Origin: Pseudomonadota bacterium
Lineage (GTDB): Bacteria; Pseudomonadota; Gammaproteobacteria; Burkholderiales; JAJZQI01
Direction of reading: 5' to 3'
NCBI GenBank assembly: GCA_021851875.1
Contig: JAJZQI010000002.1
Location: 124,001-188,000 of the forward strand
Length of the DNA stretch: 64,000 nt
In this document: positions 1-64,000 of the stretch, piece by piece
How the letters are laid out: the number at the start of each line of letters is the position of its first letter
Position numbering within the stretch: position 1 is the stretch's first letter
Notes under the pieces: generated by a model
Told to the model about the DNA's origin: nothing
Database searches by the model: none
The model's input: only the letters and a program-made list of their open reading frames with translations
Translations under genes and position numbers: made by a program

Positions 1-57
1 TTGGCCTGCTGCTAACATTCAGGCAACAGGTTTTTTGTATGAAACAGGCTCCCGGCA

Positions 58-744
58 ATGACCCGCATACTGCTCGCCGACGATGATGTCGAACTGACCG
101 CCATGCTCACCGAGTACCTGGCCGGCGAGGGCTTTGCCGTGGACAGCGCCGCGGATGGCCAACTGGCCGTGAAAATGGCGCTGGAACAATCTTATGCTGT
201 GATCGTGCTCGATGTCATGATGCCGCGCCTGAATGGCTACGACGTGCTGCGCGCCGTGCGGCAGAAACTGCAGACGCCGGTTCTGATGCTGACCGCCCGC
301 GGTGAAGACATGGACAGCATTCTGGGACTGGAACTGGGAGCGGACGACTATCTGGCCAAACCCTGCAACCCGCGCGTGCTGGTGGCCCGCATTCGCGCCA
401 TCCTGCGCCGCAGCCAGCACGAGACGGACGCCAGCCAGTCCCAGATCGTCAGCCAGGAAGATCTGCAGCTCAACTCGGGCAGCCGATCCGTTACGGTCAA
501 TGGCATGGACATCGTCATGACCAGCACGGAATTCAGCATTCTCGAATGCCTGCTGCATGCGGCCGGCAGCGTTGTGGCGAAAAACACCCTGTCGGAACAG
601 GCGCTCGGCCGGGCGCTCGGGCGTTTCGACCGCAGCCTCGACATGCATATCAGCAACCTCCGGCACAAACTCGGGCCTCTGCCGGACGGCAGTGAGCGCA
701 TCAAGACCGTGCGCGGTGTCGGTTACCAATACGTGATCAACTGA
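58..744 (+). CDS. OmpR-family response regulator, CpxR-like
   Basis: This 228-residue protein has a receiver domain (about residues 1-115) and an OmpR/PhoB winged-helix DNA-binding domain (about 130-228). Visible receiver residues are the acidic pair in LLADDD near the N-terminus, the phospho-acceptor Asp52 in VLDVMMP, and the conserved Lys in LAKP near residue 101. The winged helix ends with the typical KTVRGVGYQY motif. Its stop codon overlaps the start of the histidine kinase gene by one base (TGATG), so the two are co-translated. Domain pairing and kinase length fit the CpxR/CpxA envelope-stress group. The start at 58 is the first in-frame ATG, and no strong Shine-Dalgarno sequence precedes it. 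The family assignment is firm; the Cpx role is inferred. Confidence 0.9.
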   Translation: MTRILLADDDVELTAMLTEYLAGEGFAVDSAADGQLAVKMALEQSYAVIVLDVMMPRLNGYDVLRAVRQKLQTPVLMLTARGEDMDSILGLELGADDYLAKPCNPRVLVARIRAILRRSQHETDASQSQIVSQEDLQLNSGSRSVTVNGMDIVMTSTEFSILECLLHAAGSVVAKNTLSEQALGRALGRFDRSLDMHISNLRHKLGPLPDGSERIKTVRGVGYQYVIN

Positions 745-2096
745 TGCATCGCCTGTTCTGGAAACTGTTCATCTCCTACTGGGTCGCGCTGATCCTGTTC
801 GCCGGCGGCACGCTGATTGCCGCCTCGGTGTATCTGGAAAAAACCCGCGCCCAGCATTATGCCGACCGGGCCAACCGCCAGGACGCGCAACTGCAGGTGG
901 CACGCCAGGCTGCGCGGGATGGCGGCCTGGATGGCTTGCGTCGCTGGGCCGAGGAAAACGACGAGCGCGAACTGGTGCCGCTGCTGGTGCTTGACCAGAA
1001 CGGCCAGGACATTCTGCAGCGCGAAGTTCCCAAACGCGCGCTGCAACACCTGCGGCGCCACCAGCTGTTCCCGCCCGCGCCGCGCGCCCTGGCACTGCCC
1101 CCGCCACCGGTCGTCTGGGCGGATTCCCACCCCTACTGGCTGGTTCCCGACTTTCAGGCCGCCTCACTGGGCCGCTTCATCACCCGCCCGCGGGTACTGG
1201 TCGTTCCGCTGCTGCTGGCCGCGCTGGTAGGGGCACTGGTGTGCGGCGTGCTGGCGCGCTACCTGGCGGCGCCGATTGAGCGTCTGCGCCAGGCGACAAT
1301 CAAATACGCGGCCGGCGATTTCAGTCACCAGGTCGGCCCTTCCCTGGGCCGCCGGCGCGACGAGATCGTCGACCTCGCCTACGCCATGGATCACATGGCC
1401 AAACGGCTGGATACGCTTATCCAGTCCCAGCGCGCCCTGCTGCGCGACGTATCGCACGAGCTGCGCAGTCCGCTCGCACGCGTCCAGGCGGCACTGGGGC
1501 TGGCCAGACAGCGCACGGGCGACAGCGGCAAGAAGGAACTGGACCGGATTGAACAGGAAGCCGACAAACTCAGTGAATTGATCGGCGAAATTCTGTCCTT
1601 TTCGCGGCTGGACACGGGGTTGTCACCGCTGGCCAACGACCCGTTCGAACTCGATCAGCTGCTCAAGGACATGATCGAGGACGCCCGCCTGGAAGCAGAC
1701 ATGCTCGGCTGCGGCATTGCCGTCGGACAGATTGACCCCGTCCAGCTGACCGGCGACGCCGCCTTGCTGCACAGTGCGGTGGAAAACGTGTTACGTAATG
1801 CATTGCGCCATACCGCTCCCGGCACAGATGTGGAAGTGGGTTTACACAAGGAATGCCTGGGTTATTGCGTCATCGACATACGCGACCATGGACCGGGCAT
1901 CCCCGCAGACAAGCTCAAGGAAATTTTCGAACCGTTTGTCCGTCTGGATGAGGCGCGCTCATCGCACAATGGCGGTTCGGGCCTGGGTCTGGCCATTGCC
2001 AGACGCGCGGTGGAACGTCACGGCGGCGAGATAAAGGCGGAAAACCTGCCCGCAGGCGGGCTGCGCATGAGTATTCACCTGCCCTGCCAAAACTGA
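744..2096 (+). CDS. Sensor histidine kinase, CpxA-like
   Basis: This 450-residue inner-membrane kinase has one membrane segment at about 8-28, a periplasmic region of about 120 residues, a second membrane segment at about 150-172, and a HAMP linker. The dimerisation/phospho-acceptor helix carries His238 in DVSHELRSPLARV, and the HATPase domain shows ENVLRNALRHT (N box), DHGPGIP (G1) and GGSGLGLAIARR (G2). It starts inside the stop codon of the response regulator gene at 742-744. The short periplasmic sensor and gene order resemble CpxA. The signal sensed cannot be read from the sequence. Confidence 0.9.
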   Translation: MHRLFWKLFISYWVALILFAGGTLIAASVYLEKTRAQHYADRANRQDAQLQVARQAARDGGLDGLRRWAEENDERELVPLLVLDQNGQDILQREVPKRALQHLRRHQLFPPAPRALALPPPPVVWADSHPYWLVPDFQAASLGRFITRPRVLVVPLLLAALVGALVCGVLARYLAAPIERLRQATIKYAAGDFSHQVGPSLGRRRDEIVDLAYAMDHMAKRLDTLIQSQRALLRDVSHELRSPLARVQAALGLARQRTGDSGKKELDRIEQEADKLSELIGEILSFSRLDTGLSPLANDPFELDQLLKDMIEDARLEADMLGCGIAVGQIDPVQLTGDAALLHSAVENVLRNALRHTAPGTDVEVGLHKECLGYCVIDIRDHGPGIPADKLKEIFEPFVRLDEARSSHNGGSGLGLAIARRAVERHGGEIKAENLPAGGLRMSIHLPCQN

Positions 2097-2109
2097 AGCG
2101 GAAAGCTGA

Positions 2110-2319
2110 TCAGGCCGTCGTACTGATCAGCCCGCCGATATGCTGCCCCAACGAGTTCACCGTCGGCCCATGACTGGGCGCCGGGCTAACCGGCAGTACG
2201 GCCGCTATTGAGCCATCAGGCGTTGTTTGCGTCGTCGGTTGGGAAATTTGCGCCAGCTGAGAAGCATACTGGCTGGTATAGGCATCCAAAGGACACGATG
2301 TGGCTGATCCGACTGACAT
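2110..2319 (-). CDS. Small Ser/Thr/Gln-rich protein of unknown function
   Basis: This 69-residue protein is rich in Ser, Thr, Gln, Pro and Ala, and ends in LGQHIGGLISTTA. It has no signal peptide, membrane segment or domain that I recognise. I accept it as a gene because a strong purine-rich ribosome binding site (GGGAGAGA) sits just before the ATG, and it fills the space between the kinase gene and the next minus-strand terminator without overlapping either. It is convergent with the kinase gene, with a 13-base gap. Function unknown. Confidence 0.55.
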   Translation of the reverse strand: MSVGSATSCPLDAYTSQYASQLAQISQPTTQTTPDGSIAAVLPVSPAPSHGPTVNSLGQHIGGLISTTA

Positions 2320-2455
2320 GGCGTCTCTCCCTCATACTTAAAAACCAAGGTATATCAATCACGGCAACAAGTCATGACATATTCATATGGTGGCTCACAA
2401 AATGGCAAAACACAAGATCCATTTTATTGATTAAAAGACATTAATTCCATTTTTA
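2320..2455. other. AT-rich intergenic region
   Basis: This AT-rich stretch between the small orphan gene and the terminator of the MXKDX gene is clearly richer in A+T than its neighbours. It may hold the promoter of the 2110-2319 gene. No clear -35/-10 pair, RNA or further gene was found. Confidence 0.4.
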
Positions 2456-2485
2456 CAACAAAACCCGGCCCATCTGAACCGGGCT
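2456..2485 (-). terminator. Rho-independent terminator of the MXKDX gene
   Basis: On the minus strand a CCCGG/CCGGG stem is followed by TTTTGTTG. It lies about 35 bases after the stop codon of the pentapeptide-repeat gene and would end the transcript running in from the msrA operon. Confidence 0.65.
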
Positions 2486-2519
2486 CTTTGCAACACGTCT
2501 CTCAGCTTACCGCCGCAAA

Positions 2520-2798
2520 TTACCTGGCGCCTTTTTTCATGCTGTCCTTGCCCATACTGTCCTTGGACATGGAGTCTTTAGACATAGAGTCCCTGGACAT
2601 ATCGCCCTTACCCATGGAATCTTTACCCATATTGTCTTTGGACATGCCGTCTTTGGTCATACTGTCATGTTTCATGGCGTCCTTGCTCATGCCGGCCTTG
2701 GCCATGTCATCCTTTTTCATCATGTCATCGGCCCAGGCATGGGTGGCAGCAAAGGCAAGCAGGGCAACAGACAGCAGGCTGATCAGCGACTTCTTCAT
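2520..2798 (-). CDS. Exported pentapeptide MXKDX repeat protein
   Basis: This 92-residue protein has a Sec signal peptide (MKKSLISLLSVALLAF, cleavage after the Ala near THAWA) and then about 13 tandem pentapeptides of the form M-x-K-D-x, such as MSKDS, MGKDS and MTKDG. This is the known MXKDX repeat family (TIGR02953, from memory), whose function is unknown. Met recurs every fifth residue with alternating Lys and Asp. The gene follows the molybdopterin enzyme gene by 66 bases on the same strand, with AAGGAG as ribosome binding site. My inference is that a periplasmic Met-rich protein beside methionine sulfoxide repair genes could be an oxidant sink or a metal-binding peptide. Confidence 0.85.
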   Translation of the reverse strand: MKKSLISLLSVALLAFAATHAWADDMMKKDDMAKAGMSKDAMKHDSMTKDGMSKDNMGKDSMGKGDMSRDSMSKDSMSKDSMGKDSMKKGAR

Positions 2799-2864
2799 GG
2801 GTACGTCTCCTTTTTAACAATAAATATTGGCAACAGTGCCATTGCTTTCGTGACAGTCGATCGC

Positions 2865-3638
2865 TCAACTGCCGCCGAACCAGTTGTAACCCTGATCTTC
2901 CCAGTAACCGCCGGGATAGGTATTGGTTACGAAAATTGCCCGTATGTGCTTGGGATTCTTGTATCCCAGCTTGGTCGGCATCCTCAGTTTCATGGGGTAG
3001 CCGTATTCAGGCGGCAGAACCTGCCCGTCCCAGGTGAAACTCAGCTGCGTTTGCGCATGCAGCGCTGTCGGCATGTCGATGCTGGTGTAGTAATCGTCGG
3101 CACACCTGAAGCCGACGTATTTGGCCGTCAGGTCGGCGCCGATACGCTTGAGAAAAGTCGAAAACGTCACGCCGCCCCATTTGCCGATGGCGCTCCAGCC
3201 TTCCACACAAATGTGCCGGGTCACCTGGCTGGTTTGCGGCAGCTGGTACAACTCAGTCAGCGACCACGGCCGGCGGTCCGCGATCAGCCCGCTCAGTTCC
3301 AGCCGGAAATCATCCGCCGCGACGTGCGGTATGCGCTCGGGACCATAATAGGCATTGAACGGGAATGGCCGGGTGATCATGGAATCCGGATAAGTCGGCG
3401 CCAGCCGGTTCGGATCAAACAGCCAGGCCTGGACCTTGTCGTTGAAACGGGACACCTTTTGCAGCATGTTGCCCACCGACGCGTCATCACTCAGACTGCA
3501 GCCGGTCAGCAAGGACAGTCCGCCGAGTGTCAGACCATGGCGTAAAAACAAGCGCCGCGACGGCTCGGGCAAAGCCTGCAGCGCTTCCCGCACAATGACC
3601 TGCTCATCCAGCGTTTGAATACGTTTTTTCTCAGTCAT
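2865..3638 (-). CDS. Molybdopterin-dependent oxidoreductase, Tat-exported lipoprotein (MsrP/YedY-like family)
   Basis: This 257-residue protein belongs to the sulfite oxidase/YedY fold. The molybdenum-ligand Cys is probably the one in ICVEGWSAIGKWGGV (about residue 145). The N-terminus is unusual: a leader of about 26 residues precedes a twin-arginine motif (SRRLFLR, residues 27-33), followed by a hydrophobic stretch ending in a lipobox, LLTGC, with Cys47. I infer Tat export as a membrane-anchored lipoprotein. The gene follows the cytochrome b gene by 4 bases, so electrons probably come through that membrane protein, as in MsrPQ. Methionine sulfoxide is a likely but unproven substrate, suggested by the MsrA gene in the same operon. 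Confidence 0.85.
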   Translation of the reverse strand: MTEKKRIQTLDEQVIVREALQALPEPSRRLFLRHGLTLGGLSLLTGCSLSDDASVGNMLQKVSRFNDKVQAWLFDPNRLAPTYPDSMITRPFPFNAYYGPERIPHVAADDFRLELSGLIADRRPWSLTELYQLPQTSQVTRHICVEGWSAIGKWGGVTFSTFLKRIGADLTAKYVGFRCADDYYTSIDMPTALHAQTQLSFTWDGQVLPPEYGYPMKLRMPTKLGYKNPKHIRAIFVTNTYPGGYWEDQGYNWFGGS

Positions 3639-3642
3639 CGCT

Positions 3643-4236
3643 TTACCGCCCGCGTATCATCAACAACATGCTGCGGGGCACCAGCAGCACCATCAGCCCA
3701 TGCACTGCCACAAACCCAACCAGACCCCACATGGCGTAAAAATGGACCTTTCGCGCCATGTCATAGCCGCCCAGCAACTCGCGCAGCAGGGGAAACTGCA
3801 CCGACTTCCACAGCACCAGTCCAGAGACGATCAGCAAGGCAATATCGGCCATGGCAAACAGATAAGCCCCTTTCTGCGGGGCGTTGTAACGGGCCAGATC
3901 GGCGTGCGACAAACGTCCGCGCATGGCCGCCCACAAATCCGCCTTCAGCTCATTCCAGCGCAGCGGAAAAAACCGCTGCCACAGGCGGCCGGTCAGGCCA
4001 TTCGCCAGCAAATACGCCACCCCATTGACGCACAGAATCCACATGGCGAAGAAATGCCAGTACAGTGCACCGGCCAGCCATCCACCCAGGGTGATCTCAG
4101 CGGGGAACACCAATGGATAAATGGGTGAGGCGTTGTAGATTCGCCAGCCGCTCATCGCCATCAGCACCACCGCAATGGCGTTCACCCAGTGTGTCAGGCG
4201 CAGCCAAGCGGGCTGGATGACCGATTTGGCATTCAT
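3643..4236 (-). CDS. Cytochrome b561-type membrane subunit
   Basis: This 197-residue integral membrane protein has four or five hydrophobic segments and candidate haem histidines in RLTHWVN (about residue 16), the YWHFF segment (about 61), KVHFY and AVHGLM. It matches the di-haem cytochrome b group that serves as quinol-linked electron donor to periplasmic molybdoenzymes. It overlaps the end of the msrA gene by 4 bases (ATGA) and precedes the molybdopterin enzyme gene by 4 bases, so the three are translationally coupled. I infer that it plays the MsrQ role, although it looks more like the thiosulfate-reductase cytochrome b family than classical MsrQ. Confidence 0.85.
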   Translation of the reverse strand: MNAKSVIQPAWLRLTHWVNAIAVVLMAMSGWRIYNASPIYPLVFPAEITLGGWLAGALYWHFFAMWILCVNGVAYLLANGLTGRLWQRFFPLRWNELKADLWAAMRGRLSHADLARYNAPQKGAYLFAMADIALLIVSGLVLWKSVQFPLLRELLGGYDMARKVHFYAMWGLVGFVAVHGLMVLLVPRSMLLMIRGR

Positions 4237-4919
4237 GGCTTGTCCGCTGTCTTGATCAATTGGGGAAAAGTTTCCTGCAAATGGGCCAGCTTGGGCAAAT
4301 CGTTGATGCGCACATACAAGCTGTCCGGATGCCGCGCCACATAGTTCTGGTGATAGGCTTCAGCGGGATGGAAGGCTGACAGGCGGGACACCTCCGTCAC
4401 AATGGGCGAACGGAATATCTGAGCGGTTTCCAACTGCCGGACATAGCTCGCGGCAACACGCTGCTGTTCGGCCGTTGTGGCGAACACCGCCGAACGGTAC
4501 TGCGTACCGCTGTCCGGCCCCTGACGATTCAGCTCGGTGGGGTCGTGCGCTACGGCAAAAAAGACTTTCAACAGCTGGCCATAGCTGATTTGGGCAGGAT
4601 CAAACACAACCTGAACCGATTCGGCATGGCCGGTGTTTCCCATGCCGACCTGCGCATAGGACGGGGATTTCAAGGCACCGCCGGCATAGCCCGTGGTGGC
4701 CGAAACAACGCCCTTGAGTTGCTGGAAAACGGCCTGCACGCCCCAGAAGCATCCGCCGGTAAACACGACAGTCTGGGGCGAGGCTTCCCCTTTCGCCGTA
4801 CCCGTTTGCGGATCCGGCAAAGGCCGCACCTGACCGTCCGCAACAGCCAGCACAGGCAGCACGGCGAATATGGCAAACACCAGACGGCGGGCAGCGCTCT
4901 GAACGGCAGGGAAAGACAT
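4233..4919 (-). CDS. msrA: Peptide methionine-(S)-S-oxide reductase, exported
   Basis: This 228-residue protein carries the MsrA catalytic motif GCFWG with its nucleophilic Cys (about residue 57), followed by GYAGG and later YHQNY. Unlike the usual cytosolic MsrA, it has an N-terminal hydrophobic segment (RRLVFAIFAVLPVLAVADG) that reads as a signal peptide, so it should act in the periplasm or at the inner membrane. It is the first gene of the msrA-cytochrome b-molybdoenzyme operon, preceded by a GGAGG ribosome binding site and an ECF-type promoter. Together the genes suggest repair of oxidised methionine outside the cytoplasm. Confidence 0.93.
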   Translation of the reverse strand: MSFPAVQSAARRLVFAIFAVLPVLAVADGQVRPLPDPQTGTAKGEASPQTVVFTGGCFWGVQAVFQQLKGVVSATTGYAGGALKSPSYAQVGMGNTGHAESVQVVFDPAQISYGQLLKVFFAVAHDPTELNRQGPDSGTQYRSAVFATTAEQQRVAASYVRQLETAQIFRSPIVTEVSRLSAFHPAEAYHQNYVARHPDSLYVRINDLPKLAHLQETFPQLIKTADKP

Positions 4920-4978
4920 GCAACCTCCTTGTTCAATCGCGACAAAAACAGCGGCCGATCATCCGGCTCGCTCATTGA

Positions 4979-5004
4979 TTCGTGGCAATGAAGAAAAAGG
5001 TTAC
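4979..5004 (-). promoter_or_regulatory. ECF sigma promoter of the msrA operon (GTAACC-N16-CGAA)
   Basis: On the minus strand GTAACC (4999-5004) is followed by exactly 16 bases and CGAA (4979-4982), about 60 bases before the msrA start. As I recall, this equals the consensus described for Caulobacter SigF, whose anti-sigma factor NrsF is the same family as the gene just upstream. It is the expected target of the sigma factor encoded at 5665-6216. Confidence 0.75.
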
Positions 5005-5041
5005 AAGGTGAATGAAAAAAATTTATCCGGCTCGCCGAGCC

Positions 5042-5677
5042 TTACCAGCGCAACCACTTCTGCCCGACGGACAGGCCCAGCCAGCCGACGGCGATCATCG
5101 GCAGGTAGTGCCACAGAATCACGTGCATGACGGAATCGTTGACTTCGTGCAGGCGCAACCACAAAGCGCCCACGCTGAAGGCAAACAGCAAAGCGGTGCT
5201 GCCGGCCCGGCGTACATGCGTGCTGGCATAACGGCGCAAGGTGTACACGACCCAGGCGGCTGGCAACAGGGCGGCAGCCAGAATGCTCAAGGTGCATTCA
5301 AAACTGTGGATAGGCAAGGGCGCCGGCGGCTGATCGGCATGCCAGGCCAGCAACATGATCACGCCGAATACGCCGAACAGCACCAACGGAACGCGTGTCA
5401 GCCAGCCCCGCTGGTGCATATCGGGAAAGGCCAGCACGGCCGCGCTCAGCGCCGTGCTGACGCACATCAGGACGAGCAGGATCAGTTCGGCCTGCAGCCA
5501 GGGATGCTGCAGCTGCTGCAGCCAATCCGGCCGCACACCGCTGACCACCAGCGAGATCACCAGATACGCCGCAGCCCCCAGCAGCCAGCTCAAACCCAGC
5601 TTATACGGATGCGGCGCCGGACGGAGAGGCAGCGTATCCTGCGCCAACCGTTCAACCAGAGCGTCTACTTTTTCCAT
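5042..5677 (-). CDS. NrsF/DUF1109-family membrane anti-sigma factor
   Basis: This 211-residue protein has about six hydrophobic segments and a short cytoplasmic N-terminal region (MEKVDALVERLAQD). It matches the DUF1109/NrsF family that holds ECF16-type sigma factors inactive at the membrane. Its start overlaps the end of the sigma factor gene by 13 bases, so the two are co-translated. By analogy with Caulobacter NrsF, it would release the sigma factor in response to metals or redox stress. It ends about 120 bases before msrA, and the msrA promoter lies in that gap. Confidence 0.82.
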   Translation of the reverse strand: MEKVDALVERLAQDTLPLRPAPHPYKLGLSWLLGAAAYLVISLVVSGVRPDWLQQLQHPWLQAELILLVLMCVSTALSAAVLAFPDMHQRGWLTRVPLVLFGVFGVIMLLAWHADQPPAPLPIHSFECTLSILAAALLPAAWVVYTLRRYASTHVRRAGSTALLFAFSVGALWLRLHEVNDSVMHVILWHYLPMIAVGWLGLSVGQKWLRW

Positions 5678-6216
5678 TCTCTATCCAGCAGTTTTCTTAA
5701 AACCTTGTAGGCCCGGTGCGCAGCCACCTTGACGGCCGATTCCTTCATACCCAGCCGCTCGCCCACTTCGCGCGCCGTATAGCCTTCCTGATGCAGCAAC
5801 TGGAGAATCGCCGCCTGCTTTTCCGGCAGCTGCCCGATCTGCGCAGTAATAGATTCGTAACGGATGGCCGTTTCGGTTACATCCGCCTCCCGCGTTTCTT
5901 CGATTTCGTCCCAATCGACCGCATGGCGCAAGGGATCGGCATAATGCGCCCGCAGGTGATCCTGCAAGCGAAAACGGGCAATGGCAAACACCCAGGGCTT
6001 GAATGGACGCTGTCCGTCATAGGTATGGCGCGCCTTGTGCATGGAAATCAGAATCTCCTGCAGCAGATCATCCACCTCGCTGGCGGCATTCAGCCGCTTG
6101 CTCAGGTACGGGCGCAACAGTTGTGCTGTCAGCCGCAACGCTTCCGCATAAGCGCCTTTATCACCCGCCAGCGCTTTTTGCATCAGCAATGTGAGCGAAT
6201 CGACCTGCTCCGGCAT
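5665..6216 (-). CDS. ECF RNA polymerase sigma factor (ECF16/SigF-like)
   Basis: This 183-residue sigma factor has region 2 at about 25-95 (DDLLQEILISMHKARHTYD; PFKPWVFAIARFRLQDHLR) and region 4 at about 125-180 (LPEKQAAILQLLHQEGYTAREVG then a KESAVKVAAHRAYKVLR recognition helix). Pairing with a DUF1109 anti-sigma factor and an msr operon defines the type. I see no GTAACC-N16-CGAA site before its own gene, so autoregulation is not obvious. A -10-like TATGCGGGAATATAT stretch lies just before the start. Confidence 0.9.
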   Translation of the reverse strand: MPEQVDSLTLLMQKALAGDKGAYAEALRLTAQLLRPYLSKRLNAASEVDDLLQEILISMHKARHTYDGQRPFKPWVFAIARFRLQDHLRAHYADPLRHAVDWDEIEETREADVTETAIRYESITAQIGQLPEKQAAILQLLHQEGYTAREVGERLGMKESAVKVAAHRAYKVLRKLLDREWKK

Positions 6217-6387
6217 TGATATATTCCCGCATAGATCCGCGCAACAAAAAAGCAGCGCACTCAGCCCATAGCCGCCCCCACTACCCGTGCCCTGCCGTCA
6301 ACAATCACCTCCGGCCGGCGGCGAAAGCCATCCTGCCGCAGATACCTTACTGGCAAAATGACCGAGCGGCAACACACCGACAAGAAA

Positions 6388-6410
6388 AAACCGGTCACAC
6401 AGGCCGGTTT
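6388..6410 (-). terminator. Distal Rho-independent terminator
   Basis: On the minus strand AAACCGG and CCGGTTT form a stem with a 9-base loop, followed by a T run. It lies about 90 bases beyond the first terminator of tRNA-Ser and shares the ACCGGT core, so it may be a duplicated terminator. Confidence 0.6.
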
Positions 6411-6431
6411 CTGGATTGGGCGAAAAAAAAG

Positions 6432-6492
6432 ATGGAGGATTGTGTCCTACTCGCTTAGTGGAACAAGGGTTCTCATCCTGCCCTCTGCACCA
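6432..6492 (+). other. tRNA-like relic ending in CCA
   Basis: This 61-base stretch sits between two terminators and ends CCTCTGC-A-CCA like a tRNA 3' end. ATGGAGG (6432-6438) can pair with CCTCTGC in 6 of 7 positions counting wobble. TCC-AC/GTGGA can form a stem with a 7-base loop TCGCTTA, and GGGTTCTCATCC resembles a T arm. A D arm is missing and the T loop is non-standard. About 20 of the last 28 bases match the nearby tRNA-Ser. It is most likely a decayed tRNA fragment or a chance resemblance. Confidence 0.25.
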
Positions 6493-6499
6493 CAAATAA

Positions 6500-6525
6500 A
6501 AAACCGGTCACGAGGACCGGTTTTT
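6500..6525 (-). terminator. Rho-independent terminator after tRNA-Ser
   Basis: AAAACCGGTC and GACCGGTTTT form a strong stem with a short loop and T runs on both strands. It begins about 6 bases after the CCA end of tRNA-Ser on the minus strand and could act in both directions. Confidence 0.85.
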
Positions 6526-6530
6526 GTATT

Positions 6531-6623
6531 TGGCGGAGAGAGAGGGATTCGAACCCTCGGTGAGGCTATAAACCCCACGCTCCCTTAGCAGGGGAGTACC
6601 TTCGACCACTCGGCCATCTCTCC
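6531..6623 (-). tRNA. tRNA-Ser (anticodon GCU)
   Basis: Read on the minus strand, it starts GGAGAGATGGCCGAGTGG and ends CTCTCTCCGCCA with an encoded CCA. It has a long variable arm typical of class II tRNA, a GGTTCGAATCC T loop, and anticodon GCT within CTGCTAAGG. Length is 93 bases. It lies between lysC and a strong terminator on the same strand. Confidence 0.97.
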
Positions 6624-6699
6624 ACGCTTCTTGTTGTGTTTTACGACTACAACGAAGCGAAGCCTGCGAAGGATACTTTATCGCCGGCAAAAAAGCAAA

Positions 6700-7929
6700 T
6701 TAGGCGGGCACCTGATCCAGGTTGAAAGCTTTATGCAGAACACGTACGGCCAGTTCCAGATACTTTTCATCCACCACGACGGAAATCTTGATTTCAGAAG
6801 TGGAAATCATCTGGATATTGATGCCTTCTTCCGCCAGTGCGCGGAACATGTCGCTGGCAATGCCCACATGCGAACGCATACCCACGCCCACGACCGCCAC
6901 CTTGGCGATCTTGTCGTCGCCGGTGATTTCACGCGCGCCGATGTGCGCCTGGGCGGCGTGCAGCACCTCCAGCGCCTTTTTGTATTCATTGCGATGAACG
7001 GTAAAGGTGAAATCCGTTGCGCCATCCGCGCCCACGTTCTGGATGATCATATCCACATCGATATTGGCGTCGGCCACCGGACCCAGGATCTGGTAGGCAA
7101 TGCCGGGACGATCGGGCACGCCGAGCACGGTGATCTTGGCTTCGTCGCGGTTAAAGGCGATACCGGAAATAATCGCTTTTTCCATGTTTTGGTCTTCCTC
7201 AAAGGTAATCAGGGTGCCATCACCCTCTTCGGCAAAGCTGGACAGTACACGCAACGGTACCTTGTATTTGCCGGCGAATTCGACAGAACGGATTTGCAAT
7301 ACTTTCGAGCCCTGGCTGGCCATTTCCAGCATTTCCTCGAAGGTAATGGTTTTCAGACGGCGAGCGTCGGGCACCACACGCGGGTCGGTGGTATATACGC
7401 CGTCCACGTCGGTATAGATCTGGCATTCGTCCGCCTTGAGCGCTGCGGCCAAAGCCACACCGGTGGTATCGGAACCGCCGCGGCCCAACGTCGTGATGTT
7501 GCCTGCTTCATCCACCCCCTGGAAACCCGCCACCACGACGACACAACCCGCCTCCAGGTCGCCCCGGATATTGGCCTCATCGATATGCTGGATGCGCGCC
7601 TTGGTGTAAGCGTCATCGGTCACAATCCGCACTTGCGAGCCGGTATAGCTCTTCGCCTTAAGACCCAAATCCTTCAGCGCCATCGCCAGCAACGCGATCG
7701 TCACTTGCTCGCCGGTGGAAACCAGCACATCCAGCTCACGCGGATCGGGCGTAGACTGAATGTCTTTGGCCAGCCCGATCAGGCGATTGGTTTCACCGGA
7801 CATGGCCGACACAACCACGACAATTTGATGCCCCAGCATCTTGAACTTAGCCACCCGCTGAGCCACATTCTTGATGCGCTCGACACTGCCCACCGAGGTG
7901 CCGCCATATTTCTGTACAATCAAGGCCAT
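6700..7929 (-). CDS. lysC: Aspartate kinase
   Basis: This 409-residue protein phosphorylates aspartate, the first step to Lys, Met, Thr and diaminopimelate. The kinase domain (about 1-250) begins VQKYGGTSVGS and contains GRGGSDTTGVALA. Two ACT domains follow (about 265-400), including TVLGVPDRPGIAYQI and the QMISTSEIKISVVV segment near the C-terminus, typical of allosterically controlled LysC. Length is normal for monofunctional bacterial enzymes. No lysine riboswitch is visible in the leader. Confidence 0.97.
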   Translation of the reverse strand: MALIVQKYGGTSVGSVERIKNVAQRVAKFKMLGHQIVVVVSAMSGETNRLIGLAKDIQSTPDPRELDVLVSTGEQVTIALLAMALKDLGLKAKSYTGSQVRIVTDDAYTKARIQHIDEANIRGDLEAGCVVVVAGFQGVDEAGNITTLGRGGSDTTGVALAAALKADECQIYTDVDGVYTTDPRVVPDARRLKTITFEEMLEMASQGSKVLQIRSVEFAGKYKVPLRVLSSFAEEGDGTLITFEEDQNMEKAIISGIAFNRDEAKITVLGVPDRPGIAYQILGPVADANIDVDMIIQNVGADGATDFTFTVHRNEYKKALEVLHAAQAHIGAREITGDDKIAKVAVVGVGMRSHVGIASDMFRALAEEGINIQMISTSEIKISVVVDEKYLELAVRVLHKAFNLDQVPA

Positions 7930-8145
7930 ACTGTTGAATAACCCGCGTTAAAAATAATCAGAAAGAGCAAACAGGCGATTCTATCGCATTTCACCCCACG
8001 TCAGCCACAAAAGTGAATTTTTGATAAGCACCTCACGCCATTTCATGTTATTATTCTTATTAACAATACAAGGGCGTCATACCTCAAGCGAGACTGAAAT
8101 GCGTACCTGTAGTGCAAGACAAGCAAGGTAGTCGGATTCGTTTTA
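7930..8145. other. Intergenic region between lysC and the XRE gene
   Basis: This AT-rich region between divergent genes contains repeated TTATTATTCTTATTAACAA-like stretches around 8047-8067 that may serve as -10 elements. No RNA gene, riboswitch or further reading frame could be supported. Confidence 0.35.
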
Positions 8146-8166
8146 TATGTAAGTTAATCCTACATA
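8146..8166. promoter_or_regulatory. Candidate operator: inverted repeat TATGTAAG-N5-CCTACATA
   Basis: The 8-base arms TATGTAAG and CCTACATA pair with one mismatch around a 5-base centre. The site lies about 110 bases upstream of the helix-turn-helix gene at 8274 and is a plausible binding site for that regulator. Confidence 0.35.
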
Positions 8167-8273
8167 AAATGGAGATCGGCTATTAAGTATTGGTATCAGC
8201 AAAACCGTTGCAAACCAAGTTTCTCGCTCAGGCAGAGACACTATATTTGCAGCATTCATATGGGAATGACGAA

Positions 8274-8576
8274 ATGAAGCTCTTCTCCAAAATCCCTGAC
8301 CCGCGTGAAATCCGTCGCAAGCTGGGCATGAACCAGCAAGAGTTCTGGACCCAGATCGGCGTGACGCAAAGCGGTGGCTCACGTTACGAAAGCGGTCGCG
8401 AAATGCCCAAACCGGTGCGCGAACTGCTGCGCCTCGTGCATATCGAGCAAATCGACCTGACCCGCGTAAAACGCGAAGACTTCGAGGTGATCGACTACCT
8501 GAAGCAGCATCAGCCCGATTTGTACAAGAGCCTGCGCAAGTCCGCCCGCGACGCGCAAAAGGAAAGCGAGCACTGA
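8274..8576 (+). CDS. XRE-type helix-turn-helix protein
   Basis: This 100-residue protein has a helix-turn-helix region at about 10-60 (REIRRKLGMNQQEFWTQIGVTQSGGSRYESGREMP), followed by a C-terminal charged region (about 65-100). A longer frame opens at 8190, but the segment before MKLFSKIPDP does not look conserved, so I chose the ATG at 8274. It stands alone between divergent neighbours, and the dyad at 8146-8166 may be its own operator. The genes it regulates are unknown. Confidence 0.8.
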   Translation: MKLFSKIPDPREIRRKLGMNQQEFWTQIGVTQSGGSRYESGREMPKPVRELLRLVHIEQIDLTRVKREDFEVIDYLKQHQPDLYKSLRKSARDAQKESEH

Positions 8577-8609
8577 AACGCTTCTCCCTGACGCAAGGCC
8601 TGCCTTGTG

Positions 8610-9461
8610 TCAGGGGCTGACGCGCACATCCAGCCCCAGCAAGCGGATTCTTGCCGCAAGCGATTCCAGCCAATCGGCCGGCAAACGGCCAAGTCTCGGC
8701 GCCTCGGCTTGCATAGAAGATCGGGCCACGCCGTACAGCAGCACCCCGCGCAAACTCTTGCCCGCCAGTTGCTGCGCATTTTCCAGCCAGCGCAAAAAGG
8801 CTTCCTGCTCAATATCGTCGGGCGTTTTGCCGTCCAGCTCAAACCAGCATGACTGCACCCACACCGGGCACAATCCGGCACAATCGAGCAAGCGCTGCAA
8901 ATGGGTCGCCGGATCAAGGTGAACGCTGTTCGCCTGCCGGATACCCGCCGGCGTGGCCCGATCCATTTTGAACCACACCTCGCCATTGGCCGCCGCCATG
9001 ATGCGCAACCCCTGCCGCACATGCTCCCGCTGCATCTGACTGCCGTTGGTAATCAGTACCAGACGAATCTTTCCCAGCAGACCGGCTTCCTGCATTACCC
9101 CTGTCACCCGCTCGGCCACCGCAGCAAAATTCTTTACGCTCGTCGGCTCGCCGTTGCCGGAAAAGGCGATGTCATTCAGGCGACGCATGCCTTCAGGTAA
9201 TTCTCTTTGCAGGAAGTCTCCATCAATCACTTCAGCCAGAAAATGGCGCAACTCGCCGGTCAACCGCTCCAGATCGATTTCCGGCGCGCGCCCGCGCTGC
9301 AGGTCCGGCACCTGACAATAGATGCAGCGCCAGTTACAGGCATTATTGGGGTTAAGATTGATGCCGATGGACAAACCGCCCGCACGCCGCGACACGACGG
9401 GGTAAACATACAGCAAACCGGCTGCTTTACGGTCATGATCGGTAACGGTTAATGGAGCCAT
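8610..9461 (-). CDS. Radical SAM domain protein
   Basis: This 283-residue protein has the radical SAM cysteine motif CNWRCIYC (CxxxCxxC, about residues 42-49) and a SAM-binding GNGEPT motif (about 100). The N-terminal YVYPVVSRRAGGLSIGINLNP is characteristic of an uncharacterised proteobacterial radical SAM subgroup distantly like the wyosine-synthesis enzymes. It is divergent from queD with a 50-base gap. It is not QueE, because the cysteine spacing differs. No substrate can be assigned. Confidence 0.85.
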   Translation of the reverse strand: MAPLTVTDHDRKAAGLLYVYPVVSRRAGGLSIGINLNPNNACNWRCIYCQVPDLQRGRAPEIDLERLTGELRHFLAEVIDGDFLQRELPEGMRRLNDIAFSGNGEPTSVKNFAAVAERVTGVMQEAGLLGKIRLVLITNGSQMQREHVRQGLRIMAAANGEVWFKMDRATPAGIRQANSVHLDPATHLQRLLDCAGLCPVWVQSCWFELDGKTPDDIEQEAFLRWLENAQQLAGKSLRGVLLYGVARSSMQAEAPRLGRLPADWLESLAARIRLLGLDVRVSP

Positions 9462-9476
9462 GGCATGCGGTATAAT
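9448..9476 (+). promoter_or_regulatory. Putative queD promoter
   Basis: A perfect TATAAT (9471-9476) lies about 37 bases before the queD ATG. The -35 match at the standard distance (GTTAAT, 9448-9453) is weak. The same AT-rich segment carries TATTATA on the other strand and could also serve the divergent radical SAM gene. Confidence 0.4.
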
Positions 9477-9512
9477 ATAAAATTGACTGTTTACCGGGCA
9501 TTATCGCACACC

Positions 9513-9962
9513 ATGCAAATCACACGACGACTGGAATTTGACGCGGGTCACCGCATCCCCTGCCATAAAAGCCAGTGTCGCCATATGCATGGACACCGCT
9601 ATGTGCTGGAAGTGACCCTTTCCGGCCGCGTCATCAATACCAAGGGCGCCTCGGACGAAGGCATGGTCATGGATTTTGCCGACGTCAAAGCCATTGCCAT
9701 GGAACAGCTCGTTTCGCTATGGGATCACGCCTTCCTGGCCTACGCCCAGGACAGCCAGATCGTCGACTTTCTCAACAGCCTGCCCGCTCATAAAACCATA
9801 TTGCTGCCGTTTGTCCCCACCGTGGAAAATCTGGCGCTCGAAGCCTTCCGCCTGCTCGACCCGCATTACCACAACACCTACGGCAATGATCTGACACTGG
9901 CGCACGTGCGCCTGTACGAAACCCCCAACAATTGGGCCGACGTCAACCGCAGCGATTTGTAA
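9513..9962 (+). CDS. queD: 6-carboxy-5,6,7,8-tetrahydropterin synthase (QueD/PTPS family)
   Basis: This 149-residue protein converts dihydroneopterin triphosphate to carboxytetrahydropterin in queuosine/7-deazaguanine synthesis. The family signature FDAGHRIPCH near the N-terminus is followed by CRHMHGHRYVLEV with zinc histidines and the catalytic Cys, then MVMDFADVK and WDHAFL. PTVENLALE and VRLYETPNNWADV complete the fold. A longer frame opens at 9465, but homologues begin near MQITRRLEFDAGH, so I chose 9513. No other queuosine gene is nearby. Confidence 0.93.
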   Translation: MQITRRLEFDAGHRIPCHKSQCRHMHGHRYVLEVTLSGRVINTKGASDEGMVMDFADVKAIAMEQLVSLWDHAFLAYAQDSQIVDFLNSLPAHKTILLPFVPTVENLALEAFRLLDPHYHNTYGNDLTLAHVRLYETPNNWADVNRSDL

Positions 9963-10012
9963 AACCATCTCGCCCGTGCCATGATTAGCTAAAACCAGTT
10001 AAAGAGGAAATC

Positions 10013-10474
10013 ATGGACCTGACGGCGCTGGCCAATTCCATTCAGTGGTGGCACTGGGTCGTACTCGGGATCGTGCTCATGATCAGCGAGCTGTTCATCC
10101 CGACCTTTTTCATCTTCTGGTTCGGCATCTCCGCCGTGATAACCGGCCTGATTGCCGCCTTGCTGCCGCTCGCTTTTGCCGTTCAGCTACTGTGCTGGGC
10201 CATTCTCTCGGTGATTCTGGTGTTTGCCTGGTTCCGCTTCTTCAAACAGCCCGATCGCACCAAATCGGGCCTCTCGCGCGAGGCTTTCATCGGCCAGCGC
10301 GGCATGATCATCAAGGACGTGTCCGAAATGAGCAAGGGCGAAATCCGTTTCCAGCACCCCATCCTGGGTTCGGATCGCTGGCCGGTCATTTCCGACGACA
10401 CCATCAAGACGGGCGACAAGGCCGTCATCACCGACATCATCGGCCAGATGCTCAAGGTCAGCCGTAGCCAATAA
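10013..10474 (+). CDS. NfeD-like membrane protein
   Basis: This 153-residue protein has two or three hydrophobic helices in residues 12-75, then a soluble OB-fold domain (about 85-150, GLSREAFIGQRGMIIKDV to GDKAVITDIIGQMLKV). This is the NfeD short form, which works with stomatin-like SPFH proteins. The SPFH gene follows 57 bases downstream. AGAGGAAATC precedes the ATG as ribosome binding site. Likely role is membrane microdomain organisation or quality control. Confidence 0.85.
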   Translation: MDLTALANSIQWWHWVVLGIVLMISELFIPTFFIFWFGISAVITGLIAALLPLAFAVQLLCWAILSVILVFAWFRFFKQPDRTKSGLSREAFIGQRGMIIKDVSEMSKGEIRFQHPILGSDRWPVISDDTIKTGDKAVITDIIGQMLKVSRSQ

Positions 10475-10531
10475 AACTGTCACGCTGTGACGCCATAATC
10501 GACCTATCGACCATTCAACGGAGGAGTCGCG

Positions 10532-11386
10532 ATGGAATTCACCGTTTTAGCATTTTTCTTTCTCATCTTTGTCATTGTCACAGTCGCCAAAGGCGTGCGC
10601 ATTGTGCCGCAAGGCGAGGAATGGGTGGTCGAACGGCTGGGTAAATTCTTCCAAACCCTGCAGCCCGGCCTGCACATCCTGATCCCGTATATTGACCGGG
10701 TGGCTTACAAGGTGCCCACCAAGGACCTGATTCTGGACATCCCGGAACAGGAAGTGATCACCAAGGACAATGCCGTACTGATCACCAATGCCATTGCCTT
10801 CATCAAGATCACCAATACCGAAGCCGCCGTGTATGGTGTAACCAGCTTCAAGGATGCCGTGATGAACCTGGTGCAGACCAGCCTGCGCGCCATCATCGGC
10901 GACATGGAACTGGACGCGGCACTGTCCAGCCGCGACCACATCAAGGCCAGACTGAAGGAATCCATCGCCGACGATGTGGCCGACTGGGGCATGACCCTGA
11001 AATCGGTGGAAATCCAGGACATCAAACCCTCCCCCACCATGCAGGAATCGATGGAACGCCAGGCTGCGGCAGAGCGTGAAAGAAAAGCCAAGGTGACCAA
11101 GGCCGAGGGCGACAAGCAGTCGGCCATCCTGGAAGCGGAAGGCCGGCTGGAATCGGCCAAACGCGACGCCGAGGCGCAGATCGAACTGGCCAAGAGCGCG
11201 GCCCAGGCCATCCACATGATTGCCCAGGCCATTCCCGACCGGGAAATCCCGGCCTATTACTTGTTGGGCGAGAAATACATCCATGCCATGAAAGAGATGG
11301 CCAGCAGCAGCAACGGCAAGACGGTCGTGTTGCCGTCCGACATCATCGGCGCCGTGCAGGGTTTGATCAACCGCATGGGCAAATAA
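10532..11386 (+). CDS. SPFH/band 7 stomatin-like protein (QmcA-like)
   Basis: This 284-residue protein has an N-terminal membrane anchor (residues 3-20), an SPFH domain (about 22-180, VRIVPQGEEWVVERLGKF to DVADWGMTLKSVEIQDI), a charged coiled coil rich in Ala, Glu and Lys (about 185-235), and a C-terminal region ending VVLPSDIIGAVQGL. It is paired with the NfeD-like gene upstream, a common two-gene unit, and has a strong GGAGGAG ribosome binding site. A terminator follows at 11404. Confidence 0.92.
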   Translation: MEFTVLAFFFLIFVIVTVAKGVRIVPQGEEWVVERLGKFFQTLQPGLHILIPYIDRVAYKVPTKDLILDIPEQEVITKDNAVLITNAIAFIKITNTEAAVYGVTSFKDAVMNLVQTSLRAIIGDMELDAALSSRDHIKARLKESIADDVADWGMTLKSVEIQDIKPSPTMQESMERQAAAERERKAKVTKAEGDKQSAILEAEGRLESAKRDAEAQIELAKSAAQAIHMIAQAIPDREIPAYYLLGEKYIHAMKEMASSSNGKTVVLPSDIIGAVQGLINRMGK

Positions 11387-11403
11387 TCCGGCCCTGCTCA
11401 GCC

Positions 11404-11426
11404 ACCCCGTCACTGATGGGGTTTTT
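11404..11426 (+). terminator. Rho-independent terminator after the SPFH gene
   Basis: ACCCCGT and ATGGGGT pair around a 5-base loop and are followed by TTTTT. It separates the nfeD/SPFH unit from the grpE heat-shock promoter. Confidence 0.8.
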
Positions 11427-11436
11427 CATTTTCCCT

Positions 11437-11464
11437 CTTGAAATTGGAAAGCGCGGCCCCATAT
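11437..11464 (+). promoter_or_regulatory. Sigma-32 heat-shock promoter of grpE
   Basis: CTTGAAA (11437-11443), a 13-base spacer and CCCCATAT (11457-11464) match the sigma-32 consensus. Transcription should begin near 11471, which places the upstream ATG at 11463 outside the mRNA and so decides the grpE start. Confidence 0.88.
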
Positions 11465-11501
11465 GCTGAAAAAGTTTTGGAATCGTGGAGAAAAGCAGCA
11501 A

Positions 11502-12026
11502 ATGAGCGAAGCACCGCAAAATGAACAAGTAGCCGCAGCGGAAACAAGCGCTGAAGTGGAAGTCATGCCCAGCCAGGCTGAGATCATCAAAGACCTGGAA
11601 CTGAAAGCGCAAGAACATCATGACGCCTGGCTGCGAGCCAAGGCCGAGGCAGAAAACATCCGCCGCCGGGCCCAACAGGACATTGCCAGCGCACACAAAT
11701 ACGCCATTGAAAAGTTTGCCGGTGAACTGGTGGCCGTGAAAGACAGCCTGGAAGCCGCACTGGGCGCTACGGAAAATGCCACGGTGGAAAACTACAAAAG
11801 CGGCGTGGAACTCACGCTCAAGCAGCTCTCCAGCGCCTTTGAAAAATCCGGCCTGGCCGAACTCAACCCGCTAGGCGAAAAGTTCGATCCGCACCGTCAT
11901 CAGGCCATCGGCATGGTGGAAGCAGCGCAGGAACCGAATACGGTAGTCAGCGTGCTGCAAAAAGGCTATGTCATCGGCGACCGCGTGCTGCGCCCGGCCC
12001 TGGTCATGGTTGCCAAAGGCAATTAA
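11502..12026 (+). CDS. grpE: Nucleotide exchange factor GrpE
   Basis: This 174-residue protein promotes ADP release from DnaK. It has an acidic N-terminal tail, a long coiled coil (about 25-75, including [15 protein letters not shown]) and a C-terminal beta domain with [11 protein letters not shown] and [22 protein letters not shown] longer frame starts at 11463, but that ATG overlaps the -10 element of the heat-shock promoter, so I place the start at 11502 (MSEAPQNEQ) with GGAG upstream. dnaK follows after its own promoter. Confidence 0.95.
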
Positions 12027-12053
12027 GCGCCGAGTTAAACAGACTCTACGCCA

Positions 12054-12081
12054 CTTGAAATTAATCCGGCTGTCGCCATAT
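12054..12081 (+). promoter_or_regulatory. Sigma-32 heat-shock promoter of dnaK
   Basis: CTTGAAA (12054-12060), a 13-base spacer and CGCCATAT (12074-12081) match the sigma-32 consensus with one -10 mismatch. Arrangement and spacing equal those of the grpE promoter. The predicted leader of dnaK is about 35 bases. Confidence 0.8.
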
Positions 12082-12122
12082 AGCAGACATCCGCATCGGA
12101 ATTTGACTTAAAGGACAAAACA

Positions 12123-14051
12123 ATGGGAAAGATCATCGGTATTGACCTGGGTACCACCAACTCCTGCGTGGCCATCATGGAAAACGGCCAGCCCAAGGTT
12201 ATCGAAAACTCGGAAGGCGCACGTACCACTCCGTCCATCATCGCCTATCAGGAAGACGGCGAAACCCTCGTGGGCGCACCGGCCAAACGTCAGGCCGTGA
12301 CCAACCCGAAAAACACCCTGTACGCAGTCAAGCGCCTGATCGGCCGCAAGTTTGAAGAAAAGGAAGTGCAGAAGGACATCGGCCTGATGCCCTACACCAT
12401 CGCCAAGGCCGACAACGGCGACGCATGGGTGGAAGTGCGCGGCAAGAAAATGGCCCCGCCGCAGGTTTCTGCCGAAGTACTGCGCAAGATGAAGAAAACC
12501 GCTGAAGATTACCTGGGTGAAGAAGTGACCGAAGCCGTGATTACCGTGCCGGCCTACTTCAACGACAGCCAGCGTCAGGCGACCAAGGATGCCGGTCGTA
12601 TCGCCGGTCTGGAAGTAAAGCGCATCATCAACGAGCCGACTGCCGCGGCAATTTCCTTCGGTCTGGACAAGAAGGAAGGCGATCGCAAGATTGCCGTGTA
12701 TGACCTGGGCGGCGGTACCTTCGACATTTCCATTATCGAAATTGCCGAAATCGACGGCGAGCACCAGTTCGAAGTGCTGTCCACCAACGGCGACACCTTC
12801 CTGGGCGGTGAAGACTTCGACCAGCGCATCATCGACTACCTGGCAGACGAATTCAAGAAAGAAAACGGTCTTGACCTGCGCAATGACGTGCTGGCCCTGC
12901 AGCGCCTGAAAGAAGCGGCGGAAAAAGCCAAGATCGAGCTGTCTTCCAGTCAGCAGACCGAAGTAAACCTGCCGTACATTACCGCAGATGCCTCCGGTCC
13001 GAAGCACCTGAACGTAAAAATCACCCGCGCCAAGTTCGAAAGCCTGGTGGAAGAACTGATCGAACGCTCCATCGAGCCGTGCAAGATCGCCATCAAGGAT
13101 GCCGGCGTAAAAGTGTCCGACATTGAAGACGTGATCCTGGTCGGCGGTCAGACGCGCATGCCGAAGGTACAGGAAAAGGTGAAGGAATTCTTCGGCAAGG
13201 AACCGCGCCGCGACGTCAACCCGGACGAAGCTGTGGCAGTCGGCGCCGCGATTCAGGGCGGCGTACTGCAGGGCGAAGTGAAAGACGTGCTGCTGCTGGA
13301 CGTGACTCCGCTGTCGCTGGGTATCGAAACCCTGGGCGGCGTGATGACCAAGCTGATCCAGAAGAACACCACCGTTCCGACCAAGGCATCCCAGGTATTC
13401 TCCACCGCCGACGACAACCAGAGCGCCGTGACCATTCACGTGCTGCAGGGCGAACGCGAAGTGGCCAGCGGCAACAAGAGCCTGGGCCAGTTCAACCTGG
13501 AGGGCATCCCCGCTGCTGCACGCGGCATGCCGCAGATTGAAGTGACCTTTGATATCGATGCCAACGGTATTCTGCACGTGTCGGCCAAAGACAAGGCCAC
13601 CGGCAAGGAAAACAAGATCACCATCAAGGCCAGCTCCGGCTTGAGCGAGGAAGAAATTCAGCGCATGGTGAAGGATGCCGAAGCCCACGCCGACGAAGAC
13701 CGCAAGGCCAAGGAACTGGTGGAAAGCCGCAACCAGTGCGATGCCCTGATTCACTCTGTGAAGAAAACCCTGGGCGAGCACGGCGACAAGATCGGTGCCG
13801 ACGAGAAAGCCAAGATCGAAGCCGCCCTGGCTGAAGCGGAAGAAGCCCTCAAAGGCAACGACAAGGACACCATCGACGCCAAAGCCAAGGCGCTGGGCGA
13901 AGCTTCGCATAAACTGGCCGAGCAGATGTACGCTCAGCAGGGCGGTGAAGCCGGTGCTGCCGCAGGTGGCGCAGCGGGTGCCGGTGCCAAGGCCGACGAA
14001 GGCGACGTAGTGGATGCCGAGTTCGAAGAAGTCAAAGACGAGAAAAAGTAA
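12123..14051 (+). CDS. dnaK: Molecular chaperone DnaK (Hsp70)
   Basis: This 642-residue protein is the ATP-dependent Hsp70 chaperone. It starts [17 protein letters not shown] and shows the other Hsp70 signatures [12 protein letters not shown] and [11 protein letters not shown]. The linker [13 protein letters not shown] leads into the substrate-binding domain (about 390-510), a helical lid, and a Gly/Ala-rich tail ending [12 protein letters not shown]. Length is normal. It has its own sigma-32 promoter, and an unrelated small gene lies between it and dnaJ. Confidence 0.98.
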
Positions 14052-14057
14052 TTTCCG

Positions 14058-14087
14058 TGAAGCGGGAAGGGAGAAGAGGGAAGGGTG
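14058..14087 (+). repeat. Left arm of purine-rich inverted repeat around the S23 gene
   Basis: This G/A-rich arm contains GAAGAGGGAAGGGT (14073-14086) and matches the reverse complement of 14441-14472. The inner 14 bases are identical and the outer part is imperfect. The octamer GTGAAGCG occurs twice (14058-14065 and 14085-14092), the second copy being the start of the S23 gene. The arm also supplies its ribosome binding site. Confidence 0.75.
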
Positions 14088-14441
14088 AAGCGTAATCACC
14101 GTAACCTTGATGCCTGGAAGCAGGCTGTCTCCCTGGTCGAAACCATTTACAGGGTGACAGTCACGTTCCCGCGGGATGAACAATTTGGTATAACCAGTCA
14201 ATTACGGCGGGCAGCAGTATCGGTGCCCGCCAATATTGCTGAAGGATTCGCCAGAAACGGCAGTAAGGAATTACTGCATTTTCTGGGTATCGCTGCTGGT
14301 TCATTGTCTGAACTTGATACACTCATCGAATTATCAATTCGCGTGGGGTATCTGAACAACACAGGAGAATTAAGAGAGCAAGTCGACGAAGTATCCGGAC
14401 TGGTGATGGGCCTCTCAGCCTCAATCCGCAGACGCACCTGA
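14085..14441 (+). CDS. Four-helix bundle protein (23S rRNA intervening-sequence protein family)
   Basis: This 118-residue protein has the family pattern: [45 protein letters not shown] and a [19 protein letters not shown] segment. Members occur inside 23S rRNA intervening sequences and as the Avd accessory of diversity-generating retroelements; their cellular function is unclear. It starts with GTG inside the left repeat arm, and its stop codon touches the right arm. It separates dnaK from dnaJ and is less GC-rich than both. I infer a small inserted element. Confidence 0.88.
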
Positions 14442-14472
14442 CCCTTCCCTCTTCCCCCTTCTCCCTTCTCAC
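14440..14472 (+). repeat. Right arm of inverted repeat around the S23 gene
   Basis: This C/T-rich arm, with ACCCTTCCCTCTTC at its inner end, is complementary to the purine arm at 14058-14087. It ends 4 bases before the dnaJ ATG and leaves dnaJ without a visible Shine-Dalgarno sequence. In RNA the two arms could form a long, interrupted stem with the S23 gene in the loop. Confidence 0.75.
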
Positions 14473-14476
14473 AATT

Positions 14477-15610
14477 ATGTCCAAACGCGATTTTTATGAA
14501 ATTCTGGGCGTCAATCGTGACGCTTCGGACGATGAGCTGAAAAAGGCTTACCGCAAGCTCGCCATGAAGTACCACCCCGACCGCAACCCGGACAATCCGA
14601 AAGCAGAGGAGCACTTCAAGGAAGCCAAAGAGGCCTACGAAATCCTGTCCGATGCCAACAAGCGTGCAGCCTATGACCAGTTCGGCCATGCCGGCGTCGA
14701 TCCCAACGCCGCTCCTGGTGGTGGCTTCGGCGCAGGTGGGTTCGGTGGCGGCGGCTTTGCCGATGCCTTCGGCGACATCTTCGGCGACATCTTCGGCGGC
14801 GGCGGACGCGGCCGCACCAACGTGTACCGCGGCGCCGACCTGCGCTATAACCTGGAAATCACCCTGGAAGAGGCTGCCCGTGGGGCGGAAACCAAGATTC
14901 GCGTGCCGACCATGGACGAGTGCGAGGCCTGTCACGGCACCGGCGCTCAGCCTGGCACCGAACCGACCACCTGTCCGACCTGCGGCGGCCACGGCCAGGT
15001 ACGCATGCAGCAGGGTTTCTTCTCCATCCAGCAAACCTGTCCCAAGTGCCATGGATCAGGCAAGATCATTGCCAACCCGTGCAACAGTTGCGGCGGCGCG
15101 GGCCGGGTGAAGAATCACAAGACCCTGTCGGTCAAGATTCCGGCCGGGGTGGACGAAGGCGATCGCATCCGCCTGTCGGGCGAAGGCGAAGCCGGCATCA
15201 ACGGCGGGCCGCCGGGCGACCTGTATGTGATGATCCACCTGAAGCCGCACAACGTCTTCAAGCGCGACCACAACGACCTGCACTGTGAAATGCCGATCAG
15301 CTTCTCCACCGCTGCGCTGGGTGGCGAAATCGAAATCCCCACGCTGGATGGCACAGCGCGCCTGAAGATTCCTGCCGAAACCCAGAGCGGCAAGATCTTC
15401 CGCCTGCGCAGCAAGGGCATCAAGGGTGTGCGCAGCCAGCAGCCGGGCGACCTGATGTGCCACGTATACGTGGAAACCCCGGTCAACCTGACCGAGCGGC
15501 AAAAAGAACTGCTGCGCGAACTGGAAGACATCAACCAGCTGGACAGCGCTCGCCACAACCCCCAAGCCAAGTCCTGGATGGACAAGGTGAAAAATTTCTT
15601 CGGCCAGTAA
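14477..15610 (+). CDS. dnaJ: Chaperone protein DnaJ (Hsp40)
   Basis: This 377-residue protein is the DnaK co-chaperone. The J domain (residues 1-70) carries the HPD motif in [11 protein letters not shown], followed by a Gly/Phe region (about 75-115). Four zinc repeats ([32 protein letters not shown], about 145-205) and the C-terminal substrate-binding domains follow. The ATG lies directly after the pyrimidine arm of the inserted repeat, with no clear ribosome binding site. The last 27 bases recur at 15689-15715. Confidence 0.98.
15584..15610 (+). repeat. 27-bp repeat, first copy (3' end of dnaJ)
   Basis: The last 27 bases of dnaJ, including TAA, are repeated identically at 15689-15715. In this copy the sequence also pairs with CGAAGAAATTCACCTTG (15614-15630) to form a long imperfect hairpin across the stop codon, which may act as a terminator or stabilising structure. 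Confidence 0.85.
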
Positions 15611-15640
15611 GGTCGAAGAAATTCACCTTGCGGTGTAGGC

Positions 15641-15663
15641 TAACTTGCTGTTAAAGCAAGTTA
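15641..15663 (+). other. Perfect hairpin downstream of dnaJ
   Basis: TAACTTGCT and AGCAAGTTA form a perfect 9-bp stem with loop GTTAA. No T run follows, so it is more likely a structural or processing element than a terminator. Confidence 0.6.
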
Positions 15664-15688
15664 AGGGCGCCAGCCCGGCCGGAACCAT

Positions 15689-15715
15689 AAGGTGAAAAAT
15701 TTCTTCGGCCAGTAA
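15689..15715 (+). repeat. 27-bp repeat, second copy (duplicated dnaJ 3' end)
   Basis: This is an identical copy of 15584-15610, displaced by 105 bases. It is non-coding here. The sequence after it (AAGCCGCAGAAATTTAC) is a degenerate version of what follows the first copy, suggesting tandem duplication of the dnaJ 3' region and later divergence. Confidence 0.85.
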
Positions 15716-15732
15716 AGCCGCAGAAATTTACA

Positions 15733-15761
15733 GGTTAACCGGGCGGCGATCCCGGTTAACC
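15733..15761 (+). terminator. Strong hairpin ending the dnaJ region
   Basis: GGTTAACCGGG and CCCGGTTAACC form a perfect 11-bp stem with a 7-base loop. No T tract follows, so intrinsic termination is uncertain; it could be a 3'-end protecting structure. About 140 bases follow before the next gene with nothing else visible. Confidence 0.5.
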
Positions 15762-15899
15762 CTCCCCGCAAAACATCCAGGCCCGCCATTTCTCCTCCGG
15801 CAACCGGAACCTGTTCTGGCATTCCCGGCATTCAGCTCTCATTGAGCCTGGATTTTGAGTTATATTTAACTGGATAAATGACTCAAAAAAACCAGTTTA

Positions 15900-18416
15900 A
15901 TGACACCCAAACTCAGCAATCGCCCTCTTGCCACTTCAGCCGAACGTACGCTGCCTTTACTGGTATGGCTGACTCTGCTGTTCCTGCTCATCTGGCTTTC
16001 CCCCCGTCCGAGCTGGCTGCAAAACGAGAATCTGATGCCCTTGTGGCTGCACATCACCATGGAAACCTTTGCCGTGGTCGTCGCGGGGTTGATTTTCGGC
16101 ATTGCCTGGAACAGTAAAAGCCCGGAAAGACCCGCGGCCATTCTGATTCTGGGTTGCGGCTTCCTGTCCATCGGCCTGTTGGATTATGCCCATCTGCTTT
16201 CATTCAGAGGCATGCCGGACTTCATCACACCGGCTGACGCGGAAAAGGGGGTCAATTTCTGGCTGTCGGCCCGGCTGACTGCGGCGGTCATTCTGCTGGT
16301 GGTCGCCTTGCGCAAGGATCAGCCATTCCGCTTTGCCGGCTTCCCGCGCTTTCTGCTTGGCGGCATGCTCGGCTTTACCGCCCTGATCTATATACTGGGT
16401 TTGTTTTACGCCGATTTCTGGCCGCGTACCTTCATTGCCGGGCAAGGGCTCACGCGCTTCAAGATTTCGATGGAGTATGTCATTTCCGGTTCCCTGCTGA
16501 TTCCCGCCTATGTGTTCTACCGCAAGGCAGCGCGGGAACCGGACAATGTCTACGCCCGGCACCTGTTCACGGCGACAAGCATCACCATTCTGAGTGAGCT
16601 GTGCTTTACCGTATACAGCAACGTAACCGACGTTTTCAACCTGCTTGGCCACCTCTATAAGGTGCTCGCCTATATTTATATCTACCGTGCGGTGTTCGTG
16701 ACTTCCGTCGAGGAACCTTTCAACAAATTGAGCGTTGCCCGCGCGGCGAGCCAGCACAGCGAGAAAATGCTGCAGTCGATCATCAATCACGTGCCGGCCA
16801 GGGTTTTCTGGAAAGATCTCGCCGGCCGCTATCTGGGGGCAAACAACCTGTTTCTGCAGGATGCCGGCGTGAAAGCGTTTCAGCAAATCGAAGGAAAAGA
16901 TGACCGCTCGGTCTTCCCCGAATACGCCAGCCTTTATATGGACGACGATCAGCGCGTCATCGCCAGTGGTCAGCCGAAAATGAACTATGAAGAGCCGATC
17001 AGCGTTGCCGACGGCCAAGTCGGCTGGCTGCTGACCAGCAAAACGCCCTTATACGATATGGATGGAACGCATGTAATCGGCATTCTTGGCACGTATTCGG
17101 ACATCACCGAGCTGAAAAAGTCGCGCGACATCATCAATTACCAGGCCAATTACGATGAACTGACAAGTCTGCCCAATCGGCGACAATTCCGTCGGCTGCT
17201 GGAACAGGCCATTCACAACGCAAGTGAGCACAATTATCCCGTTGCGGTGCTGCAAATCGACATCGACAACTTCAAGGAAGTCAACGATACGCTTGGCCAC
17301 CAGGCCGGCGACCTGCTGCTGCAGGAAGCGGGCAAACGTCTCAGCCTGTGCCTGCAACAGCCGGCTCAAATCGCCCGGTTCGGCGGGGATGAATTCGTCA
17401 TCCTGCTCAGCCAGGTGAATAGCAAGGCGGAAATTGAAAAAACAGCCCAGGCGATTCTGCAGGTGCTGAATGAAAAATTCGTGCTGGATAATGATATTGC
17501 CTATGTTTCAGCCAGCATCGGCATCAGCCTGTTCCCCTATGACACCAGTGAACCGGCGCACCTCTTGAAAAATGCCGACCAGGCGCTGTATCAGGCAAAG
17601 TATTCCGGCAAAAATCAGTTCGCCTACTTCACTCCCGCACTGGAGCAAAACGCCATGTCCAGGATGCTGATCGGCAACGATCTGCGCTTGGCCCTGACAG
17701 GCGAACAACTCGACTTGTACTACCAGCCGATCGTGGACTTGCGCTCAGGCGAGTTGCACAAGGCAGAGGCGCTGATTCGCTGGCAACATCCGATCAAGGG
17801 CATGATTTCGCCGGCCGAGTTCATTCCCATCGCGGAAAACACCGGCAGCATTCTCGAAATCGGCGACTGGGTTTTCCGCCAGGCAGTGCAACAGGCCCTG
17901 CATTGGCGCAAACAGTTCCACCGCGACATCCAGATCAGTTTGAACATTTCTCCCCTGCAGCTGCAGGCGGACAAAACCACCTCGACCCGTTTCATCGAGT
18001 TCTTGCAGCAGCAGGGCTTACCCGAACACTCCATTGTGGCTGAAATCACCGAGGGTCTGCTGACCAATGCCTCGGCCTCGCCTCAATTGATGCAGTTCCG
18101 TGATGCCGGCATACAGGTGGCGATCGACGACTTCGGTACCGGTTTTTCCTCCCTGTCCTATCTCAAACGCTTTGCCATCGATTACATCAAAATCGACCAG
18201 TCATTCACCCGTAATCTGACGCCCGGTTCTGACGACCACGCCTTGTGTGAAGCCATCATCGTCATGGCGCATAAGCTGGGAATCAAGGTGATTGCCGAAG
18301 GGATCGAAACGGAAGAACAAAAGAAACTGCTGGCCATGATCGAGTGCGACTACGGCCAGGGCTATCTTTTTTCGGCCCCCATACCGGCAGACCAGTTCGA
18401 ACAGGCGTGGATATAA
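15900..18416 (+). CDS. MASE3-PAS-GGDEF-EAL cyclic-di-GMP protein
   Basis: This 838-residue protein has an N-terminal membrane sensor of the MASE3 type (about 1-270, seven or so hydrophobic helices), a PAS domain (about 290-405), a GGDEF domain with intact ARFGGDEFVILL (about 415-570) and an EAL domain with KAEALIRWQHP and DDFGTGFSSLSYL (about 590-835). Both active-site motifs look complete, so it may make and break cyclic di-GMP. No Shine-Dalgarno sequence stands out before the ATG. It converges with the next gene across a 25-base gap. Confidence 0.92.
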   Translation: MTPKLSNRPLATSAERTLPLLVWLTLLFLLIWLSPRPSWLQNENLMPLWLHITMETFAVVVAGLIFGIAWNSKSPERPAAILILGCGFLSIGLLDYAHLLSFRGMPDFITPADAEKGVNFWLSARLTAAVILLVVALRKDQPFRFAGFPRFLLGGMLGFTALIYILGLFYADFWPRTFIAGQGLTRFKISMEYVISGSLLIPAYVFYRKAAREPDNVYARHLFTATSITILSELCFTVYSNVTDVFNLLGHLYKVLAYIYIYRAVFVTSVEEPFNKLSVARAASQHSEKMLQSIINHVPARVFWKDLAGRYLGANNLFLQDAGVKAFQQIEGKDDRSVFPEYASLYMDDDQRVIASGQPKMNYEEPISVADGQVGWLLTSKTPLYDMDGTHVIGILGTYSDITELKKSRDIINYQANYDELTSLPNRRQFRRLLEQAIHNASEHNYPVAVLQIDIDNFKEVNDTLGHQAGDLLLQEAGKRLSLCLQQPAQIARFGGDEFVILLSQVNSKAEIEKTAQAILQVLNEKFVLDNDIAYVSASIGISLFPYDTSEPAHLLKNADQALYQAKYSGKNQFAYFTPALEQNAMSRMLIGNDLRLALTGEQLDLYYQPIVDLRSGELHKAEALIRWQHPIKGMISPAEFIPIAENTGSILEIGDWVFRQAVQQALHWRKQFHRDIQISLNISPLQLQADKTTSTRFIEFLQQQGLPEHSIVAEITEGLLTNASASPQLMQFRDAGIQVAIDDFGTGFSSLSYLKRFAIDYIKIDQSFTRNLTPGSDDHALCEAIIVMAHKLGIKVIAEGIETEEQKKLLAMIECDYGQGYLFSAPIPADQFEQAWI

Positions 18417-18441
18417 AGGCTAACGGGCAACGTCAGCGCCT

Positions 18442-20001
18442 TCACCCTTCGGTACGGTTACGACCGCGCTCCTTGGCTTTGTACAGCAGCGTGTCAGCCG
18501 CCTCGACCAGGTCGTCGAGTTGCTCGAAGCGAGCACTGCAGGTCACCAGACCTATGCTCACCGTCATATTCAGCTCCTTGCCGTCCGCCACCAGCGGCGA
18601 TCGTTCGATCGCCCGGCGCAGACGCTCCGCGGCAGGCCGCGCCTGATCGCCCTCGGTCAGGCTGAAGCACACCAGGAACTCTTCACCGCCCCAGCGGGCT
18701 GCCCAGTCGCCGCCGCGCAAAACGGATCGAATCAGCCCGGCAATATGCTGCAGTGCATCATCGCCGACCGCATGGCCATAGCTGTCGTTGATGCGCTTGA
18801 AGAAATCGACGTCCACCAGGGCGATGGCAAACAGGCCGTCCTGCCGTGCAGCCCGCTTCCATTCGAGCTGCAGTCTTTCTTCACCGGCACGGCGGTTGGC
18901 CAGGCCGGTCAGATGATCGAACAAGGCCAGTTTGGCAATTTGCAGCTCCTGCGCCTTGCGGTCGGTTGAATCATGTCCCACCGACACATAATGGGTGATC
19001 TCATCGTGATCGTCACGCACCGGCACAATTGACAAATCGACCCAATAGCGCAGCCCTTCCTTACTGTAATTCAGCACTTCGGCGTGCACCCGCTCGCCGC
19101 GCAGCAAGGCTTCGCGGATCTGCCTGCGCGTCGCCTGATCGGTGTCCGGTCCCTGCAGGATACGGGGCGTCTTGCCCTTCACCTCGTCCAGCGCATAACC
19201 ACTCAAATGCGTGAATGCCTGATTGGCGAAAACGATGTGCTGGCTTCTGTCGGTAATCAGCACCATACGATCGGATACGTCGATGGCGGCAGCGAGCAAA
19301 CGGCGCTGCTGGATGTCAGACTCGGTCTGGCTCCAATCCACGGCAAAGCCATGCAATATTCGCCCACTCTCGCTATCGACCGCATTGGCAACCACTTTCA
19401 GCATGGCACGCTTGCCGTCATAACCATTCGCCCGCACCGTTAAGCTGCCTTTTTTGCCCGACTCGGCCGGCGCGTGCGTGCAGTCGAGCATGCGGGCCCA
19501 TTCATCCGCCGGGAATACGGTGGTGACCGGCGCGCCGACCACCATCCCGGCCGGGAAACCGACAAAGCGCAGGAATTCGGTATCGGCGTCGACAATGCGA
19601 TTATCGTCTATGTTGATGGAAAACTGCCCCAGCTTGGCCGCTTCGCAGAAACCGGCCTCGAAGCGGGCCTGCAACATCTGCTCACGCGCGGCAAAATGCG
19701 CCGCCAGCTCCTGCAGGCTGCCGCTCACCAGCATGACGAACAGCTGCTCAGCCGCCTGATGCACCCCGTCCAGCTGCCGCACCGCTTCGCTGTGATTGCG
19801 CTGCTCAATGGCTTCCTGGACAGTTTCACAAGCAGACTTGAAAGCGCGCAATGCATTGGCGTAGCGGTGCCACAACGCTTCCAATTCTCCGTACAGGTCG
19901 TTGGCCTGGGGCAATTCGATCAGCGGCAACTCCGGTTGGAGGCCCGTTTCCTGTTGCATGACGCTGACGGCTAAAGAAAGCTGGCGTATCGACTCCAGCA
20001 C
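18442..20001 (-). CDS. PAS-PAS-GGDEF diguanylate cyclase
   Basis: This protein of at least 519 residues has a helical N-terminal region (about 1-115), two PAS domains (about 120-240 and 245-365) and a GGDEF domain with RWGGEEFLVCF (about 375-515). The second PAS has the LOV-like sequence GKTPRILQGPDTD but lacks the flavin-binding Cys. The first usual start codon is GTG at 20001. However, the frame stays open upstream with coding-like sequence to 20052, where AGGAG precedes an ATC codon; translation may begin there. No membrane segment is seen, so the enzyme should be cytosolic. Confidence 0.9.
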   Translation of the reverse strand: MLESIRQLSLAVSVMQQETGLQPELPLIELPQANDLYGELEALWHRYANALRAFKSACETVQEAIEQRNHSEAVRQLDGVHQAAEQLFVMLVSGSLQELAAHFAAREQMLQARFEAGFCEAAKLGQFSINIDDNRIVDADTEFLRFVGFPAGMVVGAPVTTVFPADEWARMLDCTHAPAESGKKGSLTVRANGYDGKRAMLKVVANAVDSESGRILHGFAVDWSQTESDIQQRRLLAAAIDVSDRMVLITDRSQHIVFANQAFTHLSGYALDEVKGKTPRILQGPDTDQATRRQIREALLRGERVHAEVLNYSKEGLRYWVDLSIVPVRDDHDEITHYVSVGHDSTDRKAQELQIAKLALFDHLTGLANRRAGEERLQLEWKRAARQDGLFAIALVDVDFFKRINDSYGHAVGDDALQHIAGLIRSVLRGGDWAARWGGEEFLVCFSLTEGDQARPAAERLRRAIERSPLVADGKELNMTVSIGLVTCSARFEQLDDLVEAADTLLYKAKERGRNRTEG

Positions 20002-20100
20002 AGCGGCGAACTCGATCAGCTGCGGCGGAAACTGTGTATGAAACTCGATGATAAGCGGACTCCTGCCGGATAGATGAGCTTATGCCACTATTCTACAGGC

Positions 20101-20202
20101 AAAAAAAGGGCGCGGGGGTAAGCCCGCGCCATAAATTCCACCAAAGGAGGAGGATGGAGGAGACAACACTGCTGCCCCGGGGAAGGGGCGGATGCAAGTG
20201 TT
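20101..20202 (-). ncRNA. Candidate small RNA with anti-Shine-Dalgarno motifs
   Basis: The minus strand carries a complete transcription unit without a clear gene. A promoter ends at 20209 and the predicted start is near 20202. A 5' stem pairs AACACT (20197-20202) with AGTGTT (20165-20170) and encloses a GCCCC/GGGGC stem. An unpaired region then contains CTCCTCC-AT-CCTCCTCC (20146-20162). A GGCGCGGG/CCCGCGCC terminator with seven T residues ends it. CUCCUCC motifs can pair with ribosome binding sites, so I infer a trans-acting regulator of about 102 bases. I do not recognise it as a named RNA. Confidence 0.65.
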
Positions 20203-20208
20203 ATTAGA

Positions 20209-20237
20209 ATTATCTAATATTATTATTTTTTGTGCAA
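20209..20237 (-). promoter_or_regulatory. Sigma-70 promoter of the candidate small RNA
   Basis: TTGCAC (20232-20237), a 17-base spacer and GATAAT (20209-20214) on the minus strand make a near-consensus promoter. It points away from copA toward the terminator at 20101-20130. Confidence 0.7.
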
Positions 20238-20437
20238 TATTTTTTTACAGCATGATGACAAAATCGTCTCCGGGCCGTTTTTTCTGTCGCCCTTGCATGA
20301 CAGCGAATGGCAGCGAAGACCGGGTCATTGCGTTCTTCCCACAGCCGGCATGGCCAATCAGCGGCAATCACGCACTTCAGCTTTCTTCCGGCCGTCCAAT
20401 TACAGTAAAGTAACGGCATGACCCGACGAGGAACGAC
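20238..20437. other. Region upstream of copA
   Basis: This 200-base region must hold the copA promoter. I see only a weak TTCAGC/ATTACA pair near 20377-20405 and no clear CueR-type dyad. No additional gene is supported. Confidence 0.35.
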
Positions 20438-22600
20438 ATGAACACGCCCCAATCCCAATCGTGCGACCTGAAGCTGAGCGGCATGACCTGTGCCGCATGC
20501 GCCACGCGCATTGAAAAAGTGTTGAACAAGCAACCCGGGGTGTCGGCCAACGTCAATTTCGCCACCGAGAGCGCCCACCTGACACTGGCCGCGGATGCGC
20601 CGCAAATTGCCCAGCTGATTCAGGCCGTGGAAAAAGCCGGCTACGGGGCAGAGCCCATTGCCCATCCCGAAGACGCCCTGGCCAGGGAGGAAGAACCGGT
20701 CAATCTATGGCCCTTCTGGACGGGCGTCCTGCTGACCCTTCCGCTGGTGCTGCAAATGGCGTTCATGCAGCCGGCAGAACACGCCGAACTGCTGCCCCGC
20801 TGGCTGCAGCTGGTGCTCGCCACCCCGGTTCAGTTCTGGCTGGGGGCGCGCTTTTACAAGGGCGCCTGGCATGCCCTGCGCGGCGGCGGCGCCAATATGG
20901 ACGTGCTGGTGGCGCTGGGCACATCCATGGCGTACGGCTACAGCCTGGGAGTCACCCTGCTGGGGGCCGCACACCTGCATGTGTATTTCGAGGCCGGCGC
21001 GGCCGTCATCACGCTGGTGATGCTGGGCAAACTGATGGAACAGCGGGCCAAACAGCACACCTCCGGCGCCATTCGGAAATTACTGGGTCTGCAGCCTAAA
21101 ACCGCCCGCATCGAACGCGCTGGCGAACTGCAGGAAATCCCCATCGAACAGCTCAGGCGCGACGATATTGTGATTATTCGCCCGGGCGAGCGCATCCCGG
21201 TGGACGGCGAAGTGCTCGAAGGACACTCCAGCGTGGACGAAGCCATGCTCACGGGCGAAAGCCTGCCGGTGAGCAAGCAGGCGGGCGACACCGTGTTCGC
21301 GGCGACGCAGAATCAGCAGGGCATGCTGCGTTGCCGCGCCACCGGCGTGGGCAGCGACACCGTGCTGGCGGAAATCATCCGCTGGGTGGCCGCCGCACAA
21401 GGCAGCAAGGCCCCCATCCAGCGGCTGGCGGACAAGGTCTCGGGCGTCTTCGTGCCGGTGGTGGTCGGCATTGCTGCGGTCACCTTCCTGGGCTGGTGGC
21501 TGCTCGCCGGCAATTTGACGGCGGCTTTGATCAATGCGGTAGCGGTGCTGGTGATCGCCTGCCCGTGCGCGCTCGGATTGGCCACACCCACCGCCATCAT
21601 GGTCGGCACCGGCATCGGCGCAGAACGCGGCGTGTTGCTGAAAAACGCCGAGGTACTGGAAACAGCCAGCCAACTGGACATCATCCTGTTCGACAAAACC
21701 GGCACGCTGACCGAAGGCAAACCCAACGTTCATGCGACAGGGGCGATAGAAGGCAGCGAAGACGCGCTGCTTTCCCTGGCGGCCGGACTGGAGCAAGGCT
21801 CCGAGCATCCCCTAGCGCGCGCCATACTGGCCGCAGCCAAACAGCGCGGCCTCGGCTACCCGGCCATCGCAGGATTCACCGCCCACACGGGCGCCGGCGT
21901 CAGCGGCGCAATTAACGGCCAGCCCAGTCACGCCGGCAACGCCGCCTTCCTGCAGCAGCAGGGCTATGCCGTGCCGGCCGCGCTGCCGCCGCAAAACGGC
22001 ACCCGCATCCACGTCGGCCAGGCTGCCCGCTATATGGGTTGGATCGACATCGCCGACCCCTTGCGCGCGGACACGCACGCCATGTTATCCATGCTGCAGG
22101 CACAAGGCATCAGCTCGGCCATGGTCACCGGCGACGGGCCGCAGACGGCGCAAGCCATCGCCCAGGCTGCCGGTATCGAGCGCTTTTGGGCCGAAACCAC
22201 ACCGGTGCGCAAGGCGGAAATCGTCAAGCAGTTGCAGGCCGAGGGTAAAAAAGTCGGTTTCGTCGGCGACGGCATCAACGACGCCCCCGCCCTGGCTGCG
22301 GCCGATGTCGGCTTTGCCGTGGGCGGCGGCACCGATATCGCCATGGAGACGGCCGATGCCACGCTGATGCATCACCCCGTCAGGAGCAGTCTCACGGCCG
22401 TTGAGATATCCCGCGCCACTGTGCGCAAAATTCGTCAGAATCTGTTCTTTGCTTTCGTTTACAATGTGCTCGGCATCCCGCTGGCCGCTTTCGGCATGCT
22501 CAATCCGGTCATTGCCGGGGCGGCCATGGCCATGAGCTCGATCTCGGTTGTAAGCAACTCATTGCTGCTCAAGCGGCTGAAATTTTTGCGTTTACCCTGA
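20438..22600 (+). CDS. copA: Copper-exporting P1B-type ATPase
   Basis: This 720-residue protein pumps Cu(I) out of the cytoplasm. It has one metal-binding domain with GMTCAAC (residues 15-21), eight membrane helices, the actuator motif TGES (about 275), the membrane CPC motif in [13 protein letters not shown] (about 375), the phosphorylation site DKTGTLTEG (about 420) and the hinge [12 protein letters not shown] (about 610). Length is typical of single-HMA CopA. The chaperone gene copZ follows after 32 bases, and an unusual small RNA unit is transcribed away from it. Confidence 0.96.
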
Positions 22601-22632
22601 TTTTCTGCCATAACTCAAAAGGAATATTCAAG

Positions 22633-22839
22633 ATGACCCATACTGTACTGAACGTGAGCGGCATGTCCTGCATGGGCTGTGTAAACAGTATCCGCAAAGT
22701 CGTCGAACCCATGCCCGGCGTCGAGAAAGTGGATATTTCGCTGGAAGCCGGGCGCGTCGAGGTCGAGCATGACCCGGCCAAGACCACTGTCGACAATCTG
22801 AAGCAGGCCATTGAAGACGCCGGCTACGATATCGTCTGA
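22633..22839 (+). CDS. copZ: Copper chaperone CopZ (HMA domain protein)
   Basis: This 68-residue heavy-metal-associated domain has the copper-binding motif MSCMGC (about residues 11-16) and the typical ferredoxin-like fold ending [10 protein letters not shown]. It lies 32 bases after copA on the same strand and should deliver Cu(I) to it. Start is supported by an AAAGGAATATTCAAG leader. Confidence 0.95.
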
Positions 22840-22871
22840 CAAAGCTGCTGCAATCAGGGAGGAGAACATCA

Positions 22872-23234
22872 GTGAGCCTGCTGAGTGAATTCAGGGAATT
22901 TGCCGTCAAGGGCAATATGATCGACATGGCCACCGGTATCATCATCGGCGCCGCGTTCAATAAAATCGTCGATTCGCTGGTCAACGACATCATCATGCCG
23001 CCGCTCGGCTTCCTCATCGGCGGCGTCGATTTCAAGCACCTGTACTTCAACCTGGGCCCGACCGCCTATGCCAGCATGGAAGAGGCGATCAAGGCCGGTG
23101 CGCCGATTATCCGCTACGGCATCTTCATCAATACCCTGGTGGATTTTCTGATCGTTTCATTCACGATTTTCGTCACAATCAAGCTGATCAACCGCCTGCG
23201 CGCTGCCAACAACCCGGAACAGGAAATCAGCTAA
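22872..23234 (+). CDS. mscL: Large-conductance mechanosensitive channel MscL
   Basis: This 120-residue channel opens under membrane tension to release solutes during osmotic downshock. It shows the N-terminal amphipathic [21 protein letters not shown] with the pore helix, a periplasmic loop, and a second helix [17 protein letters not shown]. It starts with GTG at 22872 after a GGAGGAG ribosome binding site. Slightly shorter than many MscL proteins but complete. Confidence 0.96.
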
Positions 23235-23238
23235 CAGT

Positions 23239-23826
23239 ATGAGTACCAGTAGTTTCAAGCGATTTGCCAAGTCGCTGCTGGGCAAGGCCCGCACAGAGGA
23301 CAAAGACCTGTCCGCCGTCAAAACGGCCGCGCTGGAAACGATCAACAAGGCGGTCGTCAATTTTTTGGCCAGTCGCGGAGTGGAAGACTTCAAGGTCTAT
23401 ACGCTGGAATACGGCAGCCATCCGATTGTGCTGATCAAGGCAAAACCGCAGAAGAAACTGCGCTTTTCCAACATCCTGGAAGCGCAGATCCGCAACTTCC
23501 TGTGCGACAAATTCGAAATTGAGGTGCCGGCGGTTTTTTGGCGTTTCAAAATGGATTACGGCGAAGAGCCCGGGCCGGAACAGGCTGATTACGACTACGA
23601 CGACGAGGTGCCGACCGTTGCCGAAGCGCCGGAAGGCACAGCAGGTGAAACGACCGCCCAAGCGGAGGCGAAGAGTGAGGAACACGCGACTGTCATCGGT
23701 GAATTGTACGACGTGCGCTTCACGCTGAAAACCGGCATGGAAGTTGAGGAAGTCGGCGATACACTGGATTTTGAAGCCTTCCTGCAGGAAACCAAGCCCA
23801 GGGCAGAAGAAAAGAAAACCAGCTAG
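23239..23826 (+). CDS. Conserved-looking hypothetical protein with acidic C-terminus
   Basis: This 195-residue soluble protein starts 4 bases after the mscL stop codon and is likely co-transcribed. The N-terminal half (1-110) has mixed helix and strand pattern (NFLASRGVEDFKVYTLEYGSHP, IEVPAVFWRFKMDYGEE). The second half is rich in Glu and Ala, with a short ordered stretch near GELYDVRFTLKTGMEVEEVGDTL. No signal peptide, membrane segment or catalytic motif is visible. I do not recognise its family. Confidence 0.75.
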   Translation: MSTSSFKRFAKSLLGKARTEDKDLSAVKTAALETINKAVVNFLASRGVEDFKVYTLEYGSHPIVLIKAKPQKKLRFSNILEAQIRNFLCDKFEIEVPAVFWRFKMDYGEEPGPEQADYDYDDEVPTVAEAPEGTAGETTAQAEAKSEEHATVIGELYDVRFTLKTGMEVEEVGDTLDFEAFLQETKPRAEEKKTS

Positions 23827-23841
23827 CCCGCGGTCCGTCCT

Positions 23842-24339
23842 TCAGGCCGGCGGATTCTGCTGCAGATAGCCGAGCACTTCCAACAGGCTCGCCTGCACCG
23901 CCTGACGCCGGATCATTTGCCGGTCACCCGGGAAATGCCTGACTTGCGACCAAACGGGGCCGGAGCGCACCGCCCAGCCGAAACAGACCGTGCCAACCGG
24001 CTTATTCGGACTGCCGCCGCCCGGTCCGGCAATGCCGCTGACCGACAAGGCGATATTGGCATCGCTGTGCGACAGCGCCCCTTCCGCCATTTCCCTGACC
24101 GTCTGCTCGCTCACCGCACCCCAGCGATCCAGCGTTTCCGGTTGCACTCCCAGCAGCGCCATCTTGGCCGCATTGCTGTATGTGATAAAGCCGCGGTCAT
24201 ACCACTGCGAGCTGCCCGGAACGGCCGTCACCACTTCGCCCACCCATCCGCCGGTGCAAGACTCGGCCGTCACCAGCGTCAACCGCTGCTGGCGCATCGC
24301 TTGCCCAAGCTGCTCGGCCAGGGCGTACAGGCTATCCAT
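23842..24339 (-). CDS. pncC: Nicotinamide-nucleotide amidohydrolase (CinA C-terminal domain)
   Basis: This 165-residue protein hydrolyses nicotinamide mononucleotide to nicotinate mononucleotide in pyridine nucleotide recycling. It contains TAESCTGGWVGE (about 22-33), SNAAKMALLGV, and SVSGIAGPGGGSPNKPVGTV. A longer frame exists, but the ATG at 24339 (MDSLYALAEQLG) fits the family and overlaps the pgpA stop region by 8 bases. It is the last gene of the riboflavin/thiamine/phospholipid cluster. Confidence 0.93.
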   Translation of the reverse strand: MDSLYALAEQLGQAMRQQRLTLVTAESCTGGWVGEVVTAVPGSSQWYDRGFITYSNAAKMALLGVQPETLDRWGAVSEQTVREMAEGALSHSDANIALSVSGIAGPGGGSPNKPVGTVCFGWAVRSGPVWSQVRHFPGDRQMIRRQAVQASLLEVLGYLQQNPPA

Positions 24340-24835
24340 ACATGCCCCGCTGCAGCGCAAGCAGTACAAGAATACTGTAACCGGCTGCCAATACGTCATC
24401 CAGCATCACACCGAATCCGCCCTTCACTTTTGCATCCACCTGCCTGATGGGGAACGGCTTCATGATATCAAACAGACGGAATAGACCAAAGGCAAGCAGC
24501 CACCAGAACCACTGCACAGGCACAAAATGCAGCACCGCGGCAAACGCCACCACTTCGTCCCAGACAATTCCGCCGTAGTCGGCCACCCCCAGGACGCGGC
24601 CGGTTTTGTCGCAAGCCCAGATGCCGACCATGAAGGCCAGCAATAGCGCGGCCCCCTGCGCCCAAGCCGGCAAAGGCAACAGCAGGGTGTACAAGACATA
24701 GCCGAGCACAGTACCGACCGTACCCGGCGCCTTGGGACTGAGCCCGGTTCCCAGGCCCAAAGCCAGAAGATGCGCCGGGTGGCTTAACAGAAACCTGAAG
24801 TCGGGCTTAACGCGCAAGGCGGCATGCTTGTTCAT
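24332..24835 (-). CDS. pgpA: Phosphatidylglycerophosphatase A
   Basis: This 167-residue membrane protein dephosphorylates phosphatidylglycerol phosphate. It has the family motifs GLGTGLSPKAPGTVGT (about 27-42), DYGGIVWDEVVAF, and FRLFDIMKPFPIRQVD followed by GFGVMLDDVLAA, with about four membrane helices. Its ATG overlaps the thiL stop codon (ATGA), showing translational coupling. Confidence 0.94.
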   Translation of the reverse strand: MNKHAALRVKPDFRFLLSHPAHLLALGLGTGLSPKAPGTVGTVLGYVLYTLLLPLPAWAQGAALLLAFMVGIWACDKTGRVLGVADYGGIVWDEVVAFAAVLHFVPVQWFWWLLAFGLFRLFDIMKPFPIRQVDAKVKGGFGVMLDDVLAAGYSILVLLALQRGMYG

Positions 24836-25794
24836 GGGGCGAAGTGGTCATAACCGGTTGGGTGAATTGGCTGGCACACACCCTTCTCGCACAGCTGCAG
24901 GCCGGGCTCTGCGGTAATACGCCCGATGCATGTCAGAGTCACCTCAATCTCGCGTGCAATTTGCCGCAAAGTCGTGCTCTGCCCTGCCGGCGCGGTAAAC
25001 AGCAACTCGTAGTCGTCCCCGCCCGACAGCACACAGTGCCGGACGCTCGCCTCGTTCAGCCGGGCGCGCAACCCAGCCGGAACGGGCAATGCTGCCACGT
25101 CGAGCTGCGCGCCAACGCCCGATGCGTCCAAGATATGCCCCAAATCGCCCAACAAACCGTCGGAGATATCCATGGCGCAGGCAATCCGGCCCTGCAAGGC
25201 CAGCCCCAGCGGTACGCGCGGCTCGGGCTGTTCCAGCTTCCGTCTGCACTCATCCAGCAAAGCGGTATCCGGCAACGCCAGCCGCCCCTGCAGGTGCGCC
25301 AGTCCCGCGGCGGCCATGCCCAGCGTGCCGGATACCCATACCAGGTCGCCCGGCTGCGCGCGGTTGCGTTGCAAAGCCGCGCCGGGCGGGACTTCCCCCA
25401 TGATCTGCACGCACAGCGTCAACGGACCGCGCGTCGTATCGCCCCCCACCAGATCGACGTTGTACTTGCCGGCCAGCTCGTAAAAGCCGCTGGCGAAGGC
25501 CTCCAGCCAGCTTTCATCGACCTCCGGCAGGGCCAGCGACAGCGTTGCCCAGCGCGGACGTGCGCCCATGGCGGCCAGGTCGGACAGGTTCACAGCCAGG
25601 GTTTTCCAACCCAGGCGATAGGGGTCGGTATCGGGCAAGAAATGCCGGCCGGCGACCAGCATGTCGGTCGAGACGGCCAGCTGCATGCCGGCCGATGGCT
25701 GCAGCAAGGCAGCATCGTCGCCGCCCGACAGCAGCGTCTGGGCCGTCGGGCGGGAGAAAAAACGGCGGATCAGGTCGAACTCGCCCAGCGCCAT
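24832..25794 (-). CDS. thiL: Thiamine-monophosphate kinase
   Basis: This 320-residue enzyme makes thiamine diphosphate from the monophosphate. Motifs include GDDAALLQPS near residue 25, STDMLVAGRHF, VGGDTTRGPL and CAMDISDGLLGDLGHIL. It starts 12 bases after nusB and overlaps pgpA. The nusB-thiL-pgpA order is common in proteobacteria. Confidence 0.95.
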   Translation of the reverse strand: MALGEFDLIRRFFSRPTAQTLLSGGDDAALLQPSAGMQLAVSTDMLVAGRHFLPDTDPYRLGWKTLAVNLSDLAAMGARPRWATLSLALPEVDESWLEAFASGFYELAGKYNVDLVGGDTTRGPLTLCVQIMGEVPPGAALQRNRAQPGDLVWVSGTLGMAAAGLAHLQGRLALPDTALLDECRRKLEQPEPRVPLGLALQGRIACAMDISDGLLGDLGHILDASGVGAQLDVAALPVPAGLRARLNEASVRHCVLSGGDDYELLFTAPAGQSTTLRQIAREIEVTLTCIGRITAEPGLQLCEKGVCQPIHPTGYDHFAP

Positions 25795-25806
25795 CGTCAG
25801 GCGAGA

Positions 25807-26253
25807 CTATTCGCCGGCCGGGCGACGGCTGTTGGCGGCCACTTCAATGGCGCGGGTCGCCTGTGCCAGCTTGTCCAGCACGCCGTTGACGTACTTGAAG
25901 CCATCGGTGCCGCCGTATTCCTTGGCCAGCTCTACCGCCTCGTTGATCACCACGCGGTACGGCACATCGAGCAGGTAACCCAGTTCATAGCCGCCCACCC
26001 GCAGAATGGCCAGCTCAATCGGGCTCAGCTCGGCCAGCGGGCGATCCAGATGCGGCTCCAGCGCTCCATCGATCTTGCCGATCTCATCCAGCACGCCTCT
26101 GAACAGCTTTTCGAAATACGCCTTGTCGGCCTTGACGTAGAGCGGATCCTCGGTGAATTGCTTGAGAATCAGCGGCGTGTTGTAACCCGTCACGCTCCAT
26201 TGATAGAGCGCGCGCATGGCCAGTTCGCGCGAGCGGCGGCGGGCGGATTTCAT
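25807..26253 (-). CDS. nusB: Transcription antitermination factor NusB
   Basis: This 148-residue all-helical protein binds boxA RNA with NusE to support rRNA transcription. It begins [18 protein letters not shown] and has the YEL-type segment ([29 protein letters not shown]) typical of NusB. Two ATGs are close together (26259 and 26253); the second overlaps the ribH stop as ATGA and has GGTGA at a better distance, so I chose it. Confidence 0.95.
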
Positions 26254-26720
26254 ATGCATTTCACCAGATTGGCCATTTCCACCGCCACCATCGCGGCATC
26301 GCGGCCCTTTTCGGTCATCCGCTGCAGCGCCTGCGCATCGGTATCGGTCGTGAGAACCCCGTTGGCCACCGGTATCCCCGTCTGCAGCTGCACGTCGGTA
26401 ATACCGCGGGCGGATTCGTTCGAGACGACTTCGAAGTGGTAGGTGTCGCCGCGAACAACCGCGCCCAGAGCGATCAAGGCGTCGTATTTACCGGTCTGCG
26501 CCATTTTTTTCAACGTCAGCGGGATCTCCAGGGCGCCGGCCACCTCGATAATCACGGCATCTTCCTGGCTCACGCCGCGTTTCCCCAGTTCCGCCACGCA
26601 GGCGCCCAGCAAACCTTCGCAAATATCGATATTGAAGCGGCTCATCACGATGCCGATTCGCAGCCCCTTACCGTCTATCGAGCACTGCAGATCGGCGATT
26701 TTTTCGTAACGTTTTCCCAT
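26250..26720 (-). CDS. ribH: 6,7-dimethyl-8-ribityllumazine synthase
   Basis: This 156-residue enzyme catalyses the next-to-last riboflavin step. Motifs include [45 protein letters not shown] with the catalytic His, and [10 protein letters not shown]. It lies 18 bases after ribBA and overlaps nusB. It forms an icosahedral or pentameric shell in other species. Confidence 0.96.
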
Positions 26721-26738
26721 GATTTTATCCTTGTATCT

Positions 26739-27836
26739 TCAGGCTGAAGCGGGCTGCAGATAGCCGGTTACTTCAAGATCAAAACCGGTCATGGAGGGCA
26801 TTTTACGCTCCACGGCCAGCAATTTCATTTTGCGCACCCCTACATCGCGCAGGATCTGTGCGCCGATGCCGTAATTGCGCAAGGCCGAGCGGGCCACCGA
26901 GGCCGGTTTGCTGCCGGTCTGCACACGGTGCAGCAGGTCGCCGCCCGACTCGGGCCGATGCAACAGCACGATCACGCCGCTACCGGCATCGGCAATGGTT
27001 TTCATGGCCGCGGGCAAGGGCCAGGAGTGGGCGGAGTCCGACATATCGAGCAAATCGACCAGCGACACCGGCTCGTGCACGCGCACCAGCGCTTCCTTAT
27101 CCGCGTGGATTGCGCCTTTGACCAGCACTAGGTGAGTTTCTTCCGCCGTTTCGTCCTGATAGGCGTACAGACGGAACGCGCCGTAAGCCGTCTGCACTTC
27201 GCGTTCGGCGACACGCTGCACCAGTTTTTCCGTCTGACTGCGGTAGTGGATCAGATCGGCAATGGCGCCGATTTTCAGGCCATGTTCTTTGGCAAACTCA
27301 ATCAGTTCCGGCAAGCGCGCCATGGAACCGTCGTCCTTGAGGATCTCGCAAATCACCGCTGCCGGGGTGAGCCCCGCCAGTTGCGCCAGGTCACACCCCG
27401 CTTCGGTATGACCGGCGCGCACCAGCACACCGCCGTTTTGCGCCATCAGCGGAAAAATATGGCCAGGCTGCACAATGTCAGCCGGCACGGCGCTTTTCGC
27501 CACGGCTGCCTGCACGGTGCGGGAACGGTCTGCGGCGGAAATACCCGTGGTCACCCCTTCCGCCGCTTCAATGGACAAAGTGAAATTGGTGCCGTGCGGC
27601 GAGCGGTTGCTGCTCACCATCAAAGGCAGATCCAGCTGACGGCAGCGCTCTTCCGTCAGGGTCAGGCAAATCAGACCACGGCCGAATTTGGCCATGAAGT
27701 TGATCGCTTCCGGCGTGACGAAATCCGCTGCCAGCACCAGATCGCCCTCGTTTTCGCGGTCTTCCTCGTCCACCAGCACCACCATCTTGCCGGCGCGCAT
27801 GTCGGCGATAATGTCTTCAATCGGGCTCAGGGCCAT
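26739..27836 (-). CDS. ribBA: 3,4-dihydroxy-2-butanone 4-phosphate synthase with degenerate GTP cyclohydrolase II domain
   Basis: This 365-residue protein has a complete RibB domain (residues 1-200) with DEEDRENEGDLV, MAKFGRGLICLTL and GHTEAGCDLA. The C-terminal domain (about 208-365) aligns with GTP cyclohydrolase II, but I see no zinc-binding cysteines (the usual C-x10-C-x-C) and the arginine-containing active-site motif is absent. It is therefore likely of the RibBX type, active only as RibB, with a separate RibA elsewhere in the genome. It sits between ribE and ribH. Confidence 0.93.
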   Translation of the reverse strand: MALSPIEDIIADMRAGKMVVLVDEEDRENEGDLVLAADFVTPEAINFMAKFGRGLICLTLTEERCRQLDLPLMVSSNRSPHGTNFTLSIEAAEGVTTGISAADRSRTVQAAVAKSAVPADIVQPGHIFPLMAQNGGVLVRAGHTEAGCDLAQLAGLTPAAVICEILKDDGSMARLPELIEFAKEHGLKIGAIADLIHYRSQTEKLVQRVAEREVQTAYGAFRLYAYQDETAEETHLVLVKGAIHADKEALVRVHEPVSLVDLLDMSDSAHSWPLPAAMKTIADAGSGVIVLLHRPESGGDLLHRVQTGSKPASVARSALRNYGIGAQILRDVGVRKMKLLAVERKMPSMTGFDLEVTGYLQPASA

Positions 27837-27859
27837 GGCTAACTCAATTCCTGTCGTCT

Positions 27860-28465
27860 TTAGTCTTTGTCCGTTGCATCAGTATAGGCCAACAGCCGTT
27901 CGGCATAGCGAGCCAGCATATCGACTTCCAGATTCACTTTCACGCCGGCGGCCAAGTGTTTCAGCGCGGTCACGTCCAGCGTGTGCGGGATCAGGTTGAT
28001 GGCGAACTCGTCGCCCACCACCTGGTTCACGGTCAGGCTCACGCCGTTGACGGTGATCGAGCCCTTGGGGGCAATATAGCGCGACAGCTTGGACGACGCG
28101 CGAATGGTCAGCAACATGCAGTCGCCCAGCGGAGCAAACTGCACCACCTCACCCACGCCATCCACATGCCCGCTGACCAGATGTCCGCCCAGGCGGTCGG
28201 CCAGACGCAGGGCCTTTTCCAGATTCACCTCGCCATGACCGTCCAGTCCGATGGTGCAGGAGAGGGTTTCCTGCGACACATCAACGGTAAAACTGTCCGG
28301 CGTGAACTCGATGACGGTCAGGCACACCCCGTTTACGGCAATACTGTCGCCCACCTGCACGTCGGACATGTCCAGCCCGCCCACATCGATCACCAGGCGC
28401 AGACCGGCGCCATTGGGTGTGGCTGCATGAATCGTTCCGACCGCGGCAACAATACCTGTAAACAT
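27860..28465 (-). CDS. ribE: Riboflavin synthase, alpha chain
   Basis: This 201-residue enzyme dismutates two lumazine molecules to riboflavin. It starts MFTGIVAAVG and shows two lumazine-binding repeats, each with an MFTG/SGHVDG and NGVCLTV or NGVSLTV motif. A longer frame exists upstream, but the conserved MFTGIV start at 28465 overlaps the ribD stop codon and is clearly the true one. Confidence 0.96.
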   Translation of the reverse strand: MFTGIVAAVGTIHAATPNGAGLRLVIDVGGLDMSDVQVGDSIAVNGVCLTVIEFTPDSFTVDVSQETLSCTIGLDGHGEVNLEKALRLADRLGGHLVSGHVDGVGEVVQFAPLGDCMLLTIRASSKLSRYIAPKGSITVNGVSLTVNQVVGDEFAINLIPHTLDVTALKHLAAGVKVNLEVDMLARYAERLLAYTDATDKD

Positions 28466-29562
28466 CAGCTTTCTCCTTGTTGTGGGATAGCCGTAATACG
28501 CCAATCGTTCCCCACTGCGCGCATATCGGTAATCTTGAGGCGTATGCAATCCTGCATCTTTGCAAAATCCGGCAGGGCAAACTGCCCGCGTGCCGTATGG
28601 CCCATCAGCACCGGCGCGAGATAGAACACCATCTCGTCCACCAACCCGGCAACCAGAAAAGCGCCGTTCAGCGTAGCGCCCGCTTCCACCAGCACCTCAT
28701 TCAGCTGGCGTTTGCCCAGTTCCTGCAGCAGTTGCGGCAAATCCACCCGCTCGCCTGCGCCGCAGCGCAGCACTTCGGCACCGCGCTCGCCCAGTAGGTG
28801 TTCCCGTTCAACCGGCGCGTTATCGGCACACACCAGCAACAGCGGCCCGCCGTCGAGTATTTTTGCCGCTGCAGGCAAACGCAACTGACTGTCCACCACG
28901 ATCCGCAAGGGCTGGCGTGTAGTAGGCACTTCGCGCACCGTGAGCTGCGGATCATCCTGCAGCACCGTACCAATGCCTGTCAGGACCGCACAGGCCTGTG
29001 CCCGCCAGTCATGCACATCACGCCGCGCATCCGGCCCGGTAATCCAGAAGCTTTTGCCATTGGACAGGGCGGTGCGGCCATCCAGGCTGCTGGCGACTTT
29101 GACCCGCACAAACGGCCGCTGCCGCGTCATGCGGCTGACGAAACCGGCGTTAAGAAGCTTGGCCTGCGCTTCCAGCACGCCGCCATCGACCCGAATGCCG
29201 GCTTCGCGCAAGCGCTGCAGGCCACGCCCCGCCACCAGCGGGTTCGGGTCCTGCATGGCCACGACCACCCGGCTCACGCCGGCCGCCGCCAGCGCATCGG
29301 CGCAGGGAGGCGTGCGCCCGTGATGGCTGCACGGCTCCAGTGTCACATAGGCGGTCGCGCCCCGCGCCTCATCGCCGGCGGCCCGCAGGGCATGCACTTC
29401 CGCATGCGGTTCGCCCGCACGCTCGTGCCACCCCTCGCCCACCACCTTGCCAGCACGCGCAATGACGCAGCCGACGCGCGGATTGGGGCTGGTGGTATAG
29501 CGCCCTTTTTCCGCCAGGCGCAGTGCCTGGGCCATCAAGGCAAAATCGTCGGCCACGGTCAC
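28465..29562 (-). CDS. ribD: Bifunctional riboflavin deaminase/reductase
   Basis: This 365-residue enzyme performs deamination and side-chain reduction in riboflavin synthesis. The deaminase part (1-145) carries zinc motifs HAEVHAL and PCSHHGRTPPC; the reductase part (about 150-365) has KVASSLDGRTAL and VEAGATLNGAFL. It starts with GTG, 4 bases after nrdR, and touches ribE at its end. Confidence 0.96.
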   Translation of the reverse strand: MTVADDFALMAQALRLAEKGRYTTSPNPRVGCVIARAGKVVGEGWHERAGEPHAEVHALRAAGDEARGATAYVTLEPCSHHGRTPPCADALAAAGVSRVVVAMQDPNPLVAGRGLQRLREAGIRVDGGVLEAQAKLLNAGFVSRMTRQRPFVRVKVASSLDGRTALSNGKSFWITGPDARRDVHDWRAQACAVLTGIGTVLQDDPQLTVREVPTTRQPLRIVVDSQLRLPAAAKILDGGPLLLVCADNAPVEREHLLGERGAEVLRCGAGERVDLPQLLQELGKRQLNEVLVEAGATLNGAFLVAGLVDEMVFYLAPVLMGHTARGQFALPDFAKMQDCIRLKITDMRAVGNDWRITAIPQQGES

Positions 29563-29566
29563 TGCG

Positions 29567-30010
29567 TCAGAGATCCCGGATCACGTCGCGGAAATCGTCG
29601 ACGTCCTGGAAACTGCGGTAGACGGATGCGAAACGGATGTAGGCGACCTTATCCAGCTTGTGCAGTTCACGCATCACCATTTCGCCGATTTCACGCGAGG
29701 GGATTTCCCGTTCGCCGCGGGCCAGCAGGCTTTTCACCACATGCTCGACGGCTTCGTCGACCTGCGCGGTTGCCACCGGACGCTTGTGCAAGGCGCGCTT
29801 GAAGCTCACGCGCACCTTCTCGCGATTGAACTCCTCGCGGCTGCCGTTGCCCTTGATCACCTGCGGCATGCGTAATTCCACCGTTTCATAGGTGGTAAAA
29901 CGCTTGTTGCAGGCCGTGCAGCGACGTCGGCGACGGATAGCGTCGTCTTCCTCGCTGGCGCGGGTTTCAATCACCTGGGAGTCGGGGGCACCGCAGAAGG
30001 GGCATTTCAT
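29567..30010 (-). CDS. nrdR: Transcriptional repressor NrdR
   Basis: This 147-residue regulator of ribonucleotide reductase genes has an N-terminal zinc ribbon ([17 protein letters not shown] and [12 protein letters not shown]) and an ATP-cone domain (about 46-136, [17 protein letters not shown]). It lies between glyA and ribD, its usual position in betaproteobacteria, and may be separately expressed because an intergenic hairpin precedes it. Confidence 0.96.
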
Positions 30011-30016
30011 CGCTTA

Positions 30017-30077
30017 GCGTGAGGCGTGCAGCGCGGGGAGCGAGGCGAAAACCCTCATCTCGTCTTACGCCTTACGC
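30017..30077 (-). other. Inverted repeat in the glyA-nrdR gap
   Basis: On the minus strand GCGTAAGGCGT can pair with ACGCCTCACGC in 10 of 11 positions around a loop of about 39 bases. The left arm is a tandem GGCGTAA repeat. It could tune expression between glyA and nrdR or serve as an RNase processing site. There is no T run. Confidence 0.45.
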
Positions 30078-30093
30078 CTCTCCTCACGTCAGA

Positions 30094-31341
30094 TCAGCCG
30101 TATACCGGATACTTGCTGGTCAGCGCCTTCACCGCACCGGCCACGCGAGCGATGTTGGCCTCGTCAGTCGGTTTTTCCAGCACGTCGGCGATCAGGTTGG
30201 CCAGTTCTTCCGCTTCGATTTCCCTGAAGCCGCGGGTGGTCATGGCCGGAGTACCGATACGGATACCGCTGGTCACGAACGGTTTTTGCGGGTCATTCGG
30301 AATGGAGTTCTTGTTCACGGTAATGTGCGCCTGCCCCAGCGCCGCTTCGGCATCCTTGCCGGTGATCTGCTTGGCCTGCAGGTCGACCAGGAACAGATGG
30401 CAATCGGTACGGCCTGACACGATGCGCAAGCCGCGCTCCTGCAGCACCTTGGCCATCACGCGGGCGTTGGCGATCACCTGTTCCTGGTACAGTTTGAATT
30501 CCTTGCTCATGGCTTCCTTGAACGCCACGGCCTTGCCGGCGATCACATGCATCAGCGGACCGCCCTGGGTGCCGGGGAAGATGGTGGAATTGAGCGGTTT
30601 TTCAAACTCGGCGCGCGACAGAATGATACCGCCGCGGGGACCGCGCAGGGTCTTGTGAGTGGTGCTGGTCACAAAGTCGGCAATGCCAATCGGGCTGGGG
30701 TAATGACCGGCCGCAATCAGACCGGCATAGTGAGCCATGTCGACAAACAGGTAAGCACCCACGCTGTCGGCGATTTCACGGAATTTTTTCCAGTCGATCA
30801 CCAGCGCGTAGGCAGACGCGCCCGCCACGATCATTTTCGGCTTGTGCTCGTGCGCCAGACGCTCGACCTCGGCGTAATCGATTTCTTCGGTTTCCGGATG
30901 CAGGCCGTAAGTCACGGCCTTGTAGATCTTGCCGGAGAAGTTCACGGAAGCCCCGTGGGTCAGGTGGCCACCGTGCGCCAGCGACATGCCCATGATGGTG
31001 TCGCCCGGCTGCAGCATGGACATGTACACGGCAGCGTTCGCCTGCGAACCGGAGTGCGGCTGCACGTTGGCGTACTCGGCGCCGAACAGCTGCTTGGCAC
31101 GATCGATCGCCAGCTGCTCCACCACGTCCACATATTCGCAACCACCGTAGTAGCGCTTGCCCGGGTAGCCTTCGGCATACTTGTTGGTCAGTACGGAGCC
31201 CTGGGCTTCCATGACCGCGGGGCTGGTGTAGTTTTCCGAGGCGATCAGCTCGATGTGCGCTTCCTGACGCACACGCTCGCCTTCCATGGCTTGCCACAGC
31301 TCTTGATCGATCTTGGAAAGGGTGTTTTCGGCTTTGAACAT
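30094..31341 (-). CDS. glyA: Serine hydroxymethyltransferase
   Basis: This 415-residue PLP enzyme interconverts serine and glycine with tetrahydrofolate. The PLP lysine lies in [15 protein letters not shown] (about residue 230), with [13 protein letters not shown] near the N-terminus and [15 protein letters not shown] following. Length is normal. It heads the minus-strand cluster running to pncC, and is separated from the upstream Sel1 gene by a terminator. Confidence 0.97.
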
Positions 31342-31464
31342 GGGGAACCTGCTCGCAAGGTAAAAAATGACGTTTATTCTAGCATTTTTTAAGGCGGTTT
31401 TGGGCTTTGCCGCTGTACCCCTCTTAACACCGAACGCCCGCCAGTCAGACGCACAAGCAACAAA

Positions 31465-31494
31465 AATGCCGCCCGGCTTTCGCCGGGCGGCATT
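31465..31494 (-). terminator. Rho-independent terminator after the Sel1-repeat gene
   Basis: AATGCCGCCCGGC and GCCGGGCGGCATT form a perfect 13-bp stem with a 4-base loop; a TTTTT run follows on the minus strand. It isolates glyA from the gene upstream. Confidence 0.88.
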
Positions 31495-31557
31495 GACTCA
31501 ATCACAACACGTTCGACTACGGGAGTCAAACCAGTCGATTTACCCAATCATTTTCGG

Positions 31558-32442
31558 TCACTTTGCGGCCTTGGCCGCCTTGTCGGCCCACTGCTTGGCC
31601 AAGGCGGGATCGGCCTTCACACCGTCCAGACCCTTCTCGTAGATGTGCGCCAGGCTTTTCATGGCCATGACATTGCCGTTATCAGCCGCTTTGTTGAACC
31701 AGTACAGCGCCTGCTTGTAATCCTGTTTTTCCTTGTAGCCGCTCTCGTAACGGGTCGCCAGCTGATATTGACCGAGCGCATCGCCTTCCGCCGCCATCTT
31801 GTGCAGATCAACCGGATGCTGATGCAGCGTTTCCATGAAGGCGTAGCCGCTGTTGCGCACGAATTTGACGATTTCCGCCACGGCATCGTAGCCGCTCTCG
31901 GCCGCTTTGGCCAGGAGGTTGCCGGACAAATCCGGGGCGTGCTGCGCCATTTCCTGCTCCGCCGGCATCTGTTTCAGCAATGCCTTGGCCTCGTTATTGT
32001 CTTCCACGGCAGCGCGATTGAGCCAGTAACGGGATTTCTTCAGGTCCTTGGACACCCCTTCGTTACCGTACATGTACAGCTGCCCCAGTTCCAGCATGGC
32101 GCGCGAATTGCCGCGATTGGCCGCCTTTTCCCACCAGTCGGCACTCAGCTGCAGATTTTTCCGCACGCCGTGGCCTTGCGCATACAGGTCGCCCAGCATG
32201 CGCTGGGCGGCGGGATTGCCGCGTGCGCCGGAACGCTCCAGCCAGTAGGCGGCCTGGCCGGCATCCTTTTGCACGCCGCCGTCGCCATGCAGGTATTCCA
32301 GACCCAGCATCAGCTGGGCGCCGTCGTCGCCGCGCTCGGCGGCATTGCGGACCAGCGTGGTTTCCTGCGGCGTCATGGCCAGCGCCAATGCCGGCGCCAG
32401 CAACATGACCGGAAGCATGCGACGCAACGCGGTTTTCATCAT
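31558..32442 (-). CDS. Exported Sel1-like/TPR repeat protein
   Basis: This protein of about 294 residues has a signal peptide (MMKTALRRMLPVMLLAPALALA) and then Sel1-like repeats such as GAQLMLGLEYLHGDGGVQKD, AAQRMLGDLYAQGHGVRKN and GQYQLATRYESGYKEKQDY, in two blocks separated by a segment around 170-215. Sel1 proteins usually scaffold protein complexes. Several ATGs are possible; I chose 32442, which has AGGGA at a suitable distance. The function in the periplasm or outer membrane is unknown. Confidence 0.85.
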   Translation of the reverse strand: MMKTALRRMLPVMLLAPALALAMTPQETTLVRNAAERGDDGAQLMLGLEYLHGDGGVQKDAGQAAYWLERSGARGNPAAQRMLGDLYAQGHGVRKNLQLSADWWEKAANRGNSRAMLELGQLYMYGNEGVSKDLKKSRYWLNRAAVEDNNEAKALLKQMPAEQEMAQHAPDLSGNLLAKAAESGYDAVAEIVKFVRNSGYAFMETLHQHPVDLHKMAAEGDALGQYQLATRYESGYKEKQDYKQALYWFNKAADNGNVMAMKSLAHIYEKGLDGVKADPALAKQWADKAAKAAK

Positions 32443-32479
32443 TTCCATCCCTACTTTCCCACTCAGATTCAAATCTCGT

Positions 32480-33802
32480 TCAGACGGCTTCTGCCCACAA
32501 ATCGTATTCATCCGCATCGACCACCTTCACCTCAAGCATGTCGCCCGGCTGGAAGGGACGGTGGCCTGTCACGTACACCAACCCGTCAATTTCGGGCGCA
32601 TCGGCCTTGCTGCGGGCAATGGCCTCATTGTCCTCGGTGACCTCGTCCACCAGCACGGTAATGGTCTGGCCGATTTTCTTTTCCAGCTTGGCGCCGCTGA
32701 TCTGGGCCTGCAGCTCCATCAAGCGCGCCTTGCGCTCTTCCTTGATCTCTTCCGGCACATGGCCTGCCAGCGCATTGGCGGTGGCCCCTTCGATGGCGGA
32801 ATAGGTAAAGGCGCCGGCATGGTCGAGCCGGGCTTCTTCCAGGAAATCCAGCAGCATCTGAAAATCCTCTTCCGTCTCGCCGGGAAAGCCGGTGATGAAG
32901 GTGCTGCGCAGGGTGATTTCCGGACAGATGCTGCGCCAGGTGCGGATGCGCTCCATGGTCTTTTCGATATCGCCCGGACGCTTCATGGCACGCAGAATTT
33001 TCGGGCTGGCATGTTGAAACGGCACATCCAGGTAGGGCAGGATTTTGCCCTCGGCCATCAGCGGAATGAGTTCATCCACACTGGGATAGGGGTACACGTA
33101 ATGCAGACGCACCCAGGCCCCCAGTTCGCCCAATGCGCCGGCCAGTTCGGTAATGCGGGTTTTGAGCGGCTTGCCGTTCCAGAAACCGGTGCGGTATTTC
33201 ACATCCACGCCATAGGCACTGGTGTCCTGTGAAATGACCAGCAGTTCCTTCACACCGGCCTTGACCAGGCTTTCGGCTTCCTGCATCACATCGCCCACCG
33301 GACGGCTGACCAGCTTGCCGCGCATGGAGGGAATGATGCAGAAGGTGCACGAGTGGTTGCAGCCTTCGGAAATCTTCAGATAGGCATAGTGTTTGGGCGT
33401 CAGGCGCACACCCTGCGGCGGAATCAGATCGGTATAGGGATCGTGCGGCTTGGGGCTGTGGGCATGCACGGCGGCCATCACTTCGTCGGTGGCGTGCGGA
33501 CCGGTCACGGCCAGCACCTGCGGATGCACTTCCTTTACCACGTCGCCCTTGGCACCCAGGCAGCCCGTCACAATGACCTTGCCGTTTTCATTCAGCGCTT
33601 CGCCGATAGCGTCGAGCGATTCTTCCACGGCGGAGTCGATGAATCCACAGGTATTCACCACCACCAGGTCGGCGTCCTGATAACTGGGCACGATAAGATA
33701 GCCTTCCGCGCGCAGCTGCGTGAGAATCCGCTCGGAATCGACCGTCGCCTTGGGGCACCCCAGGGAGACAAAACCTACTTTAGGCACCGCTTTGTTGCTC
33801 AA
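32480..33802 (-). CDS. rimO: Ribosomal protein S12 methylthiotransferase
   Basis: This 440-residue radical SAM enzyme adds a methylthio group to an Asp of ribosomal protein S12. It has an N-terminal UPF0004 domain (cysteines in SLGCPKA, NTCGFID and GCLGAKG), the radical SAM motif CNHSCTFC (about 145-152) and a C-terminal TRAM domain. No good ATG precedes it; a TTG at 33802 follows AGGAAACAGCC and gives the expected N-terminus [20 protein letters not shown] at 33835 would add residues unlike the family. Confidence 0.95.
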
Positions 33803-33895
33803 GGCTGTTTCCTGTCCTGCTCTACATTGCCACAACCACGGGAGCGGCGCATAATAAGGCGCTCCCCTGCAGCAGAAATTTCCAATATTACGTTC

Positions 33896-34111
33896 ATGTA
33901 CATCATTGCGATAGCTTGGCTCTATGTCACGTTCATGATGGCGCTGGCCAGCGGCAACTTTGTCAGCGGCTTCATGACTTTCATGTTCTACGGCCTGTTG
34001 CCGTGCGCCCTGTTTATCTGGCTGGTCGGCACACCGCAGCGCCGCCGGAACAAATTACGCATCCAGAAAGTAGCGGGCCAGGGTGACGGTAGCCACGCCG
34101 AGAGCGATTAA
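33896..34111 (+). CDS. Small membrane protein of unknown function
   Basis: This 71-residue protein has two hydrophobic helices (about 1-18 and 24-45, separated by LASGNFVSG) followed by a basic patch ([12 protein letters not shown]) and a polar tail. It is divergent from rimO with a 93-base gap, and its last 57 bases overlap the 3' end of the ZIP transporter gene on the opposite strand. Similar two-helix proteins occur in betaproteobacteria. Function unknown. Confidence 0.6.
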
Positions 34112-34813
34112 CACCACCTGCTGTACGGTAGCCGGCAATTCCGGCCGTTTATGCAGGCCCGGGATCAGATCGGCCACCGCAACATAAATCATGCTGGCCG
34201 CCGCAATCGCCAACAGATAGGGCACCGCGCTGGTCGCGGAAGACAGCGACAGATAGCCGATGACGCCACCCGCCGCCATGGCCAGACTGGATAAGAGATT
34301 AAGCGCCAGCGCCTTTTTGCGGCTGTAGCCGGAATGCAGCAGAATGACGAAATCGCCCACTTCCTGCGGAATCTCATGCGCAATGATCGCCAGCGAGGTC
34401 ACCAGTCCGAGCTGGATGTCGGTCAGGAAAGCCGCGGCAATCAGCACGCCGTCGACAAAATTGTGGAAGGTATCGCCGATGATGATCATCAGGCCGCTGC
34501 GGCCGTGGTCATGCGCCACATGCACTTCGCACTCGTCTCCGTGGCAGTGACGCCAGAGCACCAGCTTCTCCAGCACGAAAAAAGCCAGAATCCCGCCCAA
34601 TATGGTCGCCATCAAAGCCGGAACCGGCGCGCCGGACTCCAGTGCATGCGGCAGAATCTCGACGAACACCGCCCCCAACAGGGCGCCGATAGCGTAACTG
34701 ACGAACGCCGGCACCAAAGCGGCATTGGCCGTCAGGGCAAACAGCCCGGCCACGACCACACTCAGTACGCCGCCCAGCACCGTCGCAAGACCAATCCAGC
34801 CCAATACGCTCAT
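34055..34813 (-). CDS. ZIP-family metal transporter
   Basis: This 252-residue membrane protein has about eight helices and the ZIP metal-site motifs GDTFHNFVDGVLIA (helix 4) and AHEIPQEVGDF (helix 5). A short loop with His and Glu (WRHCHGDECEVHVAHDHG) lies near the middle. ZIP proteins import zinc or other divalent metals. The 3' end overlaps the small membrane protein gene by 57 bases. Substrate not determined. Confidence 0.9.
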   Translation of the reverse strand: MSVLGWIGLATVLGGVLSVVVAGLFALTANAALVPAFVSYAIGALLGAVFVEILPHALESGAPVPALMATILGGILAFFVLEKLVLWRHCHGDECEVHVAHDHGRSGLMIIIGDTFHNFVDGVLIAAAFLTDIQLGLVTSLAIIAHEIPQEVGDFVILLHSGYSRKKALALNLLSSLAMAAGGVIGYLSLSSATSAVPYLLAIAAASMIYVAVADLIPGLHKRPELPATVQQVVLIALGVATVTLARYFLDA

Positions 34814-34905
34814 ACACGCATCGCAGAAAATTAAAACGTTTAATTATACGGCATTCCGGCGGGGCCGGATATTGCCGCCCCTTTTTTACGGGACCGCCAG
34901 CCGTT

Positions 34906-34934
34906 TTGGCGTGTCGGACATTTTCATCTACAAT
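34906..34934 (+). promoter_or_regulatory. Sigma-70 promoter of the aminotransferase gene
   Basis: TTGGCG (34906-34911), a 17-base spacer and TACAAT (34929-34934) form a good promoter with a predicted start near 34941, about 36 bases before the ATG at 34977. Confidence 0.65.
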
Positions 34935-34976
34935 CGGTCCGATACCACAAAAACACATGCTTCCCAAGGAGAATCC

Positions 34977-36107
34977 ATGCTGATCAGCGCACCCGCCATT
35001 GCTTCGTTCCAGCCACCCAAACGCACCCTGATGGGTCCCGGCCCGTCCGACGTGCCGCAGCGTATTCTGGATGCAATGGCGCGCCCGACAATCGGCCACC
35101 TGGACCCCGCCTTCACCGACATGATGGAACAGCTCAAATCGCTGCTGCGTTATGCCTTCCAGACTCAGAACAAACTGACCTTCCCGGTATCCGGCCCTGG
35201 CAGCGTGGGCATGGAAACCTGCTTCGTCAATCTGGTTGAACCCGGCGACAAGGTCATCGTGTGCATCAACGGCGTATTCGGCGGCCGCATGCTGGAAAAC
35301 GTCAAACGCTGCGGCGGCGCGCCCGTCGTTGTGAACGACGACTGGGGCGCCCCGGTTGACCCGAACAAGGTGGCCGACGCATTTGCCGCCAACCCCGACG
35401 CCCGCATCCTCGCCTTCGTGCATGCCGAAACCTCCACCGGCGCGCAATCCGATGCGGCCAGCCTGGCGCAGATCGCCCGTCGCCACGGCGCCCTCGCCAT
35501 CATGGACTGCGTCACCTCGCTGGGCGGCACCCCGGTGCTGCTGGATGAGTGGGGCATCGATGCCGCTTACTCCGGCAGCCAGAAATGCCTGTCCTGCACG
35601 CCGGGCCTGTCGCCGGTGAGCTTCAGCGAGCAGGCGCTGGACAAGATTCGCCAGCGTAAAACGCCCGTGCAAAGCTGGTTCATGGATTTGAACCTGGTGC
35701 TGGGATACTGGAGCGGCGAAGGCAAACGTACCTACCACCACACCGCGCCGATCAACCCGCTGTACGGCCTGCACGAAGCGCTAGTGATGCTGGCCGAAGA
35801 GGGCCTGGAAGCATCATGGGCACGTCACCGCGCGCAACATGAGGCGCTGAAAGCCGGGCTGGAAGGCATGGACATCCGTTTTGTGGTCGAGGAAAACGCC
35901 CGCCTGCCGCAACTCAATGCCATCCACATCCCGGACGGGGTGGACGATGCTGCGGCACGCACTCGCCTGCTGCAGGAATTCAATCTGGAAATCGGCGCCG
36001 GACTCGGCGCGCTGGCCGGCAAGGTATGGCGCATCGGCCTGATGGGTTACAGTGCCCGCAAGGACAACGTCGATTACTGCCTCGCAGCCGTCAAGAGCGT
36101 GATTTAA
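34977..36107 (+). CDS. PLP aminotransferase, alanine-glyoxylate/serine-pyruvate type
   Basis: This 376-residue class V aminotransferase has [12 protein letters not shown] near the N-terminus, [11 protein letters not shown], the active-site [12 protein letters not shown] and the PLP lysine in [12 protein letters not shown] (about residue 202). The C-terminus ends [17 protein letters not shown], typical of alanine-glyoxylate aminotransferases. The start at 34977 has AAGGAGAATCC before it and fits the promoter; longer frames upstream are not supported. The exact amino donor is not certain. Confidence 0.93.
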
Positions 36108-36111
36108 ACAC

Positions 36112-36840
36112 TTACTCCAGCCAGACCACCGCCGCCATGCGGCCGGTCTGGCCGTCGCGGCGGTAGGAATAAAAACGCTCCGCATCGCTCACGGTGCAAT
36201 CCGTCCCGCCATAAACGGCACTTACCCCCATCTGCGCCAAGCGCTGGCGCGCCAACAGATAAATGTCCGCCAGCCATTTGCCCGGGCTGGCTGCGGTGAA
36301 CGCTGCGGCTGCTTTGGCGTCGTGCGCCACAAACGCCTGCCGCACCTCGTCACCCACTGCGAATTTTTGCGGCCCGATGGCGGGGCCGAGGTAAGCCAGC
36401 ACGTCTTCGCCGGCCACCTGCATGCCGGCGACAGCCGCTTCCAGCACGCCATCGAGCAAACCGCGCCAGCCGGCATGCGCGGCGGCGACGACCGTACCCG
36501 CCCGGTTGCAGAACAAGGCAGGCAGACAGTCGGCGGTCATCACCACGCACACCTGTCCGGCCGCATGAGCGACACTGGCATCCGCTTCCACCCCCGCCTG
36601 CGCCTTTGCCACATCAACCACCCGCGTGCCATGCACCTGCTTCAGCCACAGCGGCTCGGCTGGCGTCAGTTGGCGAACCAGCGCACGATTGCGAACCACC
36701 GCCTGCGGATCGTCGCCCACATGATCACCCAGATTCAGACTGTCGAACGGGGGCTGGCTCACCCCGCCCGCGCGGGTAGTGATAAACGCCCGCACGCTCT
36801 GCGGTGCAGGCCAGTTTGGAACAATCACATCAAGACTCAT
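36112..36840 (-). CDS. pgeF: Purine nucleoside phosphorylase/polyphenol oxidase family protein (YfiH)
   Basis: This 242-residue protein of the YfiH/LACC1 family has the zinc-binding and catalytic residues in VHGTRVVDV, TADCLPALFCN and AAHAGWRGLL. E. coli YfiH is linked to peptidoglycan editing and purine nucleoside cleavage. It follows rluD by 12 bases in the same direction, a conserved pairing. Confidence 0.92.
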   Translation of the reverse strand: MSLDVIVPNWPAPQSVRAFITTRAGGVSQPPFDSLNLGDHVGDDPQAVVRNRALVRQLTPAEPLWLKQVHGTRVVDVAKAQAGVEADASVAHAAGQVCVVMTADCLPALFCNRAGTVVAAAHAGWRGLLDGVLEAAVAGMQVAGEDVLAYLGPAIGPQKFAVGDEVRQAFVAHDAKAAAAFTAASPGKWLADIYLLARQRLAQMGVSAVYGGTDCTVSDAERFYSYRRDGQTGRMAAVVWLE

Positions 36841-36852
36841 CGCGGTTCACTC

Positions 36853-37824
36853 TTATAGCTGGCTGCGCAGCCCATTCAACAGCTGCTCCATGTCTTCCGG
36901 CAAAGGCGCCTGCCAGACCATCTGTTCCTGACTGACCGGGTGCGTCAGTGCCAGTTGTGCCGCATGCAATGCTTGGCGGGGAAAATCGGCCGCACTGCCG
37001 CGGCTTTTACCGTATACCGGGTCGCCCACCAACGGGTGCCCCAGGCTCAGCATGTGCACGCGAATCTGGTGGGTCCGGCCGGTCTCAAGCCGGCAGCGCA
37101 CGAGGGTACAGCCCGGCAACTGCTCCAGCACTTGGTAATGCGTCACGGCCGCCTTGCCCGACTCCACCACGGCCATTTTCACCCGCTGGGTGGGATGGCG
37201 GCCTATGGGAGCGTCGACCCGGCCGCTGCCGTTCAACACCCCTTCGACCAGCGCCAGATATTCGCGCTTTACCGTGCGCGCCTGCAGTTGACGCACCAGA
37301 TCGGTTTGCGTTGTCAGCGTCTTGGCCACCACCATCAGGCCGCTGGTATCCTTATCCAGGCGGTGCACGATACCGGCCCGCGGCACCCCGGCAACTTGCG
37401 GAAAATGATAAAGCAGCGCGTTGAGCAGCGTACCGCTCCAATTGCCGCTGCCGGGGTGCACGACCAGGCCGGCCGGCTTGTTGATCACGGCCAGCACGTC
37501 ATCCTGATAGACCATATCGAGCGGGATATTTTCCGGGCCGAAAGCGACTTCGCCGGGGTCTTGTTCCGGCTCAAGCACGATGACCTCGCCGCCCCACACT
37601 TTATCCTTGGGCGAAAACGTTTTGCCATCGACCCACACGCGCCCGGCCTTGATCCACTGCTGCAAACGGCTGCGGGAAAACTCCGGCAACAGGTGCGCCA
37701 GCGCCTGGTCCAGACGCATGCCAGCCAGTCCGGCAGGAACGGAGAGTTCAACCGGCTGTTCAACACACTCGAACTCGTCCTCATTTACGTTATAATGGTC
37801 TGGTTGACTTTCAGGGTGTCCCAT
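36853..37824 (-). CDS. rluD: 23S rRNA pseudouridine synthase RluD
   Basis: This 323-residue enzyme has an N-terminal S4 RNA-binding domain (about 27-90, GMRLDQALAHLLPEFSRSRLQQ) and a catalytic domain with the active-site Asp in GIVHRLDKDTSGLMVVAK (about 160). It modifies helix 69 of 23S rRNA. I place the start at 37824 (MGHPESQPD); this ATG overlaps the bamD ATG on the other strand within CATG. A longer frame is less like the family. Confidence 0.95.
   Translation of the reverse strand: MGHPESQPDHYNVNEDEFECVEQPVELSVPAGLAGMRLDQALAHLLPEFSRSRLQQWIKAGRVWVDGKTFSPKDKVWGGEVIVLEPEQDPGEVAFGPENIPLDMVYQDDVLAVINKPAGLVVHPGSGNWSGTLLNALLYHFPQVAGVPRAGIVHRLDKDTSGLMVVAKTLTTQTDLVRQLQARTVKREYLALVEGVLNGSGRVDAPIGRHPTQRVKMAVVESGKAAVTHYQVLEQLPGCTLVRCRLETGRTHQIRVHMLSLGHPLVGDPVYGKSRGSAADFPRQALHAAQLALTHPVSQEQMVWQAPLPEDMEQLLNGLRSQL
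37791..37796 (+). promoter_or_regulatory. -10 element of the bamD promoter
   Basis: A perfect TATAAT lies 26 bases before the bamD ATG, inside the first codons of rluD on the other strand. The -35 region at the expected distance is poor, so an activator or extended contacts may be needed. Confidence 0.5.
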
Positions 37825-38614
37825 GCGAAACCGTATCGTAATGTTGTTGCTTGCCGCCAGCCTTGCCGGTTGCGGCCTGTTACCCGAGCAGATTGATGAA
37901 ACCCGTGGCTGGTCGGCTGCCAAACTCTACGCCGCCGCCATGGATTCGATGAATGACAAGGATTATACGCAAGCGATCAAGTATCTGGAAAAACTTGAGT
38001 CGCGCTATCCTTACGGCGTGTATGCGCAACAGGCGCAAATGGAAGTCGCCTACGCCTACTACAAGTCCAGCGAGCCGGCATCCGCCATCGCCGCCGCCGA
38101 CCGCTTTATCAAACTACACCCGGACAACCCGCACGTCGATTATCTTTACTACCTGAAGGGTTTGGTCAACTTCAACGACAACAGCGGCTTTTTCGCTTCC
38201 ATCAGCGACCAGGACATGAGCGAGCGCGACCCGAAAGCGGCACGCGAATCCTTTGATGCCTTCAAAACCCTGGTGGACCGTTTTCCCGACAGCAAATACC
38301 GCGAGGATGCGATTGCCCGCATGAGTTATCTGGTCAATTCGCTGGCCGACCATGAAGTCAATGTCGCGCGCTACTATTACAACCGCGGCGCCTACCTGGC
38401 TGCCGCCAACCGCGCCCAGGACGCCATCAAGGATTACCCTGGCACCCCTGCCCGCGAACGCGCGCTGGCGCTGATGATGTACAGCTACAAGAAACTCGGC
38501 CTGACGGACTTGAAAAACGATGCCGAACGCGTACTGAAGCTGAACTTTCCCAAGAGCATTTACCTGACCAGCGACAGTTTCGAAGCCAAACGCGCCTGGT
38601 GGCAGTTCTTCTAA
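37823..38614 (+). CDS. bamD: Outer membrane assembly lipoprotein BamD (ComL)
   Basis: This 263-residue lipoprotein of the BAM complex helps insert beta-barrel proteins. It has a lipoprotein signal with lipobox LAGC (Cys17), then five TPR-like repeats (YTQAIKYLEKLESRYPYGVYAQQAQMEV and similar). It is required in all Gram-negative bacteria studied. A stem-loop terminator follows at 38635. Confidence 0.96.
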   Translation: MRNRIVMLLLAASLAGCGLLPEQIDETRGWSAAKLYAAAMDSMNDKDYTQAIKYLEKLESRYPYGVYAQQAQMEVAYAYYKSSEPASAIAAADRFIKLHPDNPHVDYLYYLKGLVNFNDNSGFFASISDQDMSERDPKAARESFDAFKTLVDRFPDSKYREDAIARMSYLVNSLADHEVNVARYYYNRGAYLAAANRAQDAIKDYPGTPARERALALMMYSYKKLGLTDLKNDAERVLKLNFPKSIYLTSDSFEAKRAWWQFF

Positions 38615-38634
38615 CGTTGCATCCCACTCCCTCC

Positions 38635-38670
38635 GGGTGCGGATGCCCCCGCACCCATTAAGGCTTTTTT
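38635..38670 (+). terminator. Rho-independent terminator after bamD
   Basis: GGGTGCGG (38635-38642) and CCGCACCC (38649-38656) form an 8-bp stem with a 6-base loop. A T run (CTTTTTT) follows 8 bases later. Confidence 0.65.
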
Positions 38671-38673
38671 AAC

Positions 38674-39070
38674 TGAGCCTTTGTGCGCATCGGCTACCAC
38701 GCATCAGGCGTCTCAGAGCCGATCCGCTTTGCTTTCTTCTGCCCGGCAGCTCCTATTTCTCAGAGGGAACCGCTATGGATCTGACTATTTCCCCATCATG
38801 TACAGCAGCAAGTTGGCTATCGACCAACACGGCTTGGCAGCAAACAAGCCGCTGGTGGACTATGACCTGGACTCACTCGCCCTGGTGGAATCGCTGTTTT
38901 CCATCAAAGATCTGGAAACTGGCCGGACTGGTCGACGATATCCTGCAGACCCAGGCATGACCGCTGGCACGAGTTGCACTTAGCGGCATTGGACTGGGTT
39001 CACCGCCGGGTTCTGACCGCAAACGGCATTTGATCGGCTGATACATGGGAAGTCGGACCACGGAAAATTC
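38674..39070 (+). pseudogene. Possible decayed gene; short coding-like pieces in three frames
   Basis: This 400-base region between bamD and glnB contains no intact gene I would defend. Three coding-like pieces follow each other in different frames: a start with AGAGGGAACCGCT before ATG at 38775; a segment around KPLVDYDLDSLALVESLF (about 38855-38910) in a second frame; KLAGLVDDILQTQA ending at 38960 back in the first; and LHLAALDWVHRRVLTANG in the third, ending near 39030. Codon use in these pieces resembles real genes, so a frameshifted remnant is possible. No family is recognised. Confidence 0.3.
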
Positions 39071-39095
39071 AGCGGGCGTGCTGATCAGCCCGTGC
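39071..39095 (-). terminator. Possible terminator downstream of glnB
   Basis: On the minus strand CGGGC and GCCCG enclose TGATCAGCAC, with a T-rich stretch soon after. It lies about 30 bases beyond the glnB stop codon. The stem is short, so this is tentative. Confidence 0.4.
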
Positions 39096-39123
39096 AACAA
39101 CAAAACAGAAAATGAAATTCAGC

Positions 39124-41185
<2,062 letters not shown>

Positions 41186-41188
41186 GGT

Positions 41189-42066
<878 letters not shown>

Positions 42067-42070
<4 letters not shown>

Positions 42071-43239
42071 GCGGCAGCTCCCTTGGCGGCGGCAACAGCC
42101 TGAATGGCCGCGTCGGTAAGGCCATCGGCGGAAATGATCGACAGGCCGGAATCGCGCAGCATCTGCTTGCCCAGCTCCACATTGGTGCCTTCCAGACGCA
42201 CGATCACAGGCACCGTCACGCCCACTTCCTGCACCGCCTTGATAATGCCCTCGGCAATGATGTCGCAGCGCATGATACCGCCGAAAATATTCACCAGAAT
42301 GGCCTTCACCGCATCGTCGGAGAGGATGATCTTGAAAGCCCTGGCCACGGTTTCCGCCGTGGCGCCGCCGCCCACATCGAGGAAGTTGGCCGGCTCGCCG
42401 CCGTGCAGTTTGATCACGTCCATGGTCGCCATGGCCAGGCCCGCGCCGTTCACCAGACAGCCGATGTTGCCGTTCAGGGCGATATAATTCAGCCCGGCGG
42501 CATGCGCGGCCGCTTCCTTCGGGTCGTCCTGGCTCGGATCGCGTTTGTCGGCCAGGTTCTTCTGCCGGTACAGTGCGTTGTCGTCCACGCTCACCTTGCA
42601 ATCGAGCGCCACCAGGCGGCCATCGTCGGACACCACCAGCGGATTGACCTCCAGCAGCGACAGATCGGATTCCATGTAAAGTTTATAGAGCGCCTTCAGG
42701 ACGCGCGTCGCTTCCTGAATCTGCTTGTCTTTCAGGCCGAGGAAGAAGGCGATGTTGCGGCACTGGAAGTCCTGCAGGCCCATCAGCGGGTCGCACACTT
42801 CGCGGATGATTTTTTCCGGCGTGTCGCGCGCCACGTCTTCAATATCCATGCCGCCGGCGGCCGAGGCCACCACCACCACGCGCTCATGCTCGCGGTCGGT
42901 CAGCACGGACAGGTACAGTTCGCGGGCGATGCCGAACACTTCCTCGACCAGCACGCGAGACACCAGCTGGCCATCCGGGGCATTCTGGTAAGTCACCAGT
43001 TTCTTGCCCAGCAGTTCATCGGCTACGGTGCGCAGCTCTTCCGAACTGTTCACCAGCTTCACACCGCCGGCCTTGCCGCGGCCACCCGCGTGGATTTGCG
43101 CCTTTACCACCCAGCGGTCACCGCCGATGTAACTGGACGCCACTTCCACGTGGCCGCTGTTTTCTACCACCACACCCCGCGGGGTGGGCACTTCGAAGGC
43201 GCGCAGGAGTTCCTTGGCCTGGTATTCGTGCAAATTCAT
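42067..43239 (-). CDS. sucC: Succinyl-CoA ligase, beta subunit
   Basis: This 390-residue ATP-grasp subunit begins [12 protein letters not shown] and includes [30 protein letters not shown] and [15 protein letters not shown]. It pairs with sucD through an ATGA overlap. Length is normal for the family (about 388). Confidence 0.97.
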
Positions 43240-43412
43240 GAGAGACTTCTTACCGCAATAGCAAAAAGATGAATTGTGGCTGAAAAAAGCCGCCCTCGCC
43301 AGTGGTTGAAGACCTGGTGAAGCTCAGTTGCCACGCTGTGAGCCATTTAACCTGCCTGTCACCGATTCTTTCTAGCATTGCAACTGCCCCCAATATGGAG
43401 GACTTAAGCAGC

Positions 43413-44000
43413 ATGCTGCCCATCCTGATTACCGAGCGTCTTGTGTTGCGCCCCTTCCTGCCGGCCAACGCGGATTGTGTGCAACAGCTGGCCGGAGACA
43501 TCCGCGTGGCCGAACCGACCGGCAGCATTCCGCACCCCTACCCCGCCGGCGCAGCCGAAACATGGATCAGCGGACTGGAGCAGCTATTTGAAGAAGGCAA
43601 GGCGATTACTCTTGCCATCACCTGCAAGAGCACTGGCGAACTGCTTGGCGCGGCCAGCTTGCACAGTCTCTCACAGCAACATGCCAGAGCCTGTCTGGGA
43701 TACTGGCTAGGGCACGACTATTGGGGTCGCGGCATCTGTCCGGAAGCCGTTGCCGCGCTCATCCACCATGCACACGAACAGCTCGGCACAACCCGCATCG
43801 TAGGCGAATGCCTGAGCCGCAATCGCGCTTCTGCCCGCGTACTGGAAAAACTCGGCTTGACGCTCGAAGCCCGGCTCCGACAACACGTCTTTCACCGTGG
43901 GAAGTTTGAGGATTACGATGTCTATGGCTTGAATCTTCCGGGACCTGAATCTTCCGGACTGGCAGAACCCCTGATGCATCAGCCCGGCGAAACAGGTTGA
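43413..44000 (+). CDS. GNAT-family N-acetyltransferase (RimJ/RimL-like)
   Basis: This 195-residue protein has the RimJ/RimL pattern: ITERLVLRPFLPANAD at the start, GYWLGHDYWGRGICPEAVAALI (acetyl-CoA loop) and a NRASARVLEKLGLTLEARL helix. GGAGG lies 12 bases before the ATG at 43413; earlier starts would place this ribosome binding site within the gene. It is divergent from sucC. Acceptor unknown; small-molecule or protein N-terminal acetylation are both possible. Confidence 0.88.
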   Translation: MLPILITERLVLRPFLPANADCVQQLAGDIRVAEPTGSIPHPYPAGAAETWISGLEQLFEEGKAITLAITCKSTGELLGAASLHSLSQQHARACLGYWLGHDYWGRGICPEAVAALIHHAHEQLGTTRIVGECLSRNRASARVLEKLGLTLEARLRQHVFHRGKFEDYDVYGLNLPGPESSGLAEPLMHQPGETG

Positions 44001-44127
44001 CAAGAAAAATTCATTAATTATGCTTAACGCAGCGATGCAAGAGTCATAAAAAACCGAGCCATAAAAACCGGCGAAGCCGTTTATTGCGTTTTCAACCAAG
44101 ATAGAACCGACACCCCGGGGATCCATC

Positions 44128-45342
44128 ATGCACAAACGTTCCACCATGTTGTTTCTGACCGCAAGTTTGCTGATCAACCCGCTTATTTCATCCGCGGCCG
44201 ACAGCGCCGCCAATTATTGGCTCAGTGTCGCCACCGACAGCGGCGGCATGGCCTCCGCAATGGGCAAACAAGCAGCCGCCGAGTCGGTTGGCGGCGGCTT
44301 CCTCGGCGGTCTGTTCGGCAGCATTACGGGCAAAGCCGGCAATATGGTTTCCGGACCGAACCGTTCGCTCCTGCTGCAACTGAACTCGCCGCAAAGCCTG
44401 CCGACCGATCCACGCACGGTACACGATATTCCCAAGGGCATGTCGATGGGCGACAGCCTGCCGCTGCTGATTCCCGAGCCCGGCAAAACAAGCCCGGTAA
44501 CGGAAGAGCGGACGCCCTATGAAAAAGGCGAAAAACCCAAAGGCCGCATGCTGATTTATTGGGGCTGTGGCGACAAGGTCGGCGCGGGCCAACCCAAAAT
44601 CATCGATTTCGCCAAAATGGTGGCCACCAGCCTGCCCAGCCGCCATGGCTCGACCGTCTATCCGCCCTCCCCCAGCCGCGGAAAAATCTACGCCGACTGG
44701 CCCAACCGCGAGAACAGCAAAAGCATTCCTTCCGATGCTTCGCTGGTGGGCGATCATTTCGTGCATGGCAACTTCACGCCGGATATCCATTTCAGCCTCG
44801 ACAAGCAACAGGATTTCATGGCGCCGGTGGAGCTCGGCAACAAGGGCAGCACGCTGAACTGGAAAACCATCCCGACAGCCATTGGCTATTTCATCATGGC
44901 CAGCGGCAGCAGCGGCAATGGCGACATGATCGTCTGGACCTCCAGCCGTGAAGCCGACATGGGCTGGGGCATGATGGATTATGTGCCGACACCCGACGTG
45001 CGCAAGTTTGTCAAAAGCAAGGTGGTGCTGCCGGCCGATGCAACCGAATGTGCCATCCCGGCAGAAGTCGCCGGCAAAAGCCAGGGCATGATGGCGCAGA
45101 TGATCGCCTACGGCGAAGACCTGAATACGGCCTGGCCGGTCAAACCGCAAAAACCCCAGGCTTATGTGAAGGTACGGCTGAAATCGACCGGCTCGCTGAT
45201 GCTGGGCAATCAAACCCAGGGCACGGCTGCCGCCGGCGGCAGCGATGGCGGCCGCAGTTACAGTTCCGCACCACGGGAAAAGAGCAGCACTGAAAAGGCC
45301 GTTGACGGCGTTCAGTCCATTCGCAGTCTGTTCGGCTTCTGA
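44128..45342 (+). CDS. Exported protein of unknown function
   Basis: This 404-residue protein has a signal peptide (MHKRSTMLFLTASLLINPLISSAADS) and a Gly/Ala-rich stretch (ESVGGGFLGGLFGSITGKAGN, about 52-72). The main body (about 75-370) contains MLIYWGCGDKVGAG, VGDHFVHGNFTPDIHF and TIPTAIGYFIMASGSSGNGDMIVW, and a Ser-rich tail ends SIRSLFGF. I do not recognise the family. The next gene begins 3 bases after its stop codon, so the two may be co-translated. It is probably periplasmic or surface-exposed. Confidence 0.75.
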   Translation: MHKRSTMLFLTASLLINPLISSAADSAANYWLSVATDSGGMASAMGKQAAAESVGGGFLGGLFGSITGKAGNMVSGPNRSLLLQLNSPQSLPTDPRTVHDIPKGMSMGDSLPLLIPEPGKTSPVTEERTPYEKGEKPKGRMLIYWGCGDKVGAGQPKIIDFAKMVATSLPSRHGSTVYPPSPSRGKIYADWPNRENSKSIPSDASLVGDHFVHGNFTPDIHFSLDKQQDFMAPVELGNKGSTLNWKTIPTAIGYFIMASGSSGNGDMIVWTSSREADMGWGMMDYVPTPDVRKFVKSKVVLPADATECAIPAEVAGKSQGMMAQMIAYGEDLNTAWPVKPQKPQAYVKVRLKSTGSLMLGNQTQGTAAAGGSDGGRSYSSAPREKSSTEKAVDGVQSIRSLFGF

Positions 45343-45344
45343 CA

Positions 45345-46748
45345 TTGCTCCGGAGCCGGCCCGGACCGGCTCCAAACAGGCCTCCATTGCCACTTGACCG
45401 GTCCAACCTTGCCCCAGCGCTGCTGATCATCGCCTGCGCCCTGCTGGCATACGCCAACAGTCTGCCTGGCAGCTTCCAATATGACGACTTCAACGTCATT
45501 GTCGATGAGCCGGCTGTGCACAGCTGGTCAGCCTGGTGGGCCTCCATGCCGGGCATCCGTCCGCTGCTCAAGGCCAGCTACACCCTTAACTGGACTTTGG
45601 CCAACCGGACCTTGAGTTTTCATCTGTTCAATCTGCTGCTGCACACACTCAACGGGGTCATGCTGTATTGGCTGGCACGCCACTTTTTTACCAACCACGG
45701 CAAACTGCCGGAAAAAGCAGCCGGACACGCCGCCCTGCTGGCCGCCTTGTTGTTCACGCTCCATCCGGCCAATACCGAAGCGGTGACCTATATCAGCGGC
45801 CGCTCGATATCGCTGACAGCCAGTTTCTATCTGGCCGCCATCCTTTGCCATTTGCACAGCGGGCGCCAGCCCATGCTGCGCTGGCTGGGGGTTGCTTGCT
45901 TTGCCCTGGCCCTGAGCGTAAAAGAGGTCGGCGTCACCCTGCCGTTTGCCCTGTGGCTGTGGAGCCGTGGAACAAGCGACCGGCCGGCGGCGCACCTGTG
46001 GCCCTACTTCACGCTGCTGGCAGCGGGCTTGCTGCTGATTCTGTTGACGCCGATATACGACAGGCTGGTATTTTACAGCCTCGAACACCGCAGCCTGAGC
46101 GGCAACGTCCCAGCCGCCATGGCCGGCGTGCTGTATCTGGCAGGTAAACTGTTCTGGCCAGTCGGTCTCAGCATCGATCCGGATATTGTCCAACTGCCGG
46201 CCGACTCTATCCTGTTGCGGGGTGAGTGGCTTGTACTCGGCCTACTGATTGCCCTGGCCTTGTGGCACATACGGCGACCGCAAGGCCGCTGGCATACTCC
46301 GGCATTCGCCCTGCTGTGGTTTGTCCTGCACCTGCTACCCACCCACAGCCTCATCCCGCGGCTCGATCCGGCCAATGACCGGCAACTGTATCTTGCCGCC
46401 ATCGGCCCTTTTTTCGCCATTGCGTATTACCTCAATCGCCTGTGGCAAGCGCCGGCCATGCCGCTGCGCGCCTTGCCGGTCTTGCTGCTGGGCCTGCTTG
46501 CGGGCGCGACCGTGGCACGCAATCACGACTACCGCAGCGAGACGCAGTTATGGCGGTCAGCTGCCGCAATCGCTCCCAACAAGCCTCGCGTGCTCAACAA
46601 TCTGGGTTATGCCCTGGCGCAGGAAGGACAATATTGTGCAGCCGAGCGCGCCTATCTGACTGCGCTACACAACGACCCGCAGTTCAGCATCGCTGCCGCC
46701 AACCTGCGCAATCTGCGTGCCTTACCGGCGGCGCAACGCTCTTGCTGA
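45345..46748 (+). CDS. Multipass membrane protein with C-terminal TPR, TMTC/glycosyltransferase-like
   Basis: This 467-residue protein has about ten membrane helices and an early acidic pair in SLPGSFQYDDFNVIVDEP, like the GT-C fold O-mannosyltransferase/TMTC proteins, plus FTLHPANTEAVTYISGRS, typical of that family. A TPR segment (about 415-460, PRVLNNLGYALAQEGQYCAAERAYLTAL) closes it. I infer a lipid-linked sugar transferase acting on exported proteins, perhaps on the upstream gene product, but that is speculative. Confidence 0.75.
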   Translation: MLRSRPGPAPNRPPLPLDRSNLAPALLIIACALLAYANSLPGSFQYDDFNVIVDEPAVHSWSAWWASMPGIRPLLKASYTLNWTLANRTLSFHLFNLLLHTLNGVMLYWLARHFFTNHGKLPEKAAGHAALLAALLFTLHPANTEAVTYISGRSISLTASFYLAAILCHLHSGRQPMLRWLGVACFALALSVKEVGVTLPFALWLWSRGTSDRPAAHLWPYFTLLAAGLLLILLTPIYDRLVFYSLEHRSLSGNVPAAMAGVLYLAGKLFWPVGLSIDPDIVQLPADSILLRGEWLVLGLLIALALWHIRRPQGRWHTPAFALLWFVLHLLPTHSLIPRLDPANDRQLYLAAIGPFFAIAYYLNRLWQAPAMPLRALPVLLLGLLAGATVARNHDYRSETQLWRSAAAIAPNKPRVLNNLGYALAQEGQYCAAERAYLTALHNDPQFSIAAANLRNLRALPAAQRSC

Positions 46749-46787
46749 CGGGAATAGGGCGTATTTATGGTATGATTAAGGGTCAAC

Positions 46788-47684
46788 TTGTATCCGGAAA
46801 TGCGTTTGCAGAATATGCCGCACGCCGAACTCTCGCTCATCGAGCAACTCAACACCAACAGCGACCCCTACCATGACCCGCTCAAACATCTGAACTGGGG
46901 CGAGCTGAGCACGGACGACTTTTGGCTGCCGGAATCGGCCGTCTCGCTGACCGGTGTGCCCGAGTACGAATCGCTGCCCGAAAGCACCCGTAAACGCCTG
47001 TCGCAATACGAATTCATCGGTTTCACCCAGGCCGGCCTATGGCTTGAATCCATTTTCATGGAGCGCCTGGGGCGCAGCCTGAAAAATACCCTGGGACTGG
47101 CTGAGCACGCCTATTACCTGCACGAGATACGCGAAGAAGCGGGCCACAGTCTGATGTTCCTCAAACTGATGGAAACCAGCGGCCTGCGCCTGCCGCATAT
47201 CTGGCAGCGCCGACCGAAATTCGCCGACTTTATCGGCCGCAACACGCCCGTATCCACCACCCTGTTCTGGCTGGCCGTCGTGGTGGGCGAAGAAGTGCCG
47301 GACAAGATGAACCGCCACGTGCGCGTGCACGGCGAGAAATCCATCAACCCGCTGATCAGGCAGATGTGCACCCTGCACATCATCGACGAAGCCCGCCATA
47401 TCGCCCACGCCCGCAGCGCCCTGGTGGACAGCCTCAACAGCAAGGGTTTGGTGACGCGCTTGATGCTGACGCCGGTGGTCAATTACCTGCTCAAACAGTT
47501 CGTCAACACCTTCTATCTGCCCACGCCGGAGGTCTACGAACTGGCCGGCCTGACGCCGGGCAAGAACTGGGTGGGGAAAGCCCGCCGCAACCTGCAGCGG
47601 CAGACTTTTATCGCCCAGTGCGTCAATCCCACGCTGAACTTCCTCAGCGAACAGGGCTTCAAACTCGACGTGCCCAAACTCTAG
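46788..47684 (+). CDS. AurF-like diiron oxygenase family protein
   Basis: This 298-residue helical protein shows paired iron-ligand motifs: LHEIREEAGHSLMF (Glu, ExxH type, about 115-125), VVVGEEVPDKMNRH (about 163) and IIDEARHIAHARS (ExxH, about 203). This pattern fits the AurF/PF11583 diiron oxygenase family, of which some members oxidise aryl amines. The first start, TTG at 46788, has AAGGG at good distance; ATGs at 46800 and 46815 are alternatives. It ends just before the convergent SulP gene. Substrate unknown. Confidence 0.82.
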   Translation: MYPEMRLQNMPHAELSLIEQLNTNSDPYHDPLKHLNWGELSTDDFWLPESAVSLTGVPEYESLPESTRKRLSQYEFIGFTQAGLWLESIFMERLGRSLKNTLGLAEHAYYLHEIREEAGHSLMFLKLMETSGLRLPHIWQRRPKFADFIGRNTPVSTTLFWLAVVVGEEVPDKMNRHVRVHGEKSINPLIRQMCTLHIIDEARHIAHARSALVDSLNSKGLVTRLMLTPVVNYLLKQFVNTFYLPTPEVYELAGLTPGKNWVGKARRNLQRQTFIAQCVNPTLNFLSEQGFKLDVPKL

Positions 47685-49322
47685 CTATGCCTGCCTCGCC
47701 ACTTCGGCGAGTGTATTCACCGCAATCACGCAGTGGCTGCCGACCTGGTCGATCAAGCCGGCATTTTTCACCTTTTCCGCCACATTGTCGCGCATGCCGC
47801 ACAAAATCAGGCGCGTGCCGTTCTTGTCGCAGGTTTTCAACAAGCCGGCGAGGGAACGCAAGCCGGTGGCATCGATGATCGGCACCGCATGCATGCGCAG
47901 CACCAGCGTTTTGGTATGGCTTTGCAGCCGCTCCAGCGTCGTTTCTATGCGCTCGGCCACGCCGAAGAAATAGGGTCCCTCCATGGAGTACACCACCGTT
48001 CCCGCGGGCCATTCCATGTCCTGATCGGCCAACTCGCTTTTCAGCGCCGCCTCGGTCTGCTGTTCCAGCACCACGGTTTCCGCCATGCGTTTCATGAACA
48101 GCAGCACGGCCAGCAGCACGCCGATATTGACCGCGATGACCAGGTCGGCGAATACGGTCAGGAAAAAAGTCAGCAGCATCACGACCACATCGGCGCGCGG
48201 CGCAGTCAGCAGTGTATGGCAAAAATGCCGCCATTCGCTCATGTTGTAGGCCACCACGAATAGAATGGCCGCCAGCGCCGCCAGGGGGATCTGCGATGCC
48301 AGGGGCGCGAGCAGCAGAACAATGAGAATCAGTGTGACCGAGTGAACAAGGCCCGCCAGCGGACTGTTGCCGCCGTTGCGGATATTGGTGGCGGTCCGGG
48401 CAATGGCGCCGGTGGCGGCAAAGCCGCCGAACAGCGGCGAAACGATGTTGGCCAGCCCCTGGCCCACCAGCTCCTGATTGGAATCATGCCGGGTTCCCGC
48501 CATGCTGTCCGCCACCACGGCGGACAGCAGCGATTCGATGGCGCCCAGCAAGGCAATGGTGAAAGCCGGACCGATCAGCCGCAGCGCATCGTCGAATTGC
48601 ATACTCGGCAGCGAGAACGACGGCAATTGCTGCGGCAGACCGCCGAAGGTGCTGCCCAGCGTAGCCACCTGCGGCGAATTCCACACGCTTTGCAGCACGG
48701 TCGCCGCCACCATGGCAACCAGCGGAGCCGGCACACGGCGCAGCAACCGGGGTGAAAGCAGCAGCACCGCCAGGGTGAACGTGCCCAGCAAGGTCGTGGG
48801 CACGTTCAGTTGCGGCAGGCTCAGCAGCAGATGCCAGAGTTTTTCATGAAAATGCGCATTGGCGCTGGTCACCGGATGCAGGGCGAAAAAATCGCTCCAC
48901 TGGCCGACGAAAATGATCACCGCGATGCCGGCGGTAAAACCGGTGATCACCGGATCGGGAATAAAACGGATCACGTTGCCGAGCCGCGCAAAGCCCATGG
49001 CCAGCAGCATGAAACCGGCCATCAGGGTGGCTATTTGCAGGCCGCCGATGCCGTATTTGGCGGTAATACCGGCGAGTATGACGATGAAGGCGCCGGTCGG
49101 TCCGGATATCTGCACCCGGCTGCCGCCAAACAGGCTGGTCATCAATCCCGCGACGATCGCGGTATACAACCCCTGCTCCGGTTTGGCTCCGCTGGCAATG
49201 GCGAAGGCCATGGCCAGCGGCAAGGCCACCACGCCGACGATCACGCCGGCCAGAAGATTGGTCATCCAGTGCTGCCGGGAAAGCAGCCCTGCCCTTTTCG
49301 CCTCCAGAAATGCAATCATCAC
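47685..49322 (-). CDS. SulP-family anion transporter with STAS domain
   Basis: This 545-residue protein has about 12 to 14 membrane segments (residues 20-400) with the SulP signature LAMAFAIASGAKPEQGLYTAIV, and a C-terminal STAS domain (about 435-540, VLRMHAVPIIDATGLRSLAGLL). SulP proteins carry sulfate, bicarbonate or other anions. It lies just outside the phosphate-related island; membership is not indicated. Start at 49322 is an ATG; an AT-rich stretch upstream may hold its promoter. Confidence 0.92.
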   Translation of the reverse strand: MMIAFLEAKRAGLLSRQHWMTNLLAGVIVGVVALPLAMAFAIASGAKPEQGLYTAIVAGLMTSLFGGSRVQISGPTGAFIVILAGITAKYGIGGLQIATLMAGFMLLAMGFARLGNVIRFIPDPVITGFTAGIAVIIFVGQWSDFFALHPVTSANAHFHEKLWHLLLSLPQLNVPTTLLGTFTLAVLLLSPRLLRRVPAPLVAMVAATVLQSVWNSPQVATLGSTFGGLPQQLPSFSLPSMQFDDALRLIGPAFTIALLGAIESLLSAVVADSMAGTRHDSNQELVGQGLANIVSPLFGGFAATGAIARTATNIRNGGNSPLAGLVHSVTLILIVLLLAPLASQIPLAALAAILFVVAYNMSEWRHFCHTLLTAPRADVVVMLLTFFLTVFADLVIAVNIGVLLAVLLFMKRMAETVVLEQQTEAALKSELADQDMEWPAGTVVYSMEGPYFFGVAERIETTLERLQSHTKTLVLRMHAVPIIDATGLRSLAGLLKTCDKNGTRLILCGMRDNVAEKVKNAGLIDQVGSHCVIAVNTLAEVARQA

Positions 49323-49430
49323 GCCTCGCTACCGTATGCCCCGCAACATTACAATTATATATAGCGATAACATCCCTGAAACGGGAATGGTTTTCAACGG
49401 ACATTATTTTTCTGGCGGATGAAACAAAAA

Positions 49431-49450
49431 AGGGCTTCTTGCGAAGCCCT
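49431..49450 (-). terminator. Rho-independent terminator after the phoX-like gene
   Basis: On the minus strand AGGGCTTC and GAAGCCCT form an 8-bp stem, followed by TTTTTT. It lies 18 bases beyond the phoX-like stop codon and closes the exbD-to-phoX transcript. Confidence 0.85.
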
Positions 49451-49468
49451 TGATGTGGGTCGAGACGA

Positions 49469-51370
49469 TCAGTCCAGCCGGCCCAGCGGGATATAACCCA
49501 CCATGCCGCGCTTGTCGACACGACTGGCCATGTCCTGACGGATTTCCGGCGGGTATTTGCTCAAATCATCGTCGGCCCCCGGGTGCTGCACGTTGGCCAT
49601 GATGTAACCGTATCCGTCGCTTGTCACGACCGGCGCCAGCCCCGTCCACTCGGCACCGATGGGCGCCGCGGCCAGACGCGTCAGCTGTTTGGTCCGGGTG
49701 TTGTAGGCCCACAGCATGTTGTTGAGGTGATTGCCGCTGTCCTCGCCGATAAACAGGGTGTGCATCGCAGGCGAGTACTTGATGTTATCGGGGTTGCCGA
49801 TACGTGCCGGATCGCATTTGTCGTAGCTGTTTGCGGCAGTATTGCTTTTGCCGGTCAGCAACGCCGCGGTCGCACCTGCCACCCACTGGCTGTTGATTTT
49901 TTTGCCATGCGAGTCAAGCGCGCTTTGCGCCAGATCGGCGGCAAACACAACGCCGCACGACAGACTGCCGTCCGGATCGGACAGGGAAATGTCGTTCTGC
50001 GGCCGCACGCCGTTCTTGCCGGTCGGAACGCCGCCTTCGGCGTAGGACATGGCGAAATACAACTGACGGCCTTGCGGATTGGCGCTCAAGCCTTCCATTT
50101 TGTTAAACTCGGTCGTCGCCCCCTGATAAGCTGCATAACGGCGGGTTTCCAGGAAGGCGGCGATTTTTTCCATACCCGGCTTGAGCTTGAGATACTCCAG
50201 CTGCGTGACGCCGGCGGTGCCGCCGTAGGCATACACCGGACGGTAACCGGCAAAGCGGGCCGGGTTTTGCTCATAGCCTTCGGCCGTGACGTAGTCGAAG
50301 ATATCGGAAAAGCGGATTTTGCTGCGGATCATGGCTTTCACCTGGGCGTCGGTGGCATGTCCCAGCGGAATCCACTGCAGGTCGGCCTTGCCGCCGTTGC
50401 TGCCGTCGGTCTGGTTCCACTTGGCGGCGTACAGGGTACCGGCAGACAGGTCGCCGGCACGGTCGGCCACATACATGCCCATCATCACATCCTGCCCGTC
50501 GTCACTCAGATATACCGTGCGCTTGTCGGGCATGACGGTACCCAGTTCATGGGAGAAGCGGCCCATGGAGTAATGTTTGACGATGTGACCCGTGCCTTGT
50601 TTGTCCACCGACACTTCGGTAATAAAACCGTAGGCATAGGGGTTGGCACCGCCCTTGCCGGCCAATTTACCCATGGTGCCCAGATAGGCATTCATGGCTT
50701 CCAGAGGCACGCGTTCGAAATGGCGCGCATCCGGTTCATATTCTTCGCTGCCCAGATGGGTGTTCCAGGGCGTTTGCTCGCCGGCGCACGGCGTCCACAA
50801 GCCATCGACGGGCTTCATATCGACGTTTTTCAGGCTGACGGCCTTGAATTCACCGCTGGCAGGGTCCTTTTCCAGCTTGGCGACATTGATCGCCATCGGC
50901 AGCTTGCCATACAGGTTGACCTTGGCGGGGGCGGCGCCAACCGCCGGCGCGTCGGTGTCGTACTCGAAATGCGTCACCAGGTAATAGGCAGACCGGCTGC
51001 CGTTCCTTTGCTCGATCAGCGAATTCGCATCCGGTCCCTTGGCGTAGAACGGCCCCCGACCTTCATGCGCGGACTCGTCATAGCTGGTCAGCATCAGCGG
51101 CTGGCCCTGCCGGGTGACAATCTGCCCGGCGGGCCAGCCGCCCAGCACGTCACCCGAGCGATAGAGCACGTGATAGGCCAATGGCCGGCTGACCGTTTTG
51201 CCGTCGGCCTGCGCCACATTGACGCTGGCGCTGCTGTGTACCCGAGTCATTTCGCCTTCGCCGCTGGGCAGCGAGGAGGCGGTAAAACTCACCTCGGCGG
51301 CCAGCGCAGCGGCACTGCACGCAGCCAACAGGACGGCAACGAGCGGTTTGAGCATGATGCTTGATTTCAT
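49469..51370 (-). CDS. PhoX/DUF839-family alkaline phosphatase
   Basis: This 633-residue exported protein has a Sec-type signal peptide (MLKPLVAVLLAACSAAALA) and PhoX/DUF839 motifs such as TPWNTHLGSEEYEPD, YSMGRFSHELG and IGEDSGNHLNNMLW, which hold the Fe/Ca cluster ligands and the Arg/Glu residues of the active site. Classical PhoX is exported by Tat; no twin Arg is seen here. It is the last gene of the cluster, with a 30-base gap after the PF04185 gene and GGAAAG as ribosome binding site. Substrate is likely phosphate esters. Confidence 0.88.
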   Translation of the reverse strand: MKSSIMLKPLVAVLLAACSAAALAAEVSFTASSLPSGEGEMTRVHSSASVNVAQADGKTVSRPLAYHVLYRSGDVLGGWPAGQIVTRQGQPLMLTSYDESAHEGRGPFYAKGPDANSLIEQRNGSRSAYYLVTHFEYDTDAPAVGAAPAKVNLYGKLPMAINVAKLEKDPASGEFKAVSLKNVDMKPVDGLWTPCAGEQTPWNTHLGSEEYEPDARHFERVPLEAMNAYLGTMGKLAGKGGANPYAYGFITEVSVDKQGTGHIVKHYSMGRFSHELGTVMPDKRTVYLSDDGQDVMMGMYVADRAGDLSAGTLYAAKWNQTDGSNGGKADLQWIPLGHATDAQVKAMIRSKIRFSDIFDYVTAEGYEQNPARFAGYRPVYAYGGTAGVTQLEYLKLKPGMEKIAAFLETRRYAAYQGATTEFNKMEGLSANPQGRQLYFAMSYAEGGVPTGKNGVRPQNDISLSDPDGSLSCGVVFAADLAQSALDSHGKKINSQWVAGATAALLTGKSNTAANSYDKCDPARIGNPDNIKYSPAMHTLFIGEDSGNHLNNMLWAYNTRTKQLTRLAAAPIGAEWTGLAPVVTSDGYGYIMANVQHPGADDDLSKYPPEIRQDMASRVDKRGMVGYIPLGRLD

Positions 51371-51400
51371 AACAGATTACTTTCCGGAATGGATTTCATT

Positions 51401-53110
51401 TTAAAGCCCGCTTGCGGCCGGGCGGGAAAAATCGAACATATTCATCAGGTCGCCGATCGCCGGACGGTTTTCCGGCACATAGGGATTGGCTTTGCCATGC
51501 ACCGGGTTCGGCAGGTTGTCGCGGCTGCGGGCCGACAGCGGCGGCAAGCCCCAGTTGCGCTCGATGAATTTGATGATCGAAGCGTGGTCGTAATAGGTGT
51601 GATCGACTTCCCCTTTACGCGCATACGGTGACACGGCGATCAGCGGAATGCGCGTACCGTCGCCGAAGAAATCGACGATCTGCACGTAGCCCGAGTCATA
51701 GTAACCGCCGCCCTCGTCAAAGGTCACGAGAATGGCGGTTTTCTTCCACAGCGCGGGGTTGGATTGCACGCGCTTGACGATATCCCGCACCAGTTCCTCG
51801 AACCCCGTTTCCATGGCGTAACCGGGATGGCCGGAGATGCTGTCGTACGGTGCGATCACCGATACGGCCGGGAACGTTTTGGCGTTCTTCACGTCGACGT
51901 AGAAACGCTGCAGATCGAGCAGCTTGCTCTTGTCCGCTCCGCTCATGGTGGAGTGGAAGAAGGTCTGCGTATCGCACATGCCGCAATACTCGCGGTCGGT
52001 TTTCTTGCCGTCGTTGCGGCCGCCACTGTACCACTTCCACGGCAGGCCCGCCTTGGTCATGGCGTCACCGATGCTGGGAATGATCTGCGGCGGCAGCAGG
52101 CGCGTGCCCGGCCCCATCGGCAGGGAACGACCGTCAGCCGTGTAGGACGGGTCGAGATTGTTCACCATGTAGTAGGCGCCCGCGGCGCAGTTGCCGTCAT
52201 TGAACAGCTTGTACGGCAGGCTCTTGATGTAGTCGTTGATGGCTGACACACCGGCGGCATTGGGATCGGAACAGTTCAGATAGCTGCCGCCGTTCTCAAC
52301 CAGCTGCTTGCCGCCCTTGAGCACATGCAACTGGGTCACCAGATTGGCCGACGGCACGCCCATTTTGCCGTTTTCGGTATAAAAAGCCACGTCGGCCGAG
52401 GCGAGCGCAAAGTAGTTCTGTGCCGTGCCGCCCATGATGGACTGGTGGTAGTTATCGGCAATGGAATACTGTTCCGCCAGCGTTTTGAAATACGGCGCAT
52501 CGCCCTGGGCCATGTTGTAGAAGCCCATGGCAACGGCACCCTGGTAGGTCGGCACGGCTTCCACCTGCTCGACCCTGTCACCCAGATAGAAACCGAAATG
52601 GTCGGCGGTCCAGACGAACAGATCGTTCTTGCCGCCGTTCACCTGCTGCCACATCTGCAGGAAGCGGTGAACCGGGTCGCCCGTATGAGCGCCGTAGCTG
52701 ACGTATTTGGTGATCTGGAACGGCCCGTTGGCCAGTTTCTCGGGAAAACGTGCGTCGGGCACGTCATGCTGCTGGCCGAAGGCGCCGGCCGCAAAGGGCT
52801 GCGGCAGATCTTTATAGCTGCCGGTAATCGGCGGGGTCGGGCGGTAACCCCGGCTCATGTCGGCCGTGCGCTGGGCAGCCAGCTGGTAATTCGGCCCCGG
52901 CGTGCCGTCCGCCTTGACGATGCCCTGCGACAGCAGGTTCCATACGGTCTGTCCTTTGGGCGGCTGGTACACGCCATAAAGGTTGTCGAAGGTACGGTTT
53001 TCACCCACCACGACGATGACGTGTTCGATCGGCGTTTGCGCCTTGGGGGCGGCGCTGACCAGCGCTGGCGTGAGAGCCAGCGCAACCGCCGCAGCAATTC
53101 GTGACAGCAT
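51401..53110 (-). CDS. Phosphoesterase, PF04185 (phospholipase C/acid phosphatase AcpA) family
   Basis: This 569-residue exported enzyme has a signal peptide (MLSRIAAAVALALTPALVSA) and the family motif VIVVVGENRTFDNLYG with metal-bound Glu-Asn and nucleophilic Thr (about residue 39). Later metal sites are VTFDEGGGYYD (about 460) and YYDHASIIKFIE. Members cleave phosphate monoesters or phospholipids. It lies 28 bases after exbB and before the phoX-like gene, suggesting shared expression. Confidence 0.9.
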   Translation of the reverse strand: MLSRIAAAVALALTPALVSAAPKAQTPIEHVIVVVGENRTFDNLYGVYQPPKGQTVWNLLSQGIVKADGTPGPNYQLAAQRTADMSRGYRPTPPITGSYKDLPQPFAAGAFGQQHDVPDARFPEKLANGPFQITKYVSYGAHTGDPVHRFLQMWQQVNGGKNDLFVWTADHFGFYLGDRVEQVEAVPTYQGAVAMGFYNMAQGDAPYFKTLAEQYSIADNYHQSIMGGTAQNYFALASADVAFYTENGKMGVPSANLVTQLHVLKGGKQLVENGGSYLNCSDPNAAGVSAINDYIKSLPYKLFNDGNCAAGAYYMVNNLDPSYTADGRSLPMGPGTRLLPPQIIPSIGDAMTKAGLPWKWYSGGRNDGKKTDREYCGMCDTQTFFHSTMSGADKSKLLDLQRFYVDVKNAKTFPAVSVIAPYDSISGHPGYAMETGFEELVRDIVKRVQSNPALWKKTAILVTFDEGGGYYDSGYVQIVDFFGDGTRIPLIAVSPYARKGEVDHTYYDHASIIKFIERNWGLPPLSARSRDNLPNPVHGKANPYVPENRPAIGDLMNMFDFSRPAASGL

Positions 53111-53138
53111 GGTTATCCTTGATTTTCCGTAATGCCGA

Positions 53139-53741
53139 TTAACGCGCGCCCAACAGAGTCAGCGTGATCAGCTTCATCTGGTTGGTGACTTCTTCCGCCT
53201 TGTTGTTGAAGTAGTTGAAGAACAACATGGCATACAGGGCGATGAAAATACCGACGCCGGTGGCATACAAAGCGGTACCGATACCGCGGCTCACGGCTGC
53301 CGGATCCGCAGCGACGCTGCCGGAAGAAAGACTGTAGAAGGCGTCGATAATACCCAGAATGGTACCCAGCAAACCCATCAGCGGGGACAGGGTGATGATG
53401 GTATCCAGGATCCACAGACGCGAAACGACCTTGGGCTGCTTGTCCACATAAATGGATTGAGCGATGTATTCCATCTGCTCATGCTTATGATTTTCCTTGG
53501 CCGCTTCGACGACCTCGCAGATTGCCTCGGCTTGCGGGCTCTTGTGGGAACGGAAGACTTCTAGAATCTCGCCGTGTAATGTCTTGTCGTGCAGATGGCT
53601 GCGCACGAAACTCACCACGTCCTTGCCTTCACGCAGGATGGTGGAGAAAAAAATCATTCGTTCGATGATGATGTAGGTCGCCAGCAAAATAACACCGACC
53701 ATGATGTACATCACAATGTCGTGGATCAGAGTGAACGTCAT
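53139..53741 (-). CDS. exbB: ExbB/TolQ-type proton channel subunit
   Basis: This 200-residue membrane protein has three membrane segments and the family region SPLMGLLGTILGIIDAFYSL, typical of ExbB, plus a C-terminal helix with GIGTALYATGVGIFIALYAM. With ExbD it energises TonB using the proton gradient. The ATG lies only 13 bases after the T run of a strong terminator (53755-53783), so it is expressed by read-through, or by a promoter within the receptor gene. AAGG serves as ribosome binding site. Confidence 0.93.
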   Translation of the reverse strand: MTFTLIHDIVMYIMVGVILLATYIIIERMIFFSTILREGKDVVSFVRSHLHDKTLHGEILEVFRSHKSPQAEAICEVVEAAKENHKHEQMEYIAQSIYVDKQPKVVSRLWILDTIITLSPLMGLLGTILGIIDAFYSLSSGSVAADPAAVSRGIGTALYATGVGIFIALYAMLFFNYFNNKAEEVTNQMKLITLTLLGAR

Positions 53742-53754
53742 GCCGAAATCCTTG

Positions 53755-53783
53755 AAAAAAACCGGAGCCCGGCGGGGCTCCGG
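53755..53783 (-). terminator. Rho-independent terminator between the receptor gene and exbB
   Basis: On the minus strand CCGGAGCCC and GGGCTCCGG make a perfect 9-bp stem with a 4-base loop, followed by seven T residues. The exbB start codon lies 13 bases later, too close for a separate promoter after the terminator. Confidence 0.9.
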
Positions 53784-53795
53784 AAAGACGCTGCC

Positions 53796-55997
53796 TTAGA
53801 ACTTGCCTGATACGTTGAAGAACACCATGCGCGGAGCGCCTGCCTGCAAGGTCTGCCCGGTACCGTTGGGATCGGAATAACCGTAGCCGTTGGTACCCAT
53901 GGAAGAGAAGTATTGCTTATTGAACAGGTTGTTCACGTTCAGCTGCACCCTCAATTCCTTGAGCATGCCTACATTGCGGGTCTTGTAGCCAACACCCAGG
54001 TTCCAGATCCAACGCGGATCAACATAGTTGTCGTTGGAGTAGGTGTAGTAACGCTTGGAGGTGTAATCGCCGCCCAGACGGGAGAACCAGGTACCGTTGT
54101 CGTACGCCAGTTCGGTCTTGAAGGTCTGCTGCGGAACGCCAACAACCTGCTTGCCGCTTACATACTGGATGGTGGAACCGTTAACGTAGTTATCCTTGTA
54201 CTCGGTGCTGTTGTAGCTCAGCGCGTTGAACCAGGACCAGGTCGGCGCCAGTTTCCAGTTCAGGCCCAGGTCGAAACCGTCGGATTGAACCTTACCCACG
54301 TTGGCCAGTACGGTCGGGCTGCCGACGATACCGGCGCCACTGCTGATGCTCAGCAGACGGTCGTTGAAGTCAACGTGATAAACGGACAGTACACCGTCCA
54401 GCTTCTCGCCGTGGAAACGCCAGCCGGCTTCATAGGTGGTGGAAGTTTCCGGCCGCAGATTGCCCTGGATCGCTGCAAAACCGGCCTGAGTGGTGCCGAA
54501 CGGCTGGGTGTACAGAGCACGCATGTTCTGCGCGACACCGGCAAACAGTTCGTTCGCCGCATCCAGCTTGTACACCATGCCCACTTGCGGCAGGAAGTTT
54601 TTCTTCGAGGTGATGGTACCGGACGGGTAATTTGCACCGGTGGTCTCGTTGCCGGTCACGTCAACCTTGGGCGACTTGAAGCCCACGTTCACGGTCAGGC
54701 GCGGAGAAACGGTGATGGTGTCCTGCGCGAAGTACTGCAGGGTCTTTTCGGTAAAGTTGAAGGCCCAGTCGGTACGGAACGGGTTGGACGGGATCACGTA
54801 CGGCGACAGCGGATCGTTCACGCCGTTCGCGTAATAGCGGCGGGCCTGATTAAGTTTGTCGTCTTCATACCACAGACCGCCTTCGATCTTGTGATTTTTC
54901 AGCGTGTAGGTCAGCGTCGAAATCACACCGGAACGGTCGATGTCGTATTCGGTCGTACGCGTGGACGGCACATTGGTGCCCGGGCTCAGCACGTAAGGAG
55001 TCCACCACAGGCCGGCACCGTGGTTGTTGTGGTTGTAAACGGTGTTCTTCCAACGCAGATGATCGTTGATCTTGGCATCCAGTGTCACACCGGTCAGGTA
55101 GTCGCGGCGCAGACCGGAACCGGCATAATAAGCGTCGTCGATCGAGGTTTCGCCGCTGGTCCAGATACCGTTGGCGGAAGCGACCGCCTTTTGCCAGTCG
55201 GGATAGTAGTTATCCCAGTTGTAACCCAGGCGGGTAGCCATTTCTTTGGACAGATCCTGGTAGTCGATTTCCTGCCGGTCGGACCAGTTGAAGAAGGCGG
55301 ACAGCTTGCTTTCGCCGAAGAACTGCACGTACTTGGTGTTGATCTGCTGGTAGCGCTGTTCGCCGTGGCCTTTCCACTTGTCGGAATTCTGATCCACGCC
55401 GCTGATGTAGAACTTGCCGCCGTTGCTCAGACGACCGGTATCCAGACGTATAAAGGTACGACGGGCATTGTCGCTGCCCAGCATCTGGCTGGCAGCTACG
55501 CCGAACTCTTCATCCGGATCGGTGGAATAGAACTGCATGGTACCGCCCAGGTTGCTGGTGGAAGCGGTATCCAGCGAACCGGTGCCTTGCGAAACCTGCA
55601 CGCGGCCGATGTTTTCGGAGGAAATCGCGCGAGCGATGCTCAGACCGTTGTGGTTGCCATAGCTCAGGTCACCCAACGGAATGTCGTCCAGGGTATAGCC
55701 CAGCTGGCTGGAGCTAAAACCGCGCAGACTCAGGTTGGTAGACCATTCGTAGGCGCCGTAGGTATCGCTGGATTCGAAATGCACGCCCGGCACCTTGTCC
55801 AGCACTTTCAGCGGGCTGGTGCCCGGTGCGGAATCCTCGATATCTTTTTTGGTGATGTTTTGCACCTGACGGGTTTGACCCTGACCGAATACGGTAATGT
55901 CTTCGGTCTGAACAGTATCGTCCTGCGCATAGGCACTGCTGACCAGCGTGGCTGCAATCAGCACTGCCAGCGGACGAAGGCGAAACGCGTTACTCAT
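53796..55997 (-). CDS. TonB-dependent outer membrane receptor (receptor 1)
   Basis: This 733-residue receptor has a signal peptide (MSNAFRLRPLAVLIAATLVSSAYA), a TonB box (EDITVFGQ, about residues 32-39), a plug domain (about 45-160, with LRGFSSSQLGYTLDDIPLGDL), and a 22-strand barrel ending in NVSGKF with the terminal Phe. It belongs to the family of siderophore/catecholate-like receptors by fold, but the phosphatase neighbours suggest phosphorylated compounds. It follows tonB1 by 57 bases and precedes a terminator. Confidence 0.92.
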   Translation of the reverse strand: MSNAFRLRPLAVLIAATLVSSAYAQDDTVQTEDITVFGQGQTRQVQNITKKDIEDSAPGTSPLKVLDKVPGVHFESSDTYGAYEWSTNLSLRGFSSSQLGYTLDDIPLGDLSYGNHNGLSIARAISSENIGRVQVSQGTGSLDTASTSNLGGTMQFYSTDPDEEFGVAASQMLGSDNARRTFIRLDTGRLSNGGKFYISGVDQNSDKWKGHGEQRYQQINTKYVQFFGESKLSAFFNWSDRQEIDYQDLSKEMATRLGYNWDNYYPDWQKAVASANGIWTSGETSIDDAYYAGSGLRRDYLTGVTLDAKINDHLRWKNTVYNHNNHGAGLWWTPYVLSPGTNVPSTRTTEYDIDRSGVISTLTYTLKNHKIEGGLWYEDDKLNQARRYYANGVNDPLSPYVIPSNPFRTDWAFNFTEKTLQYFAQDTITVSPRLTVNVGFKSPKVDVTGNETTGANYPSGTITSKKNFLPQVGMVYKLDAANELFAGVAQNMRALYTQPFGTTQAGFAAIQGNLRPETSTTYEAGWRFHGEKLDGVLSVYHVDFNDRLLSISSGAGIVGSPTVLANVGKVQSDGFDLGLNWKLAPTWSWFNALSYNSTEYKDNYVNGSTIQYVSGKQVVGVPQQTFKTELAYDNGTWFSRLGGDYTSKRYYTYSNDNYVDPRWIWNLGVGYKTRNVGMLKELRVQLNVNNLFNKQYFSSMGTNGYGYSDPNGTGQTLQAGAPRMVFFNVSGKF

Positions 55998-56054
55998 TTA
56001 AAAAACCCCCTGATAAATGGCTCTTATACATCGACACCGGAATGGACGATCCGG

Positions 56055-56753
56055 CTAGTAATTGATGGAGAAAACCAGCTTCGTGCGAAATTCCTTCTGG
56101 CTCTCACCAACCCAGGCATCTGCCGGAAATGCTGCAAACGCGGCAGAACGAACGGCTTTCAAGGCCGCCTGATCGAGCAGCGGATAGCCGGACGACTTGG
56201 TTATTTCCGCTGAAACAAGTTTCCCGCTGCGATCCAGCACGTAAATGAGCTCGACGACGCCGCTCATGCCTAAATCACGCGCACTGTCCGGGTAAATCTT
56301 TTTCCGCTCGATCTGGCTGCGCACATCCTGCGCGAAGCGGCCCTCGGAAGCCGCATTGCTTTGCGGCGGAGGGGCCTGGACGGTTGGAATGGTCTTGGCT
56401 TCCGGCGCCACCGGCGCAACAGGCACGCTGACCGGATCGGCCTCGGGTGCAGGAGACGGTTTTGCGGCTACGGGAGTGACCGGAGTTTGCTTAACGGCTG
56501 CCGGTTTGCTTTCATGCTGCACCGGCTGCGGTTTGGGCGGGGGCTCGACCGGTTTGGGCGGTTCCACCGGCTTGGGTGGTTCCTCGGGCGACGCGGCCAA
56601 GGTCACCCGAATCGGCGCCTGCGGCGGCAGAGGATCATGCCGAATGGCCAAGTGGGTAATGGCCAGAGCCAGCATGACGCCGACCAGCGCAGAGCCTCCC
56701 TGGGCAAACCATTCCCGCTTGTCGTACACCAGCGGAATTGCCATGGCAGTCAT
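56055..56753 (-). CDS. TonB energy transducer (TonB1)
   Basis: This 232-residue protein has a short cytoplasmic start (MTAMAIPLVYDKREW), one membrane helix (about 18-36), a Pro/Lys/Glu-rich spacer (PPKPVEPP repeats, about 50-130), and a TonB C-terminal domain (about 145-232, YPDSARDLGMSGVVELIYVLD). I place the start at 56753, which has GGAACG before it; a longer frame overlaps exbD. It follows exbD by 19 bases. Its N-terminal VYDxRE motif is shared with the second TonB at 61166. Confidence 0.92.
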   Translation of the reverse strand: MTAMAIPLVYDKREWFAQGGSALVGVMLALAITHLAIRHDPLPPQAPIRVTLAASPEEPPKPVEPPKPVEPPPKPQPVQHESKPAAVKQTPVTPVAAKPSPAPEADPVSVPVAPVAPEAKTIPTVQAPPPQSNAASEGRFAQDVRSQIERKKIYPDSARDLGMSGVVELIYVLDRSGKLVSAEITKSSGYPLLDQAALKAVRSAAFAAFPADAWVGESQKEFRTKLVFSINY

Positions 56754-56772
56754 TGACGTTCCTTCGCTCTGA

Positions 56773-57180
56773 TTATTTCCGGGCCGAGGCGATCGCAATG
56801 GAGGTGATGCCGGAGGACTTGACCGTATCCATCACATCCACTAATTGCTGCACGGATGCGTCATGGTCGCTGTTGACCACCACATCCGCGTCCTTACCGC
56901 TTTGCTTGAGCTTGACGAGCTCGGTCTTGAGCGAAACCAGCGTCTGATCCTTGCCGTCGAGCTGAATGACGCCTGTCTTGCTGACGGTAACGACCACATG
57001 GACGCGCACGTCCAGCTTTTCCGGCTGGCCAGCCGTAGGCAGCTTGGTTTTGATCCCCAGGGCAGGAATAACGTGCAGACTGATCAGCACAAAGAAAACC
57101 AGCAGAAACATCATCACATCGATCATCGGGATGATTTCGATACGTGCCTTGCGGCGGGGTTCTTCGTGCCAGAACAACAT
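56773..57180 (-). CDS. exbD: ExbD/TolR-type proton channel subunit
   Basis: This 135-residue protein has a short N-terminal cytosolic part (EEPRRKARIEIIP), one membrane helix with the key Asp in MIDVMMFLLVFFVL (about residue 19), and a periplasmic domain (about 50-135). It leads the cluster exbD-tonB-receptor-exbB, an unusual order because exbB is placed after the receptor. Its start lies 20 bases from a perfect palindrome. Confidence 0.93.
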   Translation of the reverse strand: MLFWHEEPRRKARIEIIPMIDVMMFLLVFFVLISLHVIPALGIKTKLPTAGQPEKLDVRVHVVVTVSKTGVIQLDGKDQTLVSLKTELVKLKQSGKDADVVVNSDHDASVQQLVDVMDTVKSSGITSIAIASARK

Positions 57181-57200
57181 TATCGCTTCCCTTAGCGCTC

Positions 57201-57217
57201 TTAATCGAGTCGATTAA
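57201..57217. promoter_or_regulatory. Perfect palindrome upstream of exbD
   Basis: TTAATCGAGTCGATTAA is a perfect 17-bp palindrome with 8-base arms, 20 bases before the exbD start. It could be a repressor operator or a hairpin in the leader. The upstream AT-rich stretch (57230-57290) is likely the promoter, but no clean -35/-10 pair is evident. Confidence 0.5.
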
Positions 57218-57367
57218 CAAAAATTAAGATACGCACTATATAAGAAAACCTTTACATATGAATTAACCTTTTATTTCATTTATTCTTATGATTTCGTACC
57301 GGCTACAGCCGTATTACACGGGAGGGATTCCGTACCAAACGCTACCGGAGTCGTCCTCCCTTTGACA

Positions 57368-58756
57368 TCACTTTCCGTCATACCCCAGCTCTCGACTGCT
57401 CAGCTGCCTGTTCCATAATTCATTGCCATGCGAATCGAATACCCGCAGCGTCAGCTGTCTTTGTTTGCTTTTACCGGCAAAATCCAGCCCGCAAAAATTG
57501 CGTTCCCCCACCAGGGTTCCGGCAATGAGGCCGGGGTTCTGCCGTTCCGAATTGATGTCGTGAGTGCCGGAGGTTAACGGCGAGCAGGTCAGCTCATACA
57601 GGGTGTAGTTCCCTGCACGCGGCCAGTGCAGCAACTCCGTGTGGTGCCGGTCGCCCGACAGGAACATCACCCCGGGCACGCGCTGCTGATCGAGCCATTG
57701 CAGGAAACGCTCGCGTTCGGCGCCGAAATGCCGCCACCCTTCATAGGGACTGGAACGGTCGAGCAACTGGCTGCCGCCGACGATGAACTTGAAGGTCGCC
57801 GCAGAACTCAGCAAGGCATTCTTCAGCCAGCGCATCTGCTGCTCACCGAACATCACCTTGTTGTCATCCTGCAACTTGTCGTCGTCGCGATACCAGCGGT
57901 TATCGAGCAAAAAGAAATCGGCATCGCCCTGATGCACCACGCTAAAGGTGCCCGGCATGCCAGGCAGGCCATAGGACGGATTGACCCAATAGCGCTCAAA
58001 CAGCATCAACGCTTGCTGTTTGAAGATGAAGCTGGAATTCGAATCGTTCGGGCCGTAATCGTGGTCGTCCCATATCGCCGCATGGCTGCCGGTAGAGAGC
58101 AGCGCCTGCAACTGCGGCAAAGCGCGGTCATGGCGGTAGCGCGCCGCCATCCCGGCGGGACTGTCATAGTCCGCTTCGCGGAAATACAGGTTGTCGCCCA
58201 TCCAGACCGTCAAATCGGGCTTGGCGGCCTCCATCGCCGAGAAGATTTCCATTCCGCCGCCGTAGCTCGAACCGGGCCGGTCGTAGGCGGGTTCGTTGAT
58301 ATAGGCGCAGGAGCCGATCAGCACGCGAAAATCGGGCGGATCCGTGCGCCACTGCCACAATGACTGCGTCGCCAGCTCATGCGTTTTGCCGGCCGGTTTA
58401 CCGTTCAACACGACCTGATAAGCGTACCGCCGCCCCGGTTGCAGGCCATCCAGCAGCAAATGCGCGGTAAAATCCTCGCTCCTGAGCAGCCTGACCGCAT
58501 CGCTGGAGAGCTTTTTCTCGCCGCTCGACTTGCCGGACGCGGACATTTCCCAATAGACGATCCTGGCCGTCGCCGGGGCATCCGCTTGCAGCCATACCGT
58601 GGCCGAACGCATCGCCGTGGGCCCCACCATGGGGCCGGCCTGCAAAGCGGCCGCATGAGCGGCAGCCGACAGACTTGCGCCGAACAGCAAGGCGCACGCC
58701 GTAACCGCACCCCGCAAAAAATGTCCCGCCGTACCTGCACCACCTTGTTTCAACAT
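57368..58756 (-). CDS. phoD: PhoD-family alkaline phosphatase/phosphodiesterase
   Basis: This 462-residue exported enzyme has an N-terminal signal (GAVTACALLFGASLSAAAHA), a fibronectin-like N domain (about 40-140) and a metallophosphatase domain (about 150-440) with IGSCAY, WMGDNLYFREAD, IWDDHDYGPND and FLSGDRHHTELLHW, which carry the iron/calcium ligands. I chose the ATG at 58756 with GAGAGGAACC before it. It follows the second receptor gene by 55 bases, in which a GCGCCC hairpin lies. PhoD releases phosphate from diesters and monoesters. Confidence 0.92.
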   Translation of the reverse strand: MLKQGGAGTAGHFLRGAVTACALLFGASLSAAAHAAALQAGPMVGPTAMRSATVWLQADAPATARIVYWEMSASGKSSGEKKLSSDAVRLLRSEDFTAHLLLDGLQPGRRYAYQVVLNGKPAGKTHELATQSLWQWRTDPPDFRVLIGSCAYINEPAYDRPGSSYGGGMEIFSAMEAAKPDLTVWMGDNLYFREADYDSPAGMAARYRHDRALPQLQALLSTGSHAAIWDDHDYGPNDSNSSFIFKQQALMLFERYWVNPSYGLPGMPGTFSVVHQGDADFFLLDNRWYRDDDKLQDDNKVMFGEQQMRWLKNALLSSAATFKFIVGGSQLLDRSSPYEGWRHFGAERERFLQWLDQQRVPGVMFLSGDRHHTELLHWPRAGNYTLYELTCSPLTSGTHDINSERQNPGLIAGTLVGERNFCGLDFAGKSKQRQLTLRVFDSHGNELWNRQLSSRELGYDGK

Positions 58757-58811
58757 GGTTCCTCTCACAGCAGAACGCGCCCCCGCCTGAACGAGGGCGC
58801 TTGAACGCCGA

Positions 58812-61145
58812 TCAGAAATCGGCCAGGAATTGAATGCTGGCAAAACGCGGGGCCAGCGGCGTGTATTGCGGATTGGAACCCGCCAGGGTCACGCCGTTGA
58901 TGGTGTAGCTGAGCGCGTTGGGCTGCGAGCTGTTGATGATCGCCAATGTGTTCCGGTCAAACAGGTTGGATACATTCAGCTTCAGCATGGCGCTCTTGAA
59001 ATAGGTCATGCGTCCAAAGCGGTAGCCCAGATTGGCATCCACAGTGGTCATGGCCGGGATGGACTGGTCGTTCATCAGCGTCGAGTAACGCTTGCCGGTG
59101 TATTTCACCTGACCGCCCATGAACCAGCCGCCGGTTTCGTATTGCATGCCCAGGCCCATCATCCAATTGGGAGAGTCAATATACGTTTTCCCCGCAGTCG
59201 GCAGGGTAATCGACTGATGGGAGCTGTTGGTGGTGGTGAAATCGGTTTTTTGCTTGCTATCCAGGTAGGACAGCGACGCGTAGGAAGACAATCCCTGGCC
59301 GAGCTTATGCCCCACTTCCAGTTCGAAACCTTGCGAAGCGACGTTGCCGGCGTTGTAGGTGCGATAAGAACCATCCGCATCGCGCACGGTGGCAAAACGG
59401 TTCTTGAAGTCGATCATGAACAGCGAACCGGAGAAGTAGGTTTTATCCACCTGATAGCGATAGCCGATGTCCGTATTCACCGACGTTTCCGGCACGGTGT
59501 CCTGGGTTCGCGCCGTGTCGTACAAGATAAAGTTGGACGGGGCGCGGAAGTTTTTCGCCACATTGGCGAACAGATGGCTGGTCGGCGACAGCTCATACCG
59601 CACTCCCACGCTCGGCAGCGTTTCGCTGTAGGTGGCGCTGACATTCTTCACGCTGGTCGTGTTGCCCAAACTGAGATTATTCGTGCCGTCCCGGTGAATG
59701 GTCGGGTTGCGCACACCCAGCACGACATTCAGGCGATCCTGCAGCAGGCTGATGGTGTCCTGCGCGAACAACTGGTGCGCCGTGCTGACGGTGTTCCAGT
59801 TACGTCCCTGCAAGGTCGAGCCATTGGCCAACAGCGCCAGGTCATTTTCCGCCCATACATCCTTGGACGTTCCGTTCTGATTCACATAAACATAGGGCTG
59901 GGTCTGGCGATGGTCGGCGCGCTCGTACCAGTAACCGAACATCAGCTGATGATTGTCCAAAGCCCAGTTGAATTTGGTGGTCACGCCGGGGCGGTCCGTT
60001 TTCGTCACGGAAGAACGGTAGAACAGCACGGTGTCGGACGTATCGCCGTCGTGATTCAGATCCAGATTGCTGCCGCCGTTGAGCGTGCGCAGGGTGGAAT
60101 TGCTTTCCGCCAGGGTCGTGCCGAAACCGCCGCCGCCGTAGCCATGCCACAGATACGGTTCGATATCCAGGCGCATGGTGTCGTTCAGCTGGAAGTTGCC
60201 TTTCACCGTGGCGACGTAGTTCTCGAACGGATTCACCTGCAACGCGTAGTAGTCGGTGCGGCTGACACCGGCGACAGACGTGCTCTCGTTCTGCGCCCCC
60301 GGGCCCGGAGTCAGCAATCCCGGGAAGGTGGTCGAATAATCATAATAGCGGCCGTACTGCTGATACTGCGCCAGCGTCATGTTCTTGAAGAAATTGCTGA
60401 CTGCGTGGTTGAACACCACGCCGGCGGAAATTTGCGAGGCGTTGCCGATCTTGCTGACGATTTTCGCATCGACGTGATCGCGGTCGGTATCACCCTGACC
60501 GCGCCACTTGTCGGCCAGCGATTTGGAATAGGAAACATAGGCGGCTGTCGCATTGTCGTTGAACTTGCCGCTATCCAGGCGCACGAAGGTGCGGCTCAGG
60601 CTTTTATCGCCAAAGGTTTGCGACAGGCGAGCGCTGAAATGGTCGCGCGGATTGGATGAAACAATGCCGATATTGCCGCCGGTTGCCCCCACGTGCGGCG
60701 CATCGGTATCGGTCGAGCCTTGCGTGACAAAGATTTCTTCCAGATTTTCCGAATCGACATACTCTTGCGGATAGACGGCGAAGTTGCCGGAGTCGTTCAC
60801 GGGCGCGCCGTCGATGGTAAAGCCCAATTCATCGCTGGTGAACCCGCGCATGGTCATGGAACCGCCGAACAAGCCGGTCGCGTCGCTGGAAAACGCATTG
60901 ACGCCGGGCAACAGCATGAGGTTCTGATACGGATTGCTGGTCGAACGTTGCAATTGAATGTTGTCCTTGCTGACCGTGCTGCGCGCCTTGGGGGTTTCTT
61001 CCTGGATCATGAGGCCGAGCCCCGGATCGGACAAACTGCTGCCTTCCACTGCGATACGACCGATATCCGAGGTGTCGTCGGCCTGCGCTATATTGCCGAA
61101 CAGGGCGGCAATGGCCACAACCAGATACTTGCGATTTACTTTCAC
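58812..61145 (-). CDS. TonB-dependent outer membrane receptor (receptor 2)
   Basis: This 777-residue receptor has a signal peptide (MKVNRKYLVVAIAALFGNIAQA), a TonB box-like DIGRIAVEG, a plug domain (about 45-170, with MTMRGFTSDELGFTIDGAPVND) and a beta barrel ending in IQFLADF with terminal Phe. It resembles receptor 1 in the plug (GFT/SSDELGFTIDG and GFSSSQLGYTLDD) and belongs to the same broad type. It sits between tonB2 and phoD. Confidence 0.92.
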   Translation of the reverse strand: MKVNRKYLVVAIAALFGNIAQADDTSDIGRIAVEGSSLSDPGLGLMIQEETPKARSTVSKDNIQLQRSTSNPYQNLMLLPGVNAFSSDATGLFGGSMTMRGFTSDELGFTIDGAPVNDSGNFAVYPQEYVDSENLEEIFVTQGSTDTDAPHVGATGGNIGIVSSNPRDHFSARLSQTFGDKSLSRTFVRLDSGKFNDNATAAYVSYSKSLADKWRGQGDTDRDHVDAKIVSKIGNASQISAGVVFNHAVSNFFKNMTLAQYQQYGRYYDYSTTFPGLLTPGPGAQNESTSVAGVSRTDYYALQVNPFENYVATVKGNFQLNDTMRLDIEPYLWHGYGGGGFGTTLAESNSTLRTLNGGSNLDLNHDGDTSDTVLFYRSSVTKTDRPGVTTKFNWALDNHQLMFGYWYERADHRQTQPYVYVNQNGTSKDVWAENDLALLANGSTLQGRNWNTVSTAHQLFAQDTISLLQDRLNVVLGVRNPTIHRDGTNNLSLGNTTSVKNVSATYSETLPSVGVRYELSPTSHLFANVAKNFRAPSNFILYDTARTQDTVPETSVNTDIGYRYQVDKTYFSGSLFMIDFKNRFATVRDADGSYRTYNAGNVASQGFELEVGHKLGQGLSSYASLSYLDSKQKTDFTTTNSSHQSITLPTAGKTYIDSPNWMMGLGMQYETGGWFMGGQVKYTGKRYSTLMNDQSIPAMTTVDANLGYRFGRMTYFKSAMLKLNVSNLFDRNTLAIINSSQPNALSYTINGVTLAGSNPQYTPLAPRFASIQFLADF

Positions 61146-61165
61146 TTCCCTTCTCCGTCTGAAAT

Positions 61166-61948
61166 TTAGTTAGCGGGGTAAAAATCAAGCTCTACGGTAA
61201 AACGGTGTTGCGCTTTGCCATCCCAGGCCTCCGGCGGAAACGGCGGATACTCGCCACGCCTGACTGTTGACCGGGCCGCTGCGTCAAGCAGCATGGAACC
61301 GGATGACGTGGCGATACCCATGTCGAGCAGTTCGCCGCTCCGGGCCAGCACGAACCACACCTCGACCACTCCGGCAGGCCTTTGCAAGCTGGCCTCCCGC
61401 CCGGTTGGATACCTCTTGATGCTTTTCAGATAGTCGCGCACGCGGCCGATGTAGGCGGCTTCGGCCGTAGCCGTCTGGGCGGCGTTGGCAGACTGCTTTT
61501 CCGGCGCCTTGGCCGGCAGCGGTATGGCCGCAGGCGGTGTAGCGGCGGCAGGCAAGGACGGCGGCGCAGCCTCGGCCGTCACGGCGGGAGCATCCGCGCT
61601 GACCGGCGCCTTCTGCGGCAAAGAAGCGGGCGCCGGCTTGGACGCCTCGGGCATGGGTTGCCTCTCGGCCTGCGAAGGTTCGACCGGCTTGGTTTTCAAC
61701 GGAACAGGAACGGACTCGGGGATACTGGCCGCCGGCACGGGCTGCGCCATCCTGGCTGCTTCATGGGACGGCCTGGTCAAAGCGGGCGCAAGCGTGACCT
61801 CGATGGGTTCATCCACCGGCTTTTCCCGCCGATGCTGAATCACCATGTGACTCAGACTCACCAACAGCACCGCCCCCACTGTCAGCGAAATGATTTGCGC
61901 CACCAATTCACGATGGTCGTATACCGACGGCAATGCTGCCGAAGTCAT
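61166..61948 (-). CDS. TonB energy transducer (TonB2)
   Basis: This 260-residue protein has the N-terminal SVYDHRE motif, one membrane helix (about 18-38), a Pro/Ala-rich spacer (about 55-165) and a TonB C-terminal domain (about 170-258, YPTGREASLQRPAGVVEVWFVL). A GGGGG ribosome binding site lies 4 bases before the ATG. It is followed by receptor 2 after 20 bases. It is paralogous to TonB1 and has no ExbB/ExbD of its own in this window. Confidence 0.91.
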   Translation of the reverse strand: MTSAALPSVYDHRELVAQIISLTVGAVLLVSLSHMVIQHRREKPVDEPIEVTLAPALTRPSHEAARMAQPVPAASIPESVPVPLKTKPVEPSQAERQPMPEASKPAPASLPQKAPVSADAPAVTAEAAPPSLPAAATPPAAIPLPAKAPEKQSANAAQTATAEAAYIGRVRDYLKSIKRYPTGREASLQRPAGVVEVWFVLARSGELLDMGIATSSGSMLLDAAARSTVRRGEYPPFPPEAWDGKAQHRFTVELDFYPAN

Positions 61949-62076
61949 TGCACCCCCCTGGGCTGCCAGCCCCGTTGATCACCCGGCTGACTCAGGCTGG
62001 CAATGCCAACCCCACCGGACTTGATTCGTTTTAATCCAGCGGAGTGTATAAGCGAATACTTACATTAAAATTAAAT
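61949..62076. other. Leader region of the tonB2 operon
   Basis: This 128-base region leads into tonB2 and grows AT-rich toward 62040-62076. TTATAC near 62045 on the minus strand may be a -10 element. No gene or clear structured RNA is visible. Confidence 0.35.
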
Positions 62077-62092
62077 AATTATTCCGATAATT
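62077..62092. promoter_or_regulatory. Dyad AATTAT-N4-ATAATT upstream of tonB2
   Basis: A perfect 6-bp inverted repeat with a 4-base centre lies in the AT-rich promoter region, about 130 bases before tonB2. It may be a regulator binding site, but chance is possible in AT-rich DNA. Confidence 0.3.
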
Positions 62093-62120
62093 CAGAAGAT
62101 TACTTAGAGATTAAGGGGCG

Positions 62121-62160
62121 GTGAAAGTCGCAAGACAGGGATAATGACAAGACAAAGACA
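62121..62160 (-). promoter_or_regulatory. PHO-box-like direct repeats upstream of tonB2
   Basis: On the minus strand TGTC (62157-62160), TGTCAT (62144-62149), TGTC (62134-62137) and TTTCAC (62121-62126) recur with spacings of 11, 12 and 11 bases. PhoB sites consist of CTGTCAT-like direct repeats spaced 11 bases. The site lies between the nitrate reductase gene and tonB2 and reads toward tonB2, about 170 to 210 bases from its start. Confidence 0.5.
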
Positions 62161-62208
62161 GAGGAGGAGGCGGCAACCCGAGTGCCGCGCCCCTTCTAGC
62201 GCCGGCTT

Positions 62209-64000
62209 TTAACCGGCGGCTTTTCCGGCCGCCAGCAGACGCTTGATTTCCGGCACACAGGAACCGCACGAGGTGCCGCATTTGAGTGTGCCCTGCAGGG
62301 CGGCAAGATCGGCCCCGGCGGCGATTTCGCGCACGATGTCGTTTTCCGCCACATCAAAGCAGTTGCAGATAATTCGACCGCGCCCGGCCTGACCGGCCGG
62401 CGGCGTCGCCACCGGCGCCAACGCCCACTTGCGCACGGCCTCGGCCGACGCGCCGGAGGCCATCAGCTCCTTCAGCCAGCCCTGCGCCGCGGTTTCGCCA
62501 CTCAAGCGAACGGCATCAATGTGGCCGTCAACCACCCGCACCCGTTTCGAAATGGTGCGGCTCGGGTCGTTGTAAATCATGGTCGTATCGAGCTCATCCA
62601 GTCCGAACATGGCGTCCAGTCCGGCAAACCATTTTTCCGCCATGGCCGATTCGGCCGCGCCGTAGAACACCACCACCGGATTGTCGCGTCCGGCCAGACC
62701 GCAACGGGCGTAACCGAACTCCTTCAGCCACGGCTGCAGCCGGGCCAACAGGGCGGCATCGCCGCGTTTCAGCATGACCACCTGCCAGTCGAAGCGCATC
62801 TTTTCCACCCGCACGGCGGCATGTTTCAACTCGGGCTGCCTGGATACCGGATCGAAGGAGCCATTGATCAGCGCGTTGCTGCCCATGCCGCTCATGAACT
62901 GGCCGTTCCAGTGCATCGGGATATAAAGCTGGCCGCTGCGCAAATCGTTTGACGGCTGCACCGGCAGGATCAGGCTGCCCTCGCGGCTGCCGACTTTGAC
63001 CAGATCGCCGGCGCGCAAGCCGCGCACCGCCATGTCGTCCGGATGCATGGACAGCAGCGGCTCTTCCGCATGGTTAAACAGCCTGGCCACTGTACCGGTA
63101 CGGCTCATGCCGTGCCACTGGTCGCGCAAGCGGCCGGTCGTCAGATGAAAGGGGAAGCGCGCATCCACACGATCGGCCACCGGCAGATAGCCCGCCGCAT
63201 GGAAACGCGCCCTGCCATCCGCGGTAGGAAACACGCCGTCTTCATACAGACGCACCGTGCCGGCAGTCGCACCGGCCGGGTACGGCCACTGCTGCGGCCC
63301 CTGTTCATCCAGCACGGCATAATTCAGGCCGGAAATATCCAGATCGCGCCCGCGCGTGCTGGCGCAATGCTCCAGATACACCGTTTCGGCCCTGTCGTAG
63401 CCGAACATGCGCTGTCCCAGTTCAGCCTTGCCCAGCCGGCTGGCCAGACGGCGGGCAAACTCGGCGGCGATGTCCCAGTCCGGCCGCGCTTCTCCGGGCG
63501 GCTGTACGGCCGCATTCAAATGCGTGATGCAGCGCTCGGAATTGGTGACCGTGCCTTCCTTTTCCCCCCACGATGCGGCCGGCAGCAGCACGTCGGCGTA
63601 AGCGGCCGTATCGGTATTGGCGTACGCTTCCTGCACCACCACCAGTTCGGCCTGCTCCAGCGCCTGGCGCACCAGTCCGCTTTGCGGCAGGGAAAAGGCC
63701 GGATTGGTACAGGCAATCCAGACGGCCTTGACCTCGCCCTGGCGAATGGCCTCGAACAATTCCACCGCCGTCTTGCCGGGCTGCTCCGGCACGCTGTCGA
63801 TGCCCCACAGCTGAGCGACTTCCGCGCGATGTTGCGGATTGGCCATATCCCGGTGGGCGGACAGCAGATTGGCCAGCCCCCCCACTTCGCGCCCCCCCAT
63901 GGCATTGCTCTGGCCGGTGAGCGAGAACGGCCCCGCACCGGGCTTGCCGATCTGGCCGGTTGCCAGGTGCAGGTTGATCAGTGCGGCATTCTTGTCCACC
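62209..64000 (-). CDS. nasA: Assimilatory nitrate reductase catalytic subunit, partial
   Basis: The last 596 or more residues of a molybdopterin oxidoreductase are present; the gene runs off the window at 64000, so the true start is outside. Seen are GQSNAMGGREVGGL, AYADVLLPAASWGEKEGTVTNSERC (conserved in nitrate reductases and formate dehydrogenases), the molydopterin dinucleotide-binding domain (FPFHLTTGRLRDQWHGMSRTG) and a C-terminal [2Fe-2S] BFD-like domain (ICNCFDV and CGTSCGSC). The BFD tail is typical of NasA. The missing part should hold the [4Fe-4S] motif. It ends 50 bases before the PHO-box-like region. Confidence 0.9.
   Translation of the reverse strand, partial: VDKNAALINLHLATGQIGKPGAGPFSLTGQSNAMGGREVGGLANLLSAHRDMANPQHRAEVAQLWGIDSVPEQPGKTAVELFEAIRQGEVKAVWIACTNPAFSLPQSGLVRQALEQAELVVVQEAYANTDTAAYADVLLPAASWGEKEGTVTNSERCITHLNAAVQPPGEARPDWDIAAEFARRLASRLGKAELGQRMFGYDRAETVYLEHCASTRGRDLDISGLNYAVLDEQGPQQWPYPAGATAGTVRLYEDGVFPTADGRARFHAAGYLPVADRVDARFPFHLTTGRLRDQWHGMSRTGTVARLFNHAEEPLLSMHPDDMAVRGLRAGDLVKVGSREGSLILPVQPSNDLRSGQLYIPMHWNGQFMSGMGSNALINGSFDPVSRQPELKHAAVRVEKMRFDWQVVMLKRGDAALLARLQPWLKEFGYARCGLAGRDNPVVVFYGAAESAMAEKWFAGLDAMFGLDELDTTMIYNDPSRTISKRVRVVDGHIDAVRLSGETAAQGWLKELMASGASAEAVRKWALAPVATPPAGQAGRGRIICNCFDVAENDIVREIAAGADLAALQGTLKCGTSCGSCVPEIKRLLAAGKAAG

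Follow-up and report, generated by a model that had tools for sequence, protein, structure and literature searches.

What is encoded on the minus strand between copA and a GGDEF gene in the window (the whole stretch of 64,000 nucleotides of Burkholderiales DNA that was analysed), and is it an undescribed small RNA, as an earlier note made from the sequence alone had proposed? The minus-strand promoter, 5' hairpin, CUCCUCC-AU-CCUCCUCC segment, and terminator described in that note are all present as placed (Table 1). A spacer of 17 bases separates the -35 element from the -10 element (minus strand, 20237–20209). From 5' to 3', the RNA consists of the 5' hairpin, site 1, a weak hairpin looping out site 2, and the terminator, whose stem (20130–20109) has eight G-C pairs and is followed by the T residues at 20107–20101. 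In the DNA, CTCCTCC and CCTCCTCC are separated by AT (AU in the RNA). The 101-nt RNA folds with a free energy of -40.8 kcal/mol (z = -5.05 versus 200 dinucleotide shuffles). The statement that no gene fits the region stands for proteins: the open frame at 20210–20665 on the minus strand reaches no further than the promoter and appears to have arisen by chance.

Table 1. Positions of the features of the small RNA gene in the window
Feature	Position	Strand	Basis or remark
Dyad TATTAGA-TAAT-TCTAATA, candidate operator	20202–20219	minus	perfect 18-bp inverted repeat over the -10 element, ending at the predicted start
-35 element TTGCAC	20232–20237	minus	read in the sequence; same bases in the sister species
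-10 element GATAAT	20209–20214	minus	lies within the dyad
Small RNA gene	20101–20202	minus	predicted, about 102 nt; start A20202, 7 bases 3' of the -10 element
5' hairpin, pyrimidine-rich loop	20165–20202	minus	paired changes in relatives
RF02278 double-hairpin body	20102–20165	minus	cmscan
Anti-Shine-Dalgarno site 1, CUCCUCC (DNA CTCCTCC)	20156–20162	minus	sequence; no variation among the 34 sequences of alignment A1
Anti-Shine-Dalgarno site 2, CCUCCUCC (DNA CCTCCTCC)	20146–20153	minus	loop of hairpin 1; largely invariant in A1
Hairpin 1 (UCCA...UGGA)	20137–20158	minus	RF02278 structure line
Hairpin 2, intrinsic terminator with seven T	20101–20130	minus	sequence; both-sided pair changes

A promoter scan gave a result near chance (one site versus 0.6 expected). 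Nevertheless, we judge the RNA gene to be real, because comparison with the sister species (G001) settles the matter: 149 consecutive base pairs (20237–20089), from the -35 element to just past the terminator, are identical, while the flanking genes and sequence are approximately 80% identical. Outside this block, the identity in 20-base bins drops to 0–95%, and that of the intergenic DNA upstream of the promoter is 0–50%. In 34 relatives whose 5' parts could be aligned, 93.3% of the cells of the whole RNA pair, compared with approximately 32–40% in slid controls; since the alignment was made by sequence and one of its rows supplied the structure, such percentages lean towards the structure, and the double-change counts are the better measure. 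Both-sided changes occurred at 15 of the 26 pairs (7.8 expected from shuffles), and the covariation score was 0.242 versus 0.115 in shuffles (reached in 0 of 500), the slid controls giving at most 0.084. These changes affect six of the nine basal pairs of the 5' hairpin, in which 95.6% of the cells are paired, and six of the eight pairs of the terminator. Both elements show compensatory pairing. Stem sequences vary widely between lineages, with a hairpin retained in nearly all of them (L107 and L108 are the exceptions). Covariation is uninformative for hairpin 1 because its stem is almost invariant. The comparison with related genomes that the earlier note had called for was thus borne out in the stems of the 5' hairpin and the terminator and in the constancy of CUCCUCC, and its reading of the unit as an independent small RNA gene with promoter, 5' hairpin, and terminator stands.

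The anti-Shine-Dalgarno segment had been taken to be unpaired. It is not wholly so: UCCA, part of it from the first CUCCUCC, pairs with UGGA in a short hairpin, and the second copy forms the loop of this hairpin; the hairpin is missing from the centroid structure. The bases CCUCCUUU at 20150–20143 (minus strand) are identical to eight bases of the 3' tail of 16S rRNA, GGATCACCTCCTTTCT, the tail being that of a relative, as 16S rRNA was not found in the own assembly. Judged from sequence, the RNA resembles the ribosome's own anti-Shine-Dalgarno, a likeness from which we infer a function.

A single family came out of the Rfam search. With cmscan, positions 20165–20102 matched the full length (1–64 of 64) of RF02278, Betaproteobacteria toxic sRNA, with 51.8 bits, just above the gathering score of 50, and an E-value of 1.6e-8. 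The structural features of RF02278 are present, namely two hairpins, the second of which is an intrinsic terminator, together with the two CU-rich segments, CUCCUCC and CCUCCUCC, whose sequence is complementary to ribosome-binding sites and hardly varies in A1. The RNA is therefore not undescribed, as its family is named in the literature. The genome contains a second RF02278 copy (57.4 bits), whose dyad has one mismatch. Among 80 genomes, the own one included, RF02278 was found at E ≤ 1e-3 in 53, with 31 above the cut-off, and in none of 14 control genomes. An exact copy of the 27-base core is present in 42 stretches from named genomes, including Thiobacillus, Hydrogenophilaceae, Parasulfuritortus, Sulfuricella, and Gallionellaceae; the named exact-core relatives are betaproteobacteria, for example Thiobacillus, Hydrogenophilaceae, and Sulfuricella. 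Two genomes of one family (G008 and G056; L035 and L036) carry eight to nine copies of RF02278 apiece, and some of these lie only a few hundred bases apart, which suggests local duplication. In alphaproteobacterial CUCCUCC small RNAs, a CU-rich segment is likewise directed against ribosome-binding sites. The comparison with these RNAs in the earlier note was a wrong lead: the relatives found are betaproteobacterial and apparently also gammaproteobacterial, and no alphaproteobacterial family matched in the Rfam scan of the locus. Masking of ribosome-binding sites is in turn the published model for RF02278 (PMC5688073, PMC11722255), so that the mode of action proposed from the sequence agrees with it. 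We consider it very probable that the locus encodes a small RNA of this family acting by the anti-Shine-Dalgarno mode. The probability that the plus strand is the functional one, with GGAGGAGGATGGAGGAG serving as a CsrA/RsmA sponge, is negligible: several GGA motifs do lie on that strand, but neither a promoter nor a terminator was found there, and the pairing, the T-run, the Rfam match, and the spacing of the dyad all fit the minus strand.

The genomic context bears on whether the RNA acts freely. The sister species keeps the order copA - RNA - GGDEF, and the GGDEF gene lies on the same strand approximately 50 bases downstream, the terminator ending at 20101 and the frame probably starting near 20050. 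These facts would suit a role as 5' leader or attenuator of that gene. We regard such a leader as very unlikely, since the second copy, which sits between other genes and ends against a convergent one, leads nothing, the downstream gene also differs in other genera, and members elsewhere are free small RNAs (PMC5688073). Outside the genus, loci of up to 8 kb around the RNA showed neither copA nor the GGDEF gene as its neighbour. Of the links that the earlier note had raised from the neighbouring genes, the one to copper was rejected and the one to cyclic-di-GMP is not supported, as these genes flank the RNA only in this genus and the neighbours of the second copy are different.

An observation on the GGDEF/PAS gene itself (20001–20055 of the window, minus strand) is that its start seems to lie upstream of the GTG at 20001. 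The upstream frame (IIEF.TQFPPQLIEF.AV) is maintained in the sister species, where it differs by several synonymous changes, and beyond the upstream stop it contains no ATG, GTG, or TTG; an ATC that is conserved lies approximately 7 bases 3' of GGAG. The sequence suggests that this gene uses an AUC start codon.

The family name raises the possibility that the RNA is a toxin, e.g., of an addiction module, rather than a regulator. Kimelman 2012 is cited by others as the source of the family; the word "toxic" comes from growth inhibition on cloning in E. coli, and growth inhibition of E. coli by family members is cited in PMC4603805. In Burkholderia cenocepacia, the processed member ncS27 slows growth when overexpressed (PMC5688073). 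Its silencing, however, merely raises the growth rate (PMC5688073), and overexpression of S17 of Bordetella pertussis does not impair the exponential growth of E. coli BL21 (PMC11722255). The RNA here is retained at the same place in the sister species, and neither a linked antitoxin gene nor an antisense promoter was seen at the locus. A toxin is accordingly highly improbable, and we retain the regulatory RNA of family RF02278 as our reading.

What distinguishes the gene is its promoter. Dyads with up to three mismatches occur in the genome at both RNA genes and at one further site, with three mismatches. That site (L082, G000:C27:94829-94846) was set aside, being at the level of the reversed control and chance; it lies between radical-SAM-like and lipoate-binding-like genes in an apparent sulfur-oxidation cluster (named by eye). 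Loci were chosen by core or RNA with the promoter ignored. At least 14 of the 18 dyad positions were matched at 37 of the 41 loci with the exact core, at 9 of the 27 with RF02278 inside the order, and at 7 of the 19 outside it, compared with 0.15–0.32% of mononucleotide shuffles. The dyad is not universal, being missing from 18 of the 27 and 12 of the 19 loci. In 300 genomes of the order, a 16-base pattern of the dyad occurred 92 times versus 9 times for the reversed control, and at least 40 of the 92 sites are followed by such an RNA, including a divergent form with UUUCUCCUCUAUUUCUCCUUUG in one family (both by our count); the dyad is linked to the core in 23 of these genomes. The divergent RNA with UUUCUCCUCUAUUUCUCCUUUG and a TATTAGATAATTCTAATA-type promoter was seen at L134, L135, L138, L161, and L162, all from one family of the order, and two of them score under the Rfam cut-off.

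The positions that are kept within the dyad indicate its possible nature. Hardly any change is seen in TATTA, the five bases upstream of the -10 element, or downstream of it in C13, T14, and A16 of the dyad; the variation clusters at the centre of the -10 element and at a few outer positions. The per-position counts come from sites already matching at least 14 positions and favour the reference, so that the concentration of the variation is their informative part. The G at -12 is invariant in relatives with the dyad, although it goes against the sigma-70 consensus. The conserved block TATTAGANAATNCTNATA could instead be a strong or unusual core promoter with its start-site sequence and without any regulator: it coincides exactly with the -10 to +1 region, there is no linked regulator gene, and its right half-site is kept less strictly, most of all in genomes outside the order. 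We find this doubtful. The non-consensus G and the near-invariant bases on either side speak against it, and the perfect 16-mer, found at 16 sites in the 300 genomes, precedes this kind of RNA at 14 of them, which is unexpected of a generic promoter. We think an operator likelier than a plain promoter because of the concentrated variation and the G kept against the consensus, and, taken alone, the proposal that the dyad is the operator of a dedicated regulator is one towards which we lean from its sequence. The dyad and the many sulfur-oxidising hosts gave rise to the idea of a BigR/SqrR-type ArsR repressor; ArsR-type genes are present in the genome, none of them tied to the RNA, and literature searches for this type yielded no matching operator.

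The family appears to extend beyond the order. Of 274 same-class genomes searched, 30 outside the order gave RF02278 matches at E ≤ 1e-5 with 37–49 bits, below the cut-off. The 20 outside-order loci that were read (L169–L188) have ACTCCTCCATCCTCCTTTGGTGG or close variants and a GC-rich terminator, and approximately one third have the same dyad. The pattern of dyad and core was found in 16 same-class genomes outside the order and not once with the reversed control. GTDB places nearly all classical Betaproteobacteria in one order, and so the hosts outside it are probably other Gammaproteobacteria. These weak same-class matches call into question the view that the family is currently exclusive to Betaproteobacteria (PMC7011215), and suggest that its range is wider than either the Rfam threshold or the family name implies. 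A bolder proposal, which we put forward tentatively and hold to be somewhat less probable than its opposite, is that RF02278 is part of an older unit common to Betaproteobacteria and other gammaproteobacterial orders, in which one dedicated regulator would bind TATTAG-N6-CTNATA over the -10 element of almost only these genes and so turn one signal into a 16S-tail-mimicking RNA that slows translation broadly.

Our model for the locus is as follows. A trans-acting RF02278 small RNA would be transcribed from its own sigma-70-type promoter, with the -10 element inside a dyad that is the probable site of a dedicated regulator. By analogy with ncS27 and S17, the 5' hairpin is probably removed by processing, the 102-nt transcript being cut, probably by RNase E, just 3' of this hairpin, leaving a stable RNA of approximately 65 nt with two hairpins. 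With Hfq, for which the genome has two genes (L164 and L165), CU-rich sites 1 and 2, of which site 2 copies CCUCCUUU of the 16S tail, would pair with a set of mRNAs at their purine-rich Shine-Dalgarno regions; ribosome binding would be blocked, and metabolism and growth would slow while the promoter is active. For this organism, we infer the expression and processing of the RNA, its target set, and its regulator. A pairing test at start codons in the window showed no enrichment, the start codons used being those of the longest ORFs and thus unreliable. As a family member the RNA is ordinary; what merits further attention is the operator-like dyad and the wider range. On the trigger of the family, PMC5688073 states that the control of the accumulation of its small RNAs is unknown, and PMC11722255 only postulates repression of the S17 promoter; a conserved dyad that is rare at other promoters offers a direct handle for finding a regulator.

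The RNA is thus a further member of a catalogued family, for which the promoter dyad and the apparent range beyond Betaproteobacteria seem to be the new points. Its closest described counterparts are the double-hairpin RNAs ncS03, ncS05, ncS27, and ncS62 of B. cenocepacia, which are expressed (PMC4603805, PMC5688073) and whose CU-rich sites have been predicted to mask ribosome-binding sites (PMC5688073). They share with it the full-length covariance match, the two hairpins, the two CU-rich sites, and the intrinsic terminator, and differ in the host group and in the dyad TATTAGATAATTCTAATA over the -10 element here. The Burkholderia copies have a "common upstream motif" (PMC4603805, PMC5688073), which may be identical to this dyad. 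ncS27 (92 nt) also has a 5' extension, and the extension here may be removed likewise. In Herbaspirillum seropedicae, which has four members (Hsnc59, Hsnc63, Hsnc86, and Hsnc107; PMC7011215), unlike the two copies here, RF02278 lies at the 3' end of 93–115-nt RNAs, giving a 5' extension of similar size. Finally, S17 of B. pertussis is Hfq-dependent, directly represses BP2158, and is shortened by RNase E cleavage from 190 nt to a stable form of 67 nt (PMC11722255). It shares the long form with a 5' part, the intrinsic terminator, and a short form, S17S, whose CU-rich Sites 1 and 2 are conserved throughout Betaproteobacteria, whereas the long form, S17L, has 190 nt, a -10 element TACTAT, and a -35 element TTGCAT, compared with approximately 102 nt and a dyad promoter in the RNA described here.

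Follow-up and report, generated by a model that had tools for sequence, protein, structure and literature searches.

Two putative outer-membrane modules for organophosphate import and hydrolysis encoded in tandem in a Burkholderiales genome

Gene Organization of the Locus

The window analyzed in this work, a stretch of 64 kb, includes a region of nine genes, all encoded on the minus strand, in the 5' to 3' order tonB2, receptor 2, phoD, exbD, tonB1, receptor 1, exbB, a PF04185 phosphoesterase gene and a gene for a PhoX-like protein (Table 1). In a Pfam profile search of the window proteins, all nine exceeded the gathering score of their main family, confirming an earlier note on this DNA that had recognized three exported phosphate-releasing enzymes accompanied by two receptors and an energizing set. 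The note also described two minus-strand units lying back to back; the strand is correct, but the units follow each other head to tail. Unit 1 comprises exbD-tonB1-receptor 1-exbB-PF04185-PhoX-like and unit 2 comprises tonB2-receptor 2-phoD, without an ExbB or ExbD of its own.

Table 1. Features of the two units (window coordinates).
Feature	Position	Strand	Evidence
Pho box 1 (CTGTCTTTGTCTTGTCAT), upstream of tonB2	62144..62161	-	Best of 9 sites scoring at least 11.0 (64 kb, both strands)
Pho box 2 (CTGTCTTGCGACTTTCAC), in tandem with box 1	62121..62138	-	Third best of 9 sites scoring at least 11.0
tonB2	61166..61948	-	PF03544 1.1e-8; unit-1-type N-terminus, C-terminal domain of receptor-2 lineage
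TonB-dependent receptor 2	58812..61145	-	PF00593 9.5e-45, PF07715 7.6e-13; T2 clade, support 100
PhoD-like phosphatase/phosphodiesterase (phoD)	57368..58756	-	PF09423 74.8 bits, cut-off 27
Weak Pho-box-like site upstream of exbD (unit 1)	57302..57319	-	Score 10.2, near shuffle background
exbD	56773..57180	-	PF02472 2.1e-27
tonB1	56055..56753	-	PF03544 1.8e-15
TonB-dependent receptor 1	53796..55997	-	PF00593 3e-46, PF07715 3.4e-14
exbB	53139..53741	-	PF01618 4.1e-27
Exported PF04185 phosphoesterase (acid phosphatase/phospholipase C kin)	51401..53110	-	PF04185 1.7e-59
Exported divergent PhoX-like protein	49469..51370	-	PF05787 81.9 bits, cut-off 24
Terminator-like hairpin after unit 1	49430..49451	-	9-pair stem, then T run

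Partner Enzymes

The PF04185 phosphoesterase scored 202 bits against its family (cut-off 23) and its solved kin are an acid phosphatase (2d1g, 2e-21) and a phospholipase C (9gye, 4e-21). The protein previously taken as PhoX does belong to PF05787 but is very divergent from canonical PhoX, with 82 bits compared to about 500-600 for most full-length PhoX proteins of the order, no NCBIfam match and a weak profile alignment to the solved PhoX structures 4amf/3zwu (E 1e-8). The PhoX active-site stretch (Cys, TPWGT, EE, QHP) is kept in the alignment to 4amf and is invariant in 7 relatives, its Cys being presumably an iron ligand. Assignment of this protein as a lipoprotein, based on the LAAC box seen in the window, was dropped as the box is absent from the congener and other relatives, and its structure model (pLDDT 34) was not used. 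The phoD product bears an N-terminal signal peptide (judged by eye; an alternative open start lies at 58843) and matches the PhoD structure 2yeq weakly (E 8e-5). Both divergent proteins, PhoX-like and PhoD, are presumed to be active.

The Receptor Family

In a phylogenetic tree receptors 1 and 2 fell in one clade (SH-aLRT 100) that contained 0 of 39 control TonB receptors from the same genomes; the control region L221, which has no full receptor ORF, was left out. In the tree group labelled GDPD, the enzyme of one locus (L113) belongs to PF04185 and carries a propeller at its N-terminus. The two receptors are 29% identical and belong to sister clades, and the two types occur together or separately in other genomes: among 399 genomes of the order, 20 were matched by receptor 1 (E up to 1e-40) and 17 by receptor 2 (E up to 1e-60). 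The congener has unit 1 alone, and since unit 2 is absent from it, this synteny break indicates that the units were joined at about 57284-57368. Based on sequence comparison, the two units represent an old split and not local duplicates; thus, the "duplicated theme" noted earlier holds as to the shared receptor family, while local duplication is rejected given the sister clades of an old family, the low identity and the congener.

Among curated TonB receptor families, the closest are siderophore-type, with scores below the cut-off (136.3 and 119 bits vs 223.5 for TIGR01783). Structural prediction, which had been proposed as a way to define the ligand, produced for receptor 1 a plug-and-barrel model (pLDDT 75.5) that matched TonB receptors of every ligand class about equally (Z about 31-35) and singled out none of them. 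No description of this receptor family was found in a literature search that covered few subscription journals.

Association With Phosphohydrolases

Co-occurrence in related genomes, suggested earlier as a check, is evident: a phosphohydrolase gene on the same strand within 5 kb accompanies the receptor in 23/33 relatives vs 1/40 control receptors of the same genomes (Fisher p 3e-10), and in 11/20 vs 1/40 (p 5e-6) when near relatives were collapsed by hand. Low-scoring receptors (L034, L038-L040) were excluded from the cases, two of the 33 (L115, L127) are cut by contig ends, and in some controls the picked ORF was on the wrong strand, with no further panel phosphohydrolase there on either strand. 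The enzymes found beside the clade belong to PF04185, PhoX-like, PhoD, 5'-nucleotidase, GDPD, PLD, NPP, metallophosphatase and PhoA families. This panel was assembled from enzymes found beside the cases, and Pfam tallies of the neighbours are less biased. The five commonest families among 71 case neighbours were all phosphohydrolases (PF04185, 9; 5_nucleotid_C, 6; GDPD, 4; PhoD, 4; Metallophos, 4), and none of these was among the 25 commonest of 94 families in 109 control neighbours, on which the control tally rests. The ORFs scanned were 71/86 for cases and 109/112 for controls, chosen by a picker that favoured panel-labelled ORFs in both sets; the scan omitted TonB ORFs, one ORF overlapping tonB, two very long ORFs and two L221 control ORFs that were sampled in L217 as well.

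In a wider set of 80 named relatives a panel enzyme is present on the same strand within 5 kb in 39, including 10/10 of those with exbD, and the order exbD-tonB-receptor-exbB recurs elsewhere with PF04185, PhoD, 5'-nucleotidase or PLD enzymes downstream. The other 41 have no such enzyme; in 17, mostly Duganella, its place is taken by a cluster of downstream ORFs, of which the member scanned is a chemoreceptor. A few relatives adjoin instead choline-sulfatase or polyamine/AEP-type ABC transporters; in Derxia, a choline-sulfatase with a choline binding protein lies beside a receptor of the receptor-1 branch.

As this receptor family stands beside phosphate-releasing enzymes of unrelated kinds in relatives from many proteobacteria, these receptors probably import phosphorus-containing molecules. 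It could be argued that the substrates of the enzymes pass through porins and that the receptor is merely a co-regulated phosphate-starvation gene importing something different, for example cobalamin or an organic cofactor. Small molecules are common among phosphatase substrates, the receptor has a generic fold, about half of the 80 relatives keep the receptor without an enzyme nearby and a few have it beside the sulfatase or ABC transporter genes. We regard this as improbable, since the repeated pairing of one clade with unrelated phosphohydrolases exceeds what shared regulation predicts and an enzyme accompanies all 10 of the 80 relatives that have their own exbD.

Import of phosphorylated molecules was also the proposal of the earlier note, and it gains support from this context, together with PhoB and the tandem Pho boxes of unit 2 described below. 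The alternative offered there, uptake of the metals (iron, calcium) needed by the enzymes, has lost ground, as has its broader form in which a metal chelate may be imported and the gene association reflects cofactor supply. PhoX and PhoD are iron/calcium enzymes and the nearest curated receptor families, though below the cut-off, are siderophore-type; however, the same clade pairs with 5'-nucleotidase, GDPD, PLD, NPP and PhoA, which use different metals or none, PLD and GDPD having no known metal in common. In addition, Fur-like sites upstream of the cases were no commoner than in shuffles, sites scoring at least 13 were found in 2/33 cases vs 7/40 control receptors, and none above 12 was found upstream of either window unit, so that iron regulation of the family is unsupported and metal import seems very improbable. 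From the sequence comparisons, the theme common to the receptor partners is the phosphoester and not one metal.

Pho Boxes

Two Pho boxes precede tonB2. When the 290-base region was shuffled 1000 times, no shuffle reached the score of box 1. If up to 2 mismatches are allowed, the whole genome has 14 sites, box 1 among them; boxes 1 and 2 are the only such pair at an offset of 22-23 bases within the window. The genome encodes a true PhoB (358 bits, cut-off 296), which would probably control unit 2. For unit 1, the site upstream of exbD, with similar sites in the congener (CTGTAACACCATTTGCAT, L032) and in L033 (GTGTAATACTCCTGTCAC), is only suggestive of a control element, and a conserved promoter element preceding exbD was set aside as too weak. 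Pho-box scores of at least 10.5 upstream of the receptor family were slightly more frequent than in controls (11/33 cases vs 7/40); this weak family-wide enrichment is not claimed and the control of unit 2 is not generalized to the family.

TonB2 and Motor Sharing

The VYDxRE N-terminus that the two TonB proteins were noted to share is real; their C-terminal domains, on the other hand, come from different lineages. The N-terminal best score of TonB2 was 126 to the unit-1 type vs 54 to its own receptor lineage (about 52 residues compared), and that of the C-terminus was 323 to receptor-2-lineage TonBs vs 182 to the unit-1 type. This domain mismatch makes it the sole discordant protein among 25 informative TonBs. 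TonB2 therefore looks chimeric, with a motor-facing end similar to unit-1 TonBs and a receptor-facing end similar to those of the receptor-2 lineage. Since unit 2 lacks ExbB/ExbD and TonB2 carries a unit-1-type N-terminus, the ExbB-ExbD motor of unit 1 most likely serves both receptors. That the N-terminus is instead convergent or ancestral, TonB2 being inactive or using another ExbB-ExbD, is rather unlikely: the source genome does have a second ExbD-family gene (contig C12) and the N-terminal comparison is short, but both score differences and the unique discordance point to a chimera, and L114 and L116, the closest receptor-2 relatives, retain the exbD and exbB that are absent from unit 2 of the window.

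Proposed Role

Altogether, we consider it quite probable that the locus encodes two outer-membrane modules for organophosphate import and hydrolysis, with unit 2 under PhoB control and the motor of unit 1 shared. The receptor would bind a phosphorus-containing molecule that is too rare or too bulky to enter through porins; TonB, together with the proton-driven ExbB-ExbD motor, would pull on the receptor so that the molecule enters the periplasm, where the exported hydrolases of the same unit (PF04185 and PhoX-like in unit 1, PhoD in unit 2) would release phosphate or simpler esters for uptake across the inner membrane. PhoB would switch on unit 2 during phosphate shortage, and probably unit 1 likewise.

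A more tentative view, to which we give slightly less than even odds, is that in a proteobacterial cassette dedicated to organic phosphorus the receptor clade is the constant part and the hydrolase the exchangeable one, that a domain swap in TonB has here put two such cassettes on a single motor, and that the branches differ in preference. Phosphoesters of the choline or glycerol type may be preferred by the receptor-1 branch (GDPD, phospholipase C kin, choline-sulfatase in Derxia) and nucleotides by the receptor-2 branch (5'-nucleotidase, nuclease-like PLD, NPP). Outside Bacteroidota, it is still largely unsettled how organic phosphorus crosses the Gram-negative outer membrane, and a receptor clade defined by sequence offers a direct handle on which phosphoester a receptor moves. 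If true, the domain swap would illustrate from nature how a second customer is gained by a transport motor.

Comparison With Known Systems

In Citromicrobium, a TonB receptor beside a phytase was assigned to organic phosphate from gene context (PMC3400609); the enzymes of the window are others, and the portion of that report considered describes no motor belonging to the receptor. In Sphingobium fuliginis, an organophosphate hydrolase forms a complex with ExbB/ExbD and TonB, proposed to act in phosphate acquisition (PMC7142613). Here as well a phosphoester hydrolase is tied to a TonB system; however, the Sphingobium enzyme is a phosphotriesterase located physically within the Ton complex, whereas the window has hydrolases of other families connected by gene linkage alone, with no phosphotriesterase Pfam match among the nine proteins.

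The XanT-XanP pair of Xanthomonas, a TonB-dependent transporter and a phosphodiesterase encoded on one transcript, was shown to take up and hydrolyze a sugar phosphodiester, xanthosan, which is made by an effector (PMC12807533). The likeness lies in a TonB transporter with a partner phosphoesterase; XanP is a 2H-phosphoesterase, a family with no Pfam match among the nine window proteins. In Flavobacterium, the PUS system (PusCD), for which uptake of organic phosphorus during phosphate depletion was proposed, has a TonB-dependent transporter beside predicted periplasmic phosphomono- and diesterases (PMC8115612). Similarly, the window receptors adjoin exported phosphoesterases (PF04185, PF05787, PF09423), as does the receptor in most of the 33 relatives. 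PUS is nevertheless a SusCD-type system of Bacteroidota that includes a SusD lipoprotein and whose induction at low Pi has been measured; by contrast, the hosts here are proteobacterial, a dedicated exbD-tonB-receptor-exbB set is present, the nine-gene region contains no SusD-like gene, the receptors match PF00593 and PF07715 only, and what points to phosphate control is the pair of Pho boxes upstream of unit 2. By analogy, the modules of the window likely work as PUS or XanT-XanP do, with a receptor family that is probably different.

Gene content and surroundings

Gene calls together with Pfam and NCBIfam profile searches of the window confirmed the nine-gene set claimed by an earlier note on this DNA. 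All nine genes lie on the minus strand, with unit 2 (tonB2, receptor 2 and phoD, in this order) upstream of unit 1 (exbD, tonB1, receptor 1, exbB, a PF04185 phosphoesterase and a PhoX-like gene). The region, of uniform GC, is flanked by SulP transporter and molybdopterin oxidoreductase genes and belongs to contig C38 of a 2.68-Mb genome, for which one congener (G001) was compared. A gene of the AurF-like N-oxygenase family (PF11583) occurs on the far side of the SulP gene.

Features of the window and of related loci (L-numbers)
Feature	Location	Strand	Remark
AurF-like N-oxygenase gene	window 46788-47684		
Terminator-like hairpin	window 49451-49430	minus	end of unit 1
Pho-box-like site 1	window 62144-62161	minus	upstream of tonB2; best of 9 sites scoring at least 11 in the window
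Pho-box-like site 2	window 62121-62138	minus	tandem with site 1; third best of the 9
Dispersed ~150-bp repeat copies	L032:5476-5591, L032:13497-13612, L129:479-643		L032 is the unit 1 locus of the congener
Metallophosphatase locus	L102:4832-8247		Undibacterium
Binding protein locus	L104:5367-8518		
Propeller-PF04185 locus	L113:4803-7643		

Phosphohydrolases beside the receptor family

Of 399 sampled genomes of the order, 20 had matches to receptor 1 (E up to 1e-40) and 17 to receptor 2 (E up to 1e-60), amounting outside the window to 33 distinct loci, all of which were retrieved. A tree was built from 39 same-genome controls and 33 family receptors, two of them the window's own and 31 untruncated relatives; it united the family in a single clade (SH-aLRT 100). 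L232, the control nearest to the family, likewise has exbB and exbD of its own. Receptors 1 and 2 are 29% identical. The receptor 2 group is one clade within the family, and the other side comprises the receptor 1 group plus GDPD-linked receptors.

The search of related genomes for co-occurrence of these genes, which the earlier note had proposed, revealed an association. A phosphohydrolase gene of the families seen next to relatives was located on the same strand within 5 kb in 23 of 33 relatives vs 1 of 40 control TonB receptors (Fisher p 3e-10), the controls being about every third match among the other TonB receptors of the same genomes; with near relatives collapsed by hand, the counts were 11/20 vs 1/40 (p 5e-6). 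The partners are PF04185, PhoX-like, PhoD, 5'-nucleotidase, GDPD, PLD, NPP/PF01663, Metallophos and PhoA proteins. The top five Pfam families of 71 case neighbours were all phosphohydrolases, and none of these five was among the 25 listed of the 94 families of 109 control neighbours.

In the best 80 of 397 receptor 1 relatives from named genomes, a same-strand enzyme was present in 39 (43 counting choline-sulfatase) and in 10 of the 10 that carry exbD; the remaining 41 of the 80, lacking such an enzyme on that strand, count against the proposed role of the receptors in organophosphate uptake. At 17 of the 80 loci (L142 and 16 others) the ORF directly downstream of the receptor 1 homologue falls into a single sequence cluster, of which the member that was scanned is a chemoreceptor (MCP); further related strains have a PF04185 enzyme gene after that of the receptor. 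In Undibacterium receptor 1 loci (L102, L138, L145), the downstream genes encode a metallophosphatase, a GMP reductase and a TonB of a third kind. A polyamine/AEP-type ABC transporter binding protein, in place of a hydrolase, follows the receptor 1 homologue in L104, L133, L166, L172 and L176. In L113, a 946-aa protein with an N-terminal beta-propeller and a PF04185 domain is encoded behind exbD-tonB-receptor-exbB.

The three enzymes of the window are presumed to be active, and signal-peptide-like N-terminal segments were recognized by eye on all of them. For the PF04185 protein, the relatives with solved structures are phospholipases C of bacteria along with an acid phosphatase. The PhoD protein exceeds the PF09423 threshold and displays, by eye, the motifs GDN, WDDHDYG and SGDRHH. 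The PhoX-like protein scores 82 bits to PF05787, vs ~500-600 for most full-length PhoX of the order; it can be aligned to PhoX structures, and its Cys/TPWGT/EE and QHP stretches are kept in 7/7 aligned relatives. Judged by its sequence, it is a divergent PhoX branch.

Apparently composite TonB2 and origin of the unit pair

The TonB N-terminus docks ExbB-ExbD and the C-terminus docks the receptor. Residues 1-52 of TonB2 share 22-25 of 52 positions with the five closest unit 1 TonBs and at most 15 with TonBs of the receptor 2 lineage, whereas its C-terminal domain is identical at up to 62/92 positions to that lineage vs 34-37/88 for the same five. Among 25 informative TonBs (two TonBx rows were set aside), TonB2 is the only one with disagreeing ends. 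The closest receptor 2 relatives, L114 and L116, are arranged as exbD-tonB-receptor-exbB-phoD; unit 2 of the window, unlike these, lacks exbD and exbB. The simplest reading would be that TonB2 was re-ended so as to use the unit 1 motor. Two further ExbD-family genes exist in the genome, on contigs C12 and C27; the latter adjoins a weak TonB_C match, probably forming a TolR-TolA pair.

The congener can be aligned to window positions 44209-57284 (77-83% identity), beyond which it has cstA where the window has unit 2. A rearrangement near 57284-57368 may have brought the two units together; alternatively, the congener may have lost unit 2 from this place. On either account the units did not arise by local duplication, and the "duplicated theme" of the earlier note holds only in part. 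A dispersed repeat of ~150 bp has 9 matches in this genome and 36 in the congener, in which two copies, 87% complementary, are inverted arms just outside unit 1.

Regulation and putative ligands

The best Pho-box score was reached by 0 of 1000 shuffles. Sites with up to two mismatches number 14 in the genome vs 5 for the reversed pattern, so chance placement of a site before tonB2 is unlikely. PhoB exceeds its curated cut-off, and phoB has its own upstream site (score 11.2). Unit 1 has only a weak Pho-box-like site, with counterparts in two relatives, and enrichment across the family is slight (11/33 cases vs 7/40 controls). Fur-like sites scoring at least 13 of 19 precede 7/40 controls vs 2/33 cases, and upstream of the 33 cases Fur-like scores average no higher than in shuffles.

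Neighbours of receptor 1 relatives include GDPD (four loci) and PF04185 enzymes; some of these relatives, such as those in Derxia and Zoogloea, adjoin a choline-sulfatase, accompanied in Derxia by a choline binding protein. Neighbours of receptor 2 relatives include 5'-nucleotidases, NPP and nuclease-like PLD. This difference in partner enzymes suggests choline/glycerol-type phosphoesters as ligands of the receptor 1 branch and nucleotides as those of the receptor 2 branch.

Comparison with known systems

Two comparable systems are the PUS proposed in Flavobacterium (PMC8115612) and the demonstrated pair XanT-XanP (PMC12807533). SusD, a trait of PUS, is absent from the nine-gene region, and the 2H-phosphoesterase of XanT-XanP is absent among the nine window proteins; the modules are thus assigned to neither. 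The probable working principle of the window modules agrees with both the PUS proposal and XanT-XanP.
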